64,000 bases of DNA. It comes from Pseudalkalibacillus salsuginis. GTDB lineage: Bacteria; Bacillota; Bacilli; Bacillales; Fictibacillaceae. The notes beneath the pieces are model-generated. The model saw nothing but the letters and a program-made list of their open reading frames with translations. It ran no database searches and was not told the origin of the DNA. This document shows positions 1-64,000 of the stretch, piece by piece; the first letter of the stretch is position 1; each line of letters begins with the position of its first letter. A program made the translations under genes and the position numbers. The stretch is taken from positions 868,001 through 932,000 of the forward strand of contig NZ_JAKJHW010000001.1 of assembly GCF_021646685.1 (NCBI RefSeq), written 5' to 3'.

Positions 1-1
1 A

Positions 2-838
2 ATGAATATTACAGAAGCTTCTAAAGAGTTATTTATCTCACAACCAGCAGTAAGTAAGGCGATTAAAAATCTAGAAAAGTCCCTAAATATTAAATTGTTC
101 ATCAGGGATAAACAAAATGGCTTAATACTTACTGAAGCGGGGAAAGAAGTTTTAATTTTGGCGAGGCAAATGGAGGTTATTGAGAACAAAATATATCAAG
201 TTGCTGATCAAGAAAATAAACTTCTAAGGGGAAAGATCAAAGTAGGCTCTTTTCCTGCTGTATCAACCATTATTTTGCCCAAGACCATCTCATTATTCAG
301 GTCAAAATATCCATTAATTAATATAGAATTAGTAGAAGGGACTTCTAACCAAATTAAAGAATGGGTCGAGGACCGAACTGTTGATATGGGTATCGTTGCA
401 TCTCCCTTTGAACCGTATGAATTTGAAATATTGAACACTGATTATATGGTCGCAATTATTCCTGAAAATCATAGATTAAATCAAGAAAAAAAGATTGAAT
501 TAGAAAAATATCAGAATGAAATTATTTTTTGTAAAGGTGGACACGAAATCGCGATATCAAAAACATTTCAAAAGAATAATATTGAGTTAAAAGAGAATCT
601 GACAGTCCAAAATGCTGAAACTTTAATTAATATGGTCAAAAATAACCTAGGTATAGGTATTATTTCAAGTTTCACTCTGTCTTCAGTTACTCATAACCTA
701 ATCATAAAAGATATCAATCCAAGAATAACTCGTGATATCGGTATAATCGCACATTCATTTGATGAAGTAACACCCGCAACAAAAGAATTCATTAACATCC
801 TAAATCAAGTTCATAAATCTGAGCTTTTTCGGCCCTAG
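2..838 (+). CDS. LysR-family transcriptional regulator (N-terminus cut by window edge)
   Basis: DNA-binding regulator of the LysR family. The visible protein opens inside the winged helix-turn-helix (SQPAVSKAIKNLEKSL), so the ATG at base 2 is probably an internal Met and about 15-20 residues lie outside the window. Residues about 85-278 form the periplasmic-binding-protein-like effector domain, which starts near KIKVGSFPAVSTIILP. The visible 278 aa agree with a normal family length of about 295. LysR proteins often control a divergent gene, which here would lie upstream of the window, so no target can be named. No partner follows on the same strand. Family assignment is firm; ligand and regulon are unknown. 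Confidence 0.9.
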   Translation: MNITEASKELFISQPAVSKAIKNLEKSLNIKLFIRDKQNGLILTEAGKEVLILARQMEVIENKIYQVADQENKLLRGKIKVGSFPAVSTIILPKTISLFRSKYPLINIELVEGTSNQIKEWVEDRTVDMGIVASPFEPYEFEILNTDYMVAIIPENHRLNQEKKIELEKYQNEIIFCKGGHEIAISKTFQKNNIELKENLTVQNAETLINMVKNNLGIGIISSFTLSSVTHNLIIKDINPRITRDIGIIAHSFDEVTPATKEFINILNQVHKSELFRP

Positions 839-859
839 AGATTTTAGAATCAACCAATG

Positions 860-896
860 AAAAAGACCAACCAGAATTAGATTTCTGATTGACCTT
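860..896 (-). terminator. Minus-strand rho-independent terminator without an intact gene
   Basis: Arms at 863-876 and 883-896 form a 14-bp stem. Read as minus-strand RNA every position pairs, three of them as G-U. Read as plus-strand RNA the same positions become A-C mismatches. A T-rich tail follows on the minus strand only. The hairpin is therefore built for a minus-strand transcript, although no intact minus-strand gene lies just upstream of it. Confidence 0.6.
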
Positions 897-1020
897 ATAA
901 TACGATGTCTTTATTAAATAGTACATTCGAATTCCAAAAGTTATCCAAGCCAACCAAGCTATTAAATCAAAAAAAAATGAAGTTCAGTCAGCTGTCTGAG
1001 CATATAAAAAATGAAATAGA
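897..1020 (-). pseudogene. Possible remnant of a small membrane protein gene
   Basis: On the minus strand this stretch translates in one frame as a hydrophobic segment (FFDLIAWLAWITFGIRMYYL), preceded by a run of nine T and an in-frame stop. It is followed in another frame by a stop just before the terminator at 860-896. No start codon with a ribosome site is visible. It looks like the decayed end of a small membrane protein gene, but it is short and the reading could be chance. Confidence 0.25.
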
Positions 1021-1075
1021 TGTATAATTGCCGAAATATCCTCCTCTCACTTTTAGCTCCTTTAGTACCTACAGG

Positions 1076-1195
1076 ACATCACTTCGAACTAAATCAATGT
1101 GTTGCCGCCACAGGAGGACTGAAGTGATCCAAGTGGTTGGGCGTTGGAGCTGGACATCACATCACCGCAACCAAAATTTTTATACTTTCTTATCC
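1076..1195 (+). repeat. Dispersed structured repeat, copy 1 (5' end missing)
   Basis: It shares the core GAAGTGATCCAAGTGGTTGG-GCGTTGGAGC and the tail (CACCGCAACCAAAAT, TTATACTT, CTTATCCT) with copies at 11307, 19827 and 60591. The 5' half (AAACGCCCTG...CAGCCACGAAGGTCACT) present in the other three is absent here. The middle segment ACTTCGAACTAAATCAATGTG is the variant seen in copy 4. It lies between convergent genes. The open frame running through it is not a gene. Confidence 0.8.
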
Positions 1196-1310
1196 TCGAA
1201 CAAAGAGTGCAGCCCAATATTCTTGGATTGCACCCGATTTCCAGGCAAGTAGATCAATCATAGTTGGTTGGGGAGGTTCCGATTCATCGTGTACATCCCT
1301 TACCAAAGAC

Positions 1311-1772
1311 CTATAAACCTTCCCCAAAGTCTAAGGTTCTTCCTGTTTCCACCAAAGACTTTATGTTATTCAAAATCATCCACCAGGCCTTGTCGCTGTT
1401 CTCATAATGAGGATCACCTTCTTTCCACTGGTCATGGATAAGGGTCAATTTCGTGCATGAACCAACAGGCTCCAGATGATAAGAAATTCTTGACTCGAAT
1501 TTCTGATCATCTTTCATATATGCATTTCCGGTATAGTGTGTAAATCGAAGGACTTGATTCGGTTCATATTCCAATACATTTCCGTATACATGCACCGTCT
1601 CATTCCCGTCCACTCCAGGACCGACATATTCCAAGGGATCGCCCTCTTGAAATGTAGATCTGATGACGCTTCCATAAAAAATTTGTTTTGTACCCTCAGG
1701 AGAGACCAATGTCTTCCAAACGTCCTCTGGTGTACCTGCGATATAAAATTGATACTTCAAATCCTTCATCAT
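1311..1772 (-). CDS. SRPBCC/AHSA1-family protein
   Basis: 153-aa protein of the START/SRPBCC fold, AHSA1-like branch (Activator of Hsp90 ATPase homologue 1-like). It starts MKDLKYQFYIAGTPEDVWKT, the usual first strand and helix, and ends in the long C-terminal helix (SDKAWWMILNNIKSLVETG). Such proteins have a hydrophobic ligand cavity; in Bacillaceae they are commonly paired with a small DNA-binding regulator. Here the WYL regulator gene lies directly upstream on the same strand, but a terminator at 1815-1850 separates the two. The Met at codon 2 is an alternative start. Ligand and role are unknown. Confidence 0.8.
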   Translation of the reverse strand: MMKDLKYQFYIAGTPEDVWKTLVSPEGTKQIFYGSVIRSTFQEGDPLEYVGPGVDGNETVHVYGNVLEYEPNQVLRFTHYTGNAYMKDDQKFESRISYHLEPVGSCTKLTLIHDQWKEGDPHYENSDKAWWMILNNIKSLVETGRTLDFGEGL

Positions 1773-1814
1773 TTTTGTGCCTCCTATAAATTCTATTCCC
1801 TACATGTACATCAT

Positions 1815-1850
1815 AAAAAAACTTCACTGACAAATACGGTCAGTGAAGTT
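1815..1850 (-). terminator. Terminator of the WYL regulator gene
   Basis: Perfect 11-bp inverted repeat (1821-1831 with 1839-1849, ACTTCACTGAC) followed on the minus strand by six T. It overlaps the stop codon of the WYL regulator gene and separates it from the SRPBCC gene. Confidence 0.8.
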
Positions 1851-2814
1851 AAGTATTTTGGTAATGACTGAATAATTCAAAACTGATCGTCGCCAATTTT
1901 TCCTGTAATAAATTTGGTTCCAAAATAGTAATGGATTTACCATAGGGGAGGAGAAAGTAAGGTATCAAGGTGTTTATCGACTCTAAATCGACCTTAAAAT
2001 GAGCTTGGTTATTGGAACGTTCTATTAGTGCATGACCAAACATCCAATGCTGACACAAGTCATCGAGCACATGTGTCATGCCTTGAATTTTGACGGAAAT
2101 GAGTTTGTCAAGTTGATTTGAATCAGGCAAAAGGCCTTTCAGGAAAAAAGAACGAGCTGAAAATCCTAAAGGTCGCTCAAATGTGTTATCAGTTCTGGAT
2201 AATGCCTTTATACGATTGATTCGAAAACTTCGAATTTCTTGACGCAGATGGCAATATGCGACTGTGTACCATTTACCTTTCCAATATACAATCCCATAAG
2301 GATCAATATAACGCGATAGTGGTTCAGTTTCTCCACCTTTATGATAATCAATAAATAACGTAGAACTTTCGGCAACAGAAATTTCTAAATCTTGGAGGGT
2401 AGATTTCATTGATGATTCGACAGGAGGATGGATGAATTCAAAGCCTTCTGAATGGCGATTGATATGATCCAATTGTTCCTCGTTTGTATACATTTTCAAC
2501 TTAGAAACAGCTTCATCCAATGCTTCACTAAAGGGATACCCCGCATCTATGGCAAAATTCGCAGCATGAATAAGCGCTTTCTGTTCATCCAGATTAAAAA
2601 ACAGTGGCGCTTTTGTAAAGTTATCGAGCAAACGATACCCACCATTATGTCCGGCATCTGAAATGATTGGTACACCACTTGCACACAGCGTATCAATATA
2701 GCGGTAAACCGTACGTATACTGATCTCTAGTTCCTCTGCCAACTCCTTGGCGGTCATTTGTTTTCTCGTATTAAGGAGCCATAGTATAGAAAGCATGTTA
2801 ACCATTTTAGACAT
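1849..2814 (-). CDS. HTH/WYL-domain transcriptional regulator (YafY/YobV type)
   Basis: 321-aa DeoR-like regulator. Residues about 7-60 form a winged HTH (LLNTRKQMTAKELAEELEIS with the recognition helix IRTVYRYIDTL). Residues about 145-220 form the WYL domain (VYWKGKWYTVAYCHLRQEIRSFR-type core), and a C-terminal WCX-like extension follows. WYL domains bind small ligands or nucleic acids and control transcription. It lies upstream of an SRPBCC gene on the same strand and is divergent from the DUF2254 gene, so it may regulate either. Length is typical for the family. Confidence 0.88.
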   Translation of the reverse strand: MSKMVNMLSILWLLNTRKQMTAKELAEELEISIRTVYRYIDTLCASGVPIISDAGHNGGYRLLDNFTKAPLFFNLDEQKALIHAANFAIDAGYPFSEALDEAVSKLKMYTNEEQLDHINRHSEGFEFIHPPVESSMKSTLQDLEISVAESSTLFIDYHKGGETEPLSRYIDPYGIVYWKGKWYTVAYCHLRQEIRSFRINRIKALSRTDNTFERPLGFSARSFFLKGLLPDSNQLDKLISVKIQGMTHVLDDLCQHWMFGHALIERSNNQAHFKVDLESINTLIPYFLLPYGKSITILEPNLLQEKLATISFELFSHYQNT

Positions 2815-3049
2815 TCTGAGGTATTCCTTTCTCGAAGATTCAAGTTAACCATTCTGGTATGAAATATAAACCTTTTGAAAAAATGTTCATAATTCATAAG
2901 AACTTCAATTCCTCTCTTCACTTTTCAATTCGATATAGGATTTACATCACCTTCCATATCCTGACTGAAACTTACTAAATTAAATGCATAAATTCAAAAA
3001 AAGTCGGGTAAAGAGGTTACTACATTTCTTAAGGAAGGTGTGTACATTA

Positions 3050-4417
3050 TTGAGATTACCTGAATCTATGATGAAATACAAAAAGATGTCCAAAAGGCAA
3101 CGGTGGAAGGAACTGAGATCCACCATGTGGTACACACCAGGAATCTATATCTTGCTATCGATGGGTTTAGCAGTCTTCACCCTAAACCTAGATCTTAGTC
3201 TTGACATCAGCCAATACATTCCTATCAAATGGAGTTCGAAAGCTGCGCTGACCAGAATACTTGTCAGCACGTTGATCGGAGGAATTCTTACTCTCAGCGC
3301 CTTCACCTTCAACTCGCTTTTAGTAGTACTGACAACTTTCAGTGGACAATTTTCACCTCGAATGTTGTTAAATTTCGTGGCGGATAAGAAAACTCAGCAC
3401 GTACTTGGGATTTTCAATGGAAGTTTCGTTTATGTCCTACTCGTTTTCTTATTCATAAGCAATAACGATAACGAATTATATTTTGCCATACCCATCACAA
3501 CAGTAACAGTGGCCTTTTTCACCGCTGTCACATTCATTTATTTCATCAATCATGCGACCACCTGGATGCAAGTCCATAACATTACGGATAATATGAAAAA
3601 TATTTCTAAAAAGATCATTACTTTTTCTCTTTTAAAAGATATAGAACCTTACAGAATCACTGAAAATACGAAATTGAATGATAAAGAATATCCGAAAGAC
3701 GGCCATGTGATCGTATCAAAGGAATCGGGCTATATCCAACTCGTCGATTATCCTAAATTGATTGAAATGGCCACAAAGGATAATGTAGTTGTACGCTTTG
3801 AATATAGTGTCGGCGAGTATGTCTTGACAGGCACTCCGATCCTGACTTACTGGAAGGAAGAAGATACTGCAATCAAAGAACATGATTATTTGAAGACACT
3901 GGAAATAGGACATAAACAAACGGAAATTCAAGACCTTGAATTCGGTGTAAACAAATTATCTGAGATTGCGATTAAGGCGCTCGGGAATAATGATCCTAAA
4001 ACAGCTGCAAATACGATCCACCAAATGTCTGAATTGCTACAAATTATAGCGAAACTAACCCACTTCTCTCCTTTCTTGGTCGACAAAGATAAAAATATAC
4101 GAGTCATTTTGAAGGAAGAAGATTTTGAATTTTATTTGTATAAGGGATTCGGTTATATCCGGCATTATGCCAATGAAAACTGGGTCATCATTACTGACAT
4201 CATCGCTTCCCTGACGACATTGGCAAAATCAATGGACGAACGATTTCATGATGATTTATGGAGTTTCGCTGTACAAACTGCAAAGGGAGTCGCAAAAAAT
4301 GAAATCTACCGTCTCGACCGGAAATTTCTGCTGGATCACTTATCCAATCTGGCCACAGCCACCAATCGGGAATCTGAGTATAGAAAAGTAGAACAAGAAT
4401 ATTTGAGCGAAACATAA
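3050..4417 (+). CDS. DUF2254-family integral membrane protein
   Basis: Predicted membrane protein of the DUF2254 family. About four hydrophobic segments lie in the first 200 residues (TPGIYILLSMGLAVFTLNL; ILVSTLIGGILTLSAFTFN; VYVLLVFLFI; AIPITTVTVAFFTAVTFIYF). A soluble C-terminal half of about 250 residues follows. A longer frame opens with ATG at 2984, but no ribosome site precedes that ATG. TTG at 3050 has AAGGAAGGTG about nine bases upstream and gives 455 aa, so it is preferred. The gene is divergent from the WYL regulator and ends in a bidirectional terminator. Function of the family is not known. Confidence 0.8.
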   Translation: MRLPESMMKYKKMSKRQRWKELRSTMWYTPGIYILLSMGLAVFTLNLDLSLDISQYIPIKWSSKAALTRILVSTLIGGILTLSAFTFNSLLVVLTTFSGQFSPRMLLNFVADKKTQHVLGIFNGSFVYVLLVFLFISNNDNELYFAIPITTVTVAFFTAVTFIYFINHATTWMQVHNITDNMKNISKKIITFSLLKDIEPYRITENTKLNDKEYPKDGHVIVSKESGYIQLVDYPKLIEMATKDNVVVRFEYSVGEYVLTGTPILTYWKEEDTAIKEHDYLKTLEIGHKQTEIQDLEFGVNKLSEIAIKALGNNDPKTAANTIHQMSELLQIIAKLTHFSPFLVDKDKNIRVILKEEDFEFYLYKGFGYIRHYANENWVIITDIIASLTTLAKSMDERFHDDLWSFAVQTAKGVAKNEIYRLDRKFLLDHLSNLATATNRESEYRKVEQEYLSET

Positions 4418-4452
4418 AAAAGTGCAGCTGATCGACAGCTGCACTTTTTTTG
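4417..4452. terminator. Bidirectional terminator between convergent genes
   Basis: Ten-base perfect stem AGTGCAGCTG/CAGCTGCACT (4421-4430, 4436-4445), with A-run before and T-run after. It can serve the DUF2254 gene on plus and the ABC ATPase gene on minus. Confidence 0.9.
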
Positions 4453-4456
4453 GTTT

Positions 4457-5197
4457 TTACGTTTTGATGTCCAAACTTTCCATGATTTCTTGCCGGAATT
4501 TCACAAATTGTGTACTGTTACGGTCTCGGGGACGCAGCATGTCATTCCGGACTTCCTTCACAAGTTTTCCGGGTCTTGAACTTAATACAAAGACCCTATC
4601 TGCCAAATACAAAGCTTCATCAATATCATGGGTGATCAGTACCATTGTCTGGTTGGATCCTTCCCACAATCGGATCAGTTCGTTTTGCATGGTAAGTCTA
4701 GTGATGGCATCTAATGCGCCATATGGTTCATCTAACAAAAGAACTTCAGGATCCAGGACAAGCGCCCTTGCAATGGATGCTCGTTGTTTCATCCCTCCTG
4801 AGAGTTGATGGGGGTAATACGTCTTGAAGTTCTCCAATCCCACTTTCTCAAGTACTTTATGAATTCGCCCGCGACGTTCCTTTTTGGATACGTTGGCCAA
4901 TTCTAAGCCAAGTCCGACATTATCTTCAATCGTCCGCCAGGGATATAGGGCATGTTCCTGAAAAATCATGACCCGATTCGAGTTTGGCCCTTTAATTACA
5001 GTCCCATCAGCTGATACTTCCCCTGTTGTAGGTTGTTCAAGGCCCGCCAGCATCCGAAGGGCTGTACTCTTGCCACAACCTGATGGACCGACGATTGCAA
5101 CAAACTCCCCTTTTTCAACTTCTAAGCTGAGATTCTCCAGGACCGTCAACTTTCCATATGCTTTATTTACGTTTTTCAACTGTAAGGTTTTCATCAT
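4457..5197 (-). CDS. ABC transporter ATP-binding protein (SsuB/TauB type)
   Basis: 246-aa ATPase of the nitrate/sulfonate/taurine import family. Visible motifs are Walker A GPSGCGKST (residues 37-45), the Q-loop region MIFQEHALYPW, the signature LSGGMKQR and Walker B VLLLDEPYGALD. It is the last gene of a three-gene minus-strand operon (binding protein, permease, ATPase) and its start overlaps the permease stop by four bases. Met-2 is an alternative start. Substrates of this family include aliphatic sulfonates, taurine, thiamine precursors and others; the true substrate cannot be read from the ATPase. Confidence 0.9.
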   Translation of the reverse strand: MMKTLQLKNVNKAYGKLTVLENLSLEVEKGEFVAIVGPSGCGKSTALRMLAGLEQPTTGEVSADGTVIKGPNSNRVMIFQEHALYPWRTIEDNVGLGLELANVSKKERRGRIHKVLEKVGLENFKTYYPHQLSGGMKQRASIARALVLDPEVLLLDEPYGALDAITRLTMQNELIRLWEGSNQTMVLITHDIDEALYLADRVFVLSSRPGKLVKEVRNDMLRPRDRNSTQFVKFRQEIMESLDIKT

Positions 5198-6012
5198 TTC
5201 TCATCCCCGCCTGCATAACGCCATTTCAGCAATTTACGCTTGATCCCATTCAAGACGACATGATCCAGGATGATGGCGATTGTACCGATCGTGACGATAC
5301 TGGCCAGTACGCCTTCCATATCCGCAATCTCACCTGCGTAACTGATCGACCAGCCCAGTCCTGCTGAAGCTCCACCAACCATTTCCGCAGCAATCAAGGA
5401 CCGCCATGCATTACCGAATGCTACCTGTGCACCTGTAACGAAAGCGGGTAAAGTTTCTGGCGCATATACTTTGGTAATCAATTGCCGGTTTTTCGCACCC
5501 ATCACCCTTGCAAGTTCAAGATGGGTCCGGTTCACCCCTTCTGTAGCGTTTAAAACAGAAAGGGCCATCGGAAAGAAACTCGCGATTGTGATCACAAAAA
5601 TGATCGGCAGGTCTCCAAACCCGATCAATACGACGAAAAAGGGGACCCATGTAATTGGCGGAATCGATTGCAAAATCGAAATGACACTTTTTAAATAAAC
5701 AGAGAATGTTTTTGAGACACCGCCCAATAAACCAAGAATAGCCCCTAACAGGCATGCAACCGGGTATCCCCATGCCAACCTGTATAGGCTGCTCTGCAGA
5801 CCTTTTATAAAATCAGGATTTGAAAAATTCCCGATGAATCTTTGCAAGCCTCTGACCACATCCGGCATTAAAAATTCTGGTAAAATCCATGCAGCAATCT
5901 GCCAGATTAACAACAAACTTCCGACTGCGGCCAGATAAGGCAGCGTATTGCCAAATGGCTGTAGAGGGATGGCTGGTATTCCTTTGTTTTTCACACTCAG
6001 GCCAGATTTCAT
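5194..6012 (-). CDS. ABC transporter permease (SsuC/TauC type)
   Basis: 272-aa permease with about six transmembrane segments and the binding-protein-dependent transport EAA loop (ELARVMGAKNRQLITKVYAPETLPAFVTG, residues about 175-200). It forms the membrane channel for the neighbouring ATPase and lipoprotein. The start ATG lies 18 bases after the binding-protein stop with a GGGGGAGT-type ribosome site; its stop overlaps the ATPase start. Length and topology are normal for the family. Confidence 0.9.
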   Translation of the reverse strand: MKSGLSVKNKGIPAIPLQPFGNTLPYLAAVGSLLLIWQIAAWILPEFLMPDVVRGLQRFIGNFSNPDFIKGLQSSLYRLAWGYPVACLLGAILGLLGGVSKTFSVYLKSVISILQSIPPITWVPFFVVLIGFGDLPIIFVITIASFFPMALSVLNATEGVNRTHLELARVMGAKNRQLITKVYAPETLPAFVTGAQVAFGNAWRSLIAAEMVGGASAGLGWSISYAGEIADMEGVLASIVTIGTIAIILDHVVLNGIKRKLLKWRYAGGDEK

Positions 6013-6030
6013 AGCAACTCCCCCTGCATG

Positions 6031-7041
6031 TTACTTATTTTTCTTTTGCCAGGACAAATCCATAATCTCTTCTACATTGAACTTACTGTCCATGATGTCT
6101 TGTTCAACCATCAGATCAGAAACTTCTTGTATCTGTTTGACATTTTCAGGGGTTAGCTCCCAATTGAATGTCTGGGCTTCGATCGCTTCTTCTATGACAT
6201 CAACAGCTGGGACTTCCCCATCTGCGGATTGGAATGTTTCCCCTTCAGAGAAACGCTTATAAATATGCTCGGCTGATTTTCCTGGGTCGTTTTCAAGCAT
6301 TTCTATCGCCTCTTTTTGAGCGTCAAGCACTTTATAGATACTATCCTGATCCTCCTTCATGATCTCCCCTGAGGTGATGACGACCATACATGGGAACGGC
6401 CATACTTCTCCTATTTCATAGATTTCTTCTACATCTCCCTGTAACCTTGCAATACGGTCATAAGGTTCAAAAAGGAAAGCAGCATCCACTTTGCCGGATT
6501 GCAGTGATTGGACTGCAACTGTAGGAGAGACGTAATTCATGTTCAAATCGCTTCGCTTCAACCCTGCCTCTTGCAACGTGACACCATTCAAGACAATATC
6601 AGCTGTGCTTCCTTGCTTTTGGGATGCCAGGCTTTTCCCTTTTAAATCTTCTACTGATTTGATTCCACTGGCTTTTCGGGCCAGGATACTGTGATATCCC
6701 ATTTGTGCACCGCCGACTATTTTCAGGTCTGCCCCTTTTGCCGCCCAGGACACAGCATTCGTTGCCCCTAAAACCCCGGCATCCAGTTCACCATTGACGA
6801 TTCCTTTGATCAAGTCTGTCCCACTTCCGAATAGCTTCAGCTCGACATCCAAACCGTGCTTTTCATATAAACCAGCATCTTCTGCTAACATGGCAGGTGC
6901 ATCGTCCATGACATTGACATAACCAATGGTCAATTTGTCAGAGCTACCGTCACCGTTACCTTGCTTGCTGTTCCCGCATGCTGCGACAGTCAGTAATAGG
7001 AACCCTGCTGATAAGCCTGTAAGCACCTTTTTAATGTTCAC
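6031..7041 (-). CDS. ABC transporter substrate-binding lipoprotein (SsuA/NMT1-like)
   Basis: 336-aa extracellular lipoprotein. The lipoprotein signal peptide has lipobox LTVAAC with Cys-22 as the lipidated residue. The mature part is an NMT1/SsuA-like bilobal binding domain (IGYVNVMDDAPAMLAEDAGLYEKHG; LFGSGTDLIKGIVNGELDAGV). The MDDAP and GYHSI regions are compatible with sulfonate, taurine or pyrimidine-precursor binders. It is the first gene of the operon. No S-box or other riboswitch is visible in the 140 bases upstream. Role as importer component is firm; substrate is open. Confidence 0.88.
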   Translation of the reverse strand: MNIKKVLTGLSAGFLLLTVAACGNSKQGNGDGSSDKLTIGYVNVMDDAPAMLAEDAGLYEKHGLDVELKLFGSGTDLIKGIVNGELDAGVLGATNAVSWAAKGADLKIVGGAQMGYHSILARKASGIKSVEDLKGKSLASQKQGSTADIVLNGVTLQEAGLKRSDLNMNYVSPTVAVQSLQSGKVDAAFLFEPYDRIARLQGDVEEIYEIGEVWPFPCMVVITSGEIMKEDQDSIYKVLDAQKEAIEMLENDPGKSAEHIYKRFSEGETFQSADGEVPAVDVIEEAIEAQTFNWELTPENVKQIQEVSDLMVEQDIMDSKFNVEEIMDLSWQKKNK

Positions 7042-7230
7042 CTATATTCCTCCCCCTGTATAATTCCGAGTAAGTAGATAGGAATATTATATGTTTAAAA
7101 AGAGTTTGAAGTCAACAATTATGTAAAAACAAAAAAAAAGCCCGACAACCTAAGTCAAAATATCCGGCCTTTTTAAACAAATTTCATGTTTCTTCTTCAT
7201 GTGGGTAAGATAAATGATGAGGTGATAACG

Positions 7231-7383
7231 ATGAGTCGGGAAAATCGAGTAATGTGGTTCGGGTCCATTTTCGGAGCATTGATCTTCTTTTTATTCAGTG
7301 CAATCGGGATCAACCAGTTTTATAAAAGTATCGATATGAAAAGCGATAAGGGAGAAGCATCCGGGGGAAATGGCAAAAAATAG
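7231..7383 (+). CDS. Small single-pass membrane protein, unknown
   Basis: 50-aa protein starting MSRENRVMWFG, with ribosome site ATGAGGTGATAACG in front of the ATG at 7231. The frame is open from 7186, but that ATG has no ribosome site. One hydrophobic helix (WFGSIFGALIFFLFSAIGI) is followed by a basic, glycine-rich cytoplasmic or external tail ending GGNGKK. A terminator follows at 7397. I do not recognise the family. Confidence 0.55.
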   Translation: MSRENRVMWFGSIFGALIFFLFSAIGINQFYKSIDMKSDKGEASGGNGKK

Positions 7384-7396
7384 GGAGGACTATATC

Positions 7397-7432
7397 ATGG
7401 GAAAAGTAAAACACTTACTTTCCCATTTTTTG
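7397..7432 (+). terminator. Terminator after the small membrane protein gene
   Basis: Stem ATGGGAAAAGTAA (7397-7409) with TTACTTTCCCAT (7415-7426, one bulged A), followed by six T on the plus strand. The right arm overlaps the end of the endonuclease gene on minus. Confidence 0.75.
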
Positions 7433-8251
7433 TTTTAACATTTCAAGTTCCTCTTCATGGGAAATCCCGTAGTCCGATGGGGTTTCCAAAATAAATGGTA
7501 CACCTGATAAATAGGAAGTCCTGAATAATTGTTTGAAATGTTTTTCTTCGATATGACCGCCTTTGAAAATGTTCGCATGACGGTCTTTTCCCGAACGTAA
7601 AGGATATTTGGAATTGTTCAAATTGATCACTTCGATATCCTGTATATACCCTAATTCACGCCCCTTTTCCCAGAGTTCCTCATTGTTTTCACCACTCCAG
7701 AGGCCACTTGAATAGGCATGGCACGTATCAAAGCAAAATCCGATCTTCTCAGAATACTTGGTAAGATTTTTGACCTGGATAAGTTCTTCCAATGTCGTCC
7801 CCATTGCACCTGGTTTGCCCGCATTGTTTTCAAGGAGAATTTTACAGTCTCCTTCCCACTGTTCAAGGATATTGTTCAACATCTCAATCATCAATTGATA
7901 GCTGGCTAGTTGGTCTGACTGGTTGATCCGGCTGCCAAAATGCACCACAACCCCTGCTGATCCACATGCTTCCGCGATCTCCAAGTCATTCAATAATGAA
8001 TCGATGATCTGATCCTTTTTTTCAGCTGGAGGTGTCAAACTTGTTGGATATGGCGTATGGGCAACCGAAATAAGATCATGTTGGCGACAAAAATCCTTAC
8101 AGCGTTCAGCGTCTTCCCGATTAAAATCCTTAACAGATAAACTTCTCGGATTTTTAGGGAAATATTGATAAGCCTGACAACCGATTTTCAATGCCCGTTT
8201 AGCAGCACCGGTGTATCCTTCCCTTATACTTACATGACAGCCGAATTTCAT
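7415..8251 (-). CDS. nfo: Endonuclease IV-family AP endonuclease
   Basis: 278-aa TIM-barrel protein of the endonuclease IV (Nfo) family, which cuts DNA 5' of abasic sites using a trinuclear zinc centre. Metal-ligand motifs visible include HVSIREG near the N terminus, VVHFGSR, LLENNAG, FCFDTCHAYSSG, the DRHANIFKGGHI region and a final ILETPSD. The canonical NIGxGHIG appears as NIFKGGHI, a small deviation. The start ATG at 8251 has a ribosome site AAAGGAGC. The gene stands alone between convergent and same-strand neighbours. Activity as a true AP endonuclease is likely but a divergent xylose-isomerase-like barrel is possible. Confidence 0.82.
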   Translation of the reverse strand: MKFGCHVSIREGYTGAAKRALKIGCQAYQYFPKNPRSLSVKDFNREDAERCKDFCRQHDLISVAHTPYPTSLTPPAEKKDQIIDSLLNDLEIAEACGSAGVVVHFGSRINQSDQLASYQLMIEMLNNILEQWEGDCKILLENNAGKPGAMGTTLEELIQVKNLTKYSEKIGFCFDTCHAYSSGLWSGENNEELWEKGRELGYIQDIEVINLNNSKYPLRSGKDRHANIFKGGHIEEKHFKQLFRTSYLSGVPFILETPSDYGISHEEELEMLKQKMGK

Positions 8252-8284
8252 AACGTTCCTTTGCTCCTTTATCGGAATGAATTT

Positions 8285-8914
8285 TCAAACAAACCTCCTC
8301 TTCGTCTTGTTTCTTACCCAAATCCGATAAATCAGAAAAACGATAAGGAGGAAAAGGACGTACACACTGATCCCTGCCAATAGATTTTGCCAAGATGATA
8401 AAATCTGATCCCCACCATAAGCGAATATGAACATTGGAGGGATTTTCCCCAATGCAGATGCTGTGAAATAGGTCAAAAAGGAAATTTTAGTAAGACCTGA
8501 ATAGATATTGACGACGGGCGGAGGAATGATAGGTACCAGCCTTGCAAAAAGAATCGCGATGAAGGCATTTTTTTCGATCATGGTATTGAACTTATGGATG
8601 CCCCGAAACCGTTGAATATATTTTTTGAAGAAATCCGAAAAGAGGTAACGTGCCGCTAAGAAGTAAAGGACTGAAGCAGATACTCCACCCCACCAATTGA
8701 TAATAAGACCGATCAAGAATCCGTATTTGGCACCCATTATCCCTGCAAACAATGTGAAAGGCACTACTGGAAAAGTAGCAATAAAAGTCGAGAGGCCAAA
8801 CATGATCGGCAAACGGGACAGGTCACTTTCATGGATCCATTCCAATAAGATCTCTTTATTGAAAAATACAATCGTTACCATTATGAGGTAAACAAGGATC
8901 AACCATTTTTTCAT
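8285..8914 (-). CDS. TVP38/TMEM64 (DedA/SNARE-associated) membrane protein
   Basis: 209-aa polytopic protein with about five to six hydrophobic segments. The SNARE-associated/VTT signature appears in the centre (FTLFAGIMGAKYGFLIGLII, then FARLVPIIPPPVVNIYSGLT). Bacterial members act in the cytoplasmic membrane and have been linked to lipid or polyprenyl-phosphate handling. The start at 8914 has only a weak ribosome site. The gene is upstream of nfo on the same strand with a 33-base gap, so co-transcription is possible. Confidence 0.85.
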   Translation of the reverse strand: MKKWLILVYLIMVTIVFFNKEILLEWIHESDLSRLPIMFGLSTFIATFPVVPFTLFAGIMGAKYGFLIGLIINWWGGVSASVLYFLAARYLFSDFFKKYIQRFRGIHKFNTMIEKNAFIAILFARLVPIIPPPVVNIYSGLTKISFLTYFTASALGKIPPMFIFAYGGDQILSSWQNLLAGISVYVLFLLIVFLIYRIWVRNKTKRRFV

Positions 8915-9017
8915 AACTTGAACTCCATACTGTTTTTATCATGTGGCCCTTCATTATCGGAATCAAGAATAGTTTCTCCATAGGTCAGTCATCATAAGTA
9001 ACAAGGAGATGATGGAC

Positions 9018-9257
9018 ATGCCAAGGAATACGCAAGACCACAGAAAACCGACTTCACATCCTGACGGCGAAAAAGAAAGCATCATTAATGACTCTACTGC
9101 AACGCAAGGTGGACAAATGGGGATCTATGTAGATCAGCAAAATGATCTGGACAATCGAGACCCCAATCCCTTTCACCTTTCACAGTCTCAACCTGATGAA
9201 GACATGAAGGATTTTGAAAAATTGATGCGAGGAAAAAAAGCTGACAGTTCAAAATAA
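9018..9257 (+). CDS. Small hydrophilic protein, unknown
   Basis: 79-aa acidic, Gln/Asp-rich protein without hydrophobic segments. Three in-frame ATG codons (9009, 9012, 9018) lie close together. AAGGAG at 9003-9008 is correctly spaced (nine bases) only for 9018, giving MPRNTQDHRKPTSHPDGEK. The C terminus has a short amphipathic stretch (DEDMKDFEKLMRGKK). It looks like the small intrinsically disordered proteins common in Bacillaceae. No function can be assigned. Confidence 0.6.
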   Translation: MPRNTQDHRKPTSHPDGEKESIINDSTATQGGQMGIYVDQQNDLDNRDPNPFHLSQSQPDEDMKDFEKLMRGKKADSSK

Positions 9258-9287
9258 GAGTTGTGCCATACACGTTAAAGTTGCAAA

Positions 9288-9322
9288 ATGGATCGTCCAC
9301 CGTATAAGGGAAGGCGATCCAT
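9288..9322 (-). terminator. Hairpin between convergent small genes
   Basis: Stem ATGGATCG (9288-9295) with CGATCCAT (9315-9322), followed on the minus strand by TTTTGC. It is a modest terminator candidate for the 9336-9533 gene. Confidence 0.5.
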
Positions 9323-9335
9323 CATTGCTATTTGA

Positions 9336-9533
9336 CTAAGAATTATTGAATGTCTGGGAAATTTCCTTTTCCGCAAAATATTCATTGGAGGATTCAAATT
9401 CTTTATGTTCATCAACAGAATCACCATGAAATCTTTCTTCGGGGTCTAGAGGGCAATCAGATTCCAGACCCGATCGAATACTGACCTTATCGCTGCCATT
9501 TTCCAGGGGTTTCTTTTTAGGCTCTTGTCCCAT
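9336..9533 (-). CDS. Small hydrophilic protein, unknown
   Basis: 65-aa protein starting MGQEPKKKPLENGSDK. An upstream GTG (9542) lies within the ribosome site TTGAGGTGAAG, so the ATG at 9533 is the better start. It is charged and low in hydrophobics, with a region DCPLDPEERFHGDSVDEHKEF that resembles short Bacillus proteins of unknown role. It is convergent with the 79-aa gene. Confidence 0.5.
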   Translation of the reverse strand: MGQEPKKKPLENGSDKVSIRSGLESDCPLDPEERFHGDSVDEHKEFESSNEYFAEKEISQTFNNS

Positions 9534-9542
9534 TTTCTTCAC

Positions 9543-10001
9543 CTCAACCCTAGCTTGTGTAAAACTGTTTTTTTAATTCCCAAATGCAGGTTAAGATTTA
9601 AGAAAGATCATTGATTATTTTTTATAAGCCGTTATACAAACGACAGATATTGGCTTGAATTTTTTGACTTCATAGGAAACCTCCCTAAAACCTATAACTC
9701 TTTAAGGAATCCCATAAACATTTACTCCTTTACTTTTTCTAATTTTCACCGGTTTCCAATCAAAGTTTCCGCCAGGTCTAACAGATGCACTTCATCAAAC
9801 ACTCCCCTGAGATCATTCAATATATGGTAGCTTTCACTCCTGATTTAATCCATTTGTGTCTTTCTCTCATCAGTTAGTTGAATGAAGTAAAACTCTTTAA
9901 ACATGAAAATTAAAAGAACCTTTCTTAAATTCAGGAAGGTAATTTTTACCCTTCTAAAATAAAGAAGTAGGTTAAGCAATTAAAGCAATTCAATAATGTA
10001 C
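9543..10001. other. Non-coding stretch with a decayed gene fragment
   Basis: No intact gene is visible. On the minus strand 9746-9895 reads as LTDERKTQMD, stop, then IRSESYHILNDLRGVFDEVH and LLDLAETLIGNR. This spacing of Leu and acidic residues resembles the C-terminal helices of a MarR-type regulator. The fragment lacks an N-terminal half and contains an internal stop at 9845-9847. Otherwise I see only AT-rich sequence. Confidence 0.3.
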
Positions 10002-10032
10002 TTGACCTTCACATGATGTCATAGTTTAAAGT
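10002..10032 (+). promoter_or_regulatory. MerR-type promoter with 19-bp spacer
   Basis: -35 TTGACC at 10002-10007 and -10 TAAAGT at 10027-10032 are separated by 19 bp, the lengthened spacer typical of promoters activated by MerR-family proteins. The core ACATGATGT inside the spacer is near-palindromic. It precedes the MerR gene and its SDR partner, which suggests autoregulation. Confidence 0.6.
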
Positions 10033-10071
10033 TAATCTAGATGGAAAACTGTTTTAGGAAGGTGATGGTCG

Positions 10072-10455
10072 ATGCAAATTAACGAACTTTCTCGGAAAAC
10101 CGGTGTAAGCCTTCGTTCTTTGAGATATTACGAAGAAAAAAACCTATTGCAGCCTGAAAGATTAGAAAATGGCTATAGACAATATAGTGAAATCGATATT
10201 GAACAAATCAGAATGATTAAACTTTATTTAAGTATGGGTTTGAAAACGAATGAAATCGCTGATTTGTTTCATTGTATGATCAATGGACAAACCAAAGATG
10301 CCTGTATTCGAAATGGAATTGAAAAAGGAGAAATGAAGCTTACCGAGATCCGAGAACAAATAGGATTATTACTAAAAGCAGAAGCTCAGCTAATAGAGTT
10401 GGTGGCAGATTTGAAATATAGAATCAACAAGGGGGGAATCCAAAATGAGCAATAA
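10072..10455 (+). CDS. MerR-family transcriptional regulator
   Basis: 127-aa regulator. The N-terminal winged HTH is clear (ELSRKTGVSLRSLRYYEEKN, then LLQPERLENGYRQYS), followed by the coiled-coil dimerisation helix (ending EAQLIELVADLKYRINKG). A single Cys pair context (FHCMINGQTKDACIRNGIEK) could sense metal, thiol or electrophile, but this is not decisive. The start has AGGAAGGTG upstream. The gene overlaps the SDR gene by 11 bases, so the two are translationally coupled. It sits behind a 19-bp-spacer promoter it probably controls. Confidence 0.9.
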   Translation: MQINELSRKTGVSLRSLRYYEEKNLLQPERLENGYRQYSEIDIEQIRMIKLYLSMGLKTNEIADLFHCMINGQTKDACIRNGIEKGEMKLTEIREQIGLLLKAEAQLIELVADLKYRINKGGIQNEQ

Positions 10456-11191
10456 AAGAAGCACGATCAATCGAAGAATTGCTTTAGTTACGGGTGGAAA
10501 TCGTGGTATCGGGAGAGAAATAACACGTCAGCTAGCTTCAAAAGGATACTATGTGCTCATTGGATGTCGGGATGCAGAAAAAGGAGAAAAGGCCGTTGCA
10601 GAAATGAACAAAGATGGACTTATTGTGGGTTTGCAAGTAGTTGATGTCAATGATAAAGAAACCGTCAAACAGACAATTGAACAAATAAAAAAAGAGTATG
10701 GTCGTCTGGATGTGCTTGTAAATAACGCTGGAATTATCCTTGATAGGGCTGTTCCTGTTTTAAAAGTAGGAGAATCAGTGATAAAAGAGACCTTTGAAAC
10801 GAATTTTTTTGGTGCTTTACGAATGATACAAGAGGTTGTACCTTTGATGCAGCAATGGAAGTATGGACGAATAGTCAATATTTCATCAGGTTTGGGAGCT
10901 TTTGAAATCATGAGTGGTCAAGGGCCAATCCAAATTGGCGGATCCTCAGCTGCTTATCGAATATCTAAAACCATGCTCAATGCCTTAACCTGTTTAGTCG
11001 CACAAGATATATCTGAAAAGGGCATCAAAGTGAACGCGGTTTGTCCTGGCCGCGTACAAACAGATATGGGAGGAGCTGATGCACCTAGTACGGTTGAAGA
11101 AGGTGCAGATACCGCTGTATGGTTAGCTACATTAGATGAAGAAGGACCTAATGGTGGTTATTTCCGTGATCGCCAGCCGATTTCTTGGTGA
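10445..11191 (+). CDS. SDR-family oxidoreductase (carbonyl-reductase-like)
   Basis: 248-aa short-chain dehydrogenase/reductase with a Rossmann fold. The cofactor motif TGGNRGIG is at residues about 17-24 and the structural motif NNAG at about 93-96. The catalytic Ser is in NISSGLGAF and the catalytic YxxxK is YRISK, with CPGRVQTDMGG after it. This arrangement and length resemble carbonyl-reductase/menthone-reductase-like SDRs. It is coupled to the MerR regulator, so it is probably induced by that regulator's effector, perhaps a reactive carbonyl (inference). Confidence 0.9.
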   Translation: MSNKRSTINRRIALVTGGNRGIGREITRQLASKGYYVLIGCRDAEKGEKAVAEMNKDGLIVGLQVVDVNDKETVKQTIEQIKKEYGRLDVLVNNAGIILDRAVPVLKVGESVIKETFETNFFGALRMIQEVVPLMQQWKYGRIVNISSGLGAFEIMSGQGPIQIGGSSAAYRISKTMLNALTCLVAQDISEKGIKVNAVCPGRVQTDMGGADAPSTVEEGADTAVWLATLDEEGPNGGYFRDRQPISW

Positions 11192-11306
11192 CGATTGGTT
11201 TGATGAAAGAGAGCGAATAACAATGAAAGAGTTCATTTTATGCTGGTTTTCATAAGATACTTTTCTAACGTCCCTTAGTATTCGAGTACAAAATCCTTAA
11301 ATGACA

Positions 11307-11460
11307 AGAAAAGCGCAAACGCCCTGTTCAGCCACGAAGGTCACTGGAAGTCCGACGAGGAGGCTGTCGCCGCCGCAGGAGGTCTGAAGTGATCCAAGTG
11401 GTTAGGCGTTGGAGCTAGACATTTCTTCACCGCAACCAAAATGTTTATACTTCTTATCCT
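11307..11460 (+). repeat. Dispersed structured repeat, copy 2
   Basis: Full-length copy beginning GAAAAGCGCAAACGCCCTG. Nested inverted pairs are visible: AACGCC with GGCGTT, AGCCAC with GTGGTT, and GGTCACT with AGTGATCC. It lies between convergent genes (SDR and the N-hydroxylase) and occupies most of that 344-base gap. Nothing else is seen there. Confidence 0.85.
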
Positions 11461-11535
11461 TCAAGAAAAAACGCAGGTGATTTCCAATGTGAAACCATCT
11501 ACGTTTTAATATGTTCACTTCAACCAATAACTTTT

Positions 11536-12840
11536 TTATTTTTCGAACTTGTCAACATCAAAGTTTTGGAAGACATGCTTCTCATACATCGGGAATATTT
11601 CTTTCCCTGTCAAATGATTGATGATGACTTTATTCCGATGGACTGCGAGCCCTAAATTCGTGGATCCTACTCCATGAGAATGGGAGATTCCGCTATGGAC
11701 ATAAATCTGATTCGGGATATTGAGACGTAAGCGGTAATCCGATTCTACTTCATACCTCCCATAGTCATCCCAGGAGATGTAAGGTTTCAAACCATTGATA
11801 AAGTCTGGTACATACGGGCGATATCCGGTTCCAATAATGACGACTTCACTCTCAAGCTTGAAATCCTTGCCTTGCTGCCACTGGTGACATTGCAACTCAT
11901 ATTTCCCGTCTTTTTCTTGAATACCCTTCACTTCAGTCATTGCCTGCAAACCGACCTGCATCTTTCGGCGGGAAACGGTATTTTCATAAAGCAAATTATA
12001 GATGTCGGTCACCGTGTGCGAACTGATCCCCTTATACAAGAGATCTTGGGTTCCGAAAATTTCATCCTTCTTTTCCTGAGGAAAGTCATAAAAATAATTC
12101 ACATAATCAGGGGAAAATTGCTCTACGCTTAATTTAGATTCTTCCATTGTCAAGAAGCTTTGTGATCGTGTAATCCAATTCAAACGATATTCATGCTCCA
12201 TATGGTCTTTCAATAACTCTCTGAATACTTCAGCAGCACTTTGCCCTGAGCCGATCACCGTAATGGAATTCGCTTCTCTGCATCTGTCTTGCCGACTGAG
12301 ATATTCAGCCGTATGAAAAACATCTTCTCCAGGAAACCCACGGAACGTTTTCGGTATCGCAGGAACCCCTCCAGTACCAAGAACAAGATTTTTGCTTTTA
12401 TAGACAGAGGTCTCTTCTGTATGTATATCTAGTACAGTCACTAAATATAGTTCCTCAGCTTCATTGAAATCCAGTTCTACGACTCTTTTGCCAAATCGGC
12501 AACTTTCCAATTCATTCGCAACCCATTGGCAATAATCATTATATTCCCTTCTCGGGATGTCCAACCGTTGTAAAAAGTAGAATGGGTATAAGCGGTTCTC
12601 TTTTGATAGATAGTTCAGAAAGCTGTATCTGCTTGTCGGATCTGCTAGTGTGACCAGATCTGCCATAAAAGGGACTTGAAGGCGTGTCCCTACTATCAAC
12701 ATTCCAGGGTGCCAATCAAATTGCGGCTTTTGATCGAAAAATAATGCATCGATTTCAGTACGGTCTTCTATCAACGCTGCAAGACTTAAATTGAAAGGTC
12801 CTATCCCTGCTCCTAATAAATCATATACATGATCATCCAT
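11536..12840 (-). CDS. SidA/IucD/PvdA-type lysine/ornithine N-monooxygenase
   Basis: 434-aa FAD- and NADPH-dependent N-hydroxylase of the siderophore family, which hydroxylates the side-chain amine of Lys or Ornithine. The FAD motif GAGIGPFNLSLA is at residues about 10-21. The characteristic FDWHPGMLIVGTRLQVPFMADLVTLADPTS block follows at 40-70. The NADPH motif is GSGQSAAEVF, and the C-terminal GTGYRPYVPDF plus SHGVGSTNLGLAVHRN complete it. The start has GAGGTGG upstream and a TATAAT at 12873-12878. No siderophore synthetase, exporter or uptake gene is adjacent, so the product pathway is not visible here. Confidence 0.88.
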   Translation of the reverse strand: MDDHVYDLLGAGIGPFNLSLAALIEDRTEIDALFFDQKPQFDWHPGMLIVGTRLQVPFMADLVTLADPTSRYSFLNYLSKENRLYPFYFLQRLDIPRREYNDYCQWVANELESCRFGKRVVELDFNEAEELYLVTVLDIHTEETSVYKSKNLVLGTGGVPAIPKTFRGFPGEDVFHTAEYLSRQDRCREANSITVIGSGQSAAEVFRELLKDHMEHEYRLNWITRSQSFLTMEESKLSVEQFSPDYVNYFYDFPQEKKDEIFGTQDLLYKGISSHTVTDIYNLLYENTVSRRKMQVGLQAMTEVKGIQEKDGKYELQCHQWQQGKDFKLESEVVIIGTGYRPYVPDFINGLKPYISWDDYGRYEVESDYRLRLNIPNQIYVHSGISHSHGVGSTNLGLAVHRNKVIINHLTGKEIFPMYEKHVFQNFDVDKFEK

Positions 12841-12955
12841 GGTCCTACCACCTCTATTTAAAATCTTGTTCTATTATAATGGAAAAAGAAAAAAGAATAC
12901 ACTAATGCAATATAGATGTTCTATAAACTAAAATGCTCAAAACCCTTCTATCCTA

Positions 12956-12998
12956 AACAAAAAAGACTGACCCCAAAGGCAGTCCTTTAAGGTCAGGT
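12956..12998 (-). terminator. Terminator at the end of the pyrimidine cluster
   Basis: On the minus strand CTGACC...GGTCAG (12967-12972 with 12991-12996), with inner AAGG/CCTT, is followed by six T. It ends the aminotransferase transcript. Confidence 0.8.
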
Positions 12999-13011
12999 CT
13001 CTGTTCATAAA

Positions 13012-14376
13012 TTATTTTGTAAGTTCGTTCAAAGCGTTCGTCAATGTGTTGACGATGAAGTCCAGGTCGCTATCTTCAAGACTCAACGGTGGTGACAAAC
13101 TCAATACGTTGTTGTAGCCTGCTACTGTCACGCCATTCTTCCCGATGAGCAGTTTATTCTTTTTACAAGTTGCCATCACGTCATTCAGCTTATTGGTATC
13201 AAGTGGTTCTTTCGTTTCTTTATTTTCCACAAGCTCAATTCCGATCAATAGTCCTTTCCCTCTCACGTCTCCGACATTAGGATGATTTTGAAGGCGGTTC
13301 TGCAGTTCATTTTTGAGACGATCCCCTAATTCACGGGAGCGGTCAAAGAGTTTTTCATCTTCCATAATTTCAAGATTCTTCAATGCCACTGCGCAAGAGG
13401 CAGGACTTCCGCCGAACGTATTGACATGGCGGAAGAAATCATACTCCTCGCTGCCTTTGAACGCTTCATAAACCTCTTTTTTGACCGCGGTAGCCGAAAG
13501 GGGCAAATAGGCGGATGTAATCCCTTTGGCCATCGTAATGATGTCTGGCTGTACATCATAATTCTGGAATCCAAACGGTTTCCCTGTTCTGCCGAATCCA
13601 CAGATGACTTCATCGACGATCAGCAAGGCACCATGTTTTTCACAGATTTCTTTGACTGCTTTCATGTATCCATCCGGCGGCACAAGAATCCCGCCTCCTG
13701 TGATGATCGGCTCCATGATCATAGCCGCTATCGTTTCACTCAACTCCCACGTCATCGTGCGATCGATTTCCTGGACACACGCCATTTCATGGGCATCTTC
13801 CAGGTCCGCATCTGGCATCCGATACGTATCTGGAGGGGACACATGGAGGAAGCCCTGTGCTAACGGTTCGTATCTGTACTTCCGTTGTGCCTGGCCAGTC
13901 GCAGCAAGGGATCCCATCGTATTCCCATGATAGGCCCTGTACCGCGATACGATTTTATGGCGGTTATGCTCACCTTTTTGCTGGTGGTATTGCCTTGCTA
14001 TTTTGAAGGCTGCTTCATTCGCTTCTGAACCACTGTTGGAAAAGAAAATCACATAATCGCCGCCGAGCATTTCATTAAGCTTCTCAGCAAGCCTGACAGC
14101 AGGTGCATGACTGTGTGTCAAAGGAAAGTAAGCCATCTCCTTCAATTGTTCATATGCAGCATCTGCAAGTTCCGTCCTTCCATACCCGACATTCACGCAC
14201 CATAATCCAGCCATGGCATCCAAATATTTTTCTCCGTTAATATCGGTGACCCATGCTCCTTTTGAACTTGAGACGACCATCGTTGCATTCGGATTATAAG
14301 GCTTCATCGAATGCCAGACGTATTGATCATCTTTTTTCAAAATATCTTGGGATTGATCAACTTTATGGACCATCAT
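13012..14376 (-). CDS. Class III omega-aminotransferase (likely beta-alanine:pyruvate)
   Basis: PLP enzyme of aminotransferase class III, about 454 aa from ATG 14376. The ribosome site GGGGGAAGC favours this start over an upstream in-frame TTG that overlaps the preceding gene. Visible features are SNSGSEANEAAFKIAR (phosphate binding), YHGNTMG, the LLIVDEVICGFGRTG acidic motif and the PLP lysine in IITMAKGITS. Its place directly after the CoA-acylating semialdehyde dehydrogenase, at the end of the pyrimidine cluster, suggests it removes the amino group of beta-alanine or 3-aminoisobutyrate. Omega-transaminase specificity is inferred from context. Confidence 0.85.
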   Translation of the reverse strand: MMVHKVDQSQDILKKDDQYVWHSMKPYNPNATMVVSSSKGAWVTDINGEKYLDAMAGLWCVNVGYGRTELADAAYEQLKEMAYFPLTHSHAPAVRLAEKLNEMLGGDYVIFFSNSGSEANEAAFKIARQYHQQKGEHNRHKIVSRYRAYHGNTMGSLAATGQAQRKYRYEPLAQGFLHVSPPDTYRMPDADLEDAHEMACVQEIDRTMTWELSETIAAMIMEPIITGGGILVPPDGYMKAVKEICEKHGALLIVDEVICGFGRTGKPFGFQNYDVQPDIITMAKGITSAYLPLSATAVKKEVYEAFKGSEEYDFFRHVNTFGGSPASCAVALKNLEIMEDEKLFDRSRELGDRLKNELQNRLQNHPNVGDVRGKGLLIGIELVENKETKEPLDTNKLNDVMATCKKNKLLIGKNGVTVAGYNNVLSLSPPLSLEDSDLDFIVNTLTNALNELTK

Positions 14377-14389
14377 TGCTTCCCCCTTT

Positions 14390-15856
14390 TTAATAGTCAA
14401 ACCTTGAAGTGATCATCTTTTTCCGTGTATAGAAGTTGATTCCGTCTTTTCCGTTTACATGAAGGTCACCATAGAAGGAGTCTTTCCACCCAGAGAACGG
14501 GAAGAAAGCCATCGTCGCTGGCACTCCTACATTTATGCCGAGCATTCCTGCATCCGCTTCTTCTCTGAATTGACGCACTGCCTGGGCATTTTTCGTATAG
14601 AGCGTCGCCCCATTTCCATAACGGGATTTCCTGATATATTCAAGGGCTTCGTTTAAATTTTCCGCTCGCAGTAAACTCAGCACAGGTGCAAAAATCTCAT
14701 CTTTGGCGATTGTCATTTCAGGGGTTACATGGTCGAAGATCGTTGCCCCTAGGAAGTTTCCGCCTTCCAGATCTGACATTTCGCTCCTGCCATCACGAAT
14801 CAGATCTGCACCTTCCTTGATCCCTTTTTCAATATAACCGAGTACTTTTTCTAGATGGGATTTTCGTATTACTGGGGTCAAAAGGACCTCCGTATCCAGA
14901 CCGTTACCGATTGTCAGCTCATCTGCTTTTTTCCGGAGTGCTTCCACAAACTGATCATTATCACCGACGACAACGACAGCACTGCATGCCATACACCGTT
15001 GACCAGCGCTTCCGAACGTTGAACTGATGACATTTTGCACTGCTTTTTCAATATCCGCGTCCGGCATCACGACATGGTAATTTTTCGCACCCGATAATGC
15101 CTGCACACGTTTTCCGTTTTGAGCAGCTCTTTCATATACATATTTCGCGACCGGCTGAGAGCCTACGAAGGAGATCGCTTTGACGTCTGGGTGGTCCAGG
15201 AGACCATTCACAACATCATGTGCCCCATGTACGATATTGAAGACACCTTCCGGCAGGCCAGCTTCAGTCAATAGTTCCGCTAACCTGTTCGCTAAAATCG
15301 GTGTGCGTTCCGAAGGCTTCAGTATAAACGAATTCCCACATACGATCGCCAGCGGGAACATCCATAGCGGAACCATCATCGGAAAGTTGAACGGAGTGAT
15401 CCCTCCGACCACGCCCAAAGGATAGCGGAACATTTCCGAATCGATATCTTCCGCAATGTTGGAGAGCGTCTCCCCCATCAGGTGTGTAGGAGCCCCTGCC
15501 GCAAATTCAATACATTCTATACCACGCTGGACTTCTCCATAAGCCTCTTTAAACGCTTTGCCATTCTCCTGAACAACTAATTTAGCAAGCTCTTCATGAT
15601 TCTCTGTGACAAGATGATGAAATTTGTACATGACACGGGCGCGTTTTGGAACAGGTACATTCTTCCACGTTTGAAAAGCAGTCTGGGCAGCCTCGACCGC
15701 CTTATTCAAATCTTCTTTCGTTGAAATCGGTACACGTGCCAGTACTTCTTTAGTAGCGGGGTTCGGTACCTCCAGGTCTGCTGTACTGTTCGAGGCAATC
15801 CATTGTCCATTGATATAATTCTTCAGTAATTTCGTATCACTTTTGGTTACTGTCAT
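14390..15856 (-). CDS. mmsA: CoA-acylating (methyl)malonate-semialdehyde dehydrogenase
   Basis: 488-aa aldehyde dehydrogenase of the MmsA/IolA branch, which converts malonate or methylmalonate semialdehyde to acetyl- or propionyl-CoA. Visible are the NAD-binding ITPFNFPMMVP and LKPSERTP segments, the GSAGQRCMA motif with the catalytic Cys (about residue 287) and PFSGWKDSFYGDLHVNGKDG near the end. Family members lack the usual general-base Glu, and the position reads LSGAKNYHVVMPDAD, consistent with that. It finishes pyrimidine degradation in this cluster. A candidate promoter with TTGACA lies about 80 bases upstream. Confidence 0.92.
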   Translation of the reverse strand: MTVTKSDTKLLKNYINGQWIASNSTADLEVPNPATKEVLARVPISTKEDLNKAVEAAQTAFQTWKNVPVPKRARVMYKFHHLVTENHEELAKLVVQENGKAFKEAYGEVQRGIECIEFAAGAPTHLMGETLSNIAEDIDSEMFRYPLGVVGGITPFNFPMMVPLWMFPLAIVCGNSFILKPSERTPILANRLAELLTEAGLPEGVFNIVHGAHDVVNGLLDHPDVKAISFVGSQPVAKYVYERAAQNGKRVQALSGAKNYHVVMPDADIEKAVQNVISSTFGSAGQRCMACSAVVVVGDNDQFVEALRKKADELTIGNGLDTEVLLTPVIRKSHLEKVLGYIEKGIKEGADLIRDGRSEMSDLEGGNFLGATIFDHVTPEMTIAKDEIFAPVLSLLRAENLNEALEYIRKSRYGNGATLYTKNAQAVRQFREEADAGMLGINVGVPATMAFFPFSGWKDSFYGDLHVNGKDGINFYTRKKMITSRFDY

Positions 15857-15926
15857 TCAGAAAGCGCCTCCCTTATATTAGTTGATCCCTTTCCATTATC
15901 TCTGATTCTATATGGTGTTACATTAG

Positions 15927-15940
15927 ACAGAATGTCAAAA
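15927..15940 (-). promoter_or_regulatory. Shared motif TTTTGACATTCTGT upstream of the dehydrogenase
   Basis: This 14-base motif differs at two positions from one at 25294-25307, upstream of the first gene of the cluster. It contains a good -35 (TTGACA), so it may be promoter, operator or both. PucR, encoded between the two sites, is the obvious candidate binder (inference). Confidence 0.35.
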
Positions 15941-15974
15941 AATCCTCCCTTTACATCACATACAATTATGTGAA

Positions 15975-17597
15975 TTACGTTGAAACAGGCTTGTCCGATT
16001 TTACATTTTGCATATTAACCTGTGTATTCAAGTAATTATGGGCGAAAAGCATGAACTCGATCGCCATACGTTTTTCAGAATTCGACATGAAATCTTCTCC
16101 TAATAGCCTTTCTAACTTTTCCAGGCGGTAATACAAGGTTTGGCGTACGATGAATAACTGTTCTGCTGTTTCTTTTTTTGACCCATTGCATGCTAAATAG
16201 GCCTTCAGGGTGTGTAATAATTTACCGTTGAATTGTTTGTCATACTCGATGACAGGGCTCAAGTATTCCGTGATCATGTGCTGGAACTCATTCTGTGACT
16301 TCACGAGGCTGATGACCCTGTACATATGTAAGTCTTCATAAAAGCTGCAAAATCGTTCAGTCCTCATGTTCTTTTGTAATTTCAGTGTTTCTACAGCTGT
16401 TTCATAACTTCTGCCAATATCACTTAACGTTTCGATATATTGCCCGACAGCCATACTCGTAATCTTGAAGGCATGTTTTTTCAGGAATTCTGTTTGATAC
16501 ACCCTTTCCATCCCTTTGTTCAATCGTTGCTTCCAAGAACTCTTCCCGCGTTTATTAAGTAAAATATAGACGATGTAACCGTGCCTTTCTGTCGTAATCA
16601 TATGAAATCCTTGTTGTTCAAAAATAGCCCTGATGAATAAATTGAGATACGTGATGTTTGAGCTTGTGGTGTTTTGTGACAGTTTACATATCGCTGCAGT
16701 ACCCCCAAGTACATTCAGCTTCCCCTCATGATAAGTGAGGTTATCCGACGTTTCCTGTTCGTTGTGTTTTCCATCCAGCCAATTCGTGATCCACTCATTT
16801 TTTTCTGTCCGGCGCCTCTCTTCGACATACATTTCTCGTAAAAAGAGCTGTGCGAGCACCGTCGCTGTCCGATCAAGGATCAACAGATCGAATTCGTTGA
16901 TTTCACGTTCCCTTGATACAATGAAAATTTCACCATATTCCTGCTCCATAAGCGGTACAGGCTTATGGCTTATAAACGGGGAATCACCTGCCTGATCAAG
17001 GTATGAAAGAAGGTCATCCCTTCTTTCATCGCTCAATTCAGGCACGTAGATATCCTCGGCATTCAAAGTTCTCATCAAAACTTGCAGGCCTGTATATTCT
17101 TGCATTAATGTCAGCATTTCTACGCTGTTTTCTATCGCCAGCAATTTCTGGTTCAATTTTTGGGAATAGTCTTCGAGATCCTGGATCATTTGATAATGTT
17201 GATTGATCAGTTGAACATGGATGTCTTGCGTGATATTCACGAACTGGACCTCTTCTAAAAAAAGAATGATCGGAAAACAATAATGGTCGGCCAGCCTGAT
17301 GACCTCATCTGGAATCGAATCCGTGTAGGTCCCGATTTCAATACATAGACCGGCCGCACCACAATCGATCAATTGTTCAAGGAAATCAACAAGTAATGCA
17401 TGATTATCTTTCCAGGCTACACCCGTCGAAAGAATGAGTTCATTACCGTTCAACAGCTTACGGATATTCGGAACTTCTACGACATGGACCCACTTGACTT
17501 GACGGGTCAATCCTTCAACCCCGGCAATCACTTCTGTTTTCTCAAAGTGCTTCCTGCTCAATATATCTTTTACAGCTAAGCTCGAATGATGTTGCAA
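15975..17597 (-). CDS. pucR: PucR-family purine/pyrimidine catabolism regulator
   Basis: Regulator with an N-terminal PucR domain (SLAVKDILSRKHFEKTEVIAG...LLNGNELILSTGVAW, first about 130 residues) and a central GGDEF-like CdaR segment. The C-terminal HTH is of the PucR type (LKAYLACNGSKKETAEQLFI, then VRQTLYYRLEKLERLLG). The frame is open from 17645. I prefer TTG at 17597, because GGAGTG stands seven bases before it and the domain begins right after; this gives 540 aa. It lies inside the pyrimidine cluster, between the permease side and the dehydrogenase-aminotransferase side, and probably controls both from sites containing TTTTGACRTTYTGT (inference). Confidence 0.9.
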   Translation of the reverse strand: MQHHSSLAVKDILSRKHFEKTEVIAGVEGLTRQVKWVHVVEVPNIRKLLNGNELILSTGVAWKDNHALLVDFLEQLIDCGAAGLCIEIGTYTDSIPDEVIRLADHYCFPIILFLEEVQFVNITQDIHVQLINQHYQMIQDLEDYSQKLNQKLLAIENSVEMLTLMQEYTGLQVLMRTLNAEDIYVPELSDERRDDLLSYLDQAGDSPFISHKPVPLMEQEYGEIFIVSREREINEFDLLILDRTATVLAQLFLREMYVEERRRTEKNEWITNWLDGKHNEQETSDNLTYHEGKLNVLGGTAAICKLSQNTTSSNITYLNLFIRAIFEQQGFHMITTERHGYIVYILLNKRGKSSWKQRLNKGMERVYQTEFLKKHAFKITSMAVGQYIETLSDIGRSYETAVETLKLQKNMRTERFCSFYEDLHMYRVISLVKSQNEFQHMITEYLSPVIEYDKQFNGKLLHTLKAYLACNGSKKETAEQLFIVRQTLYYRLEKLERLLGEDFMSNSEKRMAIEFMLFAHNYLNTQVNMQNVKSDKPVST

Positions 17598-17660
17598 GTT
17601 TGGACACTCCGATCTATGAACATCGTTAACTCGGCGGCCATACAAATTTTGCCTGGAATC

Positions 17661-17897
17661 TTAAGATCGCTTCATCGGCAAGTACTTCTCCAAGGTCCGA
17701 AGCATATTCTGGTATGATTCTTGCTCATCAAAGTCATCTGAACGCCAATTCCTGAATACCCAGTCTGCCAATTCTTGAGGCGTGTTGAAGAATTCGCCGC
17801 TGGAATCGGCTTTTCTAAGCATATAACGTCCGTTGTCCTCATCAATCGTTACTTCACATGGAAACATACTCTCTTTGCACTTCAGGGAAAATTCCAT
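17661..17897 (-). CDS. Small acidic protein within the pyrimidine cluster, unknown
   Basis: 78-aa protein starting MEFSLKCKESMFPCEVTIDE. AAAGGAG precedes this ATG, whereas the ATG at 17939 has no ribosome site. It contains aromatic and acidic patches (WVFRNWRSDDFDEQESYQNM) and no membrane segment. It lies between the permease and pucR on the same strand. I do not recognise the family; cluster context alone suggests a link to pyrimidine use. Confidence 0.6.
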   Translation of the reverse strand: MEFSLKCKESMFPCEVTIDEDNGRYMLRKADSSGEFFNTPQELADWVFRNWRSDDFDEQESYQNMLRTLEKYLPMKRS

Positions 17898-18003
17898 TGA
17901 AGAACTCCTTTCTTTTATAAAGGAATTGTTGAATTTCAAGGCCGCTTAGAACGTTTCTTTATGTGAAATTCGCAAAAAGAAACAAATTAAACAAAGCCTC
18001 CTG

Positions 18004-18222
18004 TTAAAGGATCAAACGTTTTGACGTTGCTAAAAGAAGGTTGGAAAAATATTTTCTTGCATCAGCCGTTTTAATATGGAGTGTTTCAGTTTCGCTGCCA
18101 TTCTTTTCAAACGTCACTATAGCTCCACTTAAATTCTCTTGCACATTTTTGATGAAATATCCTTTTTCAAACATAAGATCGATTTGTTCACGTTCTGAAA
18201 GGTACTCCTTGTAATCAGACAT
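18004..18222 (-). CDS. Small protein after the nucleobase permease gene, unknown
   Basis: 72-aa protein starting MSDYKEYLSEREQIDLMFEKGY, preceded by GGAGGGTC. It has predicted mixed alpha/beta character (KNVQENLSGAIVTFEKNG, TLHIKTADARKYFSNLL) and no membrane segment. It lies 51 bases after the NCS1 permease gene on the same strand, so co-transcription is likely. Function is unknown. Confidence 0.6.
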   Translation of the reverse strand: MSDYKEYLSEREQIDLMFEKGYFIKNVQENLSGAIVTFEKNGSETETLHIKTADARKYFSNLLLATSKRLIL

Positions 18223-18273
18223 ATAGACCCTCCTCTATCCAACTATCCTTTTCACATCCGCCGAATATTGAGA

Positions 18274-19734
18274 TTATTTAACGTTCTTCAATTCTACCTG
18301 TTGTTGTTCATCCTCAAGATTCCAATCCCGGCCAACAGTAATGCCAAGAAACTTCTCATCACTTGGATCTTCGATTTCAGCCTGAAGGTACTTCTGGAAG
18401 TACCAGTACTTACAGAGTAGATAGTAACAAGCAGCGCCTAACACAAAACCGATCAAGAAGGAATAATTCGGGAAGAAGTAAGAAACGACAGCACCTATGA
18501 TCCATGAGATGAATCCAGCAACGTTCACACCGCCAGCATATTTGAATTGCCCATCCGGTTTATACAGATCATAGACATTCACACGTCGTTTCCTCAGCAA
18601 ATAGTAATCAGCAAATAATATGCCGACGATCGCTGACAGGATGCCACCAACAATGAGCAGTACCGGAATAATGATGCCGAACAAACTCCATGGTTGGACG
18701 ACTGTCCCTACAACACCTGCAGCAAATACCCCTGCCCAAAAAGGAAACTTAGGTCCACCGACATTCGAAAAGATTGTAGCAGCTGGAACGATATTCGCCG
18801 AGATATTCGTCGACCATTGCGCAAGGACGATCATGAGTAAAAGGATGCCTAATACAAGCCCGGTCGCTGTTTCCTGGAGGGCAAGGACCGGATCATAGTT
18901 CTGGACCGCGATATAAGCCACCGCACCAATAACGATCATAAAGGTTTGTGTCAACGGTAATGCGATCAGGCTGCCGACAATGGCGCCTTTATTTCGTTTG
19001 AACCAGTTCCGTTCGAACTTCGGAGCCTTGATGAATCGCGAAATGGAAGGAATATCTGCAGAAAGGGTTGCCCAGAATCCCATATTACTGAAGATGACGA
19101 CTAAGAATGCGGTGAACGCTGCCCCGCCTGTCACCGGGTTTTCAGCCCATGTCCATACATTACGACCTTCGGCAGCCGCTGTACCGGATAACTCCAGATA
19201 CATCCAGATTGAAATGAGGATGATCGTCGGTGCTGCCATATCGGCAAACCGTTCAACCGCTTTAATCCCCAATGCTGTATTCAGTAACTGTACGAAGGCG
19301 AAAATGAAGAAGCAGACGAGCCAGTTGTCAAATCCCCATAGCATATTCAATATGCCATTCATGGCGGTTGCTCCGAAATAGGTGTTGATCCCAAACCACA
19401 TGGATGCAGCTACTCCGCGGACAATGGAAGGGATATGTGTCCCGATCGTTCCGAATGGTGCGCGCATATAGACGGGGAATGAAAGGCCGTGTTCAATCCC
19501 GATATCTGCGATCAATGAAATGAAAAGCCCAATGGCCACAGAACCGATGATCGTCGCGAAAACGACGAGAGGCAAAGGAAGCGACATGACCCCAGCTCCA
19601 CCAATTGCAAACGTCGCGAGGACAACAACCATACCAACCCACATGAAGGAAAAACCAAGGGTTGTAATCTTTCTCCCTTCCTGACTGATCGGCAGCAGGT
19701 CAGGAGATTTCAAATAACTTTCCGGTTTTTTCAT
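18274..19734 (-). CDS. NCS1-family nucleobase:cation symporter
   Basis: Membrane transporter of the nucleobase:cation symporter-1 family, about 12 transmembrane helices, 486 aa from ATG 19734. An upstream in-frame GTG touches the GAGGAG ribosome site and is not used. Family signatures include the N-terminal PISQEGRKITTLGFSFMWVG, PVYMRAPFGTIG and MWFGINTYFGA. Members carry uracil, hydantoins, allantoin or cytosine. In this cluster uracil, thymine or their dihydro/hydantoin relatives are the likely cargo. A terminator precedes the gene, so it probably has its own promoter. Confidence 0.9.
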   Translation of the reverse strand: MKKPESYLKSPDLLPISQEGRKITTLGFSFMWVGMVVVLATFAIGGAGVMSLPLPLVVFATIIGSVAIGLFISLIADIGIEHGLSFPVYMRAPFGTIGTHIPSIVRGVAASMWFGINTYFGATAMNGILNMLWGFDNWLVCFFIFAFVQLLNTALGIKAVERFADMAAPTIILISIWMYLELSGTAAAEGRNVWTWAENPVTGGAAFTAFLVVIFSNMGFWATLSADIPSISRFIKAPKFERNWFKRNKGAIVGSLIALPLTQTFMIVIGAVAYIAVQNYDPVLALQETATGLVLGILLLMIVLAQWSTNISANIVPAATIFSNVGGPKFPFWAGVFAAGVVGTVVQPWSLFGIIIPVLLIVGGILSAIVGILFADYYLLRKRRVNVYDLYKPDGQFKYAGGVNVAGFISWIIGAVVSYFFPNYSFLIGFVLGAACYYLLCKYWYFQKYLQAEIEDPSDEKFLGITVGRDWNLEDEQQQVELKNVK

Positions 19735-19826
19735 TACAATCACTCCTCATACCCTTTAAATAAATGCAATTGGTGTGAAATCATGGTGCTTTAATAATAT
19801 GCTGCCTATGATCCTTGTTAGCACAA

Positions 19827-19980
19827 CGAAAAGTGCAAACGCCCTGGTCCGCCCTGGTCAACCACGAAGGTCACTGAAAGTCTGACGAGGAGGCTTTCGC
19901 CGCCGCAGGAGGACCGAAGGATCCAAGTGGTTGGGCGATGGAGCTAGACATCACTTCATCGAATTTATATTTTCTTATCT
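19827..19980 (+). repeat. Dispersed structured repeat, copy 3
   Basis: Full-length copy inside the gap between the permease and dihydropyrimidinase genes. Here the outer stem is CAACCAC with GTGGTTG, fully paired, where copies 2 and 4 have a G-U at the same place. That substitution keeps the pairing. The tail TTTATATTTTCTTATC is shared with copies 1 and 2. Confidence 0.85.
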
Positions 19981-19982
19981 TT

Positions 19983-20036
19983 TTAAAAAAACCATTCTGA
20001 TTCTGCGATAAGTATGGACAAAGGGAACAATGGTTC
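19983..20036 (-). terminator. Terminator after the dihydropyrimidinase gene
   Basis: Minus-strand stem AACCATT (20029-20035 arm) with AATGGTT (19990-19996 arm), followed by a T run (the A run at 19985-19990). It separates the dihydropyrimidinase gene from the permease gene. Confidence 0.6.
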
Positions 20037-20041
20037 TGAAG

Positions 20042-21463
20042 CTAGATCGTCATTTTTTCATCAGCCGGCTTCAGAATCTGATTATAACGAGCTCGTTTCA
20101 GATAGTTCCCAGTTCCCAGCTTACCGACAAACTTCTTATCCCGGATGACGAACTCTCCTCGTGAAAGGACAGATATCGCTTCACCGGTAACCTTCATTCC
20201 TTCAAAGGCATTGTAGTCGACCGCCATATGGTGGGTCTTTGCTGAAATCGTGCGTTCTACGTTCGGATCGAAAATCACAATGTCAGCATCTGCACCGACT
20301 GTAATCGTTCCCTTCTTAGGGAACAATCCAAACAGCTTCGCAATTCGTGTCGACATGATATCAACGAATTGATTCAATGTAATCCGACCCTTTTTGACCC
20401 CTTCTGAGAAAAGGATGCTTACACGATCTTCAATCATCGGACCACCATTCGGGATTTTGGAGAAATCACCTTTTCCTAAATCCTTTTGACCGACAAAATC
20501 AAACGAACACTGATCGGATCCCAATGTCTGCAGCTGTCCGTTCTTCAAAGCATTCCAAAGGACTTCCTGATTCCACTTTTCCCTTAACGGTGGAGACCAG
20601 ACATATTTCGCCCCTTCAAAGTCAGGTTTTTCAAGGTATGTTTGGTCAAGTGCCAAGTATTGAGGGCACGTCTCCCCCCATACATCGAACCCCTTGTTCC
20701 TGGCTTCTGCAATCTTCTCGACAGCTTCCGCACAAGATACATGCACGACATACAACTGGGATTTTGCCAGGCCGGTCAGCTGGGCCGCCCTCCCTGTTGC
20801 TTCCCCTTCCACTTCTGGTGGCCGGGTCAATGCATGGTAAATCGGATCAGTCTGTCCTTTTTCCAGGGCTTCTTTCACAAGGTAATCAATGACATCTCCG
20901 TTTTCTGCATGGACCATGACAAGGCCGCCCTGCTCTTTTGCCATGACGAGTGTTTTGAACAAAGTTTCGTCATCTGCCTGGAACACATTTTTATAAGCCA
21001 TGAAGACCTTGAAAGAAGTGATCCCTTCTTTATCCATGATCGAAGGGAGTTGATTGAGCACATCCTCGTTCAATTCTGAAATCATCAGATGGAAGCTGTA
21101 ATCAATGACAGCTTTGTCCTTCGATTTTGTATGCCATGCACCGATCGCCTTCTGGAGCGGCTCTCCCTTATTCGTCAAGCAAAAGTCGATGACTGTGGTC
21201 GTCCCGCCGAACGCTGCAGCAATTGTCCCTGTTTCGAAATCATCCTTCGATACCGTTCCGCCGAAAGGCATTTCTAAATGGGTATGGGGATCGATTCCGC
21301 CAGGGAATACATAGCAGCCTTTTGCATCAATTTTTTCTGCCCCATGTTCATCCAGGTTTTCCCCAATCGCGATAATACGCTCGTTCTCAATCAATATATC
21401 TGCACAATACGTATCCGAAGCTGTGACAATGGTTCCGTTCCGTATGATTTTCTTCACGATCAA
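20042..21463 (-). CDS. hydA: Dihydropyrimidinase (D-hydantoinase)
   Basis: 473-aa amidohydrolase that opens 5,6-dihydrouracil or dihydrothymine to the N-carbamoyl-beta-amino acid. Metal ligands and motifs visible: GGIDPHTHLEMPFGG, the carboxylated-Lys region ITSFKVFMAYKN, MVHAENGDVIDYL, LYVVHVSC and LGSDQCSF. Length is typical. The start is TTG 21463 or GTG 21457 (IV|KKIIRNGTIVTAS); GGAAGGTGAT precedes both. It is preceded by preA with a 15-base gap and acts on the product of PreTA. Confidence 0.93.
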   Translation of the reverse strand: MIVKKIIRNGTIVTASDTYCADILIENERIIAIGENLDEHGAEKIDAKGCYVFPGGIDPHTHLEMPFGGTVSKDDFETGTIAAAFGGTTTVIDFCLTNKGEPLQKAIGAWHTKSKDKAVIDYSFHLMISELNEDVLNQLPSIMDKEGITSFKVFMAYKNVFQADDETLFKTLVMAKEQGGLVMVHAENGDVIDYLVKEALEKGQTDPIYHALTRPPEVEGEATGRAAQLTGLAKSQLYVVHVSCAEAVEKIAEARNKGFDVWGETCPQYLALDQTYLEKPDFEGAKYVWSPPLREKWNQEVLWNALKNGQLQTLGSDQCSFDFVGQKDLGKGDFSKIPNGGPMIEDRVSILFSEGVKKGRITLNQFVDIMSTRIAKLFGLFPKKGTITVGADADIVIFDPNVERTISAKTHHMAVDYNAFEGMKVTGEAISVLSRGEFVIRDKKFVGKLGTGNYLKRARYNQILKPADEKMTI

Positions 21464-21478
21464 ATCACCTTCCAGAAA

Positions 21479-22765
21479 TTATTTTATAGGATCCGCACTC
21501 GGATTCTGTAAAGACCCAATCGCCGCTTGCCGGTCATTCCATGTCATCGGCGGGTGTTCACTTTCGACTTCGACCATATCGATCGCTCCATCAACCGGGC
21601 AAACAATCGAGCAAAGGTTACAACCGACACAATCTTCCTCTCGAACCTCCAAATAAGAATTCCCTTGATCATCCTTCAACATATCGATACATTGATGAGA
21701 TGTATCTTCGCAAGCAATATGGCACTTGTTGCAATTGATACACACATCATTATTGATCCGGGCAACGATTTTATAATTGAGATCAAGGTTGCCCCAATCT
21801 GAATACTTCGGTACAGATTTCCCGATGATATCCTGTACGGACGCAATTCCCTTTTCATCTAAATAGTTATTCAAGCCATCGATCATATCCTCGACAATTC
21901 GGAATCCGTGATGCATGGCGGCTGTGCAAACTTGGACATTGGACGCTCCCATCAGCATGAATTCAACCGCATTCTGCCAATTCGAAACCCCTCCCATACC
22001 AGAAATCGGGACATTGATTCTTGGGCTCCGTGCACACTCGCCGACCATGTTCAGTGCAATCGGTTTTACTGCTGGTCCGCAATAACCTCCATGTGCACCC
22101 TTCCCTCCAACATGAGGAATCGTGTTCCAGGAGTCCAGATCCACACCAGCTAAACTATTGATCGTATTGATCATGCTGATGGCATCCGCTCCACCTCGTG
22201 CTGCTGCTTCAGCTGTTGCAGTTATATCCGTTATGTTGGGTGTCAGCTTTACGATGACGGGAGTCTGGGCCGCTTCTTTTACCCAATACGTCTGTTTTTC
22301 TACTAGTTCAGGAACCTGTCCTGAAGCCGATCCCATTCCTCTTTCAGCCATACCGTGCGGACATCCGAAATTCAATTCAAGTCCGTCAACACCGACTTCT
22401 TCCACCCTTTTCACAATCTCATGCCACTTCTCTTGTTGAGGTTCGACCATCAAGGAAGCAACGACAGTATGATTTGGAAAACGTTTTTTCGTTTCATAAA
22501 TTTCCTGTAGATTGACTTCGAGCGGTCGGTCTGTGATCAGTTCGATATTGTTGAAACCAGCAACCCTTTGTCCATTGAAACTGACGGCTGCGAAGCGTGA
22601 TGAAACGTTCAAGATCGGGTCTCCAAGGGTTTTCCATACTGCTCCTCCCCATCCTGCTTCGAACGCCCTTTGGACCTGGTAACCAGAATTGGTTGGAGGT
22701 GCAGAGGCAAGCCAAAATGGATTCGGCGATTCGATCCCAGCTAAATTCGTCCTTAAATCTGCCAT
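21479..22765 (-). CDS. preA: NAD-dependent dihydropyrimidine dehydrogenase subunit PreA
   Basis: 428-aa FMN and iron-sulfur subunit that reduces uracil or thymine to the dihydro form with PreT. Residues about 1-320 form a dihydroorotate-dehydrogenase-like FMN barrel (ESPNPFWLASAPPTNSGYQV, LELNFGCPHGM, SGMGGVSNW). The C-terminal domain binds two 4Fe-4S clusters (CINCNKCHIAC and CVGCNLCSIVCP). The ribosome site AAAGGGGAG fits the ATG at 22765. It lies directly between preT and hydA. Confidence 0.95.
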   Translation of the reverse strand: MADLRTNLAGIESPNPFWLASAPPTNSGYQVQRAFEAGWGGAVWKTLGDPILNVSSRFAAVSFNGQRVAGFNNIELITDRPLEVNLQEIYETKKRFPNHTVVASLMVEPQQEKWHEIVKRVEEVGVDGLELNFGCPHGMAERGMGSASGQVPELVEKQTYWVKEAAQTPVIVKLTPNITDITATAEAAARGGADAISMINTINSLAGVDLDSWNTIPHVGGKGAHGGYCGPAVKPIALNMVGECARSPRINVPISGMGGVSNWQNAVEFMLMGASNVQVCTAAMHHGFRIVEDMIDGLNNYLDEKGIASVQDIIGKSVPKYSDWGNLDLNYKIVARINNDVCINCNKCHIACEDTSHQCIDMLKDDQGNSYLEVREEDCVGCNLCSIVCPVDGAIDMVEVESEHPPMTWNDRQAAIGSLQNPSADPIK

Positions 22766-22807
22766 TCTATATTACTCCCCTTTCTTCTGAGTCTCCTGGC
22801 CAGCATA

Positions 22808-24175
22808 TTAAGCCGTCACTGTTTCCTCCATATAGTGCGAATGGATTGCGTACGCTGCTTTCTTCCCCTGTTGAGCCGCCGTCACGACCATCGCTTCACT
22901 TTTTCCTTTTCCAAAAGTGATATCTCCACAGGCAAACACTTTTGGGTTCGAGGTACGATAATCCTCCGAGATTTGGACGACGCCATCGATATGTTCAAGT
23001 CGGAAAAGATCGATCAGGCTTTGGTGCCTGGTCTGGCCGATCGCCTTGATGACAGCATCGACAGGCAAGATGAAATTCGATCCTTCGACTGGTACCGGAC
23101 GTCTTCTGCCATCAGCTCCCGGTTCACCAAGCTCCATCTTGATACATTCGATCGCTTTAACCCGACCGTTTTCATCCCCATGGATTTTGATCGGCTGAGT
23201 CAACCATCTGAATTCAACACCATCCTGCTTAGCAAATTCATACTCGAAATCATAAGCACTCATTTCTTCCTGTGTTCGACGATAAAGGATCTTTACATTT
23301 CCAGCACCAAGACGGACTGAGCAAGTCGCACCATCGATTGCTGTATTACCCGCTCCGATGACGACTACATTCTTTCCGACAAGTCGGTTGGATAACGGTT
23401 TCGTTTTCGTATCCTTAACAAACTCGATTGCATCATACACGCCATCAAGGTCCTCTCCGTCAATGCCTAAATCCGGAACACGGCCCATTCCAGCAGCTAA
23501 TACGACATGATCGAAAGAGTTTAACAGCTCGTCTGCTGACACATCTTTTCCTACTGCCGTATTGGTACGGATTTTTACATCAAGGCTCTTCACCTGGTCG
23601 ACTTCCCAATAGGAGATTTTTTGCGGGAGACGGAAGGATACGATACCGTAAGTGTTCAAACCTCCTGCAGTCGGCGATGCTTCAAAAATCGTCACATCAT
23701 AACCAAGAAGCGAAAGCTCACGGGCAGCCGATAGACCTGCAGGGCCTCCCCCTACAATGGCGACGGATTTACCATTGCTTTGTCCTTTTTGAAACAAAAC
23801 CTGGTCGTTCTTGATCGCCCAATCAGTGGCATACCGTTGCAGGTCGCCGATCATGATCGGTTTCGTCGAATGGTTGAGAACACACGCCCCTTCACATAAT
23901 TCTTCTGTAGGACAGACACGTGCACAACTAGCTCCGACCGGATTTGCAGTCATGATCGTCTTCGCGGATCCTTTTATATTTCCAGAAGCGATTTTTTTAA
24001 TAAACGTTGGAATGTCAATGCCAGTTGGACATGCCTGGATACAGGGCGCATCATAGCAATAAAGACATCGATTCGCCTCTTCAACAGCTTCACGGTCGGA
24101 TAATGCAGGATGGACTTCTTGAAAGTTTTTCGGAAGTTCTGTCAGTGAAATATGCAGCTTTTCAGAATTCCCCAC
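22808..24175 (-). CDS. preT: NAD-dependent dihydropyrimidine dehydrogenase subunit PreT
   Basis: 455-aa FAD/NAD and iron-sulfur subunit that feeds electrons to PreA. The N-terminal cluster motif is CLYCYDAPCIQACPTGIDIP, with a further CARVCPTEELCEGAC. The FAD motif GGGPAGLSAARELSLLG is at about 141-157, the NAD motif GAGNTAIDGA follows in the second half and the terminal ACGDITFGKGKS closes the FAD site. GTG start at 24175 with AGGGGG upstream. It belongs to the same unit as preA and hydA. Confidence 0.95.
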   Translation of the reverse strand: MGNSEKLHISLTELPKNFQEVHPALSDREAVEEANRCLYCYDAPCIQACPTGIDIPTFIKKIASGNIKGSAKTIMTANPVGASCARVCPTEELCEGACVLNHSTKPIMIGDLQRYATDWAIKNDQVLFQKGQSNGKSVAIVGGGPAGLSAARELSLLGYDVTIFEASPTAGGLNTYGIVSFRLPQKISYWEVDQVKSLDVKIRTNTAVGKDVSADELLNSFDHVVLAAGMGRVPDLGIDGEDLDGVYDAIEFVKDTKTKPLSNRLVGKNVVVIGAGNTAIDGATCSVRLGAGNVKILYRRTQEEMSAYDFEYEFAKQDGVEFRWLTQPIKIHGDENGRVKAIECIKMELGEPGADGRRRPVPVEGSNFILPVDAVIKAIGQTRHQSLIDLFRLEHIDGVVQISEDYRTSNPKVFACGDITFGKGKSEAMVVTAAQQGKKAAYAIHSHYMEETVTA

Positions 24176-24222
24176 ATCAAAGCCCCCTTTTGGAGTTGGT
24201 AGAATGATTGGATAAACAGATC

Positions 24223-24266
24223 TAAAAAAGGCGACTCGAATCAGCAGTGATGATAAGCCGCCTTCA
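24223..24266 (-). terminator. Terminator or attenuator between ureidopropionase and preT genes
   Basis: Minus-strand stem AAGGCG (24260-24265) with CGCCTT (24229-24234), followed by TTTTTT. It lies within the pathway's gene row, so it may only reduce read-through into preT. Confidence 0.65.
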
Positions 24267-24272
24267 GTTACC

Positions 24273-25163
24273 TTACGGAAGCAACGAAGTCATTTCGCCA
24301 TAGGTTTCTGGTCTTCGGTCACGGTAGAATTGCCATACATCTCTGACTTCACGGATCATTTTCTTATTCATTTCGCCGATGATCACTTCATCTTGATCAC
24401 GGCTGCCTATGGCTACAAAGTTTCCTCGAGGGTCCACAAGGTAAGATTGGCCGTAAAATTCACCCATGTTCCAAGGTCCTTCTGTTCCCACCCGGTTGAT
24501 CGCTCCCAGATAGTAGCCATTCGCCACAGCATGTGCAGGCTGCTCCAATTTCCATAGGTATTCTGAAAGTCCGGCTACCGTTGCGGAAGGATTGAATACG
24601 ATTTCCGCCCCCCTCAGACCTAGTAATCTAGCCCCTTCTGGGAAGTGACGGTCATAACAGATATAAACACCTACCTTCGCAAAGGCTGTATCAAATACGG
24701 GATATCCTAAGTTTCCAGGCTTGAAATAATACTTCTCCCAAAAACCACACCCTTCATCGCCAACCTTTACATGAGGAATATGCTGTTTACGGTATTTCCC
24801 AAGATAGGAACCATCCGCATCAATCACAGCTGCAGTATTATAATAGGTTGCAATCCCTTCCCGTTCATAGATTGGCAGAATGATGACGACACCGAGCTCA
24901 CGAGCTAGAGCCTGAAATTGCGCAGTGGTAGGTCCATTCGGGATCTCCTCAGCGGAGTCATACCATTTCGAATTTTGTTCAGCACAAAAATAAGGTCCAT
25001 AGAATATTTCCTGTAAACAAATAATCTGCGCACCCTTCTCTGCTGCTTCTTTTACAAGCTTTACATGCTTTTCAATTGATTTTTCCTTATGGACAGCTAC
25101 CTGTTCGTTCCCATCCACTTCATGAATGGCTTGGATCAAGCCAATTTTAACTAGATCAGACAT
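24273..25163 (-). CDS. Beta-ureidopropionase (nitrilase-family N-carbamoyl amidohydrolase)
   Basis: 296-aa nitrilase-superfamily enzyme that hydrolyses N-carbamoyl-beta-alanine to beta-alanine, CO2 and ammonia. The Glu-Lys-Cys catalytic triad context is visible: IICLQEIFYGPYF (Glu), YRKQHIPHV (Lys) and VGVYICYDRHFPEGARLLG (Cys). The tail has GEMTSLLP. It is the first gene of the minus-strand cluster and follows a long upstream region (25164-25697) with candidate regulator sites. It carries out step three of reductive pyrimidine degradation. Confidence 0.92.
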   Translation of the reverse strand: MSDLVKIGLIQAIHEVDGNEQVAVHKEKSIEKHVKLVKEAAEKGAQIICLQEIFYGPYFCAEQNSKWYDSAEEIPNGPTTAQFQALARELGVVIILPIYEREGIATYYNTAAVIDADGSYLGKYRKQHIPHVKVGDEGCGFWEKYYFKPGNLGYPVFDTAFAKVGVYICYDRHFPEGARLLGLRGAEIVFNPSATVAGLSEYLWKLEQPAHAVANGYYLGAINRVGTEGPWNMGEFYGQSYLVDPRGNFVAIGSRDQDEVIIGEMNKKMIREVRDVWQFYRDRRPETYGEMTSLLP

Positions 25164-25293
25164 TCCACATTTCCTCCTTCAATACTCTTAATCTTGTATG
25201 TAGCAAATCGAGTCGTAACATGATGATGGATATCTGTCTGAATTATTTGAATCTTAAGTTTATATTACGGTGTCGAAAGAAGGTTTGCATTTT

Positions 25294-25307
25294 ACAAAAC
25301 GTCAAAA
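25294..25307 (-). promoter_or_regulatory. Shared motif TTTTGACGTTTTGT upstream of the pyrimidine cluster
   Basis: Near-copy of the motif at 15927-15940 (consensus TTTTGACRTTYTGT), here about 135 bases before the ureidopropionase start. No good -10 follows at normal spacing. This speaks for a protein site rather than a bare promoter at this copy. Confidence 0.35.
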
Positions 25308-25322
25308 CATCGGTTTTCAATT

Positions 25323-25335
25323 TTGTCCAAAGTGT
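25323..25335 (-). promoter_or_regulatory. Possible PucR-box-like sequence ACACTTTGGACAA
   Basis: It partly matches the B. subtilis PucR box WWWCNTTGGTTAA (C, TTGG and final AA conserved), 160 bases upstream of the first pyrimidine gene. The rest of 25164-25697 is AT-rich with no gene visible. Confidence 0.25.
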
Positions 25336-25697
25336 AAAAATCGGGTAAAAATCATGGGGTCATTAATAACAATCAGCTGGCGAAACACTGTCTCTATCCA
25401 CTTATCTTTGAGGGATCACGAGGAAATTAGATGAATCATTAACATTGCGAAAATTTCTCCCCTCCTTTTCGTCTTTTAATGAAACAAGCTGTTTAGATAA
25501 AAAACATATCATAGGTTTGAGAAGAAGATTGTAGAATGAGAGTGGAAAATATATATTTTTTTGTCGTTTTTCCAATTTTCTTAAAATATACGATGAATTA
25601 CTTTACTTTATGTTAAAGTTTAGATGATAAATGTCCAATATACCATTCGCAAGGAAGGCATTTTTTACGCTCAATTTTAAAGAAAAGGTGTTGCTTG

Positions 25698-26132
25698 ATG
25701 AATTTGCTGATGGTCGCAATTGTGTTCCTTGGCGGAGTTGCAGTCGCAATCCAAGCTGGTGTAAATGGAGGGCTTGGAAAACAAGTCGGAGTCATAGAAG
25801 GGGCTTTCCTCTCTTTTCTTATTGGTACAGTCGCCCTGTTCCTCATCATGATCTTTTTCGGAAACGGTAATATCCTGCAAGCAACGGCTGTTCCGAGATG
25901 GCAACTGCTCGGAGGAATACTCGGTGCATTTTATGTATTTGCTATGGTCCTGGCAGTTCCTAAGATCGGTGTGGCCGCTTCACTGATTTCTCTCATTGCC
26001 GCCCAGCTCATTACCAGTTCTGTCATCGATCATTTCGGCTGGCTTGGTATGAAACAGATTCCGATTGATGGTAAACGGATTCTCGGGTTTTGTTTCCTGG
26101 TTGCAGCGCTGTATTTGTTTACAAGAAAATAA
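25698..26132 (+). CDS. DMT-family transporter, DUF606 (YdcZ-like)
   Basis: 144-aa protein with about five hydrophobic segments, half the length of a full EamA-type transporter, as is usual for the DUF606/YdcZ family. The N-terminal motif is GVAVAIQAGVNGGLGKQVG, with GGILGAFYVFAMVLAVPKIGVA in the middle. AAAGGTG is spaced for ATG 25698 rather than the TTG three bases earlier. Members often work as paired small subunits; only one copy is present here. Substrate is unknown. Confidence 0.85.
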   Translation: MNLLMVAIVFLGGVAVAIQAGVNGGLGKQVGVIEGAFLSFLIGTVALFLIMIFFGNGNILQATAVPRWQLLGGILGAFYVFAMVLAVPKIGVAASLISLIAAQLITSSVIDHFGWLGMKQIPIDGKRILGFCFLVAALYLFTRK

Positions 26133-26241
26133 GTGTATGGACGGAAGAAGCTTGAAACGTATTTGAAAAACCGGTTTAAACGATATTATAAACGGGTAAT
26201 GATTAAAGTCCGGCATCTATCCCAGTGTCGGACTACACAGG

Positions 26242-26290
26242 ATTCCCCTGCTTTCTATTACATAATGGATTGCGGGGGAATATTTTTTTG
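26242..26290 (+). terminator. Terminator after the DMT transporter gene
   Basis: Stem ATTCCCCTGC (26242-26251) with GCGGGGGAAT (26272-26281, one wobble), followed by ATTTTTTT. A second hairpin without T run lies at 26207-26234 (AGTCCGGCA/TGTCGGACT). No gene is seen in 26133-26441. Confidence 0.7.
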
Positions 26291-26381
26291 CCTTCCATTC
26301 CTCCTTTCCACTTTTTCACCCCAAAAGCGAAACAGCATTTGTAACCGGATCGATCTTATAATAAAAGATTTAATAGCTTTT

Positions 26382-26409
26382 AAAACTTTTCCTATGTTAC
26401 AAAGGTATT
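26382..26409 (+). promoter_or_regulatory. Possible autoregulated ECF promoter
   Basis: AAAACTTTT followed after about 14 bases by GGTATT, just upstream of an ECF sigma gene. It resembles the AAC-type -35 of ECF promoters, but the -10 is weak. Confidence 0.3.
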
Positions 26410-26441
26410 ACATATGAGAAAGAAAAAAGGGGAGATCCCAG

Positions 26442-26975
26442 TTGGATAAACAAACGATAAAAAAGATAAAAAAAGGCGACAAAAAAGCATTCCGAGCCTT
26501 ATATGACGAGTATTATCAAGCTGCAATGAGAGCGTCGATCTCAATGTTGAAAAACGAATCTGACGCATCGGATGCAGTTCAAGAAACATTCATCCGCGTA
26601 TATAAAGGCATTCATACTTATGATGATTCTAAACCTTTCAAACCCTGGTTCTACCGCATTCTGACAAACGAAGTCAGGCGATTGGTAAGTAAACGCAAGC
26701 CTGAAACCGATATTGATCAGGTTCCGCAAAGCGCCTTTCAGGATAAGTCGACTCACCCTGCAGCTGATAACGAAATACTCGATGAGGCAATGGAGAGATT
26801 GAAGGAGGACCACCGTGAAGCACTCGTACTGAAGTATGTAGAAGGTTTGAGCGAAAAGGAAATGTCATCTGTCCTCGAAATCAGTGTCGGTGCAGTAAAA
26901 TCGAGACTGTTTAAGGCACGAAAGCTGCTGAGAGAAGAATTAAGGGGAGATTACCATGGACAAGAACAATTTTGA
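26442..26975 (+). CDS. ECF-type RNA polymerase sigma factor
   Basis: 177-aa sigma-70 family factor of the extracytoplasmic-function type. Region 2 is at residues about 13-75 (FRALYDEYYQAAMRAS, DAVQETFIRVYKGIHTY, KPWFYRILTNEVRR). Region 4 is at about 118-170 (LKEDHREALVLKYVEGLSEK and SVGAVKSRLFKARKLLREEL). The start is TTG with GGGGAG upstream. It overlaps the downstream membrane protein gene by 20 bases, the classic sigma/anti-sigma arrangement. The stimulus is unknown. Confidence 0.92.
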   Translation: MDKQTIKKIKKGDKKAFRALYDEYYQAAMRASISMLKNESDASDAVQETFIRVYKGIHTYDDSKPFKPWFYRILTNEVRRLVSKRKPETDIDQVPQSAFQDKSTHPAADNEILDEAMERLKEDHREALVLKYVEGLSEKEMSSVLEISVGAVKSRLFKARKLLREELRGDYHGQEQF

Positions 26976-27681
26976 TGATATGTTGGGGGCTAAATTGAAG
27001 CAAGAGTATGAAGTAAAAGAACAACAAAAGGAAAAAACATGGAAGGCGATTGAAGACGAGTTGGATTTCATCCAACCAAAAAAGAAAAAATCGAAATGGA
27101 TCGGCTTTGCGGCCACTGTAGCTGCGGCTGTAATACTCGTCATCGGCCTTATGAATACAACACCAGGATACGCCCTCGTCGATAAAGTGAAAGAATGGTT
27201 TGCACCTGAAAAAGAGGTTGAAATCCCGATTGAGGGCACCGAAGAGGAAGGCACCTCATACTTGAACGATCAAACTGAACATGGATATGTGATATATGTA
27301 GATGAAGAACGCTATAAGCTGGAAGAACATGAGGGTTATGATATTATCACCACAATAGAACCTCTACCAGTACAATATCCTGAAGTATTCATGAAAATCA
27401 TCAGGAAAAAGGACCAGTCAGTTGATGAGACGGTCAGTCAATTGGAAGCAGAACACGGTTTTACTTTTGAGCAGACCAACTATCCAATCAACGCCAAGAC
27501 AGCACGTACTTTAGACGGTAACAATTGGGATAGCCTGATCAATCGTTACTATGTCATTCCTGATGAAGACGGCGGATCCTATATCTTCCACCAACGTTTC
27601 TTCTTAGAAGCTGAAGAAGGTCACGGAGTAAGGCTGGATGCCATGATGAAAGACTTTGAAATCGTAGAGGAAAAAGGATGA
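26956..27681 (+). CDS. Membrane protein, probable anti-sigma factor
   Basis: 241-aa protein. The N-terminal cytoplasmic segment (about 50 residues) has a charged helix (KLKQEYEVKEQQKEKTWKAI). One membrane helix is at about 53-72 (IGFAATVAAAVILVIGLM), and an external acidic domain of about 165 residues follows. TAAGGGGAG precedes the ATG. The overlap with the ECF sigma gene and the single-pass topology argue that it holds the sigma factor at the membrane. A classical zinc anti-sigma HxxxCxxC motif is not present. Function is inferred from context. Confidence 0.75.
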   Translation: MDKNNFDDMLGAKLKQEYEVKEQQKEKTWKAIEDELDFIQPKKKKSKWIGFAATVAAAVILVIGLMNTTPGYALVDKVKEWFAPEKEVEIPIEGTEEEGTSYLNDQTEHGYVIYVDEERYKLEEHEGYDIITTIEPLPVQYPEVFMKIIRKKDQSVDETVSQLEAEHGFTFEQTNYPINAKTARTLDGNNWDSLINRYYVIPDEDGGSYIFHQRFFLEAEEGHGVRLDAMMKDFEIVEEKG

Positions 27682-27743
27682 GTGACTCAATTTTGTTAAA
27701 TCATTCAACATCAGCCGCTTCTACCTAATCTAAAAATGTATGG

Positions 27744-27787
27744 AATAACCCATGGAGAATTTTCGTTTTCTCCGTGGGTTATTTTAT
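27744..27787 (+). terminator. Terminator of the sigma/anti-sigma operon
   Basis: 16-bp stem, arms 27744-27759 and 27768-27783 (AATAACCCATGGAGAA with one U-G), then a T-rich tail. Confidence 0.8.
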
Positions 27788-27940
27788 CAGAATTAGAGTG
27801 TTTTTTTCACATCACTCATCTATATTCTTCCATATGTTTTTCACTATACTACTTTCGTGTTATAGCAGTAGTACGATATACGTGATTATCGGAGATGGAC
27901 TAGAAACTTTCATTTTTTTAGAATATTATGATTATTAACA

Positions 27941-27966
27941 AAAATGAATGGGTACTCATTCATTTT
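27941..27966. promoter_or_regulatory. TetR-type palindromic operator upstream of the YhgE/Pip gene
   Basis: A 26-bp palindrome with a single central mismatch pair. The half-site is AAAATGAATG and the other half CATTCATTTT, with GTAC in the centre. It resembles the TGAATGA-N-TCATTCA boxes bound by FadR/YsiA-type TetR regulators in Bacillus. It lies 36 bases before the start codon of the YhgE/Pip gene, within the likely promoter. No TetR gene is adjacent. Confidence 0.65.
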
Positions 27967-28001
27967 ATGGAAGCGTTTACTATACTTTTGGAGGTATCGG
28001 G

Positions 28002-30143
28002 ATGAATAGTTTCAAATTACTTTCTGCTGAATTTTCAAAGATTGCTGCCAACAAGGGAATCTTAGTCTCTGTAATCGCTGCTCTGTTGGTTCCTGTCGTT
28101 TATGGCGGGATCCTTCTGTCCGCAACTTGGGGGCCTTATGATAACCTTGATAACTTGCCAGTGGCCGTCGTCAATAATGATCAGGGTGCGATTTCTGAAA
28201 ATGAACCTATCAACGTAGGAAACGAATTAGTAGCGAATATGAAGGAAGGAAAAAACCTGGGCTGGGAATTTGTGAATTCAACCGATGCAATGAGGGGGCT
28301 TCAAAAGAATGAATATTACATGGCGATCATTATCCCTGAGGACTTTTCCCAACGTGTCACCACTGTAATGGAGCCCGATCCGAAGAAGCTTGAACTTGAA
28401 TACATTCAGAATGAAGGGATGAACTTCCTCGCCTCAAAAGTTACAGAAACAGCCACACAGCGTATCCGGGAGCAACTTGCAGATACGATTACGCAAAATT
28501 ACACCTCGAAAGTTTTTACAAGCTTAGAAGACGTTTCTGACGGCTTCGGAAAGGCAGCTGACGGCTCTGCCCGGTTATCCGATGGAACAACCCAGCTGCA
28601 TAACGGGACAGAAAAGCTTTTAAACTCTGTTACATCGAAACAATCAGATATTACCAAACTAGCAAATGGTACACAAGAATTAAAGGACGGGACAAGCCTC
28701 CTATTAAGTAAATTGGAAGAAAAATCTGGGGACATCAACAAGCTCGCGGACGGTTCCCGGGAATTGCACGATGGTACCGTAAAGCTTAAAGATGGAACTG
28801 GACAGATCTTAGTCGGCTTGCAAAAGGCTGAAACTGGTAGTGCAGATCTTAAGAATGGTGTAGCGAATAATCTGGCCCCCGGAGCAAGAGGGGTTGCTGA
28901 TGGTACGGTCCGTCTTAAGGATGGATCTGCTAAATTGGCAGATGGTGCCAATCGATTGCTCGCAGGCTTGAAGGAATTCCGAGAGGCGAACCCATCCACC
29001 ACATTGCCGCCATATAAGGACCCTTACCAACAAATCATCGACGGGGCTCAGAATTTAGCAAATGGTTTGAACAGTTTATCAACGAAATCAGTCGCTTTAA
29101 GTAAAGGTGCAGTAAAAGTTTCAGATGGAATCGATAATAAAATTGTACCTGGTACAGCCCAACTCCATGATGGATTGAATCAACTCGTAGCTGGACAAAA
29201 GAAAGTGGATTCTGGTGCCGCTCAATTGGAAGATGGAGCGAGCAGACTGGCTAATGGGAATGCTCAAGTGGAAAATGGCTGGCAAGAACTCATTACTGGT
29301 GTTTCAAAACTTGATTCAGGTGCTGGACGAATCGCCAAAGGAAATGCGGCTGTTGATGAGGGATGGAAAAAATTATCGACCGGGGCATCTAAGTTGGAAG
29401 ATGGAGCAGGAAGAGTGAACGATGGAAGTGAAGAACTTGCTACAGGTTTGAAGGAAGGTGCTGATAAAACGAGCGGTCTGAATACTGGAGAAAAAAACAT
29501 TGGTATGTTCTCCTCACCGGTCGAACTTGCAAGTGATACGGTCAACGACTATGAATATTACCGTGACTCGACTGCACCATATATCCTGACGCTCGGTTTA
29601 TTTGTCGGAATCCTGATCATGTCCCTGTTCATTAATTTCAAAAGACCAGCTCATGTTTCAAGTATTAGCTGGTTTACAGTCAAGTTCATGAATCTTGCAT
29701 TATTGTCGCTTATCCAAGCCGCTTTATTGCTGATGACCGTGTTTTTCATACTAAAATTGAATGTAACCAATCCACTTGGACTGATTTTGTTCACGATTGT
29801 CGTAAGCATTGTTTTTTCGGCCATCGTACTATTCCTGGCATCGCTTGGCGGTAACATCGGACGTTTTATTGCCCTAGCCCTCGTAATTTTACAATTATCC
29901 ATAACAGGAGCGAATTTACCAATCGAAATGCTCCCAGAGAATCTGAGAACATTAAGCGAATATTTACCGTTCACCTACTCGATTGCGGGCTTCAAATCAG
30001 TCATCACGTTAGGTGACTTTGGAGCAGCATTGGCAAACATGAGCATACTTTTAGCTTATCTTGTCCTCTTTGCCCTGCTATCTCTGACCGTGTTCCTCTT
30101 TATGAAAAAACCGAAACAGCATGATGTTGAAGCTGCAATGTGA
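28002..30143 (+). CDS. YhgE/Pip-family membrane protein
   Basis: 713-aa protein from ATG 28002 (GGAGGTATCGGG before it; the frame opens earlier at 27948 inside the operator). One membrane helix is near the N terminus (ISVI-type segment GILVSVIAALLVPVVYGGIL). A large extracellular part of about 480 residues carries the YhgE/Pip domains with many L..G...L..G repeats (for example GSAKLADGANRLLAGL), and a C-terminal ABC-2-like block of five to six helices closes it. Homologues include phage-infection protein Pip of lactococci and type VII-secretion-linked YhgE/YueB relatives. Substrate or partner is unknown. A terminator follows at 30150. Confidence 0.9.
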   Translation: MNSFKLLSAEFSKIAANKGILVSVIAALLVPVVYGGILLSATWGPYDNLDNLPVAVVNNDQGAISENEPINVGNELVANMKEGKNLGWEFVNSTDAMRGLQKNEYYMAIIIPEDFSQRVTTVMEPDPKKLELEYIQNEGMNFLASKVTETATQRIREQLADTITQNYTSKVFTSLEDVSDGFGKAADGSARLSDGTTQLHNGTEKLLNSVTSKQSDITKLANGTQELKDGTSLLLSKLEEKSGDINKLADGSRELHDGTVKLKDGTGQILVGLQKAETGSADLKNGVANNLAPGARGVADGTVRLKDGSAKLADGANRLLAGLKEFREANPSTTLPPYKDPYQQIIDGAQNLANGLNSLSTKSVALSKGAVKVSDGIDNKIVPGTAQLHDGLNQLVAGQKKVDSGAAQLEDGASRLANGNAQVENGWQELITGVSKLDSGAGRIAKGNAAVDEGWKKLSTGASKLEDGAGRVNDGSEELATGLKEGADKTSGLNTGEKNIGMFSSPVELASDTVNDYEYYRDSTAPYILTLGLFVGILIMSLFINFKRPAHVSSISWFTVKFMNLALLSLIQAALLLMTVFFILKLNVTNPLGLILFTIVVSIVFSAIVLFLASLGGNIGRFIALALVILQLSITGANLPIEMLPENLRTLSEYLPFTYSIAGFKSVITLGDFGAALANMSILLAYLVLFALLSLTVFLFMKKPKQHDVEAAM

Positions 30144-30149
30144 AATGTC

Positions 30150-30184
30150 AAGGGACAGATCCCTACCAAGGTTCTGTCCCTTTT
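30150..30184 (+). terminator. Terminator after the YhgE/Pip gene
   Basis: Stem AAGGGACAG (30150-30158) with CTGTCCCTT (30174-30182), followed by T residues. Confidence 0.8.
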
Positions 30185-30337
30185 CTATGAAATCAGAGAA
30201 AAATAAAAATGAAGAGCTGGTACTTTGGATCACGAAAGAACTAGGCTGGGTGTCCGGAAGAAAAGCACCCGCTTTGGAAGATCGAACCCCTGCTCATCGA
30301 TATCAAATACGCAATTTTTTCAAAAGTGAGAGATTCA

Positions 30338-30490
30338 CTATTGCTTTGCTTTTTTACTTATTTTTAATAAAGAGCCTGTTAAGTATATGATTTTATTAAA
30401 AATTTCTCTTCGTTTGTCTTCTGGAAGATCTTTTTGGAATTCCTTGATCAAGCCTCTTATCTCTCTTATTAAATCTGCCTCTCTATCCAT
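30338..30490 (-). CDS. 50-aa ORF downstream of the pheromone precursor, unknown
   Basis: Small ORF starting MDREADLIREIRGLIKEF and ending LLKISKKAKQ. A strong ribosome site AGGAGGAG stands five bases before the ATG. It is charged and helix-forming with no membrane segment. Composition (pI basic at the end, acidic at the start) does not match Spo0E-type phosphatases, which carry an SQELD motif absent here. It lies about 200 bases after the repeat precursor gene on the same strand, behind that gene's terminator. No function is recognised; coding is supported by the ribosome site and an uninterrupted frame. Confidence 0.5.
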   Translation of the reverse strand: MDREADLIREIRGLIKEFQKDLPEDKRREIFNKIIYLTGSLLKISKKAKQ

Positions 30491-30625
30491 TACTCCTCCT
30501 ATCTTTTATACTCCATCAAAGTATCTCTCATATTATCGTCAAAAATTTTTAAACAAACTGAGAAGTTAGCCCTATTTGTATTAGGGGAAAATGGTCATTT
30601 AACCCAGTATAAAAGCAAATACATT

Positions 30626-30660
30626 TAAAAAGAAAAAAGTGCCGATTTAAGGCACTTTAG
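30626..30660 (-). terminator. Terminator of the rap-phr-like operon
   Basis: Stem AAAGTGCC/GGCACTTT (30636-30643 with 30651-30658), followed on minus by TTTCTTTTT. It lies 30 bases after the precursor stop codon. Confidence 0.85.
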
Positions 30661-30688
30661 GAATCATTTACTTCATAATAACTTGTAT

Positions 30689-31120
30689 TTATACGTCATT
30701 TGGAGGTGAGTCTTTGATGATTCCGTCGTGTGCCAGCAGGTCTACAGAGTCTTTGATGATCCCGTCATGTGCAAGCTTCGCAGGTGAGTCTTTGATGATT
30801 CCATCATGTGCCAGCAGGTCTACAGAGTCTTTGATAATCCCATCATGTGCAAGCTTCGCAGGTGAGTCTTTGATGATTCCATCATGTGCCAGCAGGTCTA
30901 CAGAGTCTTTGATAATCCCGTCATGTGCAAGCTTCGCAGGTGAGTCTTTGATGATTCCATCGTGTGTTAGCAGGTCTACAGAGTCTTTGATAATCCCGTC
31001 ATGTGCAAGCTTTGCAGGTGAATCTTTGATGATCCCATCATGTGCTTCACTTGTGCTGAGGAACATTGGCAAAATAACGACAGACAGTGACAACATCAAC
31101 AAGACAACCACTTTCTTCAT
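30689..31120 (-). CDS. Multi-copy Phr-like secreted peptide-pheromone precursor
   Basis: 143-aa protein: signal peptide of about 25 residues (KK n-region, hydrophobic core, cleavage likely after SEA), then nine tandem 13-residue units. Each contains HDGIIKDS. The linkers alternate strictly: AHDGIIKDSPAKL in units 1, 3, 5, 7 (T instead of A in unit 3) and AHDGIIKDSVDLL in units 2, 4, 6, 8; unit 9 ends SPPNDV. The Shine-Dalgarno TAAGGAGG overlaps the stop codon of the Rap-like gene 15 bases upstream, so translation is coupled. Normal Phr precursors are 40-60 aa with one or two pheromone copies. Secretion, trimming by an extracellular protease and re-import through Opp are inferred from the Phr family. 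The mature sequence may be DGIIKD or a close variant. Confidence 0.8.
   Translation of the reverse strand: MKKVVVLLMLSLSVVILPMFLSTSEAHDGIIKDSPAKLAHDGIIKDSVDLLTHDGIIKDSPAKLAHDGIIKDSVDLLAHDGIIKDSPAKLAHDGIIKDSVDLLAHDGIIKDSPAKLAHDGIIKDSVDLLAHDGIIKDSPPNDV
30707..31045 (-). repeat. Coding tandem repeat, 39-bp units in 78-bp pairs
   Basis: Nine 39-bp units encode HDGIIKDS plus linker. They are arranged as near-identical 78-bp pairs differing by only a few, mostly silent, bases (for example GATGATTCC/GATAATCCC on plus). Such similarity indicates recent expansion or homogenisation of a two-unit block. Because 39 is a multiple of three, the opposite strand is open too. Confidence 0.95.
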
Positions 31121-31134
31121 CCAAAAAATCCTCC

Positions 31135-32226
31135 TTAGCTTAATTTGTTTTTGGCGTGGATGACCAGTTTGTAATACTTCATGGCCTCTTTGATGTTTCT
31201 CTCTTGTTCATAATATTTCGCCAATTCATGACTGAATTCCTCTAAATTTCCCCAATATTTTTTGTCGAGATACGAAGAAATTTCTTCCCTTAGGACACAC
31301 ATGTAATCCTGCAGGTTTAATGTATGTTTTGCTTTTAGGATATTCAACTTCCCAAGATATTCAGAATCCTTGGTGTGTCCGCAAATATCATAGCATCGGT
31401 TTACCCAGTACATTGCATTTTCATTTTGTTGAAGTCTGAAATACTCGTTTGCCATTATGTACATGGTTTTTACTTGGTATTGATATTCATCATTTTCCAC
31501 CATCCATGTAAGGCTTTTTTCAAGATACTCGATTGCTTTAGTCGATTCCCCCTTTCTTGAGTACATCCAACCAAGGTTTTGCAAGGACACAGATTCAGTT
31601 TCTAAACATTTTACAAGTTGAGCATACTTTATTGCCTTATTCAAATAATATTCTGCGCGATCATAGTTCCCAAGGAGGATATGATTGGTTCCTAGTAGAT
31701 TTTTACAATCGGCGGTGCGTAAATGATAATGTTCGTCTGTTTGAAAAATTTCTATAGCCTTGAATGTATGTTGGATCGAATTTAGAATATCAAGGTGCTG
31801 AGAGTAAACGGATGCTAATTTATAGTGGAATTCTGCCGTCTCAATGGGGTCGGGAATAGAGGTCAGCCTTTTTTCAGCATAATGGAAGTGGGTCAGTGCG
31901 TCTTCATACTTCTTTTGTCTGTATAGATAGATACCTTTAAAAAATTGATAGTAATACTCAAGCATATCATCCATCTCATTTTTGTCTTGATTAATTTCAA
32001 GCATGAGTAGATCTGCATCCTCTATTGTTTTGGAATGGATCAGATTGTACCGGAAAGTTAAGAGTGAATAATAGAGAAGCAGATTCTGATTTTCCTCCAT
32101 ATGGTTTATCTTCTCATCGATCTCTTCCTTTAATTTCAAAGCTTTTTCGACATTACGATCACGAATCATTACGTACCAGGAATTCAAAAGGTTAGTCATC
32201 TCACTTGAACTTACCATGACTTTCAT
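31135..32226 (-). CDS. Rap-family TPR regulator (aspartyl-phosphate phosphatase type)
   Basis: 363-aa protein of the Rap family. Residues 10-70 form the N-terminal three-helix bundle with the Rap signature (LLNSWYVMIRDRN; HMEENQNLLLYYSLLTFRYN). Gln-47, with Glu-45 before it, is at the same number as the RapH residue that attacks the Spo0F aspartyl phosphate, so phosphatase activity is plausible. Residues about 95-355 hold TPR repeats (for example YDRAEYYLNKAIKYAQ and STKAIEYLEKSLTWM) that bind Phr peptides in known members. The start ATG 32226 lies after AAAGGAG. The precursor gene is coupled directly behind it. Likely target: a response regulator such as Spo0F or ComA (inference). Confidence 0.88.
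   Translation of the reverse strand: MKVMVSSSEMTNLLNSWYVMIRDRNVEKALKLKEEIDEKINHMEENQNLLLYYSLLTFRYNLIHSKTIEDADLLMLEINQDKNEMDDMLEYYYQFFKGIYLYRQKKYEDALTHFHYAEKRLTSIPDPIETAEFHYKLASVYSQHLDILNSIQHTFKAIEIFQTDEHYHLRTADCKNLLGTNHILLGNYDRAEYYLNKAIKYAQLVKCLETESVSLQNLGWMYSRKGESTKAIEYLEKSLTWMVENDEYQYQVKTMYIMANEYFRLQQNENAMYWVNRCYDICGHTKDSEYLGKLNILKAKHTLNLQDYMCVLREEISSYLDKKYWGNLEEFSHELAKYYEQERNIKEAMKYYKLVIHAKNKLS
31216..31243 (-). promoter_or_regulatory. Sigma-H-like promoter within the 3' end of the rap gene
   Basis: AGAGGAATT (31235-31243) and GGCGAAA (31216-31222) are separated by 12 bp. They match the Sigma-H consensus RNAGGAWWW-N11-12-RNNGAAT except for the last base. It lies about 100 bases before the precursor start, where several B. 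subtilis phr genes have Sigma-H promoters. Confidence 0.5.
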
Positions 32227-32265
32227 TTTAATTATTCATCTCCTTTAAATAATACGAATGACGTC

Positions 32266-32294
32266 TATTTACACAGTTTTTCGACTTTCTTCAA
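32266..32294 (-). promoter_or_regulatory. Candidate Sigma-A promoter of the rap-like gene
   Basis: -35 TTGAAG (32289-32294) and -10 TAAATA (32266-32271) with a 17-bp spacer, 40 bases before the start codon. No ComA box (TTGCGG-N4-CCGCAA) is visible. Confidence 0.45.
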
Positions 32295-32479
32295 TAAAAA
32301 CCTTTCTATTATCAATAGATAGTCCATTTACACTATGAATGAAGAAAAGTGGCAAAAAAGCACTACATTAGGGAAATTGAATATTTGGCGAACGTTGAAA
32401 AAAGACCCTTACTTTAAGTATCGCCTTGAATTTTGCTTAAATTGGGGTCAATTTTATAATAATTTTTTTCAGTACAATC

Positions 32480-32587
32480 CAGATAGCGAGTAGGACGACG
32501 ACTAATCCTTTTTTCGTAATATATCAAAGTATGTTCGCTACGCTAAAACCTATTATTTTCTGCTATCTCACCTATGCAATACACCAT
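32480..32587 (-). pseudogene. Remnant of a MerR-family regulator gene
   Basis: Minus strand: GAGGTGTAAGG, then ATG at 32587 and MVYCIGEIAENNRF followed by TAG (32543-32545). The frame then continues RSEHTLIYYEKK, a further one-base shift and GL. This matches the start of MerR regulators (IGEIAE...SEHTLRYYEKKGL). The gene is broken by a stop and a frameshift, and the rest is lost. Its MerR-type promoter upstream is intact. Confidence 0.7.
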
Positions 32588-32657
32588 CCTTACACCTCAC
32601 TTTTATGCTTACTTCTTCCCTTCGAACAATAAACTTCTTTGTCTGCTTGCATAAAAA

Positions 32658-32688
32658 ACCATACCACTTAGCGTTAACTCTAAGTCAA
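32658..32688 (-). promoter_or_regulatory. MerR-type promoter, 19-bp spacer with palindrome
   Basis: -35 TTGACT (32683-32688) and -10 TATGGT (32658-32663) with exactly 19 bp between. The dyad at 32666-32685 has arms ACTTAG/CTAAGT around GTTAAC and one mismatch pair. It resembles AdhR-like MerR sites. It faces the MerR remnant at 32587. Confidence 0.7.
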
Positions 32689-32762
32689 GCGTAGAAAACT
32701 GTTGTAGTAATATGAATATAATCTGTACCAACAAAAAAAGCCCTTCATATCAAGGACTTGTT

Positions 32763-32818
32763 GTAATCTGTTATGGTGGAGCATAGCGGGCTCGAACCGC
32801 TGACCTCTTCGCTGCCAG
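32763..32818 (-). repeat. attachment-site direct repeat (tRNA-Ala 3' fragment)
   Basis: 56 bases identical to 47818-47873, containing the 3' half of tRNA-Ala from the anticodon arm through CCA. Similarity continues imperfectly about 50 bases further down to 32710, including the A-run/AGCCCTT...ATCAAGGACTTGT region. The tRNA 5' half is absent. It marks the left end of the integrated element. Confidence 0.92.
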
Positions 32819-32912
32819 AGATGGACATATCTTTTGATTATAACAGAATCGGTTTGAAAACGTTGATTTTATAGACTTTAAATTAAAGAGCTTTTGATAA
32901 TGTAGGATTGGA

Positions 32913-32922
32913 TTGGGGACGA
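32913..32922 (+). repeat. End-proximal motif TTGGGGACGA, left
   Basis: It occurs in inverted orientation at 47739-47748 near the other end of the element. Further GTCCCCA copies lie beside both. Possible arm-type integrase or excisionase sites. Confidence 0.4.
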
Positions 32923-33030
32923 CAAGGTTAAGTTAGTCCCCAATTGGTTCCCAATTCTGAATCAATTTTAGTGAAATTAGAACGAATATTATAGGTAAAT
33001 GGCAAGAATATTCTTTCTTATTTAACACTT

Positions 33031-34527
33031 TTAGTTTAACTGTTCTTTAAGCACTTCCTTTAATAATTCAATTGAGCTTTCCTCTGTTTGATCGTTTGTT
33101 CCAAGTTCACCGCAGTAAGCTTTAGACAAAACAGAGCTTTTAATATAATCACACTTCTCAAAAACATTTATGGTTTCTTCACTTTTAAGTTCTCTATCTA
33201 ATAATTTTTTCACGATTTGCTTAATTATATTTTGTTCTTGTAATGGTGGCAATGGGACTTTCAATCCCTCTATTCTAAATAGAGCCAATTTAGGTTGACT
33301 AGTTGAGACAACGGCTTTTTTAATTTGGTCCTGGACAATGCGACTATTTAACAAATACAATAAAAAATGCTTGTCAGTTCCATCAATATCGGTTATTTTT
33401 GCAGCATTTTCAGTTAGATTGGCACCACTAATTTCTTTAGGAATATCACCAATCTTTCCAATAGTTCCTGCAATAGAAATATATAAATCATCGGAAGTAA
33501 TGATATATCTGGATATTTTACTTGCTGTTTCTTCAGTTATATACTTTATACCTGAAATATCTACCGAATAATCCCTAAAGTCTGTAACACGAACATAAGG
33601 ATTAGAGGTTTGATGATCAACAAGGTTATGACCTTTAGGTAATCTTTTCCCCCCTTTAATTGAGGCAATTTCACCTAGGCATACCCACTTCCAACCTTTC
33701 GGTAACACAAAAGGTTCATCGATTACTGGCTCTAATTTTTTTCCTTTTTTCTTTTTGCCATCAGTTTTACTTTGTTTTTCTTTAACTTTTTTTAATAAAG
33801 TAGTTGCAGTCTCTTCATTAGGATTTTCTTCTCTCCACCATGCAGTCAACTCCCCCCGATAAGCTTTATCCAGAATAGCTGCTCGACGAAGTTCAAACGT
33901 TTCCTTTGCTTCATCAATCAACTGCTTTGCTTCATCAATTTTATTTATAAGGCGTTCAACTTTATCAGCAATTCGTATTTGTTCATTTAAGGGAGCTAAA
34001 GGTATTTTTATGTTTTTACACCGTGAGCCAGAAATTTCTTTAAAAGTACTTCCACTTGCCATCGATTCAAGATACGCTTTTGAATTTTTTAAATACCAAT
34101 ATAAATACCGGGGGTATATTGCATTCGTTGGTAAGAAACTTTTAAATCCTTGATTTGTTGATAACTCTTTCGCAGCTATAACAACATAACCTATTGGTGC
34201 CCTAGACGATAACAAAACAGTATTAATTTGTAAAAGTTTTGCAGAACTCTTTTCGAGCCCTAATTTAGTGATATTCCTTTTGCCTCTTTCTATAAACATA
34301 TTTTTATATCCAGATAAATCAGCGGGTGTAATCCAAGGAACAGTTCCATTTTCATAATATTCAATTACTTTTGATTTTGGGGTCCCTCCGCCAACCACAT
34401 TTGTTAAAGAACCTAAATTAGTCCAAATCCAATTTTTTGGCACATTATAAGGTTGTTCTTCTTCAGGAATAACTGCTTCCTCTAATAATTCCTCAATTGA
34501 ATTTTGCTTTTTTACTTTCTTAGTCAT
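33031..34527 (-). CDS. hsdS: Type I restriction-modification specificity subunit HsdS
   Basis: 498-aa specificity subunit from ATG 34527, which overlaps the hsdM stop by eight bases (the frame opens earlier at 34596). It has the expected duplicated layout. Target-recognition domain 1 starts PKNWIWTNLGSL and is followed by the conserved helix region PLAPLNEQIRIADKVERLINKIDEAK. Target-recognition domain 2 starts PKGWKWVCLGEIASIKGG and is followed by PLPPLQEQNIIKQIVKKLLD. A lysine-rich linker (KTDGKKKKGKK) separates the halves. It directs both methylation and cleavage with HsdM and HsdR. The recognition sequence is bipartite but cannot be predicted here. Confidence 0.95.
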   Translation of the reverse strand: MTKKVKKQNSIEELLEEAVIPEEEQPYNVPKNWIWTNLGSLTNVVGGGTPKSKVIEYYENGTVPWITPADLSGYKNMFIERGKRNITKLGLEKSSAKLLQINTVLLSSRAPIGYVVIAAKELSTNQGFKSFLPTNAIYPRYLYWYLKNSKAYLESMASGSTFKEISGSRCKNIKIPLAPLNEQIRIADKVERLINKIDEAKQLIDEAKETFELRRAAILDKAYRGELTAWWREENPNEETATTLLKKVKEKQSKTDGKKKKGKKLEPVIDEPFVLPKGWKWVCLGEIASIKGGKRLPKGHNLVDHQTSNPYVRVTDFRDYSVDISGIKYITEETASKISRYIITSDDLYISIAGTIGKIGDIPKEISGANLTENAAKITDIDGTDKHFLLYLLNSRIVQDQIKKAVVSTSQPKLALFRIEGLKVPLPPLQEQNIIKQIVKKLLDRELKSEETINVFEKCDYIKSSVLSKAYCGELGTNDQTEESSIELLKEVLKEQLN

Positions 34528-36004
34528 TGCCACCCACCTCAACAGTTTCAGCAACCTTATCAATGCTATAGGTGGTATTCTCATAGCTGATTCCATTTTC
34601 TACTTTTCTCAACTCTATTGCTACTTCACTCAATAACTCAACAGCTTGTTCTAGTTTTGCTATTGCTTCTTCGGCAGAATCAATTGGATCAGGAAGATTT
34701 TCATATACAGATAGTGAATCATCTGCAACCAAACCAATATCTAAGCTGTTATCTTTTTTCTTAATTTCCTCACGCGTAAATACATTAAAGCGTTCATCTT
34801 TTATGTTCGCTCGGTCCTCTGCTTTATAAGCTTTTACAAATCCTTTAAAGTGCTTTTCGGTTAATCGATTTCTTTTACCAAAGCTCGGCATGTTTGTTCG
34901 TAAATCGTATACCCACACATTTTTCGTGCTGTTCTTGTCACTTGTTTCTCGGGTAAAAAATAAAACATTCGTCTTTACACCTTGTGCATAGAAAATACCT
35001 GTTGGTAAACGTAATATCGTATGTAAATTACATTTGTCCATTAGGTCTTCACGGATTTTTGTACCTATCCCACTTTCAAAAAGCACGTTATCAGGTAAGA
35101 CAACTGCAGCACGTGCTTTACCATCTGGTTTCAATGCACGGTAGATATGCTGAAGGAAGTTTAACTGCTTGTTAGTTGTTGCAAACGTCAAGTCGTCACG
35201 TGTCGGACGTTCTCCTCCTTGCTTCGTCCCAAATGGAGGATTGGTCATAATTACATCAAAGTTCTTAAGGTCTTTTCCAAGCTCTGATAAAGTGTCCCCA
35301 ATTATAATCTCACCCTGGATGTCATGAAGCATTGCATTCATCAAAGCTAAACGATGTGTGTCTTTTACAAGCTCCACACCAGTAAATGCTTTATATTTTT
35401 GAAATTCCGATTCTTTTTCTCCTAGATCGAAATAGTCATCTGTTTGCTCACGGACGTGGCGGTCAGCTGCAATCATAAAACCAAATGTACCAGCTGCTGG
35501 GTCATTGCATCGTTCACTAGGTTTTGGATCGGTTAATTTTACAATAACATCGATTAAGGTACGAGGAGTAAAATACTGTCCCGCTCCGGATTTCGTTTCA
35601 CTCGCATTCTTTTCGAGTAAGCCCTCGTATAAGTCACCAAGTCCTTCTTCTTTCGCACTGTACCAATCCAGCTCATCAATGGAGCGGATGATTTTTTCCA
35701 GGTTTTTCGGTTCATCAATATTTGTTTTTGCGTTTGTATAAATCTGACTTAAAATAGTATTGCTTTCCTGACCAAGGTCAATAAGCAATTTTTGATAATG
35801 GGTTTTTAACTTAAGCCCATGAAGTTTCGTTAGTGAATCCCAACGATATTCTTCTGGTATGGATTCCTCATTGTCTGTTTCTTTCATCATCTTTAAAAAT
35901 AAAAGATAAGTTAACTCTGTAACGTATTGATGATAGGTGATCCCATCATCCCGTAAAACATTACATAAATTCCATAGCTTCTGTACAATCTGTTGGTTGC
36001 CCAT
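34520..36004 (-). CDS. hsdM: Type I restriction-modification methyltransferase HsdM
   Basis: 494-aa N6-adenine methyltransferase subunit. The N-terminal helical HsdM domain (MGNQQIVQKLWNLCNVLRDD) is followed by AdoMet motif I DPAAGTFGF (about residue 170) and catalytic motif IV NPPF (about residue 255). AKSGAGQYFTPRTLIDV-like sequence (TKSGAGQYFTPR) precedes motif I as usual. It starts two bases after the hsdR stop with AAGGAGC upstream. All key residues are present. Confidence 0.96.
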   Translation of the reverse strand: MGNQQIVQKLWNLCNVLRDDGITYHQYVTELTYLLFLKMMKETDNEESIPEEYRWDSLTKLHGLKLKTHYQKLLIDLGQESNTILSQIYTNAKTNIDEPKNLEKIIRSIDELDWYSAKEEGLGDLYEGLLEKNASETKSGAGQYFTPRTLIDVIVKLTDPKPSERCNDPAAGTFGFMIAADRHVREQTDDYFDLGEKESEFQKYKAFTGVELVKDTHRLALMNAMLHDIQGEIIIGDTLSELGKDLKNFDVIMTNPPFGTKQGGERPTRDDLTFATTNKQLNFLQHIYRALKPDGKARAAVVLPDNVLFESGIGTKIREDLMDKCNLHTILRLPTGIFYAQGVKTNVLFFTRETSDKNSTKNVWVYDLRTNMPSFGKRNRLTEKHFKGFVKAYKAEDRANIKDERFNVFTREEIKKKDNSLDIGLVADDSLSVYENLPDPIDSAEEAIAKLEQAVELLSEVAIELRKVENGISYENTTYSIDKVAETVEVGGND

Positions 36005-36006
36005 TC

Positions 36007-39000
36007 TTATGCTTGCTCCTTTTCATCCTTAACATATAATGCATAGTTGATTTTACTAACGATATCGTCCAGTTGTCCACCAAATATTTTGTTTAGTTGT
36101 TTATACCCACCACGACTCTTGAATGGTTCTACATTAAATGCCTTTTCTGGATCAGGGTCCAATACCGATTCTTTCAGCAATTGTTTTTCGATTCGTTCCA
36201 ACCAGGCCTTCTGGACTTTTGGCCAGGGTTTCATTGAATAGATTTTTTTCATAGCCTTTTTAATCCGCTCTTCATGGTCGATCAAAGGATCACCAAGTGC
36301 TTGTTGGCGGATGAAGCTGATGATGTCAGCTGCTATATCTTCATTTTTCGCATCTCTCCATGCGGTCTGGAGGCTTTTTTCGGTAAATCCTTTTTGGTCT
36401 AATGCGATTCTTAATTCTCTTAATTGTTCTCTTGTCAATTCTTTCGGACGTGTACAGACAACCTGGAGTGCAGGAATCAGGTTCATATTTTCTTTTATGA
36501 ACTGATCGAAGCTTTGCAAATAATCCTCCGGCTTTTCTGCGTTACCATAACCGCGGGTAACTTCTTTAACCTCATCCTCATGAGTTGAGATGTACTGGAG
36601 GACAGGTCTTCCTCTATTCTCATCTAGATATTGGAGAATGTTTTGATTGGTAGTCAGTTTATCAACTACTTCTTCTGGTTTTGATTGTTTTATCCATTCA
36701 ACAAACTCATTGATTGTTTTACCGCCTGATAGTACCTTGAAATCTTCATGGTCTTTGTCAGTCCAGCGTTGTTTTTTACGTTGGACTTTCGCAATAAGTT
36801 CTTCCTTGTGCTGTGTTTTTTGTTCTGTGTTTTGAATCTGCTCCAGTTCCTCTACTAATTGATGAACGGTTACTTTTGGTCTTTTTACAACAGGTTTCAT
36901 TTTTGAATATGGTTCTAATGATTCGTAGAGTCCCACAGCATCATAGATAGAGAAATGATCTTTTCCAATAACATCGGACCTTCGGGTTGCGCGTCCAAGC
37001 ATTTGTTCATATAAAATACGAGAGCGCACACGTCTTAAGAAAACAAGGTTAGAGATGGTCGGAACATCAATGCCAGTCGTCAACAAATCAACTGTAACTA
37101 CGATATTCGGTAGCCGCTCATTTTTAAAAAGGCGGATTGCCTGCGATGGGTCCTTTATTGAACCAGTGATTTTCATTACAGTATTATCATTGATTGGACC
37201 ATGAATTTCTTCTAATTCTTTTTTAAAAATACGAACAACCATATCTGCATGATCATCTGTTGCAGCAAATATCAATGTTTTACCCGCACTGGCAGGATCA
37301 ATGTAATTTGCCAATTCAGATAAGATTGCTTTGTTGAAGTTTTCAGTGATAACCATCTTATTAAACTGGGTTACTTCAATGTTGACCTCATCTTCCAGTA
37401 ACTCTGTTTCAATTTCACCAGTACGAGTGTTGTAGACTTGTACAGTTTCACCAGCAGACCACTGGATTCCATGTTTCTTTAAGGTTGTTTCGAATTGGTA
37501 AGGTGGCTCATGGTCAATTAAATAGCCATCTACTACCGCTTCACGGTAAGAATAATTAAAGACAGGCTTTCCGAAAATTTCAGCAGTGTGTAAAGCAGGT
37601 GTAGCTGTCAGTCCAATACGAACTGCATCAAAGTAATCCAGTACTTGACGATATTTACTTACATAATCGGCATGATCACGGAAAAGCTCTTCAACATCCG
37701 ACATTTCCTTATCGAGCGTATATCCCCGGTGTGCTTCATCCACTATAATGCAATCATACTGATCTACTGTTGGGGGTTCTTGCTCTGTGTCTGTATCTGA
37801 ATAAAAGAGCCTTTTTAACATACCTTGAACTGTAGCGATGTGCACCTTAGTTTCAGGATTGGGCTTTACATCTTGTAATGTCTGAAGTTCGAAGATTTCT
37901 GTAAACGAATGATAGCTTTCCAACTTTGAATCTTTGAACGCCGCCTCAGCCTGTTCTCCTAGAGCAGTTCTGTCAACTAAAAAGAGGATCCGGTTAAACC
38001 GATTATGTTTAATAAGACGATAGATCAGTCCAATCGCCATTCTTGTTTTACCTGTGCCAGTGGCCATTGCAATCAATATCTCTCTTTGTTCTCTTTCAAG
38101 AGTATTCTCAACAGCCTTAATTGCCTCTTCTTGATAGGGACGTAAATTTAGATAATCCAATGTTTCATCTTGAAGCTTTTTGTTTGCTTGATCGATGTCT
38201 TTCTTTAGTAATTCTTTTATCCCTTGCGGTGAATACCAAGCTTTCAAGGGACGGGGATGATTTGTTGGTTTTCTGGCATCTAAAAACCATATCCCAGATT
38301 TCTCTTCAAATTGCTTTACATATGGACGACCATTTGTCGCAAACAAAAAAGGGACAAAGTAATCGCCATATGGAGTTTGGATTTCTTCTTCATCATGTTT
38401 TACTACCAATCTAGCATAACCTTTTGCTTGCTCTATGTCAGAAATGATGTTTTTACTAGCCCGTTTCGCTTCAATGATTCCTACAAATTCTAGACCAATA
38501 AACAAAGCATAGTCAGCATATCCCTTTTTTAAAGGCCATTCTGCTATCGCAAGGTCCTTTCCTTTTTTAGGTCGAACTCCTTTACCGTATCTAAGTTTTT
38601 CAGTATCCGCTTCCCATCCTGCTTTTCTTAGTTGTTCATCAATAAGGATGCGGGTCTCTTCTTCTGTCAGCTTAAAACGGCTACCTAAAGATTTCGCGCC
38701 TTTTTTACGCTGTAATTTATCAGTAGATGAAACATATGCCTGTTCCTGTCTTAATTTTTCAAGTTGACTTTCAAGTTGTGCAACTTTGTCTTCATATGAC
38801 CTAGATAACTTCTTAAGTTCTTCTTCATCTATTGTTTGCTTTTGGACGGGTTCTTGGAACTCTGGTTCCTTAAAGTCCCAATCTCCATATACCTGCATCA
38901 ACCAGACAGATAACCGAAAGGCCATATGTAATAAAGCGTGGGCTTCCTGTTCCGTCCCATATCCAGCTTCATGGACTGCCTTATTTCCTTTCCTTCGTAT

Positions 39001-39258
39001 CGTATCCAGCATGGTATATAATTCTTCGGTTATTAGATCATCTCTTCTAAGTACACTTAAACGATCAACCTGGTTTGTATCATATGTTTCCTTTATTTCC
39101 TCATAAGCTAAGACGTATTTGGTCAATGTCTCAGCAAAGAGTCGAAGTTTTATTAAAGTAGTGTTGGGATCAATATATAAATTTCGTTCAGCAGTTTCGC
39201 CTAAATTGGTTAATAGACTCCAATGGTCATCAAGAAAGTAAAAGTTACTGTCTTTCAA
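36007..39258 (-). CDS. hsdR: Type I restriction endonuclease subunit HsdR (EcoEI-like)
   Basis: About 1083-aa motor and nuclease subunit. The N-terminal DUF4145-like domain (residues about 10-130) is followed by a coiled segment, then a nuclease domain with the ExK core FVGIIEAKRAS. The SF2 helicase follows (ATGTGKTRMAIGLIYRL, IIVDEAH, LTATPA, TTGIDVPTISNLVFLR, QMLGRATR) and a C-terminal HsdR_C region. An ATG at 39273 has no ribosome site. The GGGGGTGA just inside it fits TTG at 39258 better. It is the first gene of an hsdRMS operon, inside a mobile element. No frameshift is seen, so the system appears complete. Confidence 0.94.
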   Translation of the reverse strand: MKDSNFYFLDDHWSLLTNLGETAERNLYIDPNTTLIKLRLFAETLTKYVLAYEEIKETYDTNQVDRLSVLRRDDLITEELYTMLDTIRRKGNKAVHEAGYGTEQEAHALLHMAFRLSVWLMQVYGDWDFKEPEFQEPVQKQTIDEEELKKLSRSYEDKVAQLESQLEKLRQEQAYVSSTDKLQRKKGAKSLGSRFKLTEEETRILIDEQLRKAGWEADTEKLRYGKGVRPKKGKDLAIAEWPLKKGYADYALFIGLEFVGIIEAKRASKNIISDIEQAKGYARLVVKHDEEEIQTPYGDYFVPFLFATNGRPYVKQFEEKSGIWFLDARKPTNHPRPLKAWYSPQGIKELLKKDIDQANKKLQDETLDYLNLRPYQEEAIKAVENTLEREQREILIAMATGTGKTRMAIGLIYRLIKHNRFNRILFLVDRTALGEQAEAAFKDSKLESYHSFTEIFELQTLQDVKPNPETKVHIATVQGMLKRLFYSDTDTEQEPPTVDQYDCIIVDEAHRGYTLDKEMSDVEELFRDHADYVSKYRQVLDYFDAVRIGLTATPALHTAEIFGKPVFNYSYREAVVDGYLIDHEPPYQFETTLKKHGIQWSAGETVQVYNTRTGEIETELLEDEVNIEVTQFNKMVITENFNKAILSELANYIDPASAGKTLIFAATDDHADMVVRIFKKELEEIHGPINDNTVMKITGSIKDPSQAIRLFKNERLPNIVVTVDLLTTGIDVPTISNLVFLRRVRSRILYEQMLGRATRRSDVIGKDHFSIYDAVGLYESLEPYSKMKPVVKRPKVTVHQLVEELEQIQNTEQKTQHKEELIAKVQRKKQRWTDKDHEDFKVLSGGKTINEFVEWIKQSKPEEVVDKLTTNQNILQYLDENRGRPVLQYISTHEDEVKEVTRGYGNAEKPEDYLQSFDQFIKENMNLIPALQVVCTRPKELTREQLRELRIALDQKGFTEKSLQTAWRDAKNEDIAADIISFIRQQALGDPLIDHEERIKKAMKKIYSMKPWPKVQKAWLERIEKQLLKESVLDPDPEKAFNVEPFKSRGGYKQLNKIFGGQLDDIVSKINYALYVKDEKEQA

Positions 39259-39354
39259 CAAGCTCACCCCCATAAAAGAGAACCTAACTTTTATTTACAA
39301 TTCCATTGTAACAAACTTTAGAGCCTACTTAACTCCATCTTAAAAATTATTCCA

Positions 39355-39387
39355 TAAAAAAACTGGTACTATTATAAGTACCAGCTT
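39355..39387 (-). terminator. Terminator between the TerS-like gene and hsdR
   Basis: CTGGTACT (39363-39370) with AGTACCAG (39377-39384), followed on minus by seven T. It isolates the RM cargo from the satellite replication module. Confidence 0.88.
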
Positions 39388-39421
39388 CCTTTATAACATA
39401 TTGGTCGATTTTGGTAGTGTT

Positions 39422-39844
39422 TTAGTTCGCTTTCCAACGTTCCACCGTAGTCATATTCAACATATCATCAAGACTTTCGTCTGTACCTTTCTCCCTTTGG
39501 AAAACAGGTTCTACTTCCTCCTGTTTAAGAGTGTGCATATATTTCAGGAATATCTCACATAATTTTTCTGTTGGAACGTTAGAAAAATCACGTTGACTAA
39601 GCTCCTCTTGCAACTTTTTTGTCTGCTCTCCGATAGTTTCAATCCGATTCTTCTTTGCAATAAAGTATTGCTCTTGTAAAGCCTCCATTTCCATGGTTTT
39701 CAGATTGGCCACTTCATACTCAAACTCTTTAGACCAATCGATCAGGGTAGATTTAGCAACATTCAATTGCTTTGCAATCTTATCAAAGCTGATCCCAGCA
39801 GCTCTCAATTCAATGAATTTTTGCTTAGTTTTATTGTCTTTCAT
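39422..39844 (-). CDS. TerS-like helix-turn-helix protein (phage terminase small-subunit type)
   Basis: 140-aa protein from ATG 39844 (AAGGATG upstream). The N-terminal HTH is of the kind found in phage terminase small subunits (FIELRAAGISFDKIAKQLN, then VAKSTLIDWSKEF), followed by a long helix (EALQEQYFIAKKNRIETIGEQ) and an acidic tail. In satellites a TerS homologue redirects packaging of helper phage to the element. No large subunit is present. It could instead be a plain DNA-binding regulator; the resemblance is by pattern, not by a specific residue. Confidence 0.65.
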   Translation of the reverse strand: MKDNKTKQKFIELRAAGISFDKIAKQLNVAKSTLIDWSKEFEYEVANLKTMEMEALQEQYFIAKKNRIETIGEQTKKLQEELSQRDFSNVPTEKLCEIFLKYMHTLKQEEVEPVFQREKGTDESLDDMLNMTTVERWKAN

Positions 39845-39888
39845 ATAATCATCCTTCTTAGATATCATAATCACCAACAAACTCTTTT

Positions 39889-40100
39889 TACCCACATTAC
39901 CCACGATTCGATGCAATTACTTAGAATACTTGGTTTTGCTATGTGGTCCCCCTTGTTAGTACATATTCCACATTACCCACATTTAAATGACCATAAAGCT
40001 TTTGTTAATGTGGGTAATTGTGGGTTGTGTGTTTAGGATTGACCCACAATAGCTACCTTTAACTGTCAGGTTTTATAAATTAATGTGGGCAAAGTGGGTC
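39889..40100. other. Candidate iteron replication origin of the element
   Basis: Eight copies of TGTGGGT/ACCCACA or one-mismatch variants lie in 212 bases. Minus orientation: 39890-39896, 39899-39905 (ACCCACG), 39975-39981, 40042-40048. Plus orientation: 40009-40015, 40019-40025, 40084-40090 (TGTGGGC), 40093-40099 (AGTGGGT). Three pairs are spaced 9-10 bases apart, about one helix turn. AT-rich stretches lie between. The region sits just downstream of the DUF3987 gene and upstream of the TerS-like gene, where SaPI origins are found relative to rep. No gene covers it. Confidence 0.6.
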
Positions 40101-40112
40101 TTTCAAAAGACT

Positions 40113-41639
40113 TTACGATAAGAAATACGGGTTAACCTGATAAACCTTTTTTCTACCCTCCTTTTTCCGAATGTAACCACGATCCTCTAAATCAAATAAT
40201 GTATTTTTCAAATGTTCTGCTCTATAAAACCGTTTTCTTGTGAGCATTTGTATTTCTCTATACTCAATTACGGATTTTTGCTTTTTTTTAATGACATTCA
40301 ACAAATATTTAACGTCTTCTGTTCTTCTATCAGCCTTCATACAATCATAAGCAGCTTTGGCATGTTCTATAAAATATTTTGTAAGCTGCCGTGCTCTAGA
40401 AAAAGTCAGCTCGTTAATCTGTGGTGATATTTCTTCAATTTTCGTATTACTAAAAGGTAATTCGTTTGCGTAATCAGCTACATGTAATAAACCTGCAACT
40501 CGTATGATCTGACCCGCCAACTTACTTCCCCACTCCTTCATCTCTGCCAAATCACCCCCTTCCAAGAACATACTTTCCACATCTTCCCTCAACGTTTCCT
40601 CTAACCTTCGTGCGTTTTCATCAAGTGTAAGCTGGATAGGATCAGGTACTTCAAAACTTAATAAATTCCTAATCGTTGTAGAATAAGCATTTTTCACTTC
40701 TTCCTTTATTGACTCTGGTCTTATTTTACGGTTTCCGACCAGTGATTTAGGAAAAGAATATAGAAACCTAGGCATCAACCCCCTTTCTTGAAAACTAGGT
40801 GGAGTATCCTGCACAACGTGGGGCTGTACAAATAGTCCAATAGTCAGAGCAGGATTTCGTAAAACCTTAGCAGCCCTCCCTATCCGATCAACTGCACAAT
40901 AGTCCCCGCTGAAGCCTTTTAAAAATATTTCAATATTCGCTTTTCCATCGGAAGAATATCGTCCAGCCATAATACTGAAAATCCCGCCTCCTTCTGCCGA
41001 TAAAATAGCCATTTTTTCATTATTTTCAGCTAATAAATCCGCAAGTTTTTCCGGCGTTACATCTTCTGTTATATAACGTGGTATAGTGAGTAACTTTTCT
41101 TCTTGTATTTCGTTGGTTAAATCCTTAATTTCCTTTAATGTTGCTTCTTCCCCATTTTTTGCATACTCTTTTTCATGTCGCTCTAATCGTTTTCGTTTTG
41201 CTTTTAATATTGCTTTTTGTTTAGAGACTTTCAGACCCAACCGCTCTCTTTCTTGTTGTTCAAAAATTGTTATCGGCTCTTGCAAAGCTTTGAACACAGC
41301 ACTTTTACGATTACCCGAAGGGAGTGATATAATAGAATATGTGTTCAAAGATTCACTCCATTCTCCTGATAACTTTACGTAGAATTTTTTCATCAAGGTT
41401 GTTGATAAAACAGATATTGTTGCCATACCAGCTGCATCTATGGGAGTTTGTGTAGACTCAGCCACCCCTTTGACATAATCCCGCAACCAAACAGGGAACA
41501 CATGTACGGGAAAGACAGGTAGTTCATATTCATCTATAGGAACAGGCTTTACCCATTGTACTCCCTCCTGCTTCATCTCTGATTTTTTCCCTTCTTTCAA
41601 AGATTCATATTCAGCCATTTGTTGGATGTTTATCCCCAT
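40113..41639 (-). CDS. DUF3987-family (primase-helicase-like) replication protein
   Basis: 508-aa protein of the DUF3987 family (YfjI-like), common in satellites and integrative elements as a replication helicase or primase partner. An ATP-binding-type loop is seen in IISLPSGNRKSAVFKALQ (residues about 100-117), where the P-loop is degenerate (GNRKS instead of GKT/S). A charged coil (KAILKAKRKRLERHEKEYAK) follows. The C-terminal about 70 residues form a winged-helix-like end (REIQMLTRKRFYRAEHLKN). It overlaps the prim-pol stop by 29 bases. It probably acts at the iteron region directly downstream. Confidence 0.8.
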   Translation of the reverse strand: MGINIQQMAEYESLKEGKKSEMKQEGVQWVKPVPIDEYELPVFPVHVFPVWLRDYVKGVAESTQTPIDAAGMATISVLSTTLMKKFYVKLSGEWSESLNTYSIISLPSGNRKSAVFKALQEPITIFEQQERERLGLKVSKQKAILKAKRKRLERHEKEYAKNGEEATLKEIKDLTNEIQEEKLLTIPRYITEDVTPEKLADLLAENNEKMAILSAEGGGIFSIMAGRYSSDGKANIEIFLKGFSGDYCAVDRIGRAAKVLRNPALTIGLFVQPHVVQDTPPSFQERGLMPRFLYSFPKSLVGNRKIRPESIKEEVKNAYSTTIRNLLSFEVPDPIQLTLDENARRLEETLREDVESMFLEGGDLAEMKEWGSKLAGQIIRVAGLLHVADYANELPFSNTKIEEISPQINELTFSRARQLTKYFIEHAKAAYDCMKADRRTEDVKYLLNVIKKKQKSVIEYREIQMLTRKRFYRAEHLKNTLFDLEDRGYIRKKEGRKKVYQVNPYFLS

Positions 41640-42459
41640 TCATTCCCCTCCCTTTCAATCGTTCTATCTCGCGTTTTAGAATACTATTAAACGTAGTCTC
41701 CATTACTTTCTGTGACTCTGGAGGGGTATTCCGTTCGTTCCATAAGAGCATTATTTCATATGCTACAGGAGCGGCTATACCATGTCTTAATAAATAACCG
41801 GCAAGAGAGGCTGCAGACATGTTACGATTTCCCTCAGGAACACCTTTAAGAATTTCTATCCAATAGCTTGCAGGTTTCTTTATCTTCTTCTCCTGCTGTG
41901 GATCTCCTATTAGTCGGAATAACCATTCCGGTATATTTGCTAGTGGACTTTTATCTGGACGACTTGATACTTCCCATTTATAACGCTGACCACTAATATG
42001 AACAGAAGGAGATACTACAATATAACCACCATCCCCTCTGATATCGATACCTGGTAAAATGCCAACCTTATTTTTAATTCGCCTATAAGGAGATGTTTTA
42101 AATAGAATATGTCGACCATCGCCGCCTGTAAGTGCTTCAACTGTTTGAGGAAGTCTGCCGTGTTCTACCATCAGATTGTGGAATGAGTCATCTCCTCCAT
42201 TACGAGGATCTATATCTAAAGCAATAACTCCACTTATACTACCAGTTGGGATGCCGATATTCGCCTGAGGCCATTTCTTCCACCATTGATTGATCAAATG
42301 TAGATCTCTTGTTGCTGCATGAACCCCTTTTGCTATAAGTGGGTGCTTCCCTTCACTGCCACATTGTCTCCCACAAGTGCAATTATCAAATGAAATACCG
42401 TGTAAAGGAATCACTGGCCAGCCTAAACTTTGAGTGTAGGCTATGGCTGATATATGCAT
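41611..42459 (-). CDS. Bifunctional primase-polymerase (prim-pol) protein
   Basis: 282-aa AEP-type primase with N-terminal prim-pol domain. Visible are WPVIPLHG, a zinc-like CTCGRQCG insertion with GKHPLI, IGIPTGSISGVIALDIDPRNGG (catalytic DxD), GGDGRHILFKT (His) and VVSPSVH. A primase-C-like tail (NRNMSAASLAGYLLRHG) follows. The ATG at 42459 has no ribosome site. A strong AAGGAGGGTG stands about 30 bases upstream, where in-frame ATT (42477) or ATA (42480) would be at the right distance, so an unusual start is possible. It forms a replication module with the DUF3987 protein. Confidence 0.85.
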   Translation of the reverse strand: MHISAIAYTQSLGWPVIPLHGISFDNCTCGRQCGSEGKHPLIAKGVHAATRDLHLINQWWKKWPQANIGIPTGSISGVIALDIDPRNGGDDSFHNLMVEHGRLPQTVEALTGGDGRHILFKTSPYRRIKNKVGILPGIDIRGDGGYIVVSPSVHISGQRYKWEVSSRPDKSPLANIPEWLFRLIGDPQQEKKIKKPASYWIEILKGVPEGNRNMSAASLAGYLLRHGIAAPVAYEIMLLWNERNTPPESQKVMETTFNSILKREIERLKGRGMNGDKHPTNG

Positions 42460-42501
42460 TTCTGAATAAGAAGAAATTATTGGTACACCCTCCTTCCATG
42501 G

Positions 42502-42690
42502 TTAATTACCTTTTTCATTTTTGTACTCCTGATCACTTATCCAATCATCAATTGAATGACGATCAAATATCAGTACTCTTTTGCTTAATCGAACATGGGG
42601 AATTTCTTTCTCACGTACCAACTGGTAAACCAAATCCTTAGACACACCTAGATACTCCGCAACTTCTGCAACTCTCATTTTTATACGCAA
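42502..42690 (-). CDS. xis: Excisionase-family (HTH_17) DNA-binding protein
   Basis: 62-aa protein with the MerR-like winged HTH of excisionases (VAEVAEYLGVSKDLVYQLVR, then EKEIPHVRLSKRVLIFDRHS). TTG start at 42690 with GGGAGAGG upstream; its codon directly follows the stop of the preceding HTH gene. A small protein at this place in an element with a tyrosine integrase is expected to steer excision. It may also act as an activator. Confidence 0.85.
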   Translation of the reverse strand: MRIKMRVAEVAEYLGVSKDLVYQLVREKEIPHVRLSKRVLIFDRHSIDDWISDQEYKNEKGN

Positions 42691-42879
42691 TTAGACCTCT
42701 CCCTTAGGATCATTTTTCAAATTATCGATGATATTATGGATTTCTTTTTTCTTTTCGATAGATAATTCCTTACGCAACAACCTGCTGAAATTGCCCTCAT
42801 GTATCCCAACTGCTTCCGCTACTTGCCAGTGTTTTAATCCTGCCTTACTTATTGCCTCTCTGAGATCTTCATTCTTCAA
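42691..42879 (-). CDS. Small Cro/C1-type HTH regulator
   Basis: 62-aa protein with one helix-turn-helix (GLKHWQVAEAVGIHEGNFSRLLRKEL) and a short charged tail. TTG start with AGGAGG upstream. It is the first gene of the leftward module and is divergent from the 319-aa zinc-ribbon/integrase pair across a 133-base region full of ATCRTTAAA half-sites. It is the best candidate for binding that array, like Stl/Str-type regulators of SaPIs. Confidence 0.75.
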   Translation of the reverse strand: MKNEDLREAISKAGLKHWQVAEAVGIHEGNFSRLLRKELSIEKKKEIHNIIDNLKNDPKGEV

Positions 42880-42898
42880 TATCTATCCTCCTGTTGAT

Positions 42899-42979
42899 TT
42901 TAATGATGTTGTTGATATATACTTAAATTATCATTAAATTTAACGATATTTAAGATATTTATAGCTTTATATCGTTAAA
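42899..42979. promoter_or_regulatory. Operator array of four ATCRTTAAA half-sites
   Basis: ATCATTAAA or ATCGTTAAA occurs at 42899-42907 (minus), 42930-42938 (plus), 42939-42947 (minus) and 42971-42979 (plus). The middle two abut as an 18-bp near-palindrome. The outer two lie 22 and 23 bases away, giving a symmetric layout. It fills the divergent promoter region of the element and is the likely lysogeny-type switch. Confidence 0.7.
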
Positions 42980-43012
42980 TTACGTTAATTTTTATTTTTT
43001 GGAGGGATTATA

Positions 43013-43972
43013 TTGGAACTTATTTATGAAACAATTCATCATAGCGGTCAGATTAAAATGGAAAGTACAACGAGTCTGAAAGACATAAAACAAGAAACTA
43101 TTCCAAAAGAGGTAGATGAAAAATGGTTAAGAGGGATGAATAGGCGTTCGATATACGAAAGCCTTTTTGTCCAACAATTCATTAAATCTCCTATAGCAAT
43201 GACAAATTATGATTTCTTTGTGCAACAGCTAATAAAGATGGACACGCCGTGCCTTTTCAGTATGGTTGATGATTATAAAGATATAAGAAAGGATACAAAG
43301 GGGATTGCCAAAGAATTCGCCTCCTTAGAGACAGATAAGGAAATCCTAGCATTTGCAAATAAATACGGTTTGCTTGGGATTTTAACTCAGCCTTCTAGTG
43401 GTACCATCGACTATTATTATCCAACTGTGTTCGAACCTGTTTACTTTTGGCGACATCATATTAAAGAGGTCAAAAACTTACTAAAAATATATAGCACATT
43501 GAAAAAGAAAAATATTGAAACAAACACAGATATTATTGGTGATATAGTAAACTACAATTCATCTGCACAAGGAGACTTTGAATGGATAGATGGAGGAGAA
43601 AAAATTCCAGTTTATATATATGAGGAAGACTTAACCACACGAGAGGATATTGATCACTTAGATGAACTTGCTGGAGTTCACATTTTAGGCAATGTGATAA
43701 GAAATAGAATGAAGAACACCATTAATTTAGATTTTGGTGATATTGTTCCTTCCCAAAAATCCTCTATTGGGTTTAGGTTCAAAGAAACTTATATCACTAA
43801 TTATTTATTGGGGGCTATTTATTACGATTTATGGACCCTCATAAGTAACAATGAAAATGTTTTATTTTGTCCATACTGTGGAGACCCATTTACAAAGTCT
43901 GGGCGGAAAAAGTTTTGTTCTGACTCATGCAGAGTCATGGCCCATAATGCAAAAAAGAAAGGGGATAAATAA
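43013..43972 (+). CDS. 319-aa zinc-ribbon protein coupled to the integrase, unknown
   Basis: 319-aa protein with TTG start (GGAGGGA upstream). The first about 275 residues match nothing I recognise. The C-terminal about 35 residues form a CGNR-like zinc ribbon (CPYCGDPFTKSGRKKFCSDSC, then RVMAHNAKK). It ends one base before the integrase GTG, so the two are coupled. It sits where SaPI-type islands carry the master repressor, but it has no visible HTH. Binding of DNA or a helper-phage protein is inferred only. Confidence 0.6.
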   Translation: MELIYETIHHSGQIKMESTTSLKDIKQETIPKEVDEKWLRGMNRRSIYESLFVQQFIKSPIAMTNYDFFVQQLIKMDTPCLFSMVDDYKDIRKDTKGIAKEFASLETDKEILAFANKYGLLGILTQPSSGTIDYYYPTVFEPVYFWRHHIKEVKNLLKIYSTLKKKNIETNTDIIGDIVNYNSSAQGDFEWIDGGEKIPVYIYEEDLTTREDIDHLDELAGVHILGNVIRNRMKNTINLDFGDIVPSQKSSIGFRFKETYITNYLLGAIYYDLWTLISNNENVLFCPYCGDPFTKSGRKKFCSDSCRVMAHNAKKKGDK

Positions 43973-43973
43973 T

Positions 43974-45152
43974 GTGGCTGGAAGTATAGAAAAACGGGGG
44001 CAAGAATCTTGGAGACTTATATATAGCCTAGGTTATGATCAACACGGTAAAAGAATTAAGAGAACCAAGACAGTGAAATGTAAAACAAAAAGTGAAGCAA
44101 AAAAAGAATTAGCAAAGTTCATTACGGAAGTTGAAGCGGGTGAATATATCGCTCCCGAAAAGATGAAATTTGCTGCTTTTATAATTGAATGGGAAAAGAA
44201 ATATGCTGAAAAACACCTCAGCCCTGCGACTATAACTTCATATCGAACTCATTTGAAGAATCGGATTATCCCCTATTTTGGCCATAAGAATTTAAGCCAA
44301 ATCAAGCCAATTGATATTGTTAATTTTCTAGAACACCTTCAAGAGGAGGGTCAAAGACAAGACGGGAAAAGTGGGGTGTTATCTTCTTCATCAGTAGAAT
44401 ATAACCACCGAATATTGCGAAATATTTTTTCCAGGGCTGTAGAATGGCAATTGATAAAGAAAAGTCCTGTTGAAACGGTTAAGAAACCTAAAAGGATACA
44501 AAAAGAAACATCGGTATTTAGCCAAAAAGAAGCAACGGAAGTTTTCACCCATTTAAGAAAAGAAAAGCCGATGTGGAGAATAATGGTTATACTTGCCTTA
44601 ACTACAGGAATGAGACGTGGAGAGCTGTTAGGACTGGAATGGAAAAATGTTGATCTCGAAAAAGGCACTATACAAATAAAACAAACACTCACATATACGA
44701 ATAAACAGCACATTGTTAAAGAACCCAAAACGAAAAACTCTATTAGAATGGTTTCACTTCCTGCATCCCTAATCGAAGCTTTGAAAACATACAAACACTT
44801 TACAAATAAAGAACGAATGAAAGCAGGTGACCATTGGGAAGGTGGGAATTATTACTTCCTTTTTTCTTCCTGGCATGGCAAACCATTGCATCCTTCAAGT
44901 GTAACAACATGGTGGAAACGTTTTATTAACAAGAATAACCTCCGTTACATCCGATTTCATGATCTACGCCATACATCTGCTACTCTACTGATTAATCAAG
45001 GTGTTCACGCAAAAACAATCAGCAGCCGCTTAGGTCATGCCGATATCCGTACCACCATGAATATCTATGGCCATGCTTTACAAGAAGCAGACCAGGAAGC
45101 AGCGAATCATTTTGATTCTTTTTTTATGAATAGTGCTTCAACTAATTCTTAG
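43974..45152 (+). CDS. int: Tyrosine recombinase (phage-type integrase)
   Basis: 392-aa integrase from GTG 43974 (AGGGGATAAATAAT before it); the longer open frame upstream overlaps the zinc-ribbon gene. The N-terminal arm-binding domain (residues about 3-50) is of the AP2-like type. The core-binding SAM-like domain is at about 65-170. The catalytic domain has Arg in TTGMRRGELLGLEW, the HxxR box HDLRHTSATLL, LGHADIRTTMNIYGHA (His and nucleophile Tyr). It inserts the element into tRNA-Ala. A terminator follows. Confidence 0.95.
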   Translation: MAGSIEKRGQESWRLIYSLGYDQHGKRIKRTKTVKCKTKSEAKKELAKFITEVEAGEYIAPEKMKFAAFIIEWEKKYAEKHLSPATITSYRTHLKNRIIPYFGHKNLSQIKPIDIVNFLEHLQEEGQRQDGKSGVLSSSSVEYNHRILRNIFSRAVEWQLIKKSPVETVKKPKRIQKETSVFSQKEATEVFTHLRKEKPMWRIMVILALTTGMRRGELLGLEWKNVDLEKGTIQIKQTLTYTNKQHIVKEPKTKNSIRMVSLPASLIEALKTYKHFTNKERMKAGDHWEGGNYYFLFSSWHGKPLHPSSVTTWWKRFINKNNLRYIRFHDLRHTSATLLINQGVHAKTISSRLGHADIRTTMNIYGHALQEADQEAANHFDSFFMNSASTNS

Positions 45153-45206
45153 AAAAAAGTTTAAAGATTGATGTTATTTTTCAGTGTTTACCCATAACAT
45201 ACCGTA

Positions 45207-45242
45207 AAAAAGGAATCTATTTTCATAGGTTCCTTTTTTTGT
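45207..45242 (+). terminator. Terminator after the integrase gene
   Basis: Stem AAAGGAATCTAT (45209-45220) with ATAGGTTCCTTT (45225-45236), T run after. Confidence 0.85.
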
Positions 45243-45257
45243 GAATAAATGATTAAA

Positions 45258-46265
45258 TTATGTGGAGACTTTCTCATTAGCCATTTCTTTTTGCATATTA
45301 TCAGTCTTTTCCATTTCTTCTTTTACTTTAGAGATAATTTGCTCTCCCACTGAATGTATAAACTCCAACTTTATTTGACTATTCCATTCTTCATCCACTT
45401 CTGCTTTCTCAAAACTGTTAATGATACCTGGAGTTATTAATTTATACAAAATTAATGTAAGAAGAATTTTCTCTTTATGGCTTTCTTCAAAAGCAATTTC
45501 TCCTTCATATTCAATTAAACGAACATTTCCTTTTTGAGCTAGCTCAAATAAAAAGTTTTCATTCTCATTAAAACTTATACTTAATCTTAATGATTTCAAT
45601 GTATCATCACCGAAAATAAAGGCTAGAGTACCTAATAAAGCAGAGATTCGTTCTCCTTCCCCTGACATTAAATGTGCATTATCTATTGCAGCACCACTAT
45701 ATCCTGTGAAAGATTTTATAGTCATAGTAGGACTTTCAGATAAAATCTTATCTCCAGTTAAGAATTTACTTAAAAGCCAATAATATGTACTATCCGATAT
45801 ATGGAATGCTGGGGGAAGCAATGTAGTTGAACCCCATATCTCATCTTTCATTAAATCCTTTAAAATGAAATTTAATTTATATTGACTTTTAGTAAGGTTC
45901 ATATATATTGCAGCGTATACAGAATCCTCATTTTCAAAAAATAAAACATCGGTTTCAACTTTATTTATTCTATCTGATCTATCCAACCACTCATCATTCT
46001 GACTTTTTACAATATTCTTTGCTCTCTCAATATATGCGGTTAAATAAATGTATTTAAATTCTAACTGTTCATTGTAAATAATTTTATTTACACCTAGCGT
46101 TTCTTCCGCACTGCCTGGCAACCATCTTTTCCGAAGAGTATCCCCTTGCGGCCATTCCCCTCTTTCAGGCCTTGCATCCAAGTTAGAATTTTCAAAAAGT
46201 TTTTTAGACGCTTCTTCTATATTTGGAATATTGTCTAATTGAACTAGTATAACCGGAAATTCCAT
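45258..46265 (-). CDS. Third gene of the unknown cargo operon
   Basis: 335-aa protein, probably from ATG 46265 (GGAAGGAAG upstream; the TTG at 46271 overlaps the previous stop). It begins MEFPVILVQLDNIPNIEEASKK. An inner segment GDDTLKSLRLSISFNENENFLFEL looks like a beta-alpha domain. The tail EEEMEKTDNMQKEMANEKVST is a charged helix. No catalytic motif is recognised and there is no membrane segment. It lies at the right-hand cargo position of the element with two coupled genes. No family name can be given. Confidence 0.6.
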   Translation of the reverse strand: MEFPVILVQLDNIPNIEEASKKLFENSNLDARPERGEWPQGDTLRKRWLPGSAEETLGVNKIIYNEQLEFKYIYLTAYIERAKNIVKSQNDEWLDRSDRINKVETDVLFFENEDSVYAAIYMNLTKSQYKLNFILKDLMKDEIWGSTTLLPPAFHISDSTYYWLLSKFLTGDKILSESPTMTIKSFTGYSGAAIDNAHLMSGEGERISALLGTLAFIFGDDTLKSLRLSISFNENENFLFELAQKGNVRLIEYEGEIAFEESHKEKILLTLILYKLITPGIINSFEKAEVDEEWNSQIKLEFIHSVGEQIISKVKEEMEKTDNMQKEMANEKVST

Positions 46266-46267
46266 AC

Positions 46268-47032
46268 TCAACTTCCTTCCTCTAGAATAATTTTACATGA
46301 TTTCAAATCAGTTTTGACAAAAATATTCATAACCCAATCAAAACAAATTCTAATAAATTTACTTTTAGAGTTGATTCCAACTTTAATGCTTATATAACCG
46401 TCTCGTTTAAAATTGGAATTAGCCATAATAGAAAGTTTCCCGTCCATGGTAGTACTCCAGTCACTTTCTGATAACATGTCTAAAAAATTTAAAGATATTT
46501 CTCCAGGACGTTTATATAATTCAATCATTTGGGGACTACCATTAATCTGAGGCTCAATTGAAAGCCACTTTGGATGCCAAATAATACTCACTCTTATACC
46601 TTTTAAAATTAAATCAAACAACCATTTAACGTATGTAATCTTAATTTTTCCATTTAGTTTTATATGCGTTGGGCTTTGCATTCCTATTTGTTCTTCATCA
46701 AATGGAATAGAAGTTATGTTTTGATTGCTTTTATAATCGCTAATCGAAATCTTAATTTCTACAGGTTTTTTGAAAAGTTTCGAAAGTATGATCACTGCAA
46801 AGTTATACAAAAAAGTAAGAAGTGCCACATCTATAGCTCCGTAGATGGTGATTGGAATATTCTTTTTTGCCATAAAAGAAGCTAAATCAAAAGCTAAAAG
46901 ATTATCTGCTTTCGTATATAGATAAGTGAATGGACGAATTTCTAAAAACCATACCAATATTAAAACCAATGGGATAGACCCTGCTTGTAGGAGCCATTTT
47001 ATGAATTTAAATGTATTAGTCAAATCAAACAA
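46268..47032 (-). CDS. Second gene of the unknown cargo operon, membrane protein
   Basis: 254-aa protein with two membrane helices near the N terminus (about 12-32, LLQAGSIPLVLILVWFLEI; about 58-82, ITIYGAIDVALLTFLYNFAVI) and a cytosolic C-terminal domain of about 165 residues rich in beta strands (KIKITYVKWLFDLILKG, GYISIKVGINSKSKFIRICF). TTG start; six bases after the previous stop; its stop overlaps the next start. A membrane-anchored effector with a soluble sensor would fit an abortive defence system, but that is inference. Confidence 0.6.
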   Translation of the reverse strand: MFDLTNTFKFIKWLLQAGSIPLVLILVWFLEIRPFTYLYTKADNLLAFDLASFMAKKNIPITIYGAIDVALLTFLYNFAVIILSKLFKKPVEIKISISDYKSNQNITSIPFDEEQIGMQSPTHIKLNGKIKITYVKWLFDLILKGIRVSIIWHPKWLSIEPQINGSPQMIELYKRPGEISLNFLDMLSESDWSTTMDGKLSIMANSNFKRDGYISIKVGINSKSKFIRICFDWVMNIFVKTDLKSCKIILEEGS

Positions 47033-47038
47033 CCCACT

Positions 47039-47560
47039 TTAGTAACACAACATTTCTCCAGCAGTATCAAATAAATCTTCGGCGACGAATACAATTCCGT
47101 TATTTCTAAAAACTATCCTATGGTTTTCGAAGGTAAAGCTAACAGATTCAAATTCTACTCCATACTCTTCTTCTAGTCTGTTAATTTCATTAAAAATATG
47201 TTTTTTACATATCTCTTTATCTGAATCTGGTTTTGATATTTTAAAGATATATTCATTTATTTGTGTCAATTCTTCTTCAGGAAGATCCATATTAATTGTA
47301 AAATTAGGTCTGCATCCTATCGATCCAATATTTTCAATGATTTCAACAAAATGTAGAGAAGTCATAATGAACTGTTGTGTAAGTGTAAATGGAACTTTTT
47401 TCATAACATGCTTCAATTTATTTTTTTCATAATCATATTTGATTCCAATAATATCAGTATTTTTAAATTCAACAACATTATTTTCACCAAAAATCTCACT
47501 TAGTGAACTGAACCCCTTTTGATCAAATAATTTAAACATCTTTAATTGTTGTTCCACCAT
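47039..47560 (-). CDS. First gene of the unknown cargo operon
   Basis: 173-aa soluble protein from ATG 47560 (GAGAGGTG nine bases upstream; a GTG at 47572 lies within the ribosome site). It contains IGIKYDYEKNKLKHVMKKVPF and a central TLTQQFIMTSLHFVEIIENIGSI stretch. It is acidic towards the C terminus and ends AEDLFDTAGEMLCY. No motif is recognised. It starts the operon; 47573-47700 upstream is very AT-rich and should contain the promoter. Confidence 0.6.
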   Translation of the reverse strand: MVEQQLKMFKLFDQKGFSSLSEIFGENNVVEFKNTDIIGIKYDYEKNKLKHVMKKVPFTLTQQFIMTSLHFVEIIENIGSIGCRPNFTINMDLPEEELTQINEYIFKISKPDSDKEICKKHIFNEINRLEEEYGVEFESVSFTFENHRIVFRNNGIVFVAEDLFDTAGEMLCY

Positions 47561-47738
47561 CCAACATATCACCTCTCTTTAGTTTGTTTTCTAAATTTTT
47601 CTTATTAAGAATATCATTATATATATTTATAAACAATTATTTTAATTACATTTATTCAAATAATTGTTAATTTTATTTATATCACCAAATTTTATAAACG
47701 TTCTTCACTTATTAAAATAATTAAATATTGTCCCCAGA

Positions 47739-47748
47739 TCGTCCCCAA
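47739..47748 (-). repeat. End-proximal motif TTGGGGACGA, right
   Basis: Inverted relative to 32913-32922; next to another GTCCCCA at 47730-47736. Possible integrase arm sites. Confidence 0.4.
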
Positions 47749-47817
47749 CAACCCTGTTATAATAAATTTGATTAAAAACTGTACCAATAAAAAAAGCCCT
47801 TTTATCAAGGACTTGTA

Positions 47818-47873
47818 GTAATCTGTTATGGTGGAGCATAGCGGGCTCGAACCGCTGACCTCTTCGCTGCCAG
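47818..47873 (-). repeat. attachment-site direct repeat, right (tRNA side)
   Basis: Identical to 32763-32818 over 56 bases. The copy lies in the intact tRNA-Ala gene, from the anticodon arm to 11 bases beyond CCA. Confidence 0.92.
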
Positions 47874-47904
47874 CGAAGCGCTCTCCCAGCTGAGCTAATG
47901 CCCC
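47829..47904 (-). tRNA. tRNA-Ala (anticodon GGC)
   Basis: 76-nt cloverleaf read from the sequence: acceptor GGGGCAT/ATGCTCC, D-arm GCTC-AGCTGGGA-GAGC, anticodon stem CTTCG/CGAAG with loop CTGGCAG (anticodon GGC), T-arm AGCGG-TTCGAAC-CCGCT, discriminator A and encoded CCA. It is the attB gene of the 15-kb element; insertion kept it whole because the element carries the 3' half. Confidence 0.96.
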
Positions 47905-48038
47905 TTATTTGTTGTACTGTTAGTATATCCAAAATTACTCACATATTGTATTGTACTTCGTTCCAGGGAATTCGTCAATTGTATGATTAAAAGAAAAAAG
48001 GTCGATCTTTTGTAGCGCGGAGAAAATGGACATCCATG

Positions 48039-49649
48039 TCAACGTACGGTATTAGGGGGACTTAGACGCTGGTCGATAAATTCCATATTATCCACGGGGA
48101 TTATTCGTCCATTTCGATCCTTGTAAACGATATGGTCCCTTGTAAATTTTTCCGGTGTATCTATTCCTACAGATGCCGCCAGAAAGAAGAGACCTTCACG
48201 TAAGGATAATATGTAGTTGCATACCCTGTACGACTTCTCTTCTATAATCAATGCTTTTTGCAACTTAGGATCTGTGGTAGCAACTCCGACTGGACAATTA
48301 TTCGTGTGACATACTTGTGCTTGGATGCATCCAACCGAAAACATCAGTCCTCTGGCGATATTGACAAAGTCAGCTCCTAAACTCAATGCTACAGCCACTT
48401 TGTCAGGCGTTAAAAGCTTACCAGATGCAAAAATTTTCACTTTATGACGGATACCGTATCTTTCCAGTGTGTCATGAACGAAAGGCAGAGCGGTTTTGAT
48501 CGGAATCCCGGTTGAATCAGCAAGTTCCTGGTAGGATGCCCCTGTTCCCCCCTCGCCTCCATCCACAGTGATAAAGTCTGGGTGTTTCCCTGTTTCTTTC
48601 ATATATGCGACCAGTCTTTCAAAATCATTGGTGTTCCCCACTACCATTTTGATCCCTACGGGTTTACCACCTACTTCTCTCAATTCGGTTATGAAGTCCA
48701 ACATTTCCTCGTTATTCCCGAATTCCTTGAACCGGTTAGGGCTGTCAATGGATTTCCAGGGTTCTACATTACGGATTCCAGCGATTTCAGGAGTTACCTT
48801 GGAGCCATCAACATGTCCTCCCCGGGTTTTTCCACCCTGGGCCAGTTTCAATTCAAACGCTTTTACTTCTTTAAGATCACTCTTCTTTTTGAATTCTTCC
48901 CACGAAAACTTTCCGTCTTTGGTGCGGACCCCAAAGAGTCCCGGTCCTATTTGGCAAATGATATCGCATCCGCCTTTTAAATGATAGTCAGAAAGTCCCC
49001 CTTCCCCGGTGTTCATCCATGTGCCTTTGGCTCGGGACAAGCCTATGGATAAAGCAGTAAGCGCCCGATCACCAAGGGAACCGAAGCTCATGGCGGATTG
49101 GCCTACCAGACCTCTTACTTTGAAAGGATGGCGGGATGTCCTTCCACCGATGACAGGTGAATCCTCTTCGTTCAATAAGAAGGGATCGGCCTGGATCTCT
49201 TCCCTATGTTCTTTACGTAGAAACAAATTATCCTTTTCAATCTGATAGATTTTGGTTTTCACCTTATCGTCATTATCTACCCTTAGTTCATTTCTCTGTT
49301 TGGGGAACATAGTATTCCGGATATAAAAACCTTCCTCTGAAAAGTTCCGTTCTGAACCGAAACCGAGCATCCTGGATTTATACTTCCCGGCTATCACTGT
49401 GTTCTTGAACTCCCTTCTTGAGAAAGGTGTTCCTTCATTATCATTCAGAAATAAGTATTGCCGGAGTTCGGGACCCATCTTTTCTAATATATATCTCAAT
49501 TTCCCGAGAATAGGAAAGTTCCGTAACACAGCATGTTCCTTTTGTTTCTGATCGGTCCACCACAAAAACAGGACAAGCGAACATGGCACAACAAATAAGA
49601 ATAGGAGAATCCCGATAAGGAATACGAGTATGAGGATATTCTGATCCAT
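48039..49649 (-). CDS. yerD: FMN-binding glutamate synthase-family protein (YerD-like)
   Basis: 536-aa protein with one N-terminal membrane helix (NILILVFLIGILLFLFVVPC) and then the glutamate synthase central/FMN barrel domain (GLVGQSAMSFGSLGDRALTA, NTGEGGLSDYHLKGG, ITVDGGEGGTGASYQE, ARGLMFSVGCIQAQVCHTNNCPVGVAT). It lacks the glutamine amidotransferase and iron-sulfur small-subunit partners, as in B. subtilis YerD. Substrate unknown. GAGGTGG ribosome site. The 110-base gap to the upstream oxidase gene allows co-transcription. Confidence 0.9.
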   Translation of the reverse strand: MDQNILILVFLIGILLFLFVVPCSLVLFLWWTDQKQKEHAVLRNFPILGKLRYILEKMGPELRQYLFLNDNEGTPFSRREFKNTVIAGKYKSRMLGFGSERNFSEEGFYIRNTMFPKQRNELRVDNDDKVKTKIYQIEKDNLFLRKEHREEIQADPFLLNEEDSPVIGGRTSRHPFKVRGLVGQSAMSFGSLGDRALTALSIGLSRAKGTWMNTGEGGLSDYHLKGGCDIICQIGPGLFGVRTKDGKFSWEEFKKKSDLKEVKAFELKLAQGGKTRGGHVDGSKVTPEIAGIRNVEPWKSIDSPNRFKEFGNNEEMLDFITELREVGGKPVGIKMVVGNTNDFERLVAYMKETGKHPDFITVDGGEGGTGASYQELADSTGIPIKTALPFVHDTLERYGIRHKVKIFASGKLLTPDKVAVALSLGADFVNIARGLMFSVGCIQAQVCHTNNCPVGVATTDPKLQKALIIEEKSYRVCNYILSLREGLFFLAASVGIDTPEKFTRDHIVYKDRNGRIIPVDNMEFIDQRLSPPNTVR

Positions 49650-49760
49650 TTAAAACCACCTCATTAAACCAAGAAATTTGCCATACAACGGAAAGAACCG
49701 CATGTACCGAAAGCCCTTCACCAGTCCGATATTCCTTTATCGAGAAGAGATAGTGAGGCT

Positions 49761-51479
49761 TTAAAATAAACGTTTTAGTGCTTTTCTTAGCGGAGGCATA
49801 TCTATTTCATGTTCCTTAAAGAATTTTTTCATGATATGCTTCGAGTAACCTGCAGCCTGTCCGTATGTGATTTTACCAGGTAAAGGTGGCTGATCCTCGA
49901 TTATCACATCGATGATGACCGGCTTCTTCTCTCGGGCAGCCTTTTTAAAGGTGTCACTCAACTCACGATGGTCTGATACTCTGTATCCTTCACCCCCGCA
50001 AGCTCTAGCAAATGCTGCAAAGTCGATATTTTCAAGATCCGTCCCATACTCCAGATGACCTTGTTCTTCCTGCTCGTATTTGATCATCCCGATCTTTTGA
50101 TTATTCATGATCACCACAATGATGGGCATGTCGTATTTAACCGCTGTGACAAAATCATGCATGACCATGGTAAAACCGCCATCGCCACAAACGGTCACCA
50201 CTTGCCGTCCTGGATAAGCAAAGCTGCCTGCAATTGCCCCTGGCAACCCACAACCCATCGTCGCCATCCAGCTTGAGATAAGAAATTTTTGGTGAGTGAT
50301 CTTGAAATGTCTGGCCATCCACACCGTGACATTTCCGACGTCTACCGATAAGATTGCATCATCATCAACCACTTCTTGTAGCTTCGGGATGACTTCTTGG
50401 GGTTTTATTGGAGACGAAACTTGGTTTTCTTCCTTTTCAATATGTCTCCACCAATTCACCATATTTTCTTGACATTCTTTCAGGAAGGTCCTCTGTTCCT
50501 TCATTGGCAGTTGATCGTTCCATTTTTGAAGGGCGATGGATGAATCTCCAACAATGCCTACCGTCACTGGATATCGTTTTCCGATCTGGCTTGGATCAAG
50601 ATCGATCTGAACGGCTGGAGCTTTATCAGGCAGAAAATCCCTGTAAGGAAAAGAGGTACCGATCATGATAAGTAAATCTGTTTCTTCCATTGCCTCATAA
50701 GCTGGTTTCGTTCCAATTTGCCCGAGCTGACCAAGGTTATACGGATGTTTGTCAGGTAAGGTCCCCTTTGCCGGTAAAGTGAAAATAATAGGCGCAGCAA
50801 TTTTTTCTGCAAACCTTACTAGCTCATCCCTGGCTTTGTTAGCTCCTGTTCCTGCAAGGATGACTGGCTTTTTCGCCTCTTTTATGTACTTCAAGCCAGC
50901 ATCCAGGTCCTCGTCAGAAGGAATTTGCTTTGAAACAGAGGTTGTCTCCGTCAAGTTCGGTGTATAACCTTCGATCTGTTCCATTGGAATATCATCTGGA
51001 ATGATCAAGACGGAAACACCTTTTTCAGCATACGCCTTACGGATTGCTTGGTCGAGTAATGATGGAAACGATTCTGGAGATGAGACCCTTTGGTTGAATA
51101 CCGATACATCTTCAAACAATTTCTCAAGGTGAACTTCCTGAAAAGCATCATGGCCTACTTTATCCGTAGGGACTTGTCCAGCTAAGACCAATACAGGTGC
51201 ACGGTCTGCTTTTGCGTCATATAGGCCGTTGAGTAAATGGATCGCACCTGGACCCCCGATCGAAAGACAGACTCCGATTTTACCTGTCAATTTCGAATAA
51301 GAAGACGCAGCTAACGCACCTACTTCCTCATGCCTTACTTGAATGAATTCGATCCTTTCTTTTTGTACTCTAAGATGTTCGACAAAGTTGTTGATCGAAT
51401 CCCCTGGTAGTCCAAAAATATGTTTGATATCCCAATGTTCAAGAACTTCCGCTGCTACCTTTCCTGCTGTATGCTTCAT
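49761..51479 (-). CDS. Pyruvate-oxidase-like thiamine-diphosphate enzyme (YdaP type)
   Basis: 572-aa TPP enzyme from ATG 51479 (GGAGGGAAC upstream; an ATG 15 bases earlier is unsupported). N-terminal TPP domain with the catalytic Glu (QVRHEEVGALAAS). Central FAD-binding-like domain (KKPVILAGTGANKARDELV). C-terminal TPP/Mg motif GDGGFTMVMHDFVTAVKYDMP...NN. It is related to B. subtilis YdaP and bacterial pyruvate oxidases/quinone reductases, which yield acetate or acetyl-phosphate from pyruvate. A general-stress role is known for YdaP and is not shown here. Confidence 0.88.
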   Translation of the reverse strand: MKHTAGKVAAEVLEHWDIKHIFGLPGDSINNFVEHLRVQKERIEFIQVRHEEVGALAASSYSKLTGKIGVCLSIGGPGAIHLLNGLYDAKADRAPVLVLAGQVPTDKVGHDAFQEVHLEKLFEDVSVFNQRVSSPESFPSLLDQAIRKAYAEKGVSVLIIPDDIPMEQIEGYTPNLTETTSVSKQIPSDEDLDAGLKYIKEAKKPVILAGTGANKARDELVRFAEKIAAPIIFTLPAKGTLPDKHPYNLGQLGQIGTKPAYEAMEETDLLIMIGTSFPYRDFLPDKAPAVQIDLDPSQIGKRYPVTVGIVGDSSIALQKWNDQLPMKEQRTFLKECQENMVNWWRHIEKEENQVSSPIKPQEVIPKLQEVVDDDAILSVDVGNVTVWMARHFKITHQKFLISSWMATMGCGLPGAIAGSFAYPGRQVVTVCGDGGFTMVMHDFVTAVKYDMPIIVVIMNNQKIGMIKYEQEEQGHLEYGTDLENIDFAAFARACGGEGYRVSDHRELSDTFKKAAREKKPVIIDVIIEDQPPLPGKITYGQAAGYSKHIMKKFFKEHEIDMPPLRKALKRLF

Positions 51480-51624
51480 TTCTGTTCCCTCCATATGCCT
51501 TATGCCTTTTCTAATTGATTACCACAAAGCATCAGGAGTAAAACAAACCGATATATCCAAAGCTATCTTACATCTGTTTTTTGGGGGGTCCTAAAGTACT
51601 TGTAGCCCCTGCTGAGTACCTCTT

Positions 51625-52329
51625 TTATACTAATACAAATGGCTCACTTAATCTGGTATTGATCAAGATCTCCAATTCTTCTGTTCTCTTTTCGCAATAG
51701 GAGGATCCGTTTATCAGTTCCTGGTCGATATATCCTGGATGGCACATAACCTCGACATTGGAAACGTCTCCTATCCTTTCGTGTAACGTGGAAAAATAGG
51801 CTTCAGTAACATTTTCCCTGATAAAGTCACCATAGAAAACATCCGTCAACAGTTTTACACCGGGTACCTTTTCACTATAAAAAACATTGCGTACTGGCAT
51901 ATCATATTTTTTGGATAACCTTTTTACGATTGGGAGCAGTTCGGGGTGGTTGTGCATATGATGATGACTGTCAAAGTGAGTGGGTTCCAATCCCAACCTT
52001 AGGAAGTGTTCAATCTGTGCTTCCCATTCTTTATCGATTTCTTCCAGTTTAAGATCCTTTTGAACATCCCTCGTCAGGATAAATTGGCCGTCATCATTCG
52101 TCAATGAAGGGACATTTGGGGAAATAGCGTCTCCACAGGTCAGAGTTAGATGAATGCCCACACGTAAACCGGGATTGTTTTTCGCCAATTCTACTGCATG
52201 CTCTGTTCCTGGCATGTTTACGAACATCGTGGTTGAATTCACAATCCCATATTTGTAAGCATCGATGATTCCATGGTTGACTCCTCTGGAATATCCGAAA
52301 TCGTCCGCATTTACTATCAACTTAATCAT
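51625..52329 (-). CDS. ChbG/HpnK-family (YdjC) carbohydrate deacetylase
   Basis: 234-aa deacetylase of the YdjC/ChbG fold, from ATG 52329 (IKLIVNADDFG follows; the frame opens earlier without a ribosome site). Metal and catalytic residues: NADDFGYSRGVNHGI (Asp-Asp) and FDSHHHMHNHP (His cluster), with VEVMCHPGY late. It removes acetyl groups from amino sugars such as chitobiose. The gene is downstream of the YggT gene, possibly in one operon. Confidence 0.88.
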   Translation of the reverse strand: MIKLIVNADDFGYSRGVNHGIIDAYKYGIVNSTTMFVNMPGTEHAVELAKNNPGLRVGIHLTLTCGDAISPNVPSLTNDDGQFILTRDVQKDLKLEEIDKEWEAQIEHFLRLGLEPTHFDSHHHMHNHPELLPIVKRLSKKYDMPVRNVFYSEKVPGVKLLTDVFYGDFIRENVTEAYFSTLHERIGDVSNVEVMCHPGYIDQELINGSSYCEKRTEELEILINTRLSEPFVLV

Positions 52330-52396
52330 GACATAGTCGCCCCGCCCTTTTTTCTTCATTGTAGATGGAGCTATTGAATAGATAAAGTATTATGGA

Positions 52397-52696
52397 TCAT
52401 TTATTTCCTGAATTCACCATCAAGATGAATTGGACGAGGAAATAGGATAAGATCCCATAGACGATCAAGGCAAATATACTCGTCAATTCCAGTTCATACC
52501 GCCCTTGAATGGAAGGCGACGGAAAGATATTTTGAAAAGGTGATAATAGCGGAATGGTCAAATTATAAACCCATTGGACAAATGGTGTAAATGGATTGGC
52601 ACCGAAAAGCTTCAGGACAATACGTAATAGGATGAGTGCTTCGATAATGCCCATGAACAGGTTGACCAAATAAATGCCAAACGGCCTTCGCTTCAT
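52397..52696 (-). CDS. YggT-family membrane protein
   Basis: 99-aa protein with two to three hydrophobic segments (IYLVNLFMGIIEALILLRIVL and TSIFALIVYGILSYFLVQFILM) and the YggT motif LKLFGANPFTPFVQWVYN-PFQNIFP. AAAGGAGG is correctly spaced for ATG 52696. Family role is not fixed; some members are near division or osmotic genes. Confidence 0.85.
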   Translation of the reverse strand: MKRRPFGIYLVNLFMGIIEALILLRIVLKLFGANPFTPFVQWVYNLTIPLLSPFQNIFPSPSIQGRYELELTSIFALIVYGILSYFLVQFILMVNSGNK

Positions 52697-52782
52697 CTTC
52701 ATTCCTCCTTTCAATAAGTTTCTATCAATTAAGATATGGTTATACTGCTAATAATGACACTACTTGACCATAGGTGAATGGA

Positions 52783-53541
52783 ATGAAAACAATCACTTTG
52801 CAATATTTACGGCTTCCGCCTATTGTGCGGTTAATCATCATCGTTTTTTCTGTCATTTTTATTTTTGGAATGACAATCCATTTCATTGAACCAACCAATT
52901 TCCGGTCGATCTTTGATGGGGTCTATTGGGCGATCGTTACAGCTGCAACGGTAGGATATGGCGACTTTGTTCCAAAAACAGGGTTGGGAAAGTTGATGGC
53001 GATGATGTTGATACTGTCTGGAACCACTTTCCTTACTTACTTTTTTGTACAGGTGGCTGGATATACGGTGAAACGCCAGGCCGGACTCATCAAAGGTGAT
53101 ATGGCTTTTGAAAAAAGCGGCCAAATCATCATTATCGGTTGGAATGAACGGGCAAAAGACTTGATTGAACAGATTCACAATCAAAATCCGGAACAAAAAA
53201 TCGTCCTGATTGATCGGACACTTCCCCAGAATCCGTACCAGTTTGGCAATATCCATTTCATTCATGGAAAACCATTTGAAGATCTGACCTTGCAGAAAGC
53301 CAATGTCCAAGAAGCAAAAACAGCCATTTTGACCGCAAACAATCAGGTCAGTGAAGAACAGTCCGATATGGATGCTATCCTTACTTTGTTATCAGTAAAA
53401 GGAATTAGTTCTAGAGTGGTAACGATCGTTGAGATATTAACACCTGCTCAATATGAAAATGCGAAACGTGCAGGTGCGGATCATATCATTAACACATCGA
53501 ATATTGTGAGTACAGCCTTTTTTGAAAACCTTCGTTATTGA
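52783..53541 (+). CDS. yugO: Potassium channel with TrkA-N/RCK domain (YugO-like)
   Basis: 252-aa channel from ATG 52783 (AGGTG six bases upstream). Two membrane helices flank the pore, with selectivity filter TVGYGD at about residue 58. The RCK/TrkA-N domain (IIIIGWNERAKDLIEQIHNQ; VLIDRTLP) follows. The C-terminal second RCK part seems short compared with B. subtilis YugO (about 328 aa). It is convergent with yugN, as in B. subtilis. It probably passes K+ in response to ligand or membrane state. Confidence 0.85.
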   Translation: MKTITLQYLRLPPIVRLIIIVFSVIFIFGMTIHFIEPTNFRSIFDGVYWAIVTAATVGYGDFVPKTGLGKLMAMMLILSGTTFLTYFFVQVAGYTVKRQAGLIKGDMAFEKSGQIIIIGWNERAKDLIEQIHNQNPEQKIVLIDRTLPQNPYQFGNIHFIHGKPFEDLTLQKANVQEAKTAILTANNQVSEEQSDMDAILTLLSVKGISSRVVTIVEILTPAQYENAKRAGADHIINTSNIVSTAFFENLRY

Positions 53542-53942
53542 AGAAGCAGTTCCTCCAAATCCCGAATCATCTCTTCACCTAATTGAATCCACTTATCATC
53601 AATGGATCCATCCGGATCCTGGGGTTCAGAAAATTGGTTGAAGGAAGCGGCGGCATTACCACCGACACCCGTATGGTCATCAAGCCCTCTCTGATAGACA
53701 TGGTGCAGGAGATAAGGGGTTCGGATACTGACGATACAGTCATTTTTATCAAGCTCTCCCTTAATCGCCTGAAAAGGGACCCGAAGATACATATAACCTT
53801 GTTCGTCATCAAGCTTATAATCGAATGTACCGTGATCGTAGTCCCAGCCCCCGCCGATGTCATACCCTAGTGGTTTGAGGGTATATTCCAGTTCATTCAG
53901 TTCAAACTGTTCTCCATCTAATTTAGATTGTATTTGAATCAT
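53535..53942 (-). CDS. yugN: YugN-like family protein
   Basis: 135-aa protein of the YugN-like family (starts MIQIQSKLDGEQFELNELEYT; core YDIGGGWDYDHGTFDYKLDDEQGYMYLRVPF). AAGGGAG upstream. Its end overlaps the yugO end by seven bases. Neighbourhood (yugO, yugN, pgi) repeats the B. subtilis order. No biochemical role is known. Confidence 0.88.
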   Translation of the reverse strand: MIQIQSKLDGEQFELNELEYTLKPLGYDIGGGWDYDHGTFDYKLDDEQGYMYLRVPFQAIKGELDKNDCIVSIRTPYLLHHVYQRGLDDHTGVGGNAAASFNQFSEPQDPDGSIDDKWIQLGEEMIRDLEELLLQ

Positions 53943-54107
53943 TTTCCGTTTCTCCCTTCAAGAAAACTATATCTTTATCGTAACCACTCTCCTCTCTTTT
54001 CATTAAAAATGTGCCGACCGAAAATTCGCGACACACCTACGGGATAAGGGAGACGGAGGGGACCCCGTAATGAAAAGGCTTTGCGTATCGACTAGTCCTG
54101 TAAATAA

Positions 54108-54160
54108 GAAAAACCCACGAAGGAAAAATGAAATTTCCCCGCAGATTTTCTTCGTTCTTT
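54108..54160 (-). terminator. Strong hairpin between yugN and pgi
   Basis: On the minus strand AAAATCTGCG-GGGAAA pairs, with wobbles and one bulge, with the arm at 54109-54126, followed by TTTTTC. Plus strand also shows a T run at 54158-54164. Elsewhere in 53943-54285 a hairpin ATCGGAC/GTCCGAT is at 54232-54269; no gene is seen. Confidence 0.6.
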
Positions 54161-54285
54161 TTTTGAAACAAATAGTGCTGTAAACGTAGTGGACAGCTGT
54201 CCCGTTAAGTGGATAAGAGGTTTTTGTAATTCATCGGACTATTGAGTAAATAAGGTCCCCTATGTCCGATAAGTGGTATAAACAT

Positions 54286-55638
54286 TTATTTCAATCGACG
54301 TTCCAATTCTTCCTTCAAGTCCTCAAATCCTTGTTTCCCAAGCAACGCAAACATGTTTTTCTTATAGGCTTCGACACCTGGTTGGTCGAACGGATTCACG
54401 CCTAACAGGTATCCGCTGACCGCACACGCCTTTTCGAAAAAATAGACCAAATAACCGAAGTGGTATGCGCTGAGTTCAGGTATGTTCACGACAAGGTTAG
54501 GCACTCCGCCATCTGTATGAGCAAGCAAAGTTCCTTCGTATGCTTTCGTATTGACGAAATCCATCGTTTTGCCAGCCAAGTAATTGAGTTTATCAAGATT
54601 TCCTTCGTCCTCTTCGATTGTAACTTCTTTTTTAGGTTTTTCAACGTTCAATATCGTTTCAAACAGATCACGGCGTCCTTCTTGTACGTACTGGCCGAGT
54701 GAATGAAGGTCTGTGGAAAAGTCAGCTGACGCTGGAAAAATCCCTTTGTAGTCCTTTCCTTCACTTTCACCATAAAGCTGTTTCCACCACTCGGCTACAT
54801 AATGGAGCGCAGGCTCATAATTGACCATCAATTCAGTCGTTTTCCCTTTGTTGTAAAGGGCATTACGGACAGCAGCATACTGATAAGACTCATTTTCGGC
54901 CAAGTTCGGATTGTCATATGTGTTCCGGGCGTCCGCAGCACCTTTCATCATCTCCTCAATATTGATTCCAGTAGCTGCAATCGGGAGGAGGCCAACTGCG
55001 GTCAAAACCGAATATCGTCCACCGATATCGTCAGGGATGATGAAGGTTTCATAGCCTTCTTGATCAGCGAGGGTTTTCAGGGCCCCTTTCTCGCGATCGG
55101 TTGTTGCATAAATACGCTTCCGTGCTTCCTCCTTCCCATACTTCTCCTCTAAAAAGCTGCGGAAAATACGGAAGGCGATCGCTGGTTCTGTCGTTGTTCC
55201 AGACTTCGAGATGACATTGATCGAAACATCTTTGTCTTTCAACACATCAAAAAGATCCTGAACATACGTAGAACTGATATGATGCCCGACAAAAATGACC
55301 TGCGGCGTATTGCGCTCTTCTTGATTCAACATGTTGTAGAACGAGTGGTTCAGCATTTCGATAGCTGCTCTTGCCCCGAGATACGATCCACCGATCCCGA
55401 TGACGAGAAGGACTTGTGAATCGGACTTGATTTTTTCAGCTGCTTTTTGGATTCGCGAAAACTCTTCCCGATCGTAATTTTCCGGGAGGTCGATCCAGCC
55501 AAGAAAATCGTTTCCGGCCCCTGTTCCGCTATGTAATGCTTCATGCGCTGTTTTCATTTGATCTGTTAGATGGTCAATTTCATGTTGACCAATGAATGAC
55601 AATGCTTTTGTATAATCAAAACGAATTGTAGATGTCAT
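54286..55638 (-). CDS. pgi: Glucose-6-phosphate isomerase
   Basis: 450-aa glycolytic enzyme that interconverts glucose-6-phosphate and fructose-6-phosphate, from ATG 55638 (GGAGGGG upstream; the frame opens at 55704). Family signatures: [34 protein letters not shown], and the C-terminal [23 protein letters not shown] with the catalytic Glu/His region. Length equals B. subtilis Pgi. It is part of the yug synteny block. Confidence 0.96.
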
Positions 55639-55743
55639 ATTACCCCTCCGTCTTCTATTACTGCTATCATAAATCACTTTATCGGAATGAAAAATTGAAA
55701 GCAACCACTTCCCTTAATGTAAACGATTACACACTCAATTATT

Positions 55744-56934
55744 TCATGCTTTTAATTTTGGGAGGAAAATAACAACGATCAGGAGTAAAAAACTGGTACT
55801 TATGATCCCGGTCCAGGCGAAGTGATCCCAAAGTTTCCCGACTGCTGTACTCCCGATTGCCACGCCTACATAGTAATTGATCAGGTAAAAGCTTGATGCA
55901 CCGCTTTTATGATGTGTGGCTGTCCTGCTGACAAGGGCCGCAGCCATCGAATGGGCGATGAAAAACCCTGTACAGATCATACCGAGTCCTATCAGGATGA
56001 GCGGAGTATATTGAATTGCTGTCAGCCATGTTCCGATCGCCAACAAGCTGAGCCCACCGAACATAACCCTTGAAAGGCCGACTGTAGGCGAAATCCGGCC
56101 AGCTAATGGAGGGGCTAGAACACCTAGAGCATAGGCAAAGTAAGTGAATGAAATCATTTTCAAAGTCCAGTTGAAAGGTTCGCTATGTAAATAGAACGGC
56201 AGGTAGGTCCAGATGGCAGTGAACATCGTTTGCAGAAAAAGCCCCATGATGAACAGGGGAATGAGACGTATATCCGTCAAATGAACAAACATACCTCTTA
56301 GATCTGAAACGAGGGAAGCTGATTTTTTTTTGAATAGGCGCTCTTCCGGCAATAAAAAGAGAAAGAGCAGGATGACGATGACTCCGAAACCGGATAAGCT
56401 CAGAAGTGTCGTCTGCCAGCTGAAAAGGTCTGTAAAATAACCCGCAAAAACCCGACCGCCCATTCCTCCGAGTGCATTGCTTGCAATATAAAAAGTCATC
56501 GCTAGGCTCAAGTGTTGTTTATCGATTTCGTCCCCTAAGTAACCCATCGACGCCGCTGGAATTCCTGCAATGAAAAACCCTTGCAAAAACCGCAAAGCGA
56601 CGATGAGTGAAAAGCTTTCTGCAAAGGGCATTGCAAATAAAGTAGCGACTGTTATGATGAGCGATAGGTTCATGATTGTCCTGCGGCCATATCGGTCAGC
56701 CAGGAAGCCGAGCACAAAGAGTCCGAGGATCATCGTAATGACTGAGGATGATACCAACAGACTGGAGTACGTCGGAGTTATATCGAATTCTTCGACAAAC
56801 ACAGGGAGCAATGGTTGGAAGATATATAAAGCCGAGAAGATAAGTAAGGATGCCACTGCAAGGGCAAGTATGATACGCCAGAACTTTGGACTTTGCTTCG
56901 TATATGGGAGTGCTTTTTCATGTTGAACATCCAT
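55744..56934 (-). CDS. MFS transporter (YybF/YnfM-like)
   Basis: 396-aa major facilitator with about 12 helices from ATG 56934 (AAGGGTG upstream). Motif A-like GFLADRYGRRTIMNLSL follows helix 2, with a second GRISPTVGLSRVM in the C-terminal half. N-terminal part before helix 1 is short and cytosolic. Similar proteins export drugs or metabolites; the substrate is not evident. It stands alone upstream of pgi. Confidence 0.88.
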   Translation of the reverse strand: MDVQHEKALPYTKQSPKFWRIILALAVASLLIFSALYIFQPLLPVFVEEFDITPTYSSLLVSSSVITMILGLFVLGFLADRYGRRTIMNLSLIITVATLFAMPFAESFSLIVALRFLQGFFIAGIPAASMGYLGDEIDKQHLSLAMTFYIASNALGGMGGRVFAGYFTDLFSWQTTLLSLSGFGVIVILLFLFLLPEERLFKKKSASLVSDLRGMFVHLTDIRLIPLFIMGLFLQTMFTAIWTYLPFYLHSEPFNWTLKMISFTYFAYALGVLAPPLAGRISPTVGLSRVMFGGLSLLAIGTWLTAIQYTPLILIGLGMICTGFFIAHSMAAALVSRTATHHKSGASSFYLINYYVGVAIGSTAVGKLWDHFAWTGIISTSFLLLIVVIFLPKLKA

Positions 56935-57066
56935 AATGTTCACCCTTTTGTATTCCGAGAAGGTTAACGGCGGAAAACTAATTTTAACGACGAAATTCAA
57001 TGGTTTAACGACGAAACTTTGATATTTATCGATGAAACGACAAAAACCTACAAAAAGATTAAAAGA

Positions 57067-57099
57067 AAAAGGCGTAGGATCCTTTCCCCTCGCCTTTCA
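57067..57099 (-). terminator. Terminator after the SLC13 transporter gene
   Basis: AAAGGCG/CGCCTTT stem (57068-57074 with 57091-57097), followed by TTCTTTT on minus. Confidence 0.8.
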
Positions 57100-57104
57100 A
57101 ATCC

Positions 57105-58757
57105 TTATTTCTTGAATGTGTCCGGGAAGCTGGTGATGTCGATTCCCCAAACGGCTGGTAGATATAAATAGATCGCTATTGTTATGATGACGATGGATAT
57201 AAGATTCAGCCCCAATCCTGCACGCGCCATATCCGGGATCCGCAGATATCCTGAACCGAACACGACTGCGTTCGGAGGTGTCGCAACGGGCAGCATGAAC
57301 GCACAGCTTGCCGCTAATCCTGCAGCAATCATCAATGCATAAGGGTGAACGGATACAGCTGCTGCAAGTGATGCCATGATCGGGAACATCATGGTTGCTG
57401 TTGCCGTATTCGAGGTGATCTCCGTCAAGAAGATCACCATAGCTGTCACAATTGCAATGATCAGAATCAGATTTACCCCTTCAAGTACGGCCAATTGAGT
57501 ACCAAACCACTCTGCAAGCCCAGACTCCTGGAAGCCGGCTGCGATTGCCAATCCACCTCCGAATAGGAGCAGGATACCCCAAGGCACTCCTTTAGCCGTT
57601 TCCCAATCGAGGAGAAACTCTCCCTTTTTCGTTGCTGATGGGATCATGAATAGGATAATTGCTGCAGTCATCGCAATATTCGTATCATTGATGTTTTCAT
57701 TCAGGTTAACTAAAACGAACGACCTCGAGATCCAAGCAAGTGCGGTCAATGTGAAAACTGTCAAGATGACCTTCTCTTCAAGTCCCATCATACCGAGTGA
57801 CCTTTTTTCCTTCTGAATCACTTCTCTTCCCCCAGGAAGTTCACGGATTTTCATCGGGAATGCGAACTTAACAAGGTAATACCAGGTGATGGCCATCATG
57901 ATAATGACAATCGGCACACCGAACATCATCCATAACGCAAAGGAAATTTCGATTCCGTAAGTGTTTTGGATGACCCCTGCAAAAATGGTATTCGGAGGTG
58001 TTCCAATCAAAGTTGCAAGCCCACCGATTGAAGCAGAGTAGGCAATTCCAAGCATGATCGCTTTTCCGAAATTGAAATTTTTCACATCCGTATTTTCATG
58101 CCCTTCCTTTTTCAACTGTTCAGATACTTGATAGATGACAGCTATGCCGATTGGAACCATCATCATGGCAGTAGCAGTGTTTGAAATCCACATGGAAAGG
58201 AAACCAGTTGCAACCATGAATCCGAGGATAATTCGTTCTGTACTCGTACCGATTGCAGATATGATAAAGAGGGCGATCCGTTTATGGAGATTCCATTTTT
58301 GCATTGTCAAAGCAATCAGGAATCCACCTAAGAAAAGGAAAATCGTGTTATCACCATATGAGGAGGCAGTGATATCTCCACTCAATCCACCGGTAAGCGG
58401 GAAGAGAATCAACGGCAATAAAGATGTGGCGGGTATCGGGATCGCCTCTGAAATCCACCAGGTTGCAATCCATATCGTACTTGCCAAAATCGCCAATCCT
58501 TCAGACGAAAGTCCTTCGGGCCGGAAAAACAGGAGTGTTGCAAAGAAAAGCAATGGACCCAAAATCAGTCCGATTCCTTTCCGACTGCCGTATGATGGTC
58601 CTTGGCCGGCTCCAGATGAACGTGCAGTATAATTATTCGTGTTTGACTGAGTGGTGGATGACGATCCATTTTGTGTTGAAGAAAGTTTCAATAATTCCTT
58701 TGCTTGATCGTGCCATTTCCATAACGTTGTCCAAATAATACGTATTGATTGTTGCAT
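57105..58757 (-). CDS. SLC13/DASS-family sodium:dicarboxylate symporter
   Basis: 550-aa divalent-anion:Na+ symporter from ATG 58757 (AGGAGGGG upstream). About 12 helices. Family Ser-Asn-Thr motifs: MWISNTATAMMMVPIG in the first half and ITSNTATATMMFPI in the second. The signature block PVATPPNAVVFGSGYL is near the end. The first 90 residues are a Ser/Thr/Asn-rich cytosolic extension (SSTTQSNTNNYTARSSG), longer than usual. It probably imports succinate, malate or similar C4 acids. Confidence 0.9.
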   Translation of the reverse strand: MQQSIRIIWTTLWKWHDQAKELLKLSSTQNGSSSTTQSNTNNYTARSSGAGQGPSYGSRKGIGLILGPLLFFATLLFFRPEGLSSEGLAILASTIWIATWWISEAIPIPATSLLPLILFPLTGGLSGDITASSYGDNTIFLFLGGFLIALTMQKWNLHKRIALFIISAIGTSTERIILGFMVATGFLSMWISNTATAMMMVPIGIAVIYQVSEQLKKEGHENTDVKNFNFGKAIMLGIAYSASIGGLATLIGTPPNTIFAGVIQNTYGIEISFALWMMFGVPIVIIMMAITWYYLVKFAFPMKIRELPGGREVIQKEKRSLGMMGLEEKVILTVFTLTALAWISRSFVLVNLNENINDTNIAMTAAIILFMIPSATKKGEFLLDWETAKGVPWGILLLFGGGLAIAAGFQESGLAEWFGTQLAVLEGVNLILIIAIVTAMVIFLTEITSNTATATMMFPIMASLAAAVSVHPYALMIAAGLAASCAFMLPVATPPNAVVFGSGYLRIPDMARAGLGLNLISIVIITIAIYLYLPAVWGIDITSFPDTFKK

Positions 58758-58858
58758 CAATTCCCCTCCTGTCCCTTCATTCCTTTTACATTTCCCTTTA
58801 CTATTGATGATAAAACGCTTTCATATTAATTTAAAGGAAGACTCTTGTATCAATGAAT

Positions 58859-58916
58859 TAAAAGAGGTGTCCCTGATTGCCCTTCCTTTAAAGGAATTGC
58901 ATCGGGTCACCCCTTT
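58859..58916 (-). terminator. Terminator after the iron alcohol dehydrogenase gene
   Basis: Minus-strand AGGGGTGACCC with GGGACACCTCT (58904-58914 with 58863-58873, two mismatches), inner CCTTT/AAAGG, then TTTT. Confidence 0.75.
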
Positions 58917-58921
58917 ATTTC

Positions 58922-60085
58922 TTACAATGACATTTCTAAGATTTTCTCTACATCCGCTTTATTTTGCGGTCTGAAATTCCCGAACTCTCCTCGTGCCATT
59001 GCCCGATCTGCCATCAGGTCCATTTTCGAGTCATCAATATCGTAGTCTGCTAAGCGTGCTGGTGCACCAAGAGAGGTCCAAAATTCTTGAATATGATCAA
59101 TCGCAGCCAGTGCAAGTTCGCGATCAGACTGATCAGATGGATCTACATGGAATACACGTACAGCCAATTGTTTCAATTTACGCTCTGCCTCATCGATATT
59201 ATGTTTCATCCAATTCGGGAACAAAATTGCTAAACCGCCTGCATGCGGGATATCGTATACAGCTGAAACAGCGTGCTCAATATTGTGAGTTGCCCAGTCA
59301 CCACGGGCACCCATCTGTAAAATACCGTTCAACGCCATCGTACCACTGTATAAAACCGTTTCACGATGCTCATAGTTTTCAAGGTCTTCAAGCAGCTTTG
59401 GTGCCGTTTCAATCACCGTCAGCAAGATCGCTTCAGCCATCCGCTCTTGTAGCTTCGTATTCGTAGCCGGATGGAAATAAGACTCCAGCACGTGAGACAT
59501 CATGTCGACAATACCATAAACCGTTTGGTCTCGCGGAACGGTTATAGTATTGACGGGATCAAGGATTGAGAATTTAGGGAAGTTCAACGGGCTTCCCCAT
59601 CCATATTTCTCATTCGTTTCCCAATTGGTGATGACAGAACCAGAATTCATTTCTGACCCTGTAGCAGCTAATGTCAAAATGGTACCGAATGGAAGCGTAT
59701 CTTTCACTTCAGCTTTTTTGGTGATGAGGTCCCAAACATCTCCATCGTATTTTGCTCCAGCGGCGATGGCTTTCGTGCAATCAATGACACTTCCTCCACC
59801 GACTGCCAGCAAGAAGTCAACATTATTTTCACGGGCAAGTTCAACCCCTCTGCGAACAGTGGTTAATCTAGGGTTCGGTTCAACTCCGGACAATTCAGAA
59901 ACCTGGGCTCCAATTGTTGACAACCGTTCCATGACCTGGTCGTACAAACCATTTCTTTTAATACTTCCTCCACCGTAAACGACCATTACATTTTTACCGT
60001 ATTGAGGGATCTCCCCCGAGAGTGCCTCTACTTTGCCTTTACCAAAGATCAACTTTGTTGGATTTCGAAATTCAAAGGATTCCAT
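58922..60085 (-). CDS. Iron-containing alcohol dehydrogenase (YugJ/YugK-like)
   Basis: 387-aa group III alcohol dehydrogenase, NAD(P)H-dependent butanol-dehydrogenase type, from the second ATG (60085) after GAGGAGGAG. Motifs: [37 protein letters not shown] (NAD), [23 protein letters not shown] (iron ligands Asp and His), [25 protein letters not shown] (His ligands). Equivalent to B. subtilis yugJ/yugK in the same neighbourhood; only one copy is present here instead of two. Confidence 0.93.
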
Positions 60086-60291
60086 CATACTCCTCCTCTT
60101 TATTTTTATTTTTTCAGGATTTTGGTTGGTATCGAGCATTCCTCTTTCGTAAGTACGTTAATATTATCCCGAATTCAATCCATTTAAGTAAAGTAATCTG
60201 TTTCACATAAAAAAATGTATAAAGAATGACCATATTTTCTAAAATAAGAAAGAAGTAAATTTTTCCACATTAAAAGGAGGTATAACGCAAT

Positions 60292-60522
60292 ATGAATGGA
60301 CTTCAACGGACAGCGTTAGCATTAGTGATTATTGGTGCCATCAACTGGGGACTTATAGGCTTTTTCCAATTCGACTTAGTGGCAGCGATATTTGGCGGAC
60401 AAGATTCTGCGCTTTCACGTATCGTTTACGGCTTAGTAGGACTCAGCGGATTGTATTGCCTCACCTTGTTGTTCAAGCCATCTGAAGAGTTTGAACGCGA
60501 AAACAGAACTGAAATGACATAA
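60292..60522 (+). CDS. yuzA: DUF378-family small membrane protein (YuzA)
   Basis: 76-aa protein with two membrane helices (ALALVIIGAINWGLIGFFQFD and LSRIVYGLVGLSGLYCLTLLF) and the DUF378 motif INWGLIGFF. GGAGGTATAACGCAAT ribosome region. Same neighbours as yuzA of B. subtilis (yugJ and yugI). Function is unknown. Confidence 0.9.
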   Translation: MNGLQRTALALVIIGAINWGLIGFFQFDLVAAIFGGQDSALSRIVYGLVGLSGLYCLTLLFKPSEEFERENRTEMT

Positions 60523-60590
60523 AGAAAACTCGGGCTTTGCCAAGCATTAACGAAGTCTGAGCTATAGTTGCACTTAGACTGAAGAGTATT

Positions 60591-60759
60591 GAAAAGCGGA
60601 AACGCCCTGATCAGCCACGAAGGTCACTGAATGTCCGACGAGGAGGCTCGAACCAAACCAAGTTCGGTTCTGCGTGGGTAACACTTCGACCTAAATCAAT
60701 GTGTTGACCGCCACAGGAGGGCTGAAGTGATCCAAGTGGTTGGGCGTTGGAGCTAGACA
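60591..60759 (+). repeat. Dispersed structured repeat, copy 4 (with extra inner hairpin)
   Basis: It has both ends of the full repeat (GAAAAGCGGAAACGCCCTG to GGGCGTTGGAGCTAGACA). The centre is longer and includes GAACC...GGTTC and AACAC...GTGTT hairpins and the ACCTAAATCAATGTG segment found in copy 1. It lies between convergent yuzA and yugI. Confidence 0.85.
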
Positions 60760-60794
60760 AGGTTACAACTCTGAATTGTACACATGATAACTAG

Positions 60795-60830
60795 AAAAAG
60801 CAGCTAACGACCGGGTTAGCTGCTTTTAGG
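60795..60830 (-). terminator. Terminator of yugI
   Basis: 13-bp stem AAAAGCAGCTAAC (60796-60808) with GTTAGCTGCTTTT (60815-60827); tails suit both strands. Confidence 0.85.
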
Positions 60831-60831
60831 C

Positions 60832-61224
60832 TTATTTTTTTAAACGCTTATTCAATTGCGCTTGGCGGTCGTTGGATTCTTTCAACCAAACCTTGAGTTT
60901 ATCTTCAAGAGTGTTGAACCCTTGTGCGTTATCGTTTTGAGCTGGGCGCTTTCGACGAGGACGCTGTTGCTGTTTTGGCTCAGGCGTATCCTGAGTTTTA
61001 CGGATTGAGAGGGAGATCTTTCCGCTATTTTCTTCTACGTTCATAACCTTCACTTCTACTGCATCTCCGACAGATAGGTGATCATTTATATCTTTCACGT
61101 AATCGTGAGAAACCTCTGAAATATGAACGAGACCTTGATGCTGGTCATCTAGGGCAACAAACGCACCGAACGGTTTGATCCCAGTGACTTTCCCCTCAAC
61201 TATGCTTCCAACTTCGTATTTCAT
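60832..61224 (-). CDS. yugI: S1-domain RNA-binding general stress protein (YugI)
   Basis: 130-aa protein from ATG 61224, exactly the length of B. subtilis YugI (general stress protein 13). One S1 domain (VGSIVEGKVTGIKPFGAFVALDD...GLVHISEVSHDYVKDI; VKVMNVEENSGKISLSIRK). A basic, Gln/Arg-rich linker (PKQQQRPRRKRP) and a C-terminal helix follow. It binds RNA and may associate with ribosomes. TAGGAG upstream at slightly long distance. Confidence 0.93.
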   Translation of the reverse strand: MKYEVGSIVEGKVTGIKPFGAFVALDDQHQGLVHISEVSHDYVKDINDHLSVGDAVEVKVMNVEENSGKISLSIRKTQDTPEPKQQQRPRRKRPAQNDNAQGFNTLEDKLKVWLKESNDRQAQLNKRLKK

Positions 61225-61311
61225 ACAAGTAACAACTCCTACAAATTTTTTAACTTTAACAGTATAACACACAACACGGGTTTATACAAAAGGGATTGTG
61301 CGTTCACAAAA

Positions 61312-61345
61312 GGAAGAAACCACTGGGATGACAATGGTTTCCTAC
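61312..61345 (-). terminator. Terminator after asnB
   Basis: GAAACCATTG/CAGTGGTTTC stem (61332-61341 with 61316-61325), followed by TTCCTTTTG on minus. Confidence 0.6.
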
Positions 61346-61388
61346 TAATCCAAATGAATTTTTTCGGTCATACATCTAATAGGATAAA

Positions 61389-63302
61389 TCAGCCTGATAA
61401 AGCATTTTTTTCTATGAAAGTGTCATCTTCAAGCATATAGCCCTGGAAATCATAAAGGTTTTCGACATAAATTTGATGCCATACCATGAATGTAAGGACA
61501 GTCCATAGCTTACGGCTGTAATCAAGCTTTCCGGTCCGATGTTCATCGAGTAAACGCAAGACGATTTTTTTGTCTAAATACCGTTCCGTTTTACTTTCTT
61601 TAATCAAACTTCTCGCCCAATCATACAACTCATTTTTCAACCAGTGACGGATTGGTACCGGGAAACCTAACTTTCTGCGGTAAAGGACCGAGTCTGGAAC
61701 GATCCCCTTCATTGCTTCACGGAATGCGTATTTCGTCGTACCGTTGGTCACTGTATCTGTCGGGGCGATTTGAGACGCAACCCTGAAGACTTCTTTATCA
61801 AGAAACGGCACACGGAGTTCTAAAGAATTCGCCATCGTCATTTTATCTGCTTTTACAAGGATATCGCCTCTCAACCATGTATACATATCTACGTATTGCA
61901 TCTTGTGGATATCATGATAACCTTTCGTCTTCTCGTAAATGGCAGATGTGACTTTCTTATAATTCCAATCTTTATTGTAAGATTTAAGCAGATATTCTTT
62001 CTCATGCTCACTGAACATTTTCGCGTTACCGATATAACGCTCTTCCATTGACATGCTGCCTCGTTCGATGAAACTCTTTCCCTTCATCCCCTCAGGCAAT
62101 AGATTTGATAGTTGTTTCAACCACTTGCGTAACCCTAAAGGTAACATTTGATAGTTTCTTAAAGAGTTCGGTTCATTATAAATTGTATATCCACCGAACA
62201 ATTCATCTGCTCCCTCTCCGGAGAGTACGACTTTTACATGCTTGCTCGCTTCTCTTGAAACGAAATATAGCGGTATCGCTGCGGGATCTGCAACGGGATC
62301 ATCCATATGCCAAATTATTTTTGGTAATTCACTTATGAATTCCTCTGGTTTAACGATATAATGGATGTTCTCAACATTCAAGGCAGCTGCAGTTGAGACT
62401 GCAACGTCAATTTCGCTGTATCCTTGCCGCTCAAACCCAACTGTGAATGTCTTGATCTTAGGATTGATTTCACTGGCTAAAGCAACGATTGCACTTGAAT
62501 CGATACCACCTGACAAGAAACTGCCCACCGGTACATCACTACGCATATGTACCTTCACGGAATCTCTCAAAACATTTCGGATTTCTTCTATCGTTCGATC
62601 AATCGGCGCATGTTTTACATGAAACGCCGGCAACCAGTAGGATTGGATGTTCATTTTTTGACCAGGTTGCTTTAGGAAGTAGTGGCCTGGCAGCAATCTT
62701 TGTATGCCTACGGACATCGTTTCCGGCTCTGGTACGAATTGATAAGTAAGGTAGTGATGAAGAGATTCTAAATTGACTTCATCCTGTTCCTTAAATGCGA
62801 GCAAGCTTTTCTTTTCGGATGCGCAAAAGAGATGTCCATTCTCTTCTAAGTAGAAGAACGGTTTGATTCCAAAAGGATCACGTCCGCCAAATAACACTTT
62901 CTTCTCTTTATCCCAGATCAGAAAACTGAACATTCCGCGTAGTTCTTTAATCGATTCTGGACCTTTACAGACATAGTTAGCCAATATGACCTCTGTATCC
63001 GAATGGGTTTCAAATTCATACCCATCCTTGACTAGAGAATCACGAAGTTCAATATAATTATATATTTCACCGTTGAAGATGATGCAGTAACGGTCGTTTT
63101 CATAAGATAACGGCTGATGCCCGCTTTCTAAATCTATGATACTTAGTCTGCGGAAACCGAAACGGATATGGTCATCATAAAAAAAACCTTCATCATCTGG
63201 ACCTCTATGAGTGATAAGGTTGGTCATTCCTTTTAATTGTCTTATTTCATTTGCATCGATTTCTTGTTGTTGGTCAGAGACACAACCGACAAATCCACAC
63301 AT
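61389..63302 (-). CDS. asnB: Asparagine synthetase (glutamine-hydrolysing)
   Basis: 637-aa enzyme from ATG 63302 (AAGGAGG upstream), so that Cys-2 becomes the N-terminal nucleophile of the glutaminase domain (MCGFVGCVSD). Glutaminase motifs: THRGPDDEGF, FNGEIYNYIELRD, DTEVI. The synthetase PP-loop SGGIDSSAIVALA is at about residue 272, with the aspartate-binding LSGEGADELFGGY and SLELRVPFLDKEVF following. It makes asparagine from aspartate, glutamine and ATP. Length and motifs resemble B. subtilis AsnB. No T-box leader is visible in 63303-63642. Confidence 0.95.
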   Translation of the reverse strand: MCGFVGCVSDQQQEIDANEIRQLKGMTNLITHRGPDDEGFFYDDHIRFGFRRLSIIDLESGHQPLSYENDRYCIIFNGEIYNYIELRDSLVKDGYEFETHSDTEVILANYVCKGPESIKELRGMFSFLIWDKEKKVLFGGRDPFGIKPFFYLEENGHLFCASEKKSLLAFKEQDEVNLESLHHYLTYQFVPEPETMSVGIQRLLPGHYFLKQPGQKMNIQSYWLPAFHVKHAPIDRTIEEIRNVLRDSVKVHMRSDVPVGSFLSGGIDSSAIVALASEINPKIKTFTVGFERQGYSEIDVAVSTAAALNVENIHYIVKPEEFISELPKIIWHMDDPVADPAAIPLYFVSREASKHVKVVLSGEGADELFGGYTIYNEPNSLRNYQMLPLGLRKWLKQLSNLLPEGMKGKSFIERGSMSMEERYIGNAKMFSEHEKEYLLKSYNKDWNYKKVTSAIYEKTKGYHDIHKMQYVDMYTWLRGDILVKADKMTMANSLELRVPFLDKEVFRVASQIAPTDTVTNGTTKYAFREAMKGIVPDSVLYRRKLGFPVPIRHWLKNELYDWARSLIKESKTERYLDKKIVLRLLDEHRTGKLDYSRKLWTVLTFMVWHQIYVENLYDFQGYMLEDDTFIEKNALSG

Positions 63303-63642
63303 CTGACTTGCCTCCTTCAATTTCTTTCTAAAAATACCCATACTTTCATATTATAATCCGGTTCATTATATTAGACGAGTGACTTTGGTCTATGTTTCAG
63401 AAGAAAAACTATATTTTTTCCAATTTCACTTATATTACCCATATCGTTCACAAAAAGTTTGTTGAAAATACAGTTTTTTGATTTTTTTAGACAAATAATT
63501 CTGATAAGGTGTTTTTGCTTAAAAAAAGTTCCTGTTGAAGTTATTGTTGATCTATGCAAAATCCCCACTAATTTAATCAAACTGTTTAACAAAAGATAAA
63601 AAGAAAAAGACAGACTGATGTCTGCTCTGAGATGTATACACA
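63303..63642. other. Non-coding region between asnB and the fumarase/aspartase gene
   Basis: 340 bases, AT-rich. It contains a terminator for the upstream gene at 63606-63630 (minus-strand CAGAC/GTCTG stem then TTTTTC TTTTT). The 90-codon open frame here has no ribosome site and low-complexity composition and is not a gene. No leader RNA is recognised. Confidence 0.6.
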
Positions 63643-64000
63643 TTAAACCAGATTTTCTGGGTCGAGAAGTTCAGCTGCCTCTTTTTCAGACATTATCCCT
63701 TTTTCCAGGATGACTTCCCGAACTGTCTTTCCTGAACGAAAGCTTTCTTTTGCGATCTCCGCTGCTTTCTCATAGCCGATTTTCGGATTCAATGCAGTAG
63801 CAAGTGCCAGGCTTTTTTCCATTAACTCACTCATTCTGCCCTCATTCGGTTCGATCCCTTTTATGCATCGTTCAGTGAATGTTTCCATGCCTGTTGATAA
63901 GATGGTAATCGATTGCAGAACATTATAGCCGATTATTGGCATCATCGGATTGATTTCCAACTGACTTCCGATTCCAGCTGTTGATACACATGTGTCATTC
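63643..64000 (-). CDS. Class II fumarase/aspartase-family enzyme (C-terminal part)
   Basis: The gene runs off the right edge; only the last about 119 codons are present. In frame with the edge, NDTCVSTAGIGSQLEINPMMPIIGYNVLQS corresponds to the end of the central helical bundle. SLALATALNPKIGYEKAAEIAK and KTVREVILEKGIMSEKEAAELLDPENLV form domain 3. The final segment (GKTVREVILEKG) recalls aspartate ammonia-lyase, whereas the immediate end after DPENLV recalls fumarase. The signature GSSxMPxKxNP loop lies outside the window, so the choice is open. Confidence 0.85.
   Translation of the reverse strand, partial: NDTCVSTAGIGSQLEINPMMPIIGYNVLQSITILSTGMETFTERCIKGIEPNEGRMSELMEKSLALATALNPKIGYEKAAEIAKESFRSGKTVREVILEKGIMSEKEAAELLDPENLV

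Follow-up and report, generated by a model that had tools for sequence, protein, structure and literature searches.

The question raised by this locus is what is encoded together by a receptor gene and, 14 bp behind it, a gene for a precursor holding nine copies of one octapeptide. In the window, by which we mean the whole 64,000-nucleotide stretch of DNA that was analysed, the two genes lie in the order rap-phr, the receptor belongs to the Rap family and the repeats share a conserved core. The reading that we favour, with a probability of about 0.72, is a Rap-Phr quorum-sensing cassette with a nine-copy Phr polyprotein that would be processed to Rap-inhibiting peptides. The features of the cassette are the following.

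31135-32226, minus strand: rap, a 363-residue Rap-family receptor (RapH_N and TPR, no HTH), assigned by profile, PDB, fold and alignment.
32086-32088, 31675-31677 and 31576-31578, minus strand: the rap codons for Gln47, Leu184 and Asn217, respectively, placed by alignment to RapF.
31130-31134, minus strand: Shine-Dalgarno sequence of phr, GGAGG, directly behind the rap stop, read from the sequence.
30689-31120, minus strand: phr, a 143-residue precursor made of a hydrophobic 26-residue signal peptide and nine tandem units, read from the sequence.
31043-31120, minus strand: signal peptide of phr, residues 1-26, whose S-E-A end abuts the first HDGIIKDS; read from the sequence, with a predicted cleavage site.
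30692-31042, minus strand: array of phr, nine 13-residue units of HDGIIKDS plus linker, arranged as (A-B)x4 and then a terminal PPNDV.
30636-30658, minus strand: terminator-like hairpin 3' of phr, a weak match in a pattern scan.

The original prediction had placed a Rap with Gln-47 upstream of a secreted-type precursor with nine copies of HDGIIKDS, and this holds: both reading frames are on the minus strand, residue 47 of the receptor is Gln, and the nine copies are spaced by exactly 13 residues. The rap stop codon does meet the Shine-Dalgarno sequence of phr, as had been claimed, in that the TAA at 31135-31137 runs straight into GGAGG, with the phr ATG at 31120. The two alternating linkers, SPAKLA and SVDLLA, are also read in the array, with a final T in place of A in one of the eight; the last HDGIIKDS copy is followed by PPNDV. 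Cleavage after S-E-A is predicted on the basis of the -3/-1 rule for signal peptidase sites. When the array was analysed by TRF, it resolved as a tandem period of 78 bp (4.4 copies, 95% matches, score 614) and a period of 39 bp with 70% matches. An artefact or a chance array was rejected, since two other assemblies, L003 and L005, also carry nine copies and, when the mature region of the precursor was shuffled 500 times, the copy count stayed at four or below. An antisense reading frame at 30714-31163 was not accepted as a gene, since antisense frames of the same length arose in 85 of 2000 random recodings. A pattern scan of 30689-33000 revealed no sigma-H-like site, and the whole window gave 27 such matches against a mean of 19.9 in shuffles; terminator-like sites, of which the scan yielded 2 where shuffles averaged 1.8, are no commoner than in shuffles.

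The Rap identity of the receptor was confirmed by profile search, in which it matched RapH_N (PF18801) at 9.7e-23 together with several TPR families, and no HTH family was among its Pfam matches. Its best sequence match in the PDB was RapI (1e-39), with Rap3T, RapF, RapH and RapJ also close. An AlphaFold2 model built from a nine-sequence alignment (mean pLDDT 92.4, pTM 0.87) was compared with known structures by fold search, and again the matches were Raps: the TM score was 0.84-0.88 for peptide-bound RapJ, Rap3T and RapF, 0.76-0.78 for Rap105 with peptide, 0.65-0.68 for the pLS20 Rap with or without peptide, its peptide-bound form scoring 0.66-0.68, 0.65 for free RapF, 0.62-0.67 for free RapI, and 0.62-0.63 for the RapH-Spo0F and RapF-ComA complexes. 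The closed state of this predicted model is no proof of a ligand. At the RapH-Spo0F interface, Glu45, Gln47, Leu50 and Phe58 are kept and Asp46 is replaced by Asn. Gln or Glu at Rap position 47 is required for Spo0F dephosphorylation, and in RapF, a Rap that does not act on Spo0F, position 50 is His (PMC3035606). The host genome contains a Spo0F match of 76% identity, and its best ComA match, at 31%, is one among several similar regulators. Judged from these sequences, Spo0F is the likelier target of the receptor; because ComA-like regulators exist, it is not the sole possible one. One further relative of the receptor, the NprR-type L002, is present in the same genome. Position 47 is variable in Raps more widely. 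The Rap of P. decolorationis (L005; also L128), a member of the HDGIIK clade described below, has Glu there, and RapH-Q47E is reported to be active (PMC3035606). Across 77 aligned Raps the residue is other than Gln in 32 (Pro in 13, Ser in 6, Glu in 4, His in 3, other residues in the rest), and Spo0F dephosphorylation may thus be absent from many of them.

A Phr pheromone is usually C-terminal and has Arg or Lys at position 2, but this is not universal; likewise, Asp at position 194 that binds Arg-2 is typical of B. subtilis Raps and not of every Rap. The anchors of the peptide in RapF have been named (PMC3601957). When the window receptor was aligned with RapF, Asn227, which holds the peptide backbone, was conserved as Asn217, and Asp194, the binder of Phr Arg-2, corresponded to Leu184; Tyr152, Gln183, Arg223 and Gln263 differ, Asp338 is replaced by Glu, and Tyr66 has no place in the pairwise alignment. 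With several of the anchors not conserved, the binding mode and the frame of the peptide are uncertain. The window peptide has His, not Arg or Lys, at the place matching Phr position 2, and given this Leu184/His pairing it must bind in some way other than the Arg-2/Asp194 salt bridge. The same relation is seen across the 77 aligned Raps, 33 with Asp at place 194 and 44 without it. For the Asp194 Raps that have a candidate precursor, Arg or Lys stands at the matching place in 17 of 19 by eye (the exceptions are L140 and L156); for the non-Asp194 Raps, His stands there in 34 of 37, again by eye (the exceptions are L159 and also L059 and L061, whose single-copy 'precursors' look spurious by eye). 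All 11 Leu194 Raps have His, namely the six of the HDGIIK clade, three with EHGET or GHGET and two of AHHGG type. On the strength of these alignments, the position-194 pairing ties the repeated peptide to the window receptor; it is a pattern among related Raps, not a test. The mature peptide may start at the His or one residue earlier.

Six Raps, including that of the window, form the HDGIIK clade in a quick tree (SH-aLRT 100), and in 6/6 of them the array or precursor lies behind the Rap. The window, L003 and L005 have nine HDGIIK copies, L004 has three, and L006 and L010 have one each; the one-copy precursors, of 49 and 51 residues, are of ordinary Phr size. We compared substitutions in the eight codons of the core with those in the five codons of the linkers. 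Summed over pairs of the eight non-terminal units, which are not independent within an array, the core in the window shows 75 synonymous and 0 nonsynonymous differences, and the linkers show pS 0.35 and pN 0.33. The L003 array gives 112 synonymous and 0 nonsynonymous differences in the core and pS 0.60 and pN 0.43 in the linkers, and the one pair available in L004 gives 5 and 0 in the core and pS = pN = 0.67 in the linkers. When the window is set against L003 unit by unit, the core has 14 synonymous and 0 nonsynonymous differences and the linkers have 12 and 11. By these codon counts, the core is under purifying selection and the linkers much less so. In the L005 units, HDGIIK is kept, P replaces D and the eighth place is variable (15 nonsynonymous differences), which favours a core of seven residues.

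The junctions of the precursors bear on how copies could be released. In 6/6 precursors of the HDGIIK clade, the first core follows the Ala of a signal-peptidase-like site, and at the internal junctions of the clade residue -1 is Ala in 23 of 26, Thr in two and Val in one. Ala at -1 is not universal: it is found in 26 of 50 junctions across ten multi-copy Rap precursors, and in 56 of 69 junctions of 17 NprR-type arrays with unrelated signals. These counts cover the precursors for which a core pattern was written, that is, 12 of Rap type, including 10 of the 12 multi-copy ones found, together with 17 of the 27 multi-copy precursors of NprR type. Because no copy in the window is C-terminal, every copy needs a C-terminal cut; the one-copy relatives of the clade also have tails behind the core, and such a cut seems to be needed whatever the copy number. 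Since the one-copy relatives seem to need both a cut before the core and trimming behind it, amplification would be cheap. The host genome has 14 subtilase-family genes. For Phr105, with the spacer LKLA, B. subtilis supernatant cuts on both sides, WprA is needed behind the inner copy, and the protease requirement differs between the inner and the terminal copy (PMC11343458). How multi-copy precursors are processed has been called a mystery (PMC9765709), and the junction of hydrophobic residue, Ala and core is a concrete lead on it. The pairing of charge between Rap position 194 and peptide position 2 is a further lead.

Published work on relatives supplies the steps of export, two-sided cutting, re-import and Rap inhibition; the exact peptide, the target and the effect of copy number are our inference. 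Rap and the precursor are encoded together, and Sec would export the precursor. Signal peptidase would cut after SEA and so free the N-terminus of the first copy, and extracellular proteases would act both at the linker ends, after the hydrophobic residue and Ala or Thr, and on the C-terminal side of the conserved core. As many as nine peptides would be released in this way, each about seven residues long: putatively HDGIIKD, with HDGIIKDS or AHDGIIKD possible. An oligopeptide permease would take the peptide back and the peptide would occupy the TPR groove of Rap, which in its peptide-bound form would stop taking phosphate from Spo0F. With nine signals per translation event in place of one, Rap would be turned off at lower cell density or expression. 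A raised dose of signal per precursor in the window system is plausible.

Repeated Phr-like reading frames were found beside Raps in related genomes. For this survey, loci came from a protein search in the genus and from the PF18801 profile in other genomes, and each receptor was classed by which of three references it resembled most, the window Rap, the L009 Rap or an NprR-type protein. Copies were counted as 5-mers with one mismatch allowed, a counter under which shuffled precursors reach at least three copies in 55 of 4450 trials. The 8 genomes of the host genus, Pseudalkalibacillus, have 13 Rap loci, 13/13 with a precursor and 9/13 with at least three copies. In the 26 genomes of sister genera, 27 of 35 Rap loci have a candidate, of which one has at least three copies and one has two. 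A class sample of another 100 genomes contains 29 Rap-type loci, most of them from two genomes; 15 have a candidate, of which two have at least three copies and one has two. With kinship ignored, the Fisher p for precursors with at least three copies is 2.3e-5 for the genus against sister genera and 0.006 against the class sample. The multi-copy state changes at least six times on the Rap tree, from which L169 is excluded. Among loci with a candidate, NprR-type receptors have multi-copy precursors (3-9) in 8/8 in the genus (10 loci) and in 19/24 in sister genera (32 loci); those of the genus are L002 (in the window's own genome, C4), L012, L014 and L016-L020. That all multi-copy receptors of the genus are Raps was rejected, because L016 and L018, with xDxxP signals, have HTH_3. 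Among these xDxxP-type receptors, the best match of L016 is NprR, and the remaining ones are classed by similarity. The Rap precursor of L066, from a sister genus, exceeds the window with ten QHGEVF copies in 13-residue units, the last copy being C-terminal. Among 299 class-level genomes, the window array itself was found in that of the window alone. Outside this genome, 38 of 39 class-level places were taken, one with an internal stop being dropped; this is a narrow sample, with 25 of the 38 from two genomes of one genus and two of the 38 without a receptor.

The neighbourhood of the cassette differs among its relatives. Of 14 window genes tested, L003 has all six that lie downstream of the cassette, L004 has a 50-aa reading frame only, and L005, L006 and L010 have none within 18-19 kb besides rap (and phr in L005), so the cassette sits at different places in different species. 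The 50-aa frame (30338-30490, minus strand), about 200 bp behind phr and without a Pfam match, has counterparts of 67-71% identity next to the cassette in both L003 and L004. Ten of 34 family genomes match it at E<=0.001; identity is 40-47% in the more distant matches, and several are interrupted by stops. An integrated element of about 15 kb (32763-47873) stands at the 3' end of tRNA-Ala(ggc) and stops just upstream of rap, with rap-phr lying just outside it. It is bounded by exact 56-bp direct repeats (32763-32818 and 47818-47873) and carries a tyrosine integrase (43851-45152), Prim-Pol/PriCT, DUF3987 and a type I restriction-modification system (33031-39273). On the other side, a 731-aa ABC2-type membrane protein (27948-30143, plus strand) has a long internal stretch of short repeated motifs. 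A phage or plasmid home for the window Rap was not supported: hits came from 30 phage and 254 plasmid records, none of them reaching 60% identity, and viral contigs contained no exact match to the signal pattern. Plasmid matches to the precursor were set aside as being mostly from Providencia plasmids, and MXKDX repeat proteins where annotated; a Priestia stretch, L184, was rejected as a relative of the precursor, being a charged repeat without a Rap match.

The order of the linkers leads to the history of the array, against which other accounts of the repeats have to be weighed. In mean differences of 39, the first unit of L004 is nearest to A (A 8.3, end 9.5, B 16.5), the second to B (B 11.4, end 13.0, A 13.6) and the third to the end unit (end 9.5, A 10.8). 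Thus L004 has the order A-B-end where the window and L003 have (A-B)x4-end, which indicates, as the simplest history, that the window array grew from a three-copy ancestor by amplification of a 78-bp unit pair; the A-B alternation and the odd copy numbers are explained by this. L005, with nine copies and a single linker family, probably reached nine independently. The original prediction that two linkers could give two processed forms or two protease sites is not supported here, as both linkers end in a hydrophobic residue and Ala (once Thr) and their alternation is probably history rather than a sign of two products. The related proposal that the alternation is functional, with different proteases or two processed forms serving two conditions or receptors, can point to the persistence of both classes in the window, L003 and L004, and to the different proteases used by the inner and terminal copies of Phr105 (PMC11343458). 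We nevertheless regard it as improbable, in that A and B units have identical cores, L005 has nine copies without a second linker family, copying of the 78-bp pair accounts for the order, and within the window the A linkers show 0 and the B linkers 3 nonsynonymous pairwise differences, as recent copying predicts.

If the array is read as a pheromone precursor, its copy number may or may not matter. One possibility, which we put forward tentatively, is that copy number in Pseudalkalibacillus is an evolvable threshold dial, in which cheap gain or loss of units would reset the silencing of Rap and leave specificity untouched; its repeated use is suggested by the span of 1-9 copies in one clade, HDGIIK, with nine apparently reached by two routes. 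A rival account, less likely than not, gives the copies no role in dosage: slippage or unequal crossing-over would add and remove 39/78-bp units, active peptide would come from some of the copies only, and the core would be kept because wrong copies interfere. The variation from one to nine copies in one clade at constant signal, the array history of pair amplification and the changes of the multi-copy state on the Rap tree are all consistent with such drift. Neutral drift alone, however, does not predict multi-copy precursors in 9/13 in the genus against 1/27 in sister genera, and nine copies with 0 core replacements in both the window and L003 also argue against it. It could further be supposed that the repeat protein is a secreted structural, binding or bacteriocin-like protein that lies beside Rap by chance, as the precursor matches annotated repeat proteins and no profile names it. 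The plasmid matches, however, are matches of repeat composition, and the Priestia one has no adjacent Rap; moreover, the same place behind Rap is occupied in 6/6 clade members, including the one-copy 49- and 51-aa precursors, which makes a non-pheromone role highly improbable. The Rap-Phr cassette thus stays the preferred reading. Related receptors accompanied by almost the same signal in 1, 3 or 9 copies make up a natural series in which the idea of 'more copies, more signal', raised in papers of 2016-2024, is testable.

How does this cassette compare with known systems? Fungal alpha-factor precursors hold tandem identical pheromones with processing spacers between them; they share no common descent with the window phr and use other export and proteases, so the likeness is an analogy only. 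The prediction of a fungal-style multi-copy precursor therefore stands as to the Rap family, the adjacent precursor and the conserved core, but the analogy is not new: autoinducer repeats within phr genes, some identical and some varied, have been reported and compared with fungal pheromone genes (PMC5199041). Nor are Phr copies limited to 'one, rarely two', as had been taken for known, since up to six are published, with repeats in 5/311 large Rap and 17/17 large NprR precursors (PMC9765709), and up to eight are mentioned in a study that tested a two-copy precursor (PMC11343458). In one published detector, propeptides are taken to be 10-100 aa long (PMC10075063), and the 143-aa window precursor is therefore outside its range. 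In the open-licence literature, we found no account of the window system or of a nine-copy Phr/RRNPP pheromone, and searches there on Rap-Phr with tandem repeats, Pseudalkalibacillus quorum sensing and Fictibacillus Rap-Phr gave no account of the system. Rap105-Phr105 of Bacillus phage phi105 resembles the window in its Rap with identical pheromone copies, both released by extracellular proteases, and its LKLA resembles KLA/LLA (PMC11343458). It differs in having two copies, one of them C-terminal, of ERPVGT with Arg-2, whereas the window has nine, none C-terminal, and no Arg-2. The multi-copy Phr precursors of Bacilli likewise carry identical copies in one phr, up to six or eight (PMC5199041, PMC9765709), and the window is set apart from them by nine copies, another genus, a fixed 13-residue spacing and a visible pair-wise amplification. 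NprR-NprX shares the combination of a TPR receptor with a repeated secreted precursor and is common in the host family, but NprR has an N-terminal HTH (HTH_3 in L016 and L018) and the window Rap has none. Repeats as such are not new, and the window cassette is a high-copy addition to the known multi-copy kind of Phr; its novelty lies in the natural series of copy numbers, the readable history of the array and the genus-wide habit.
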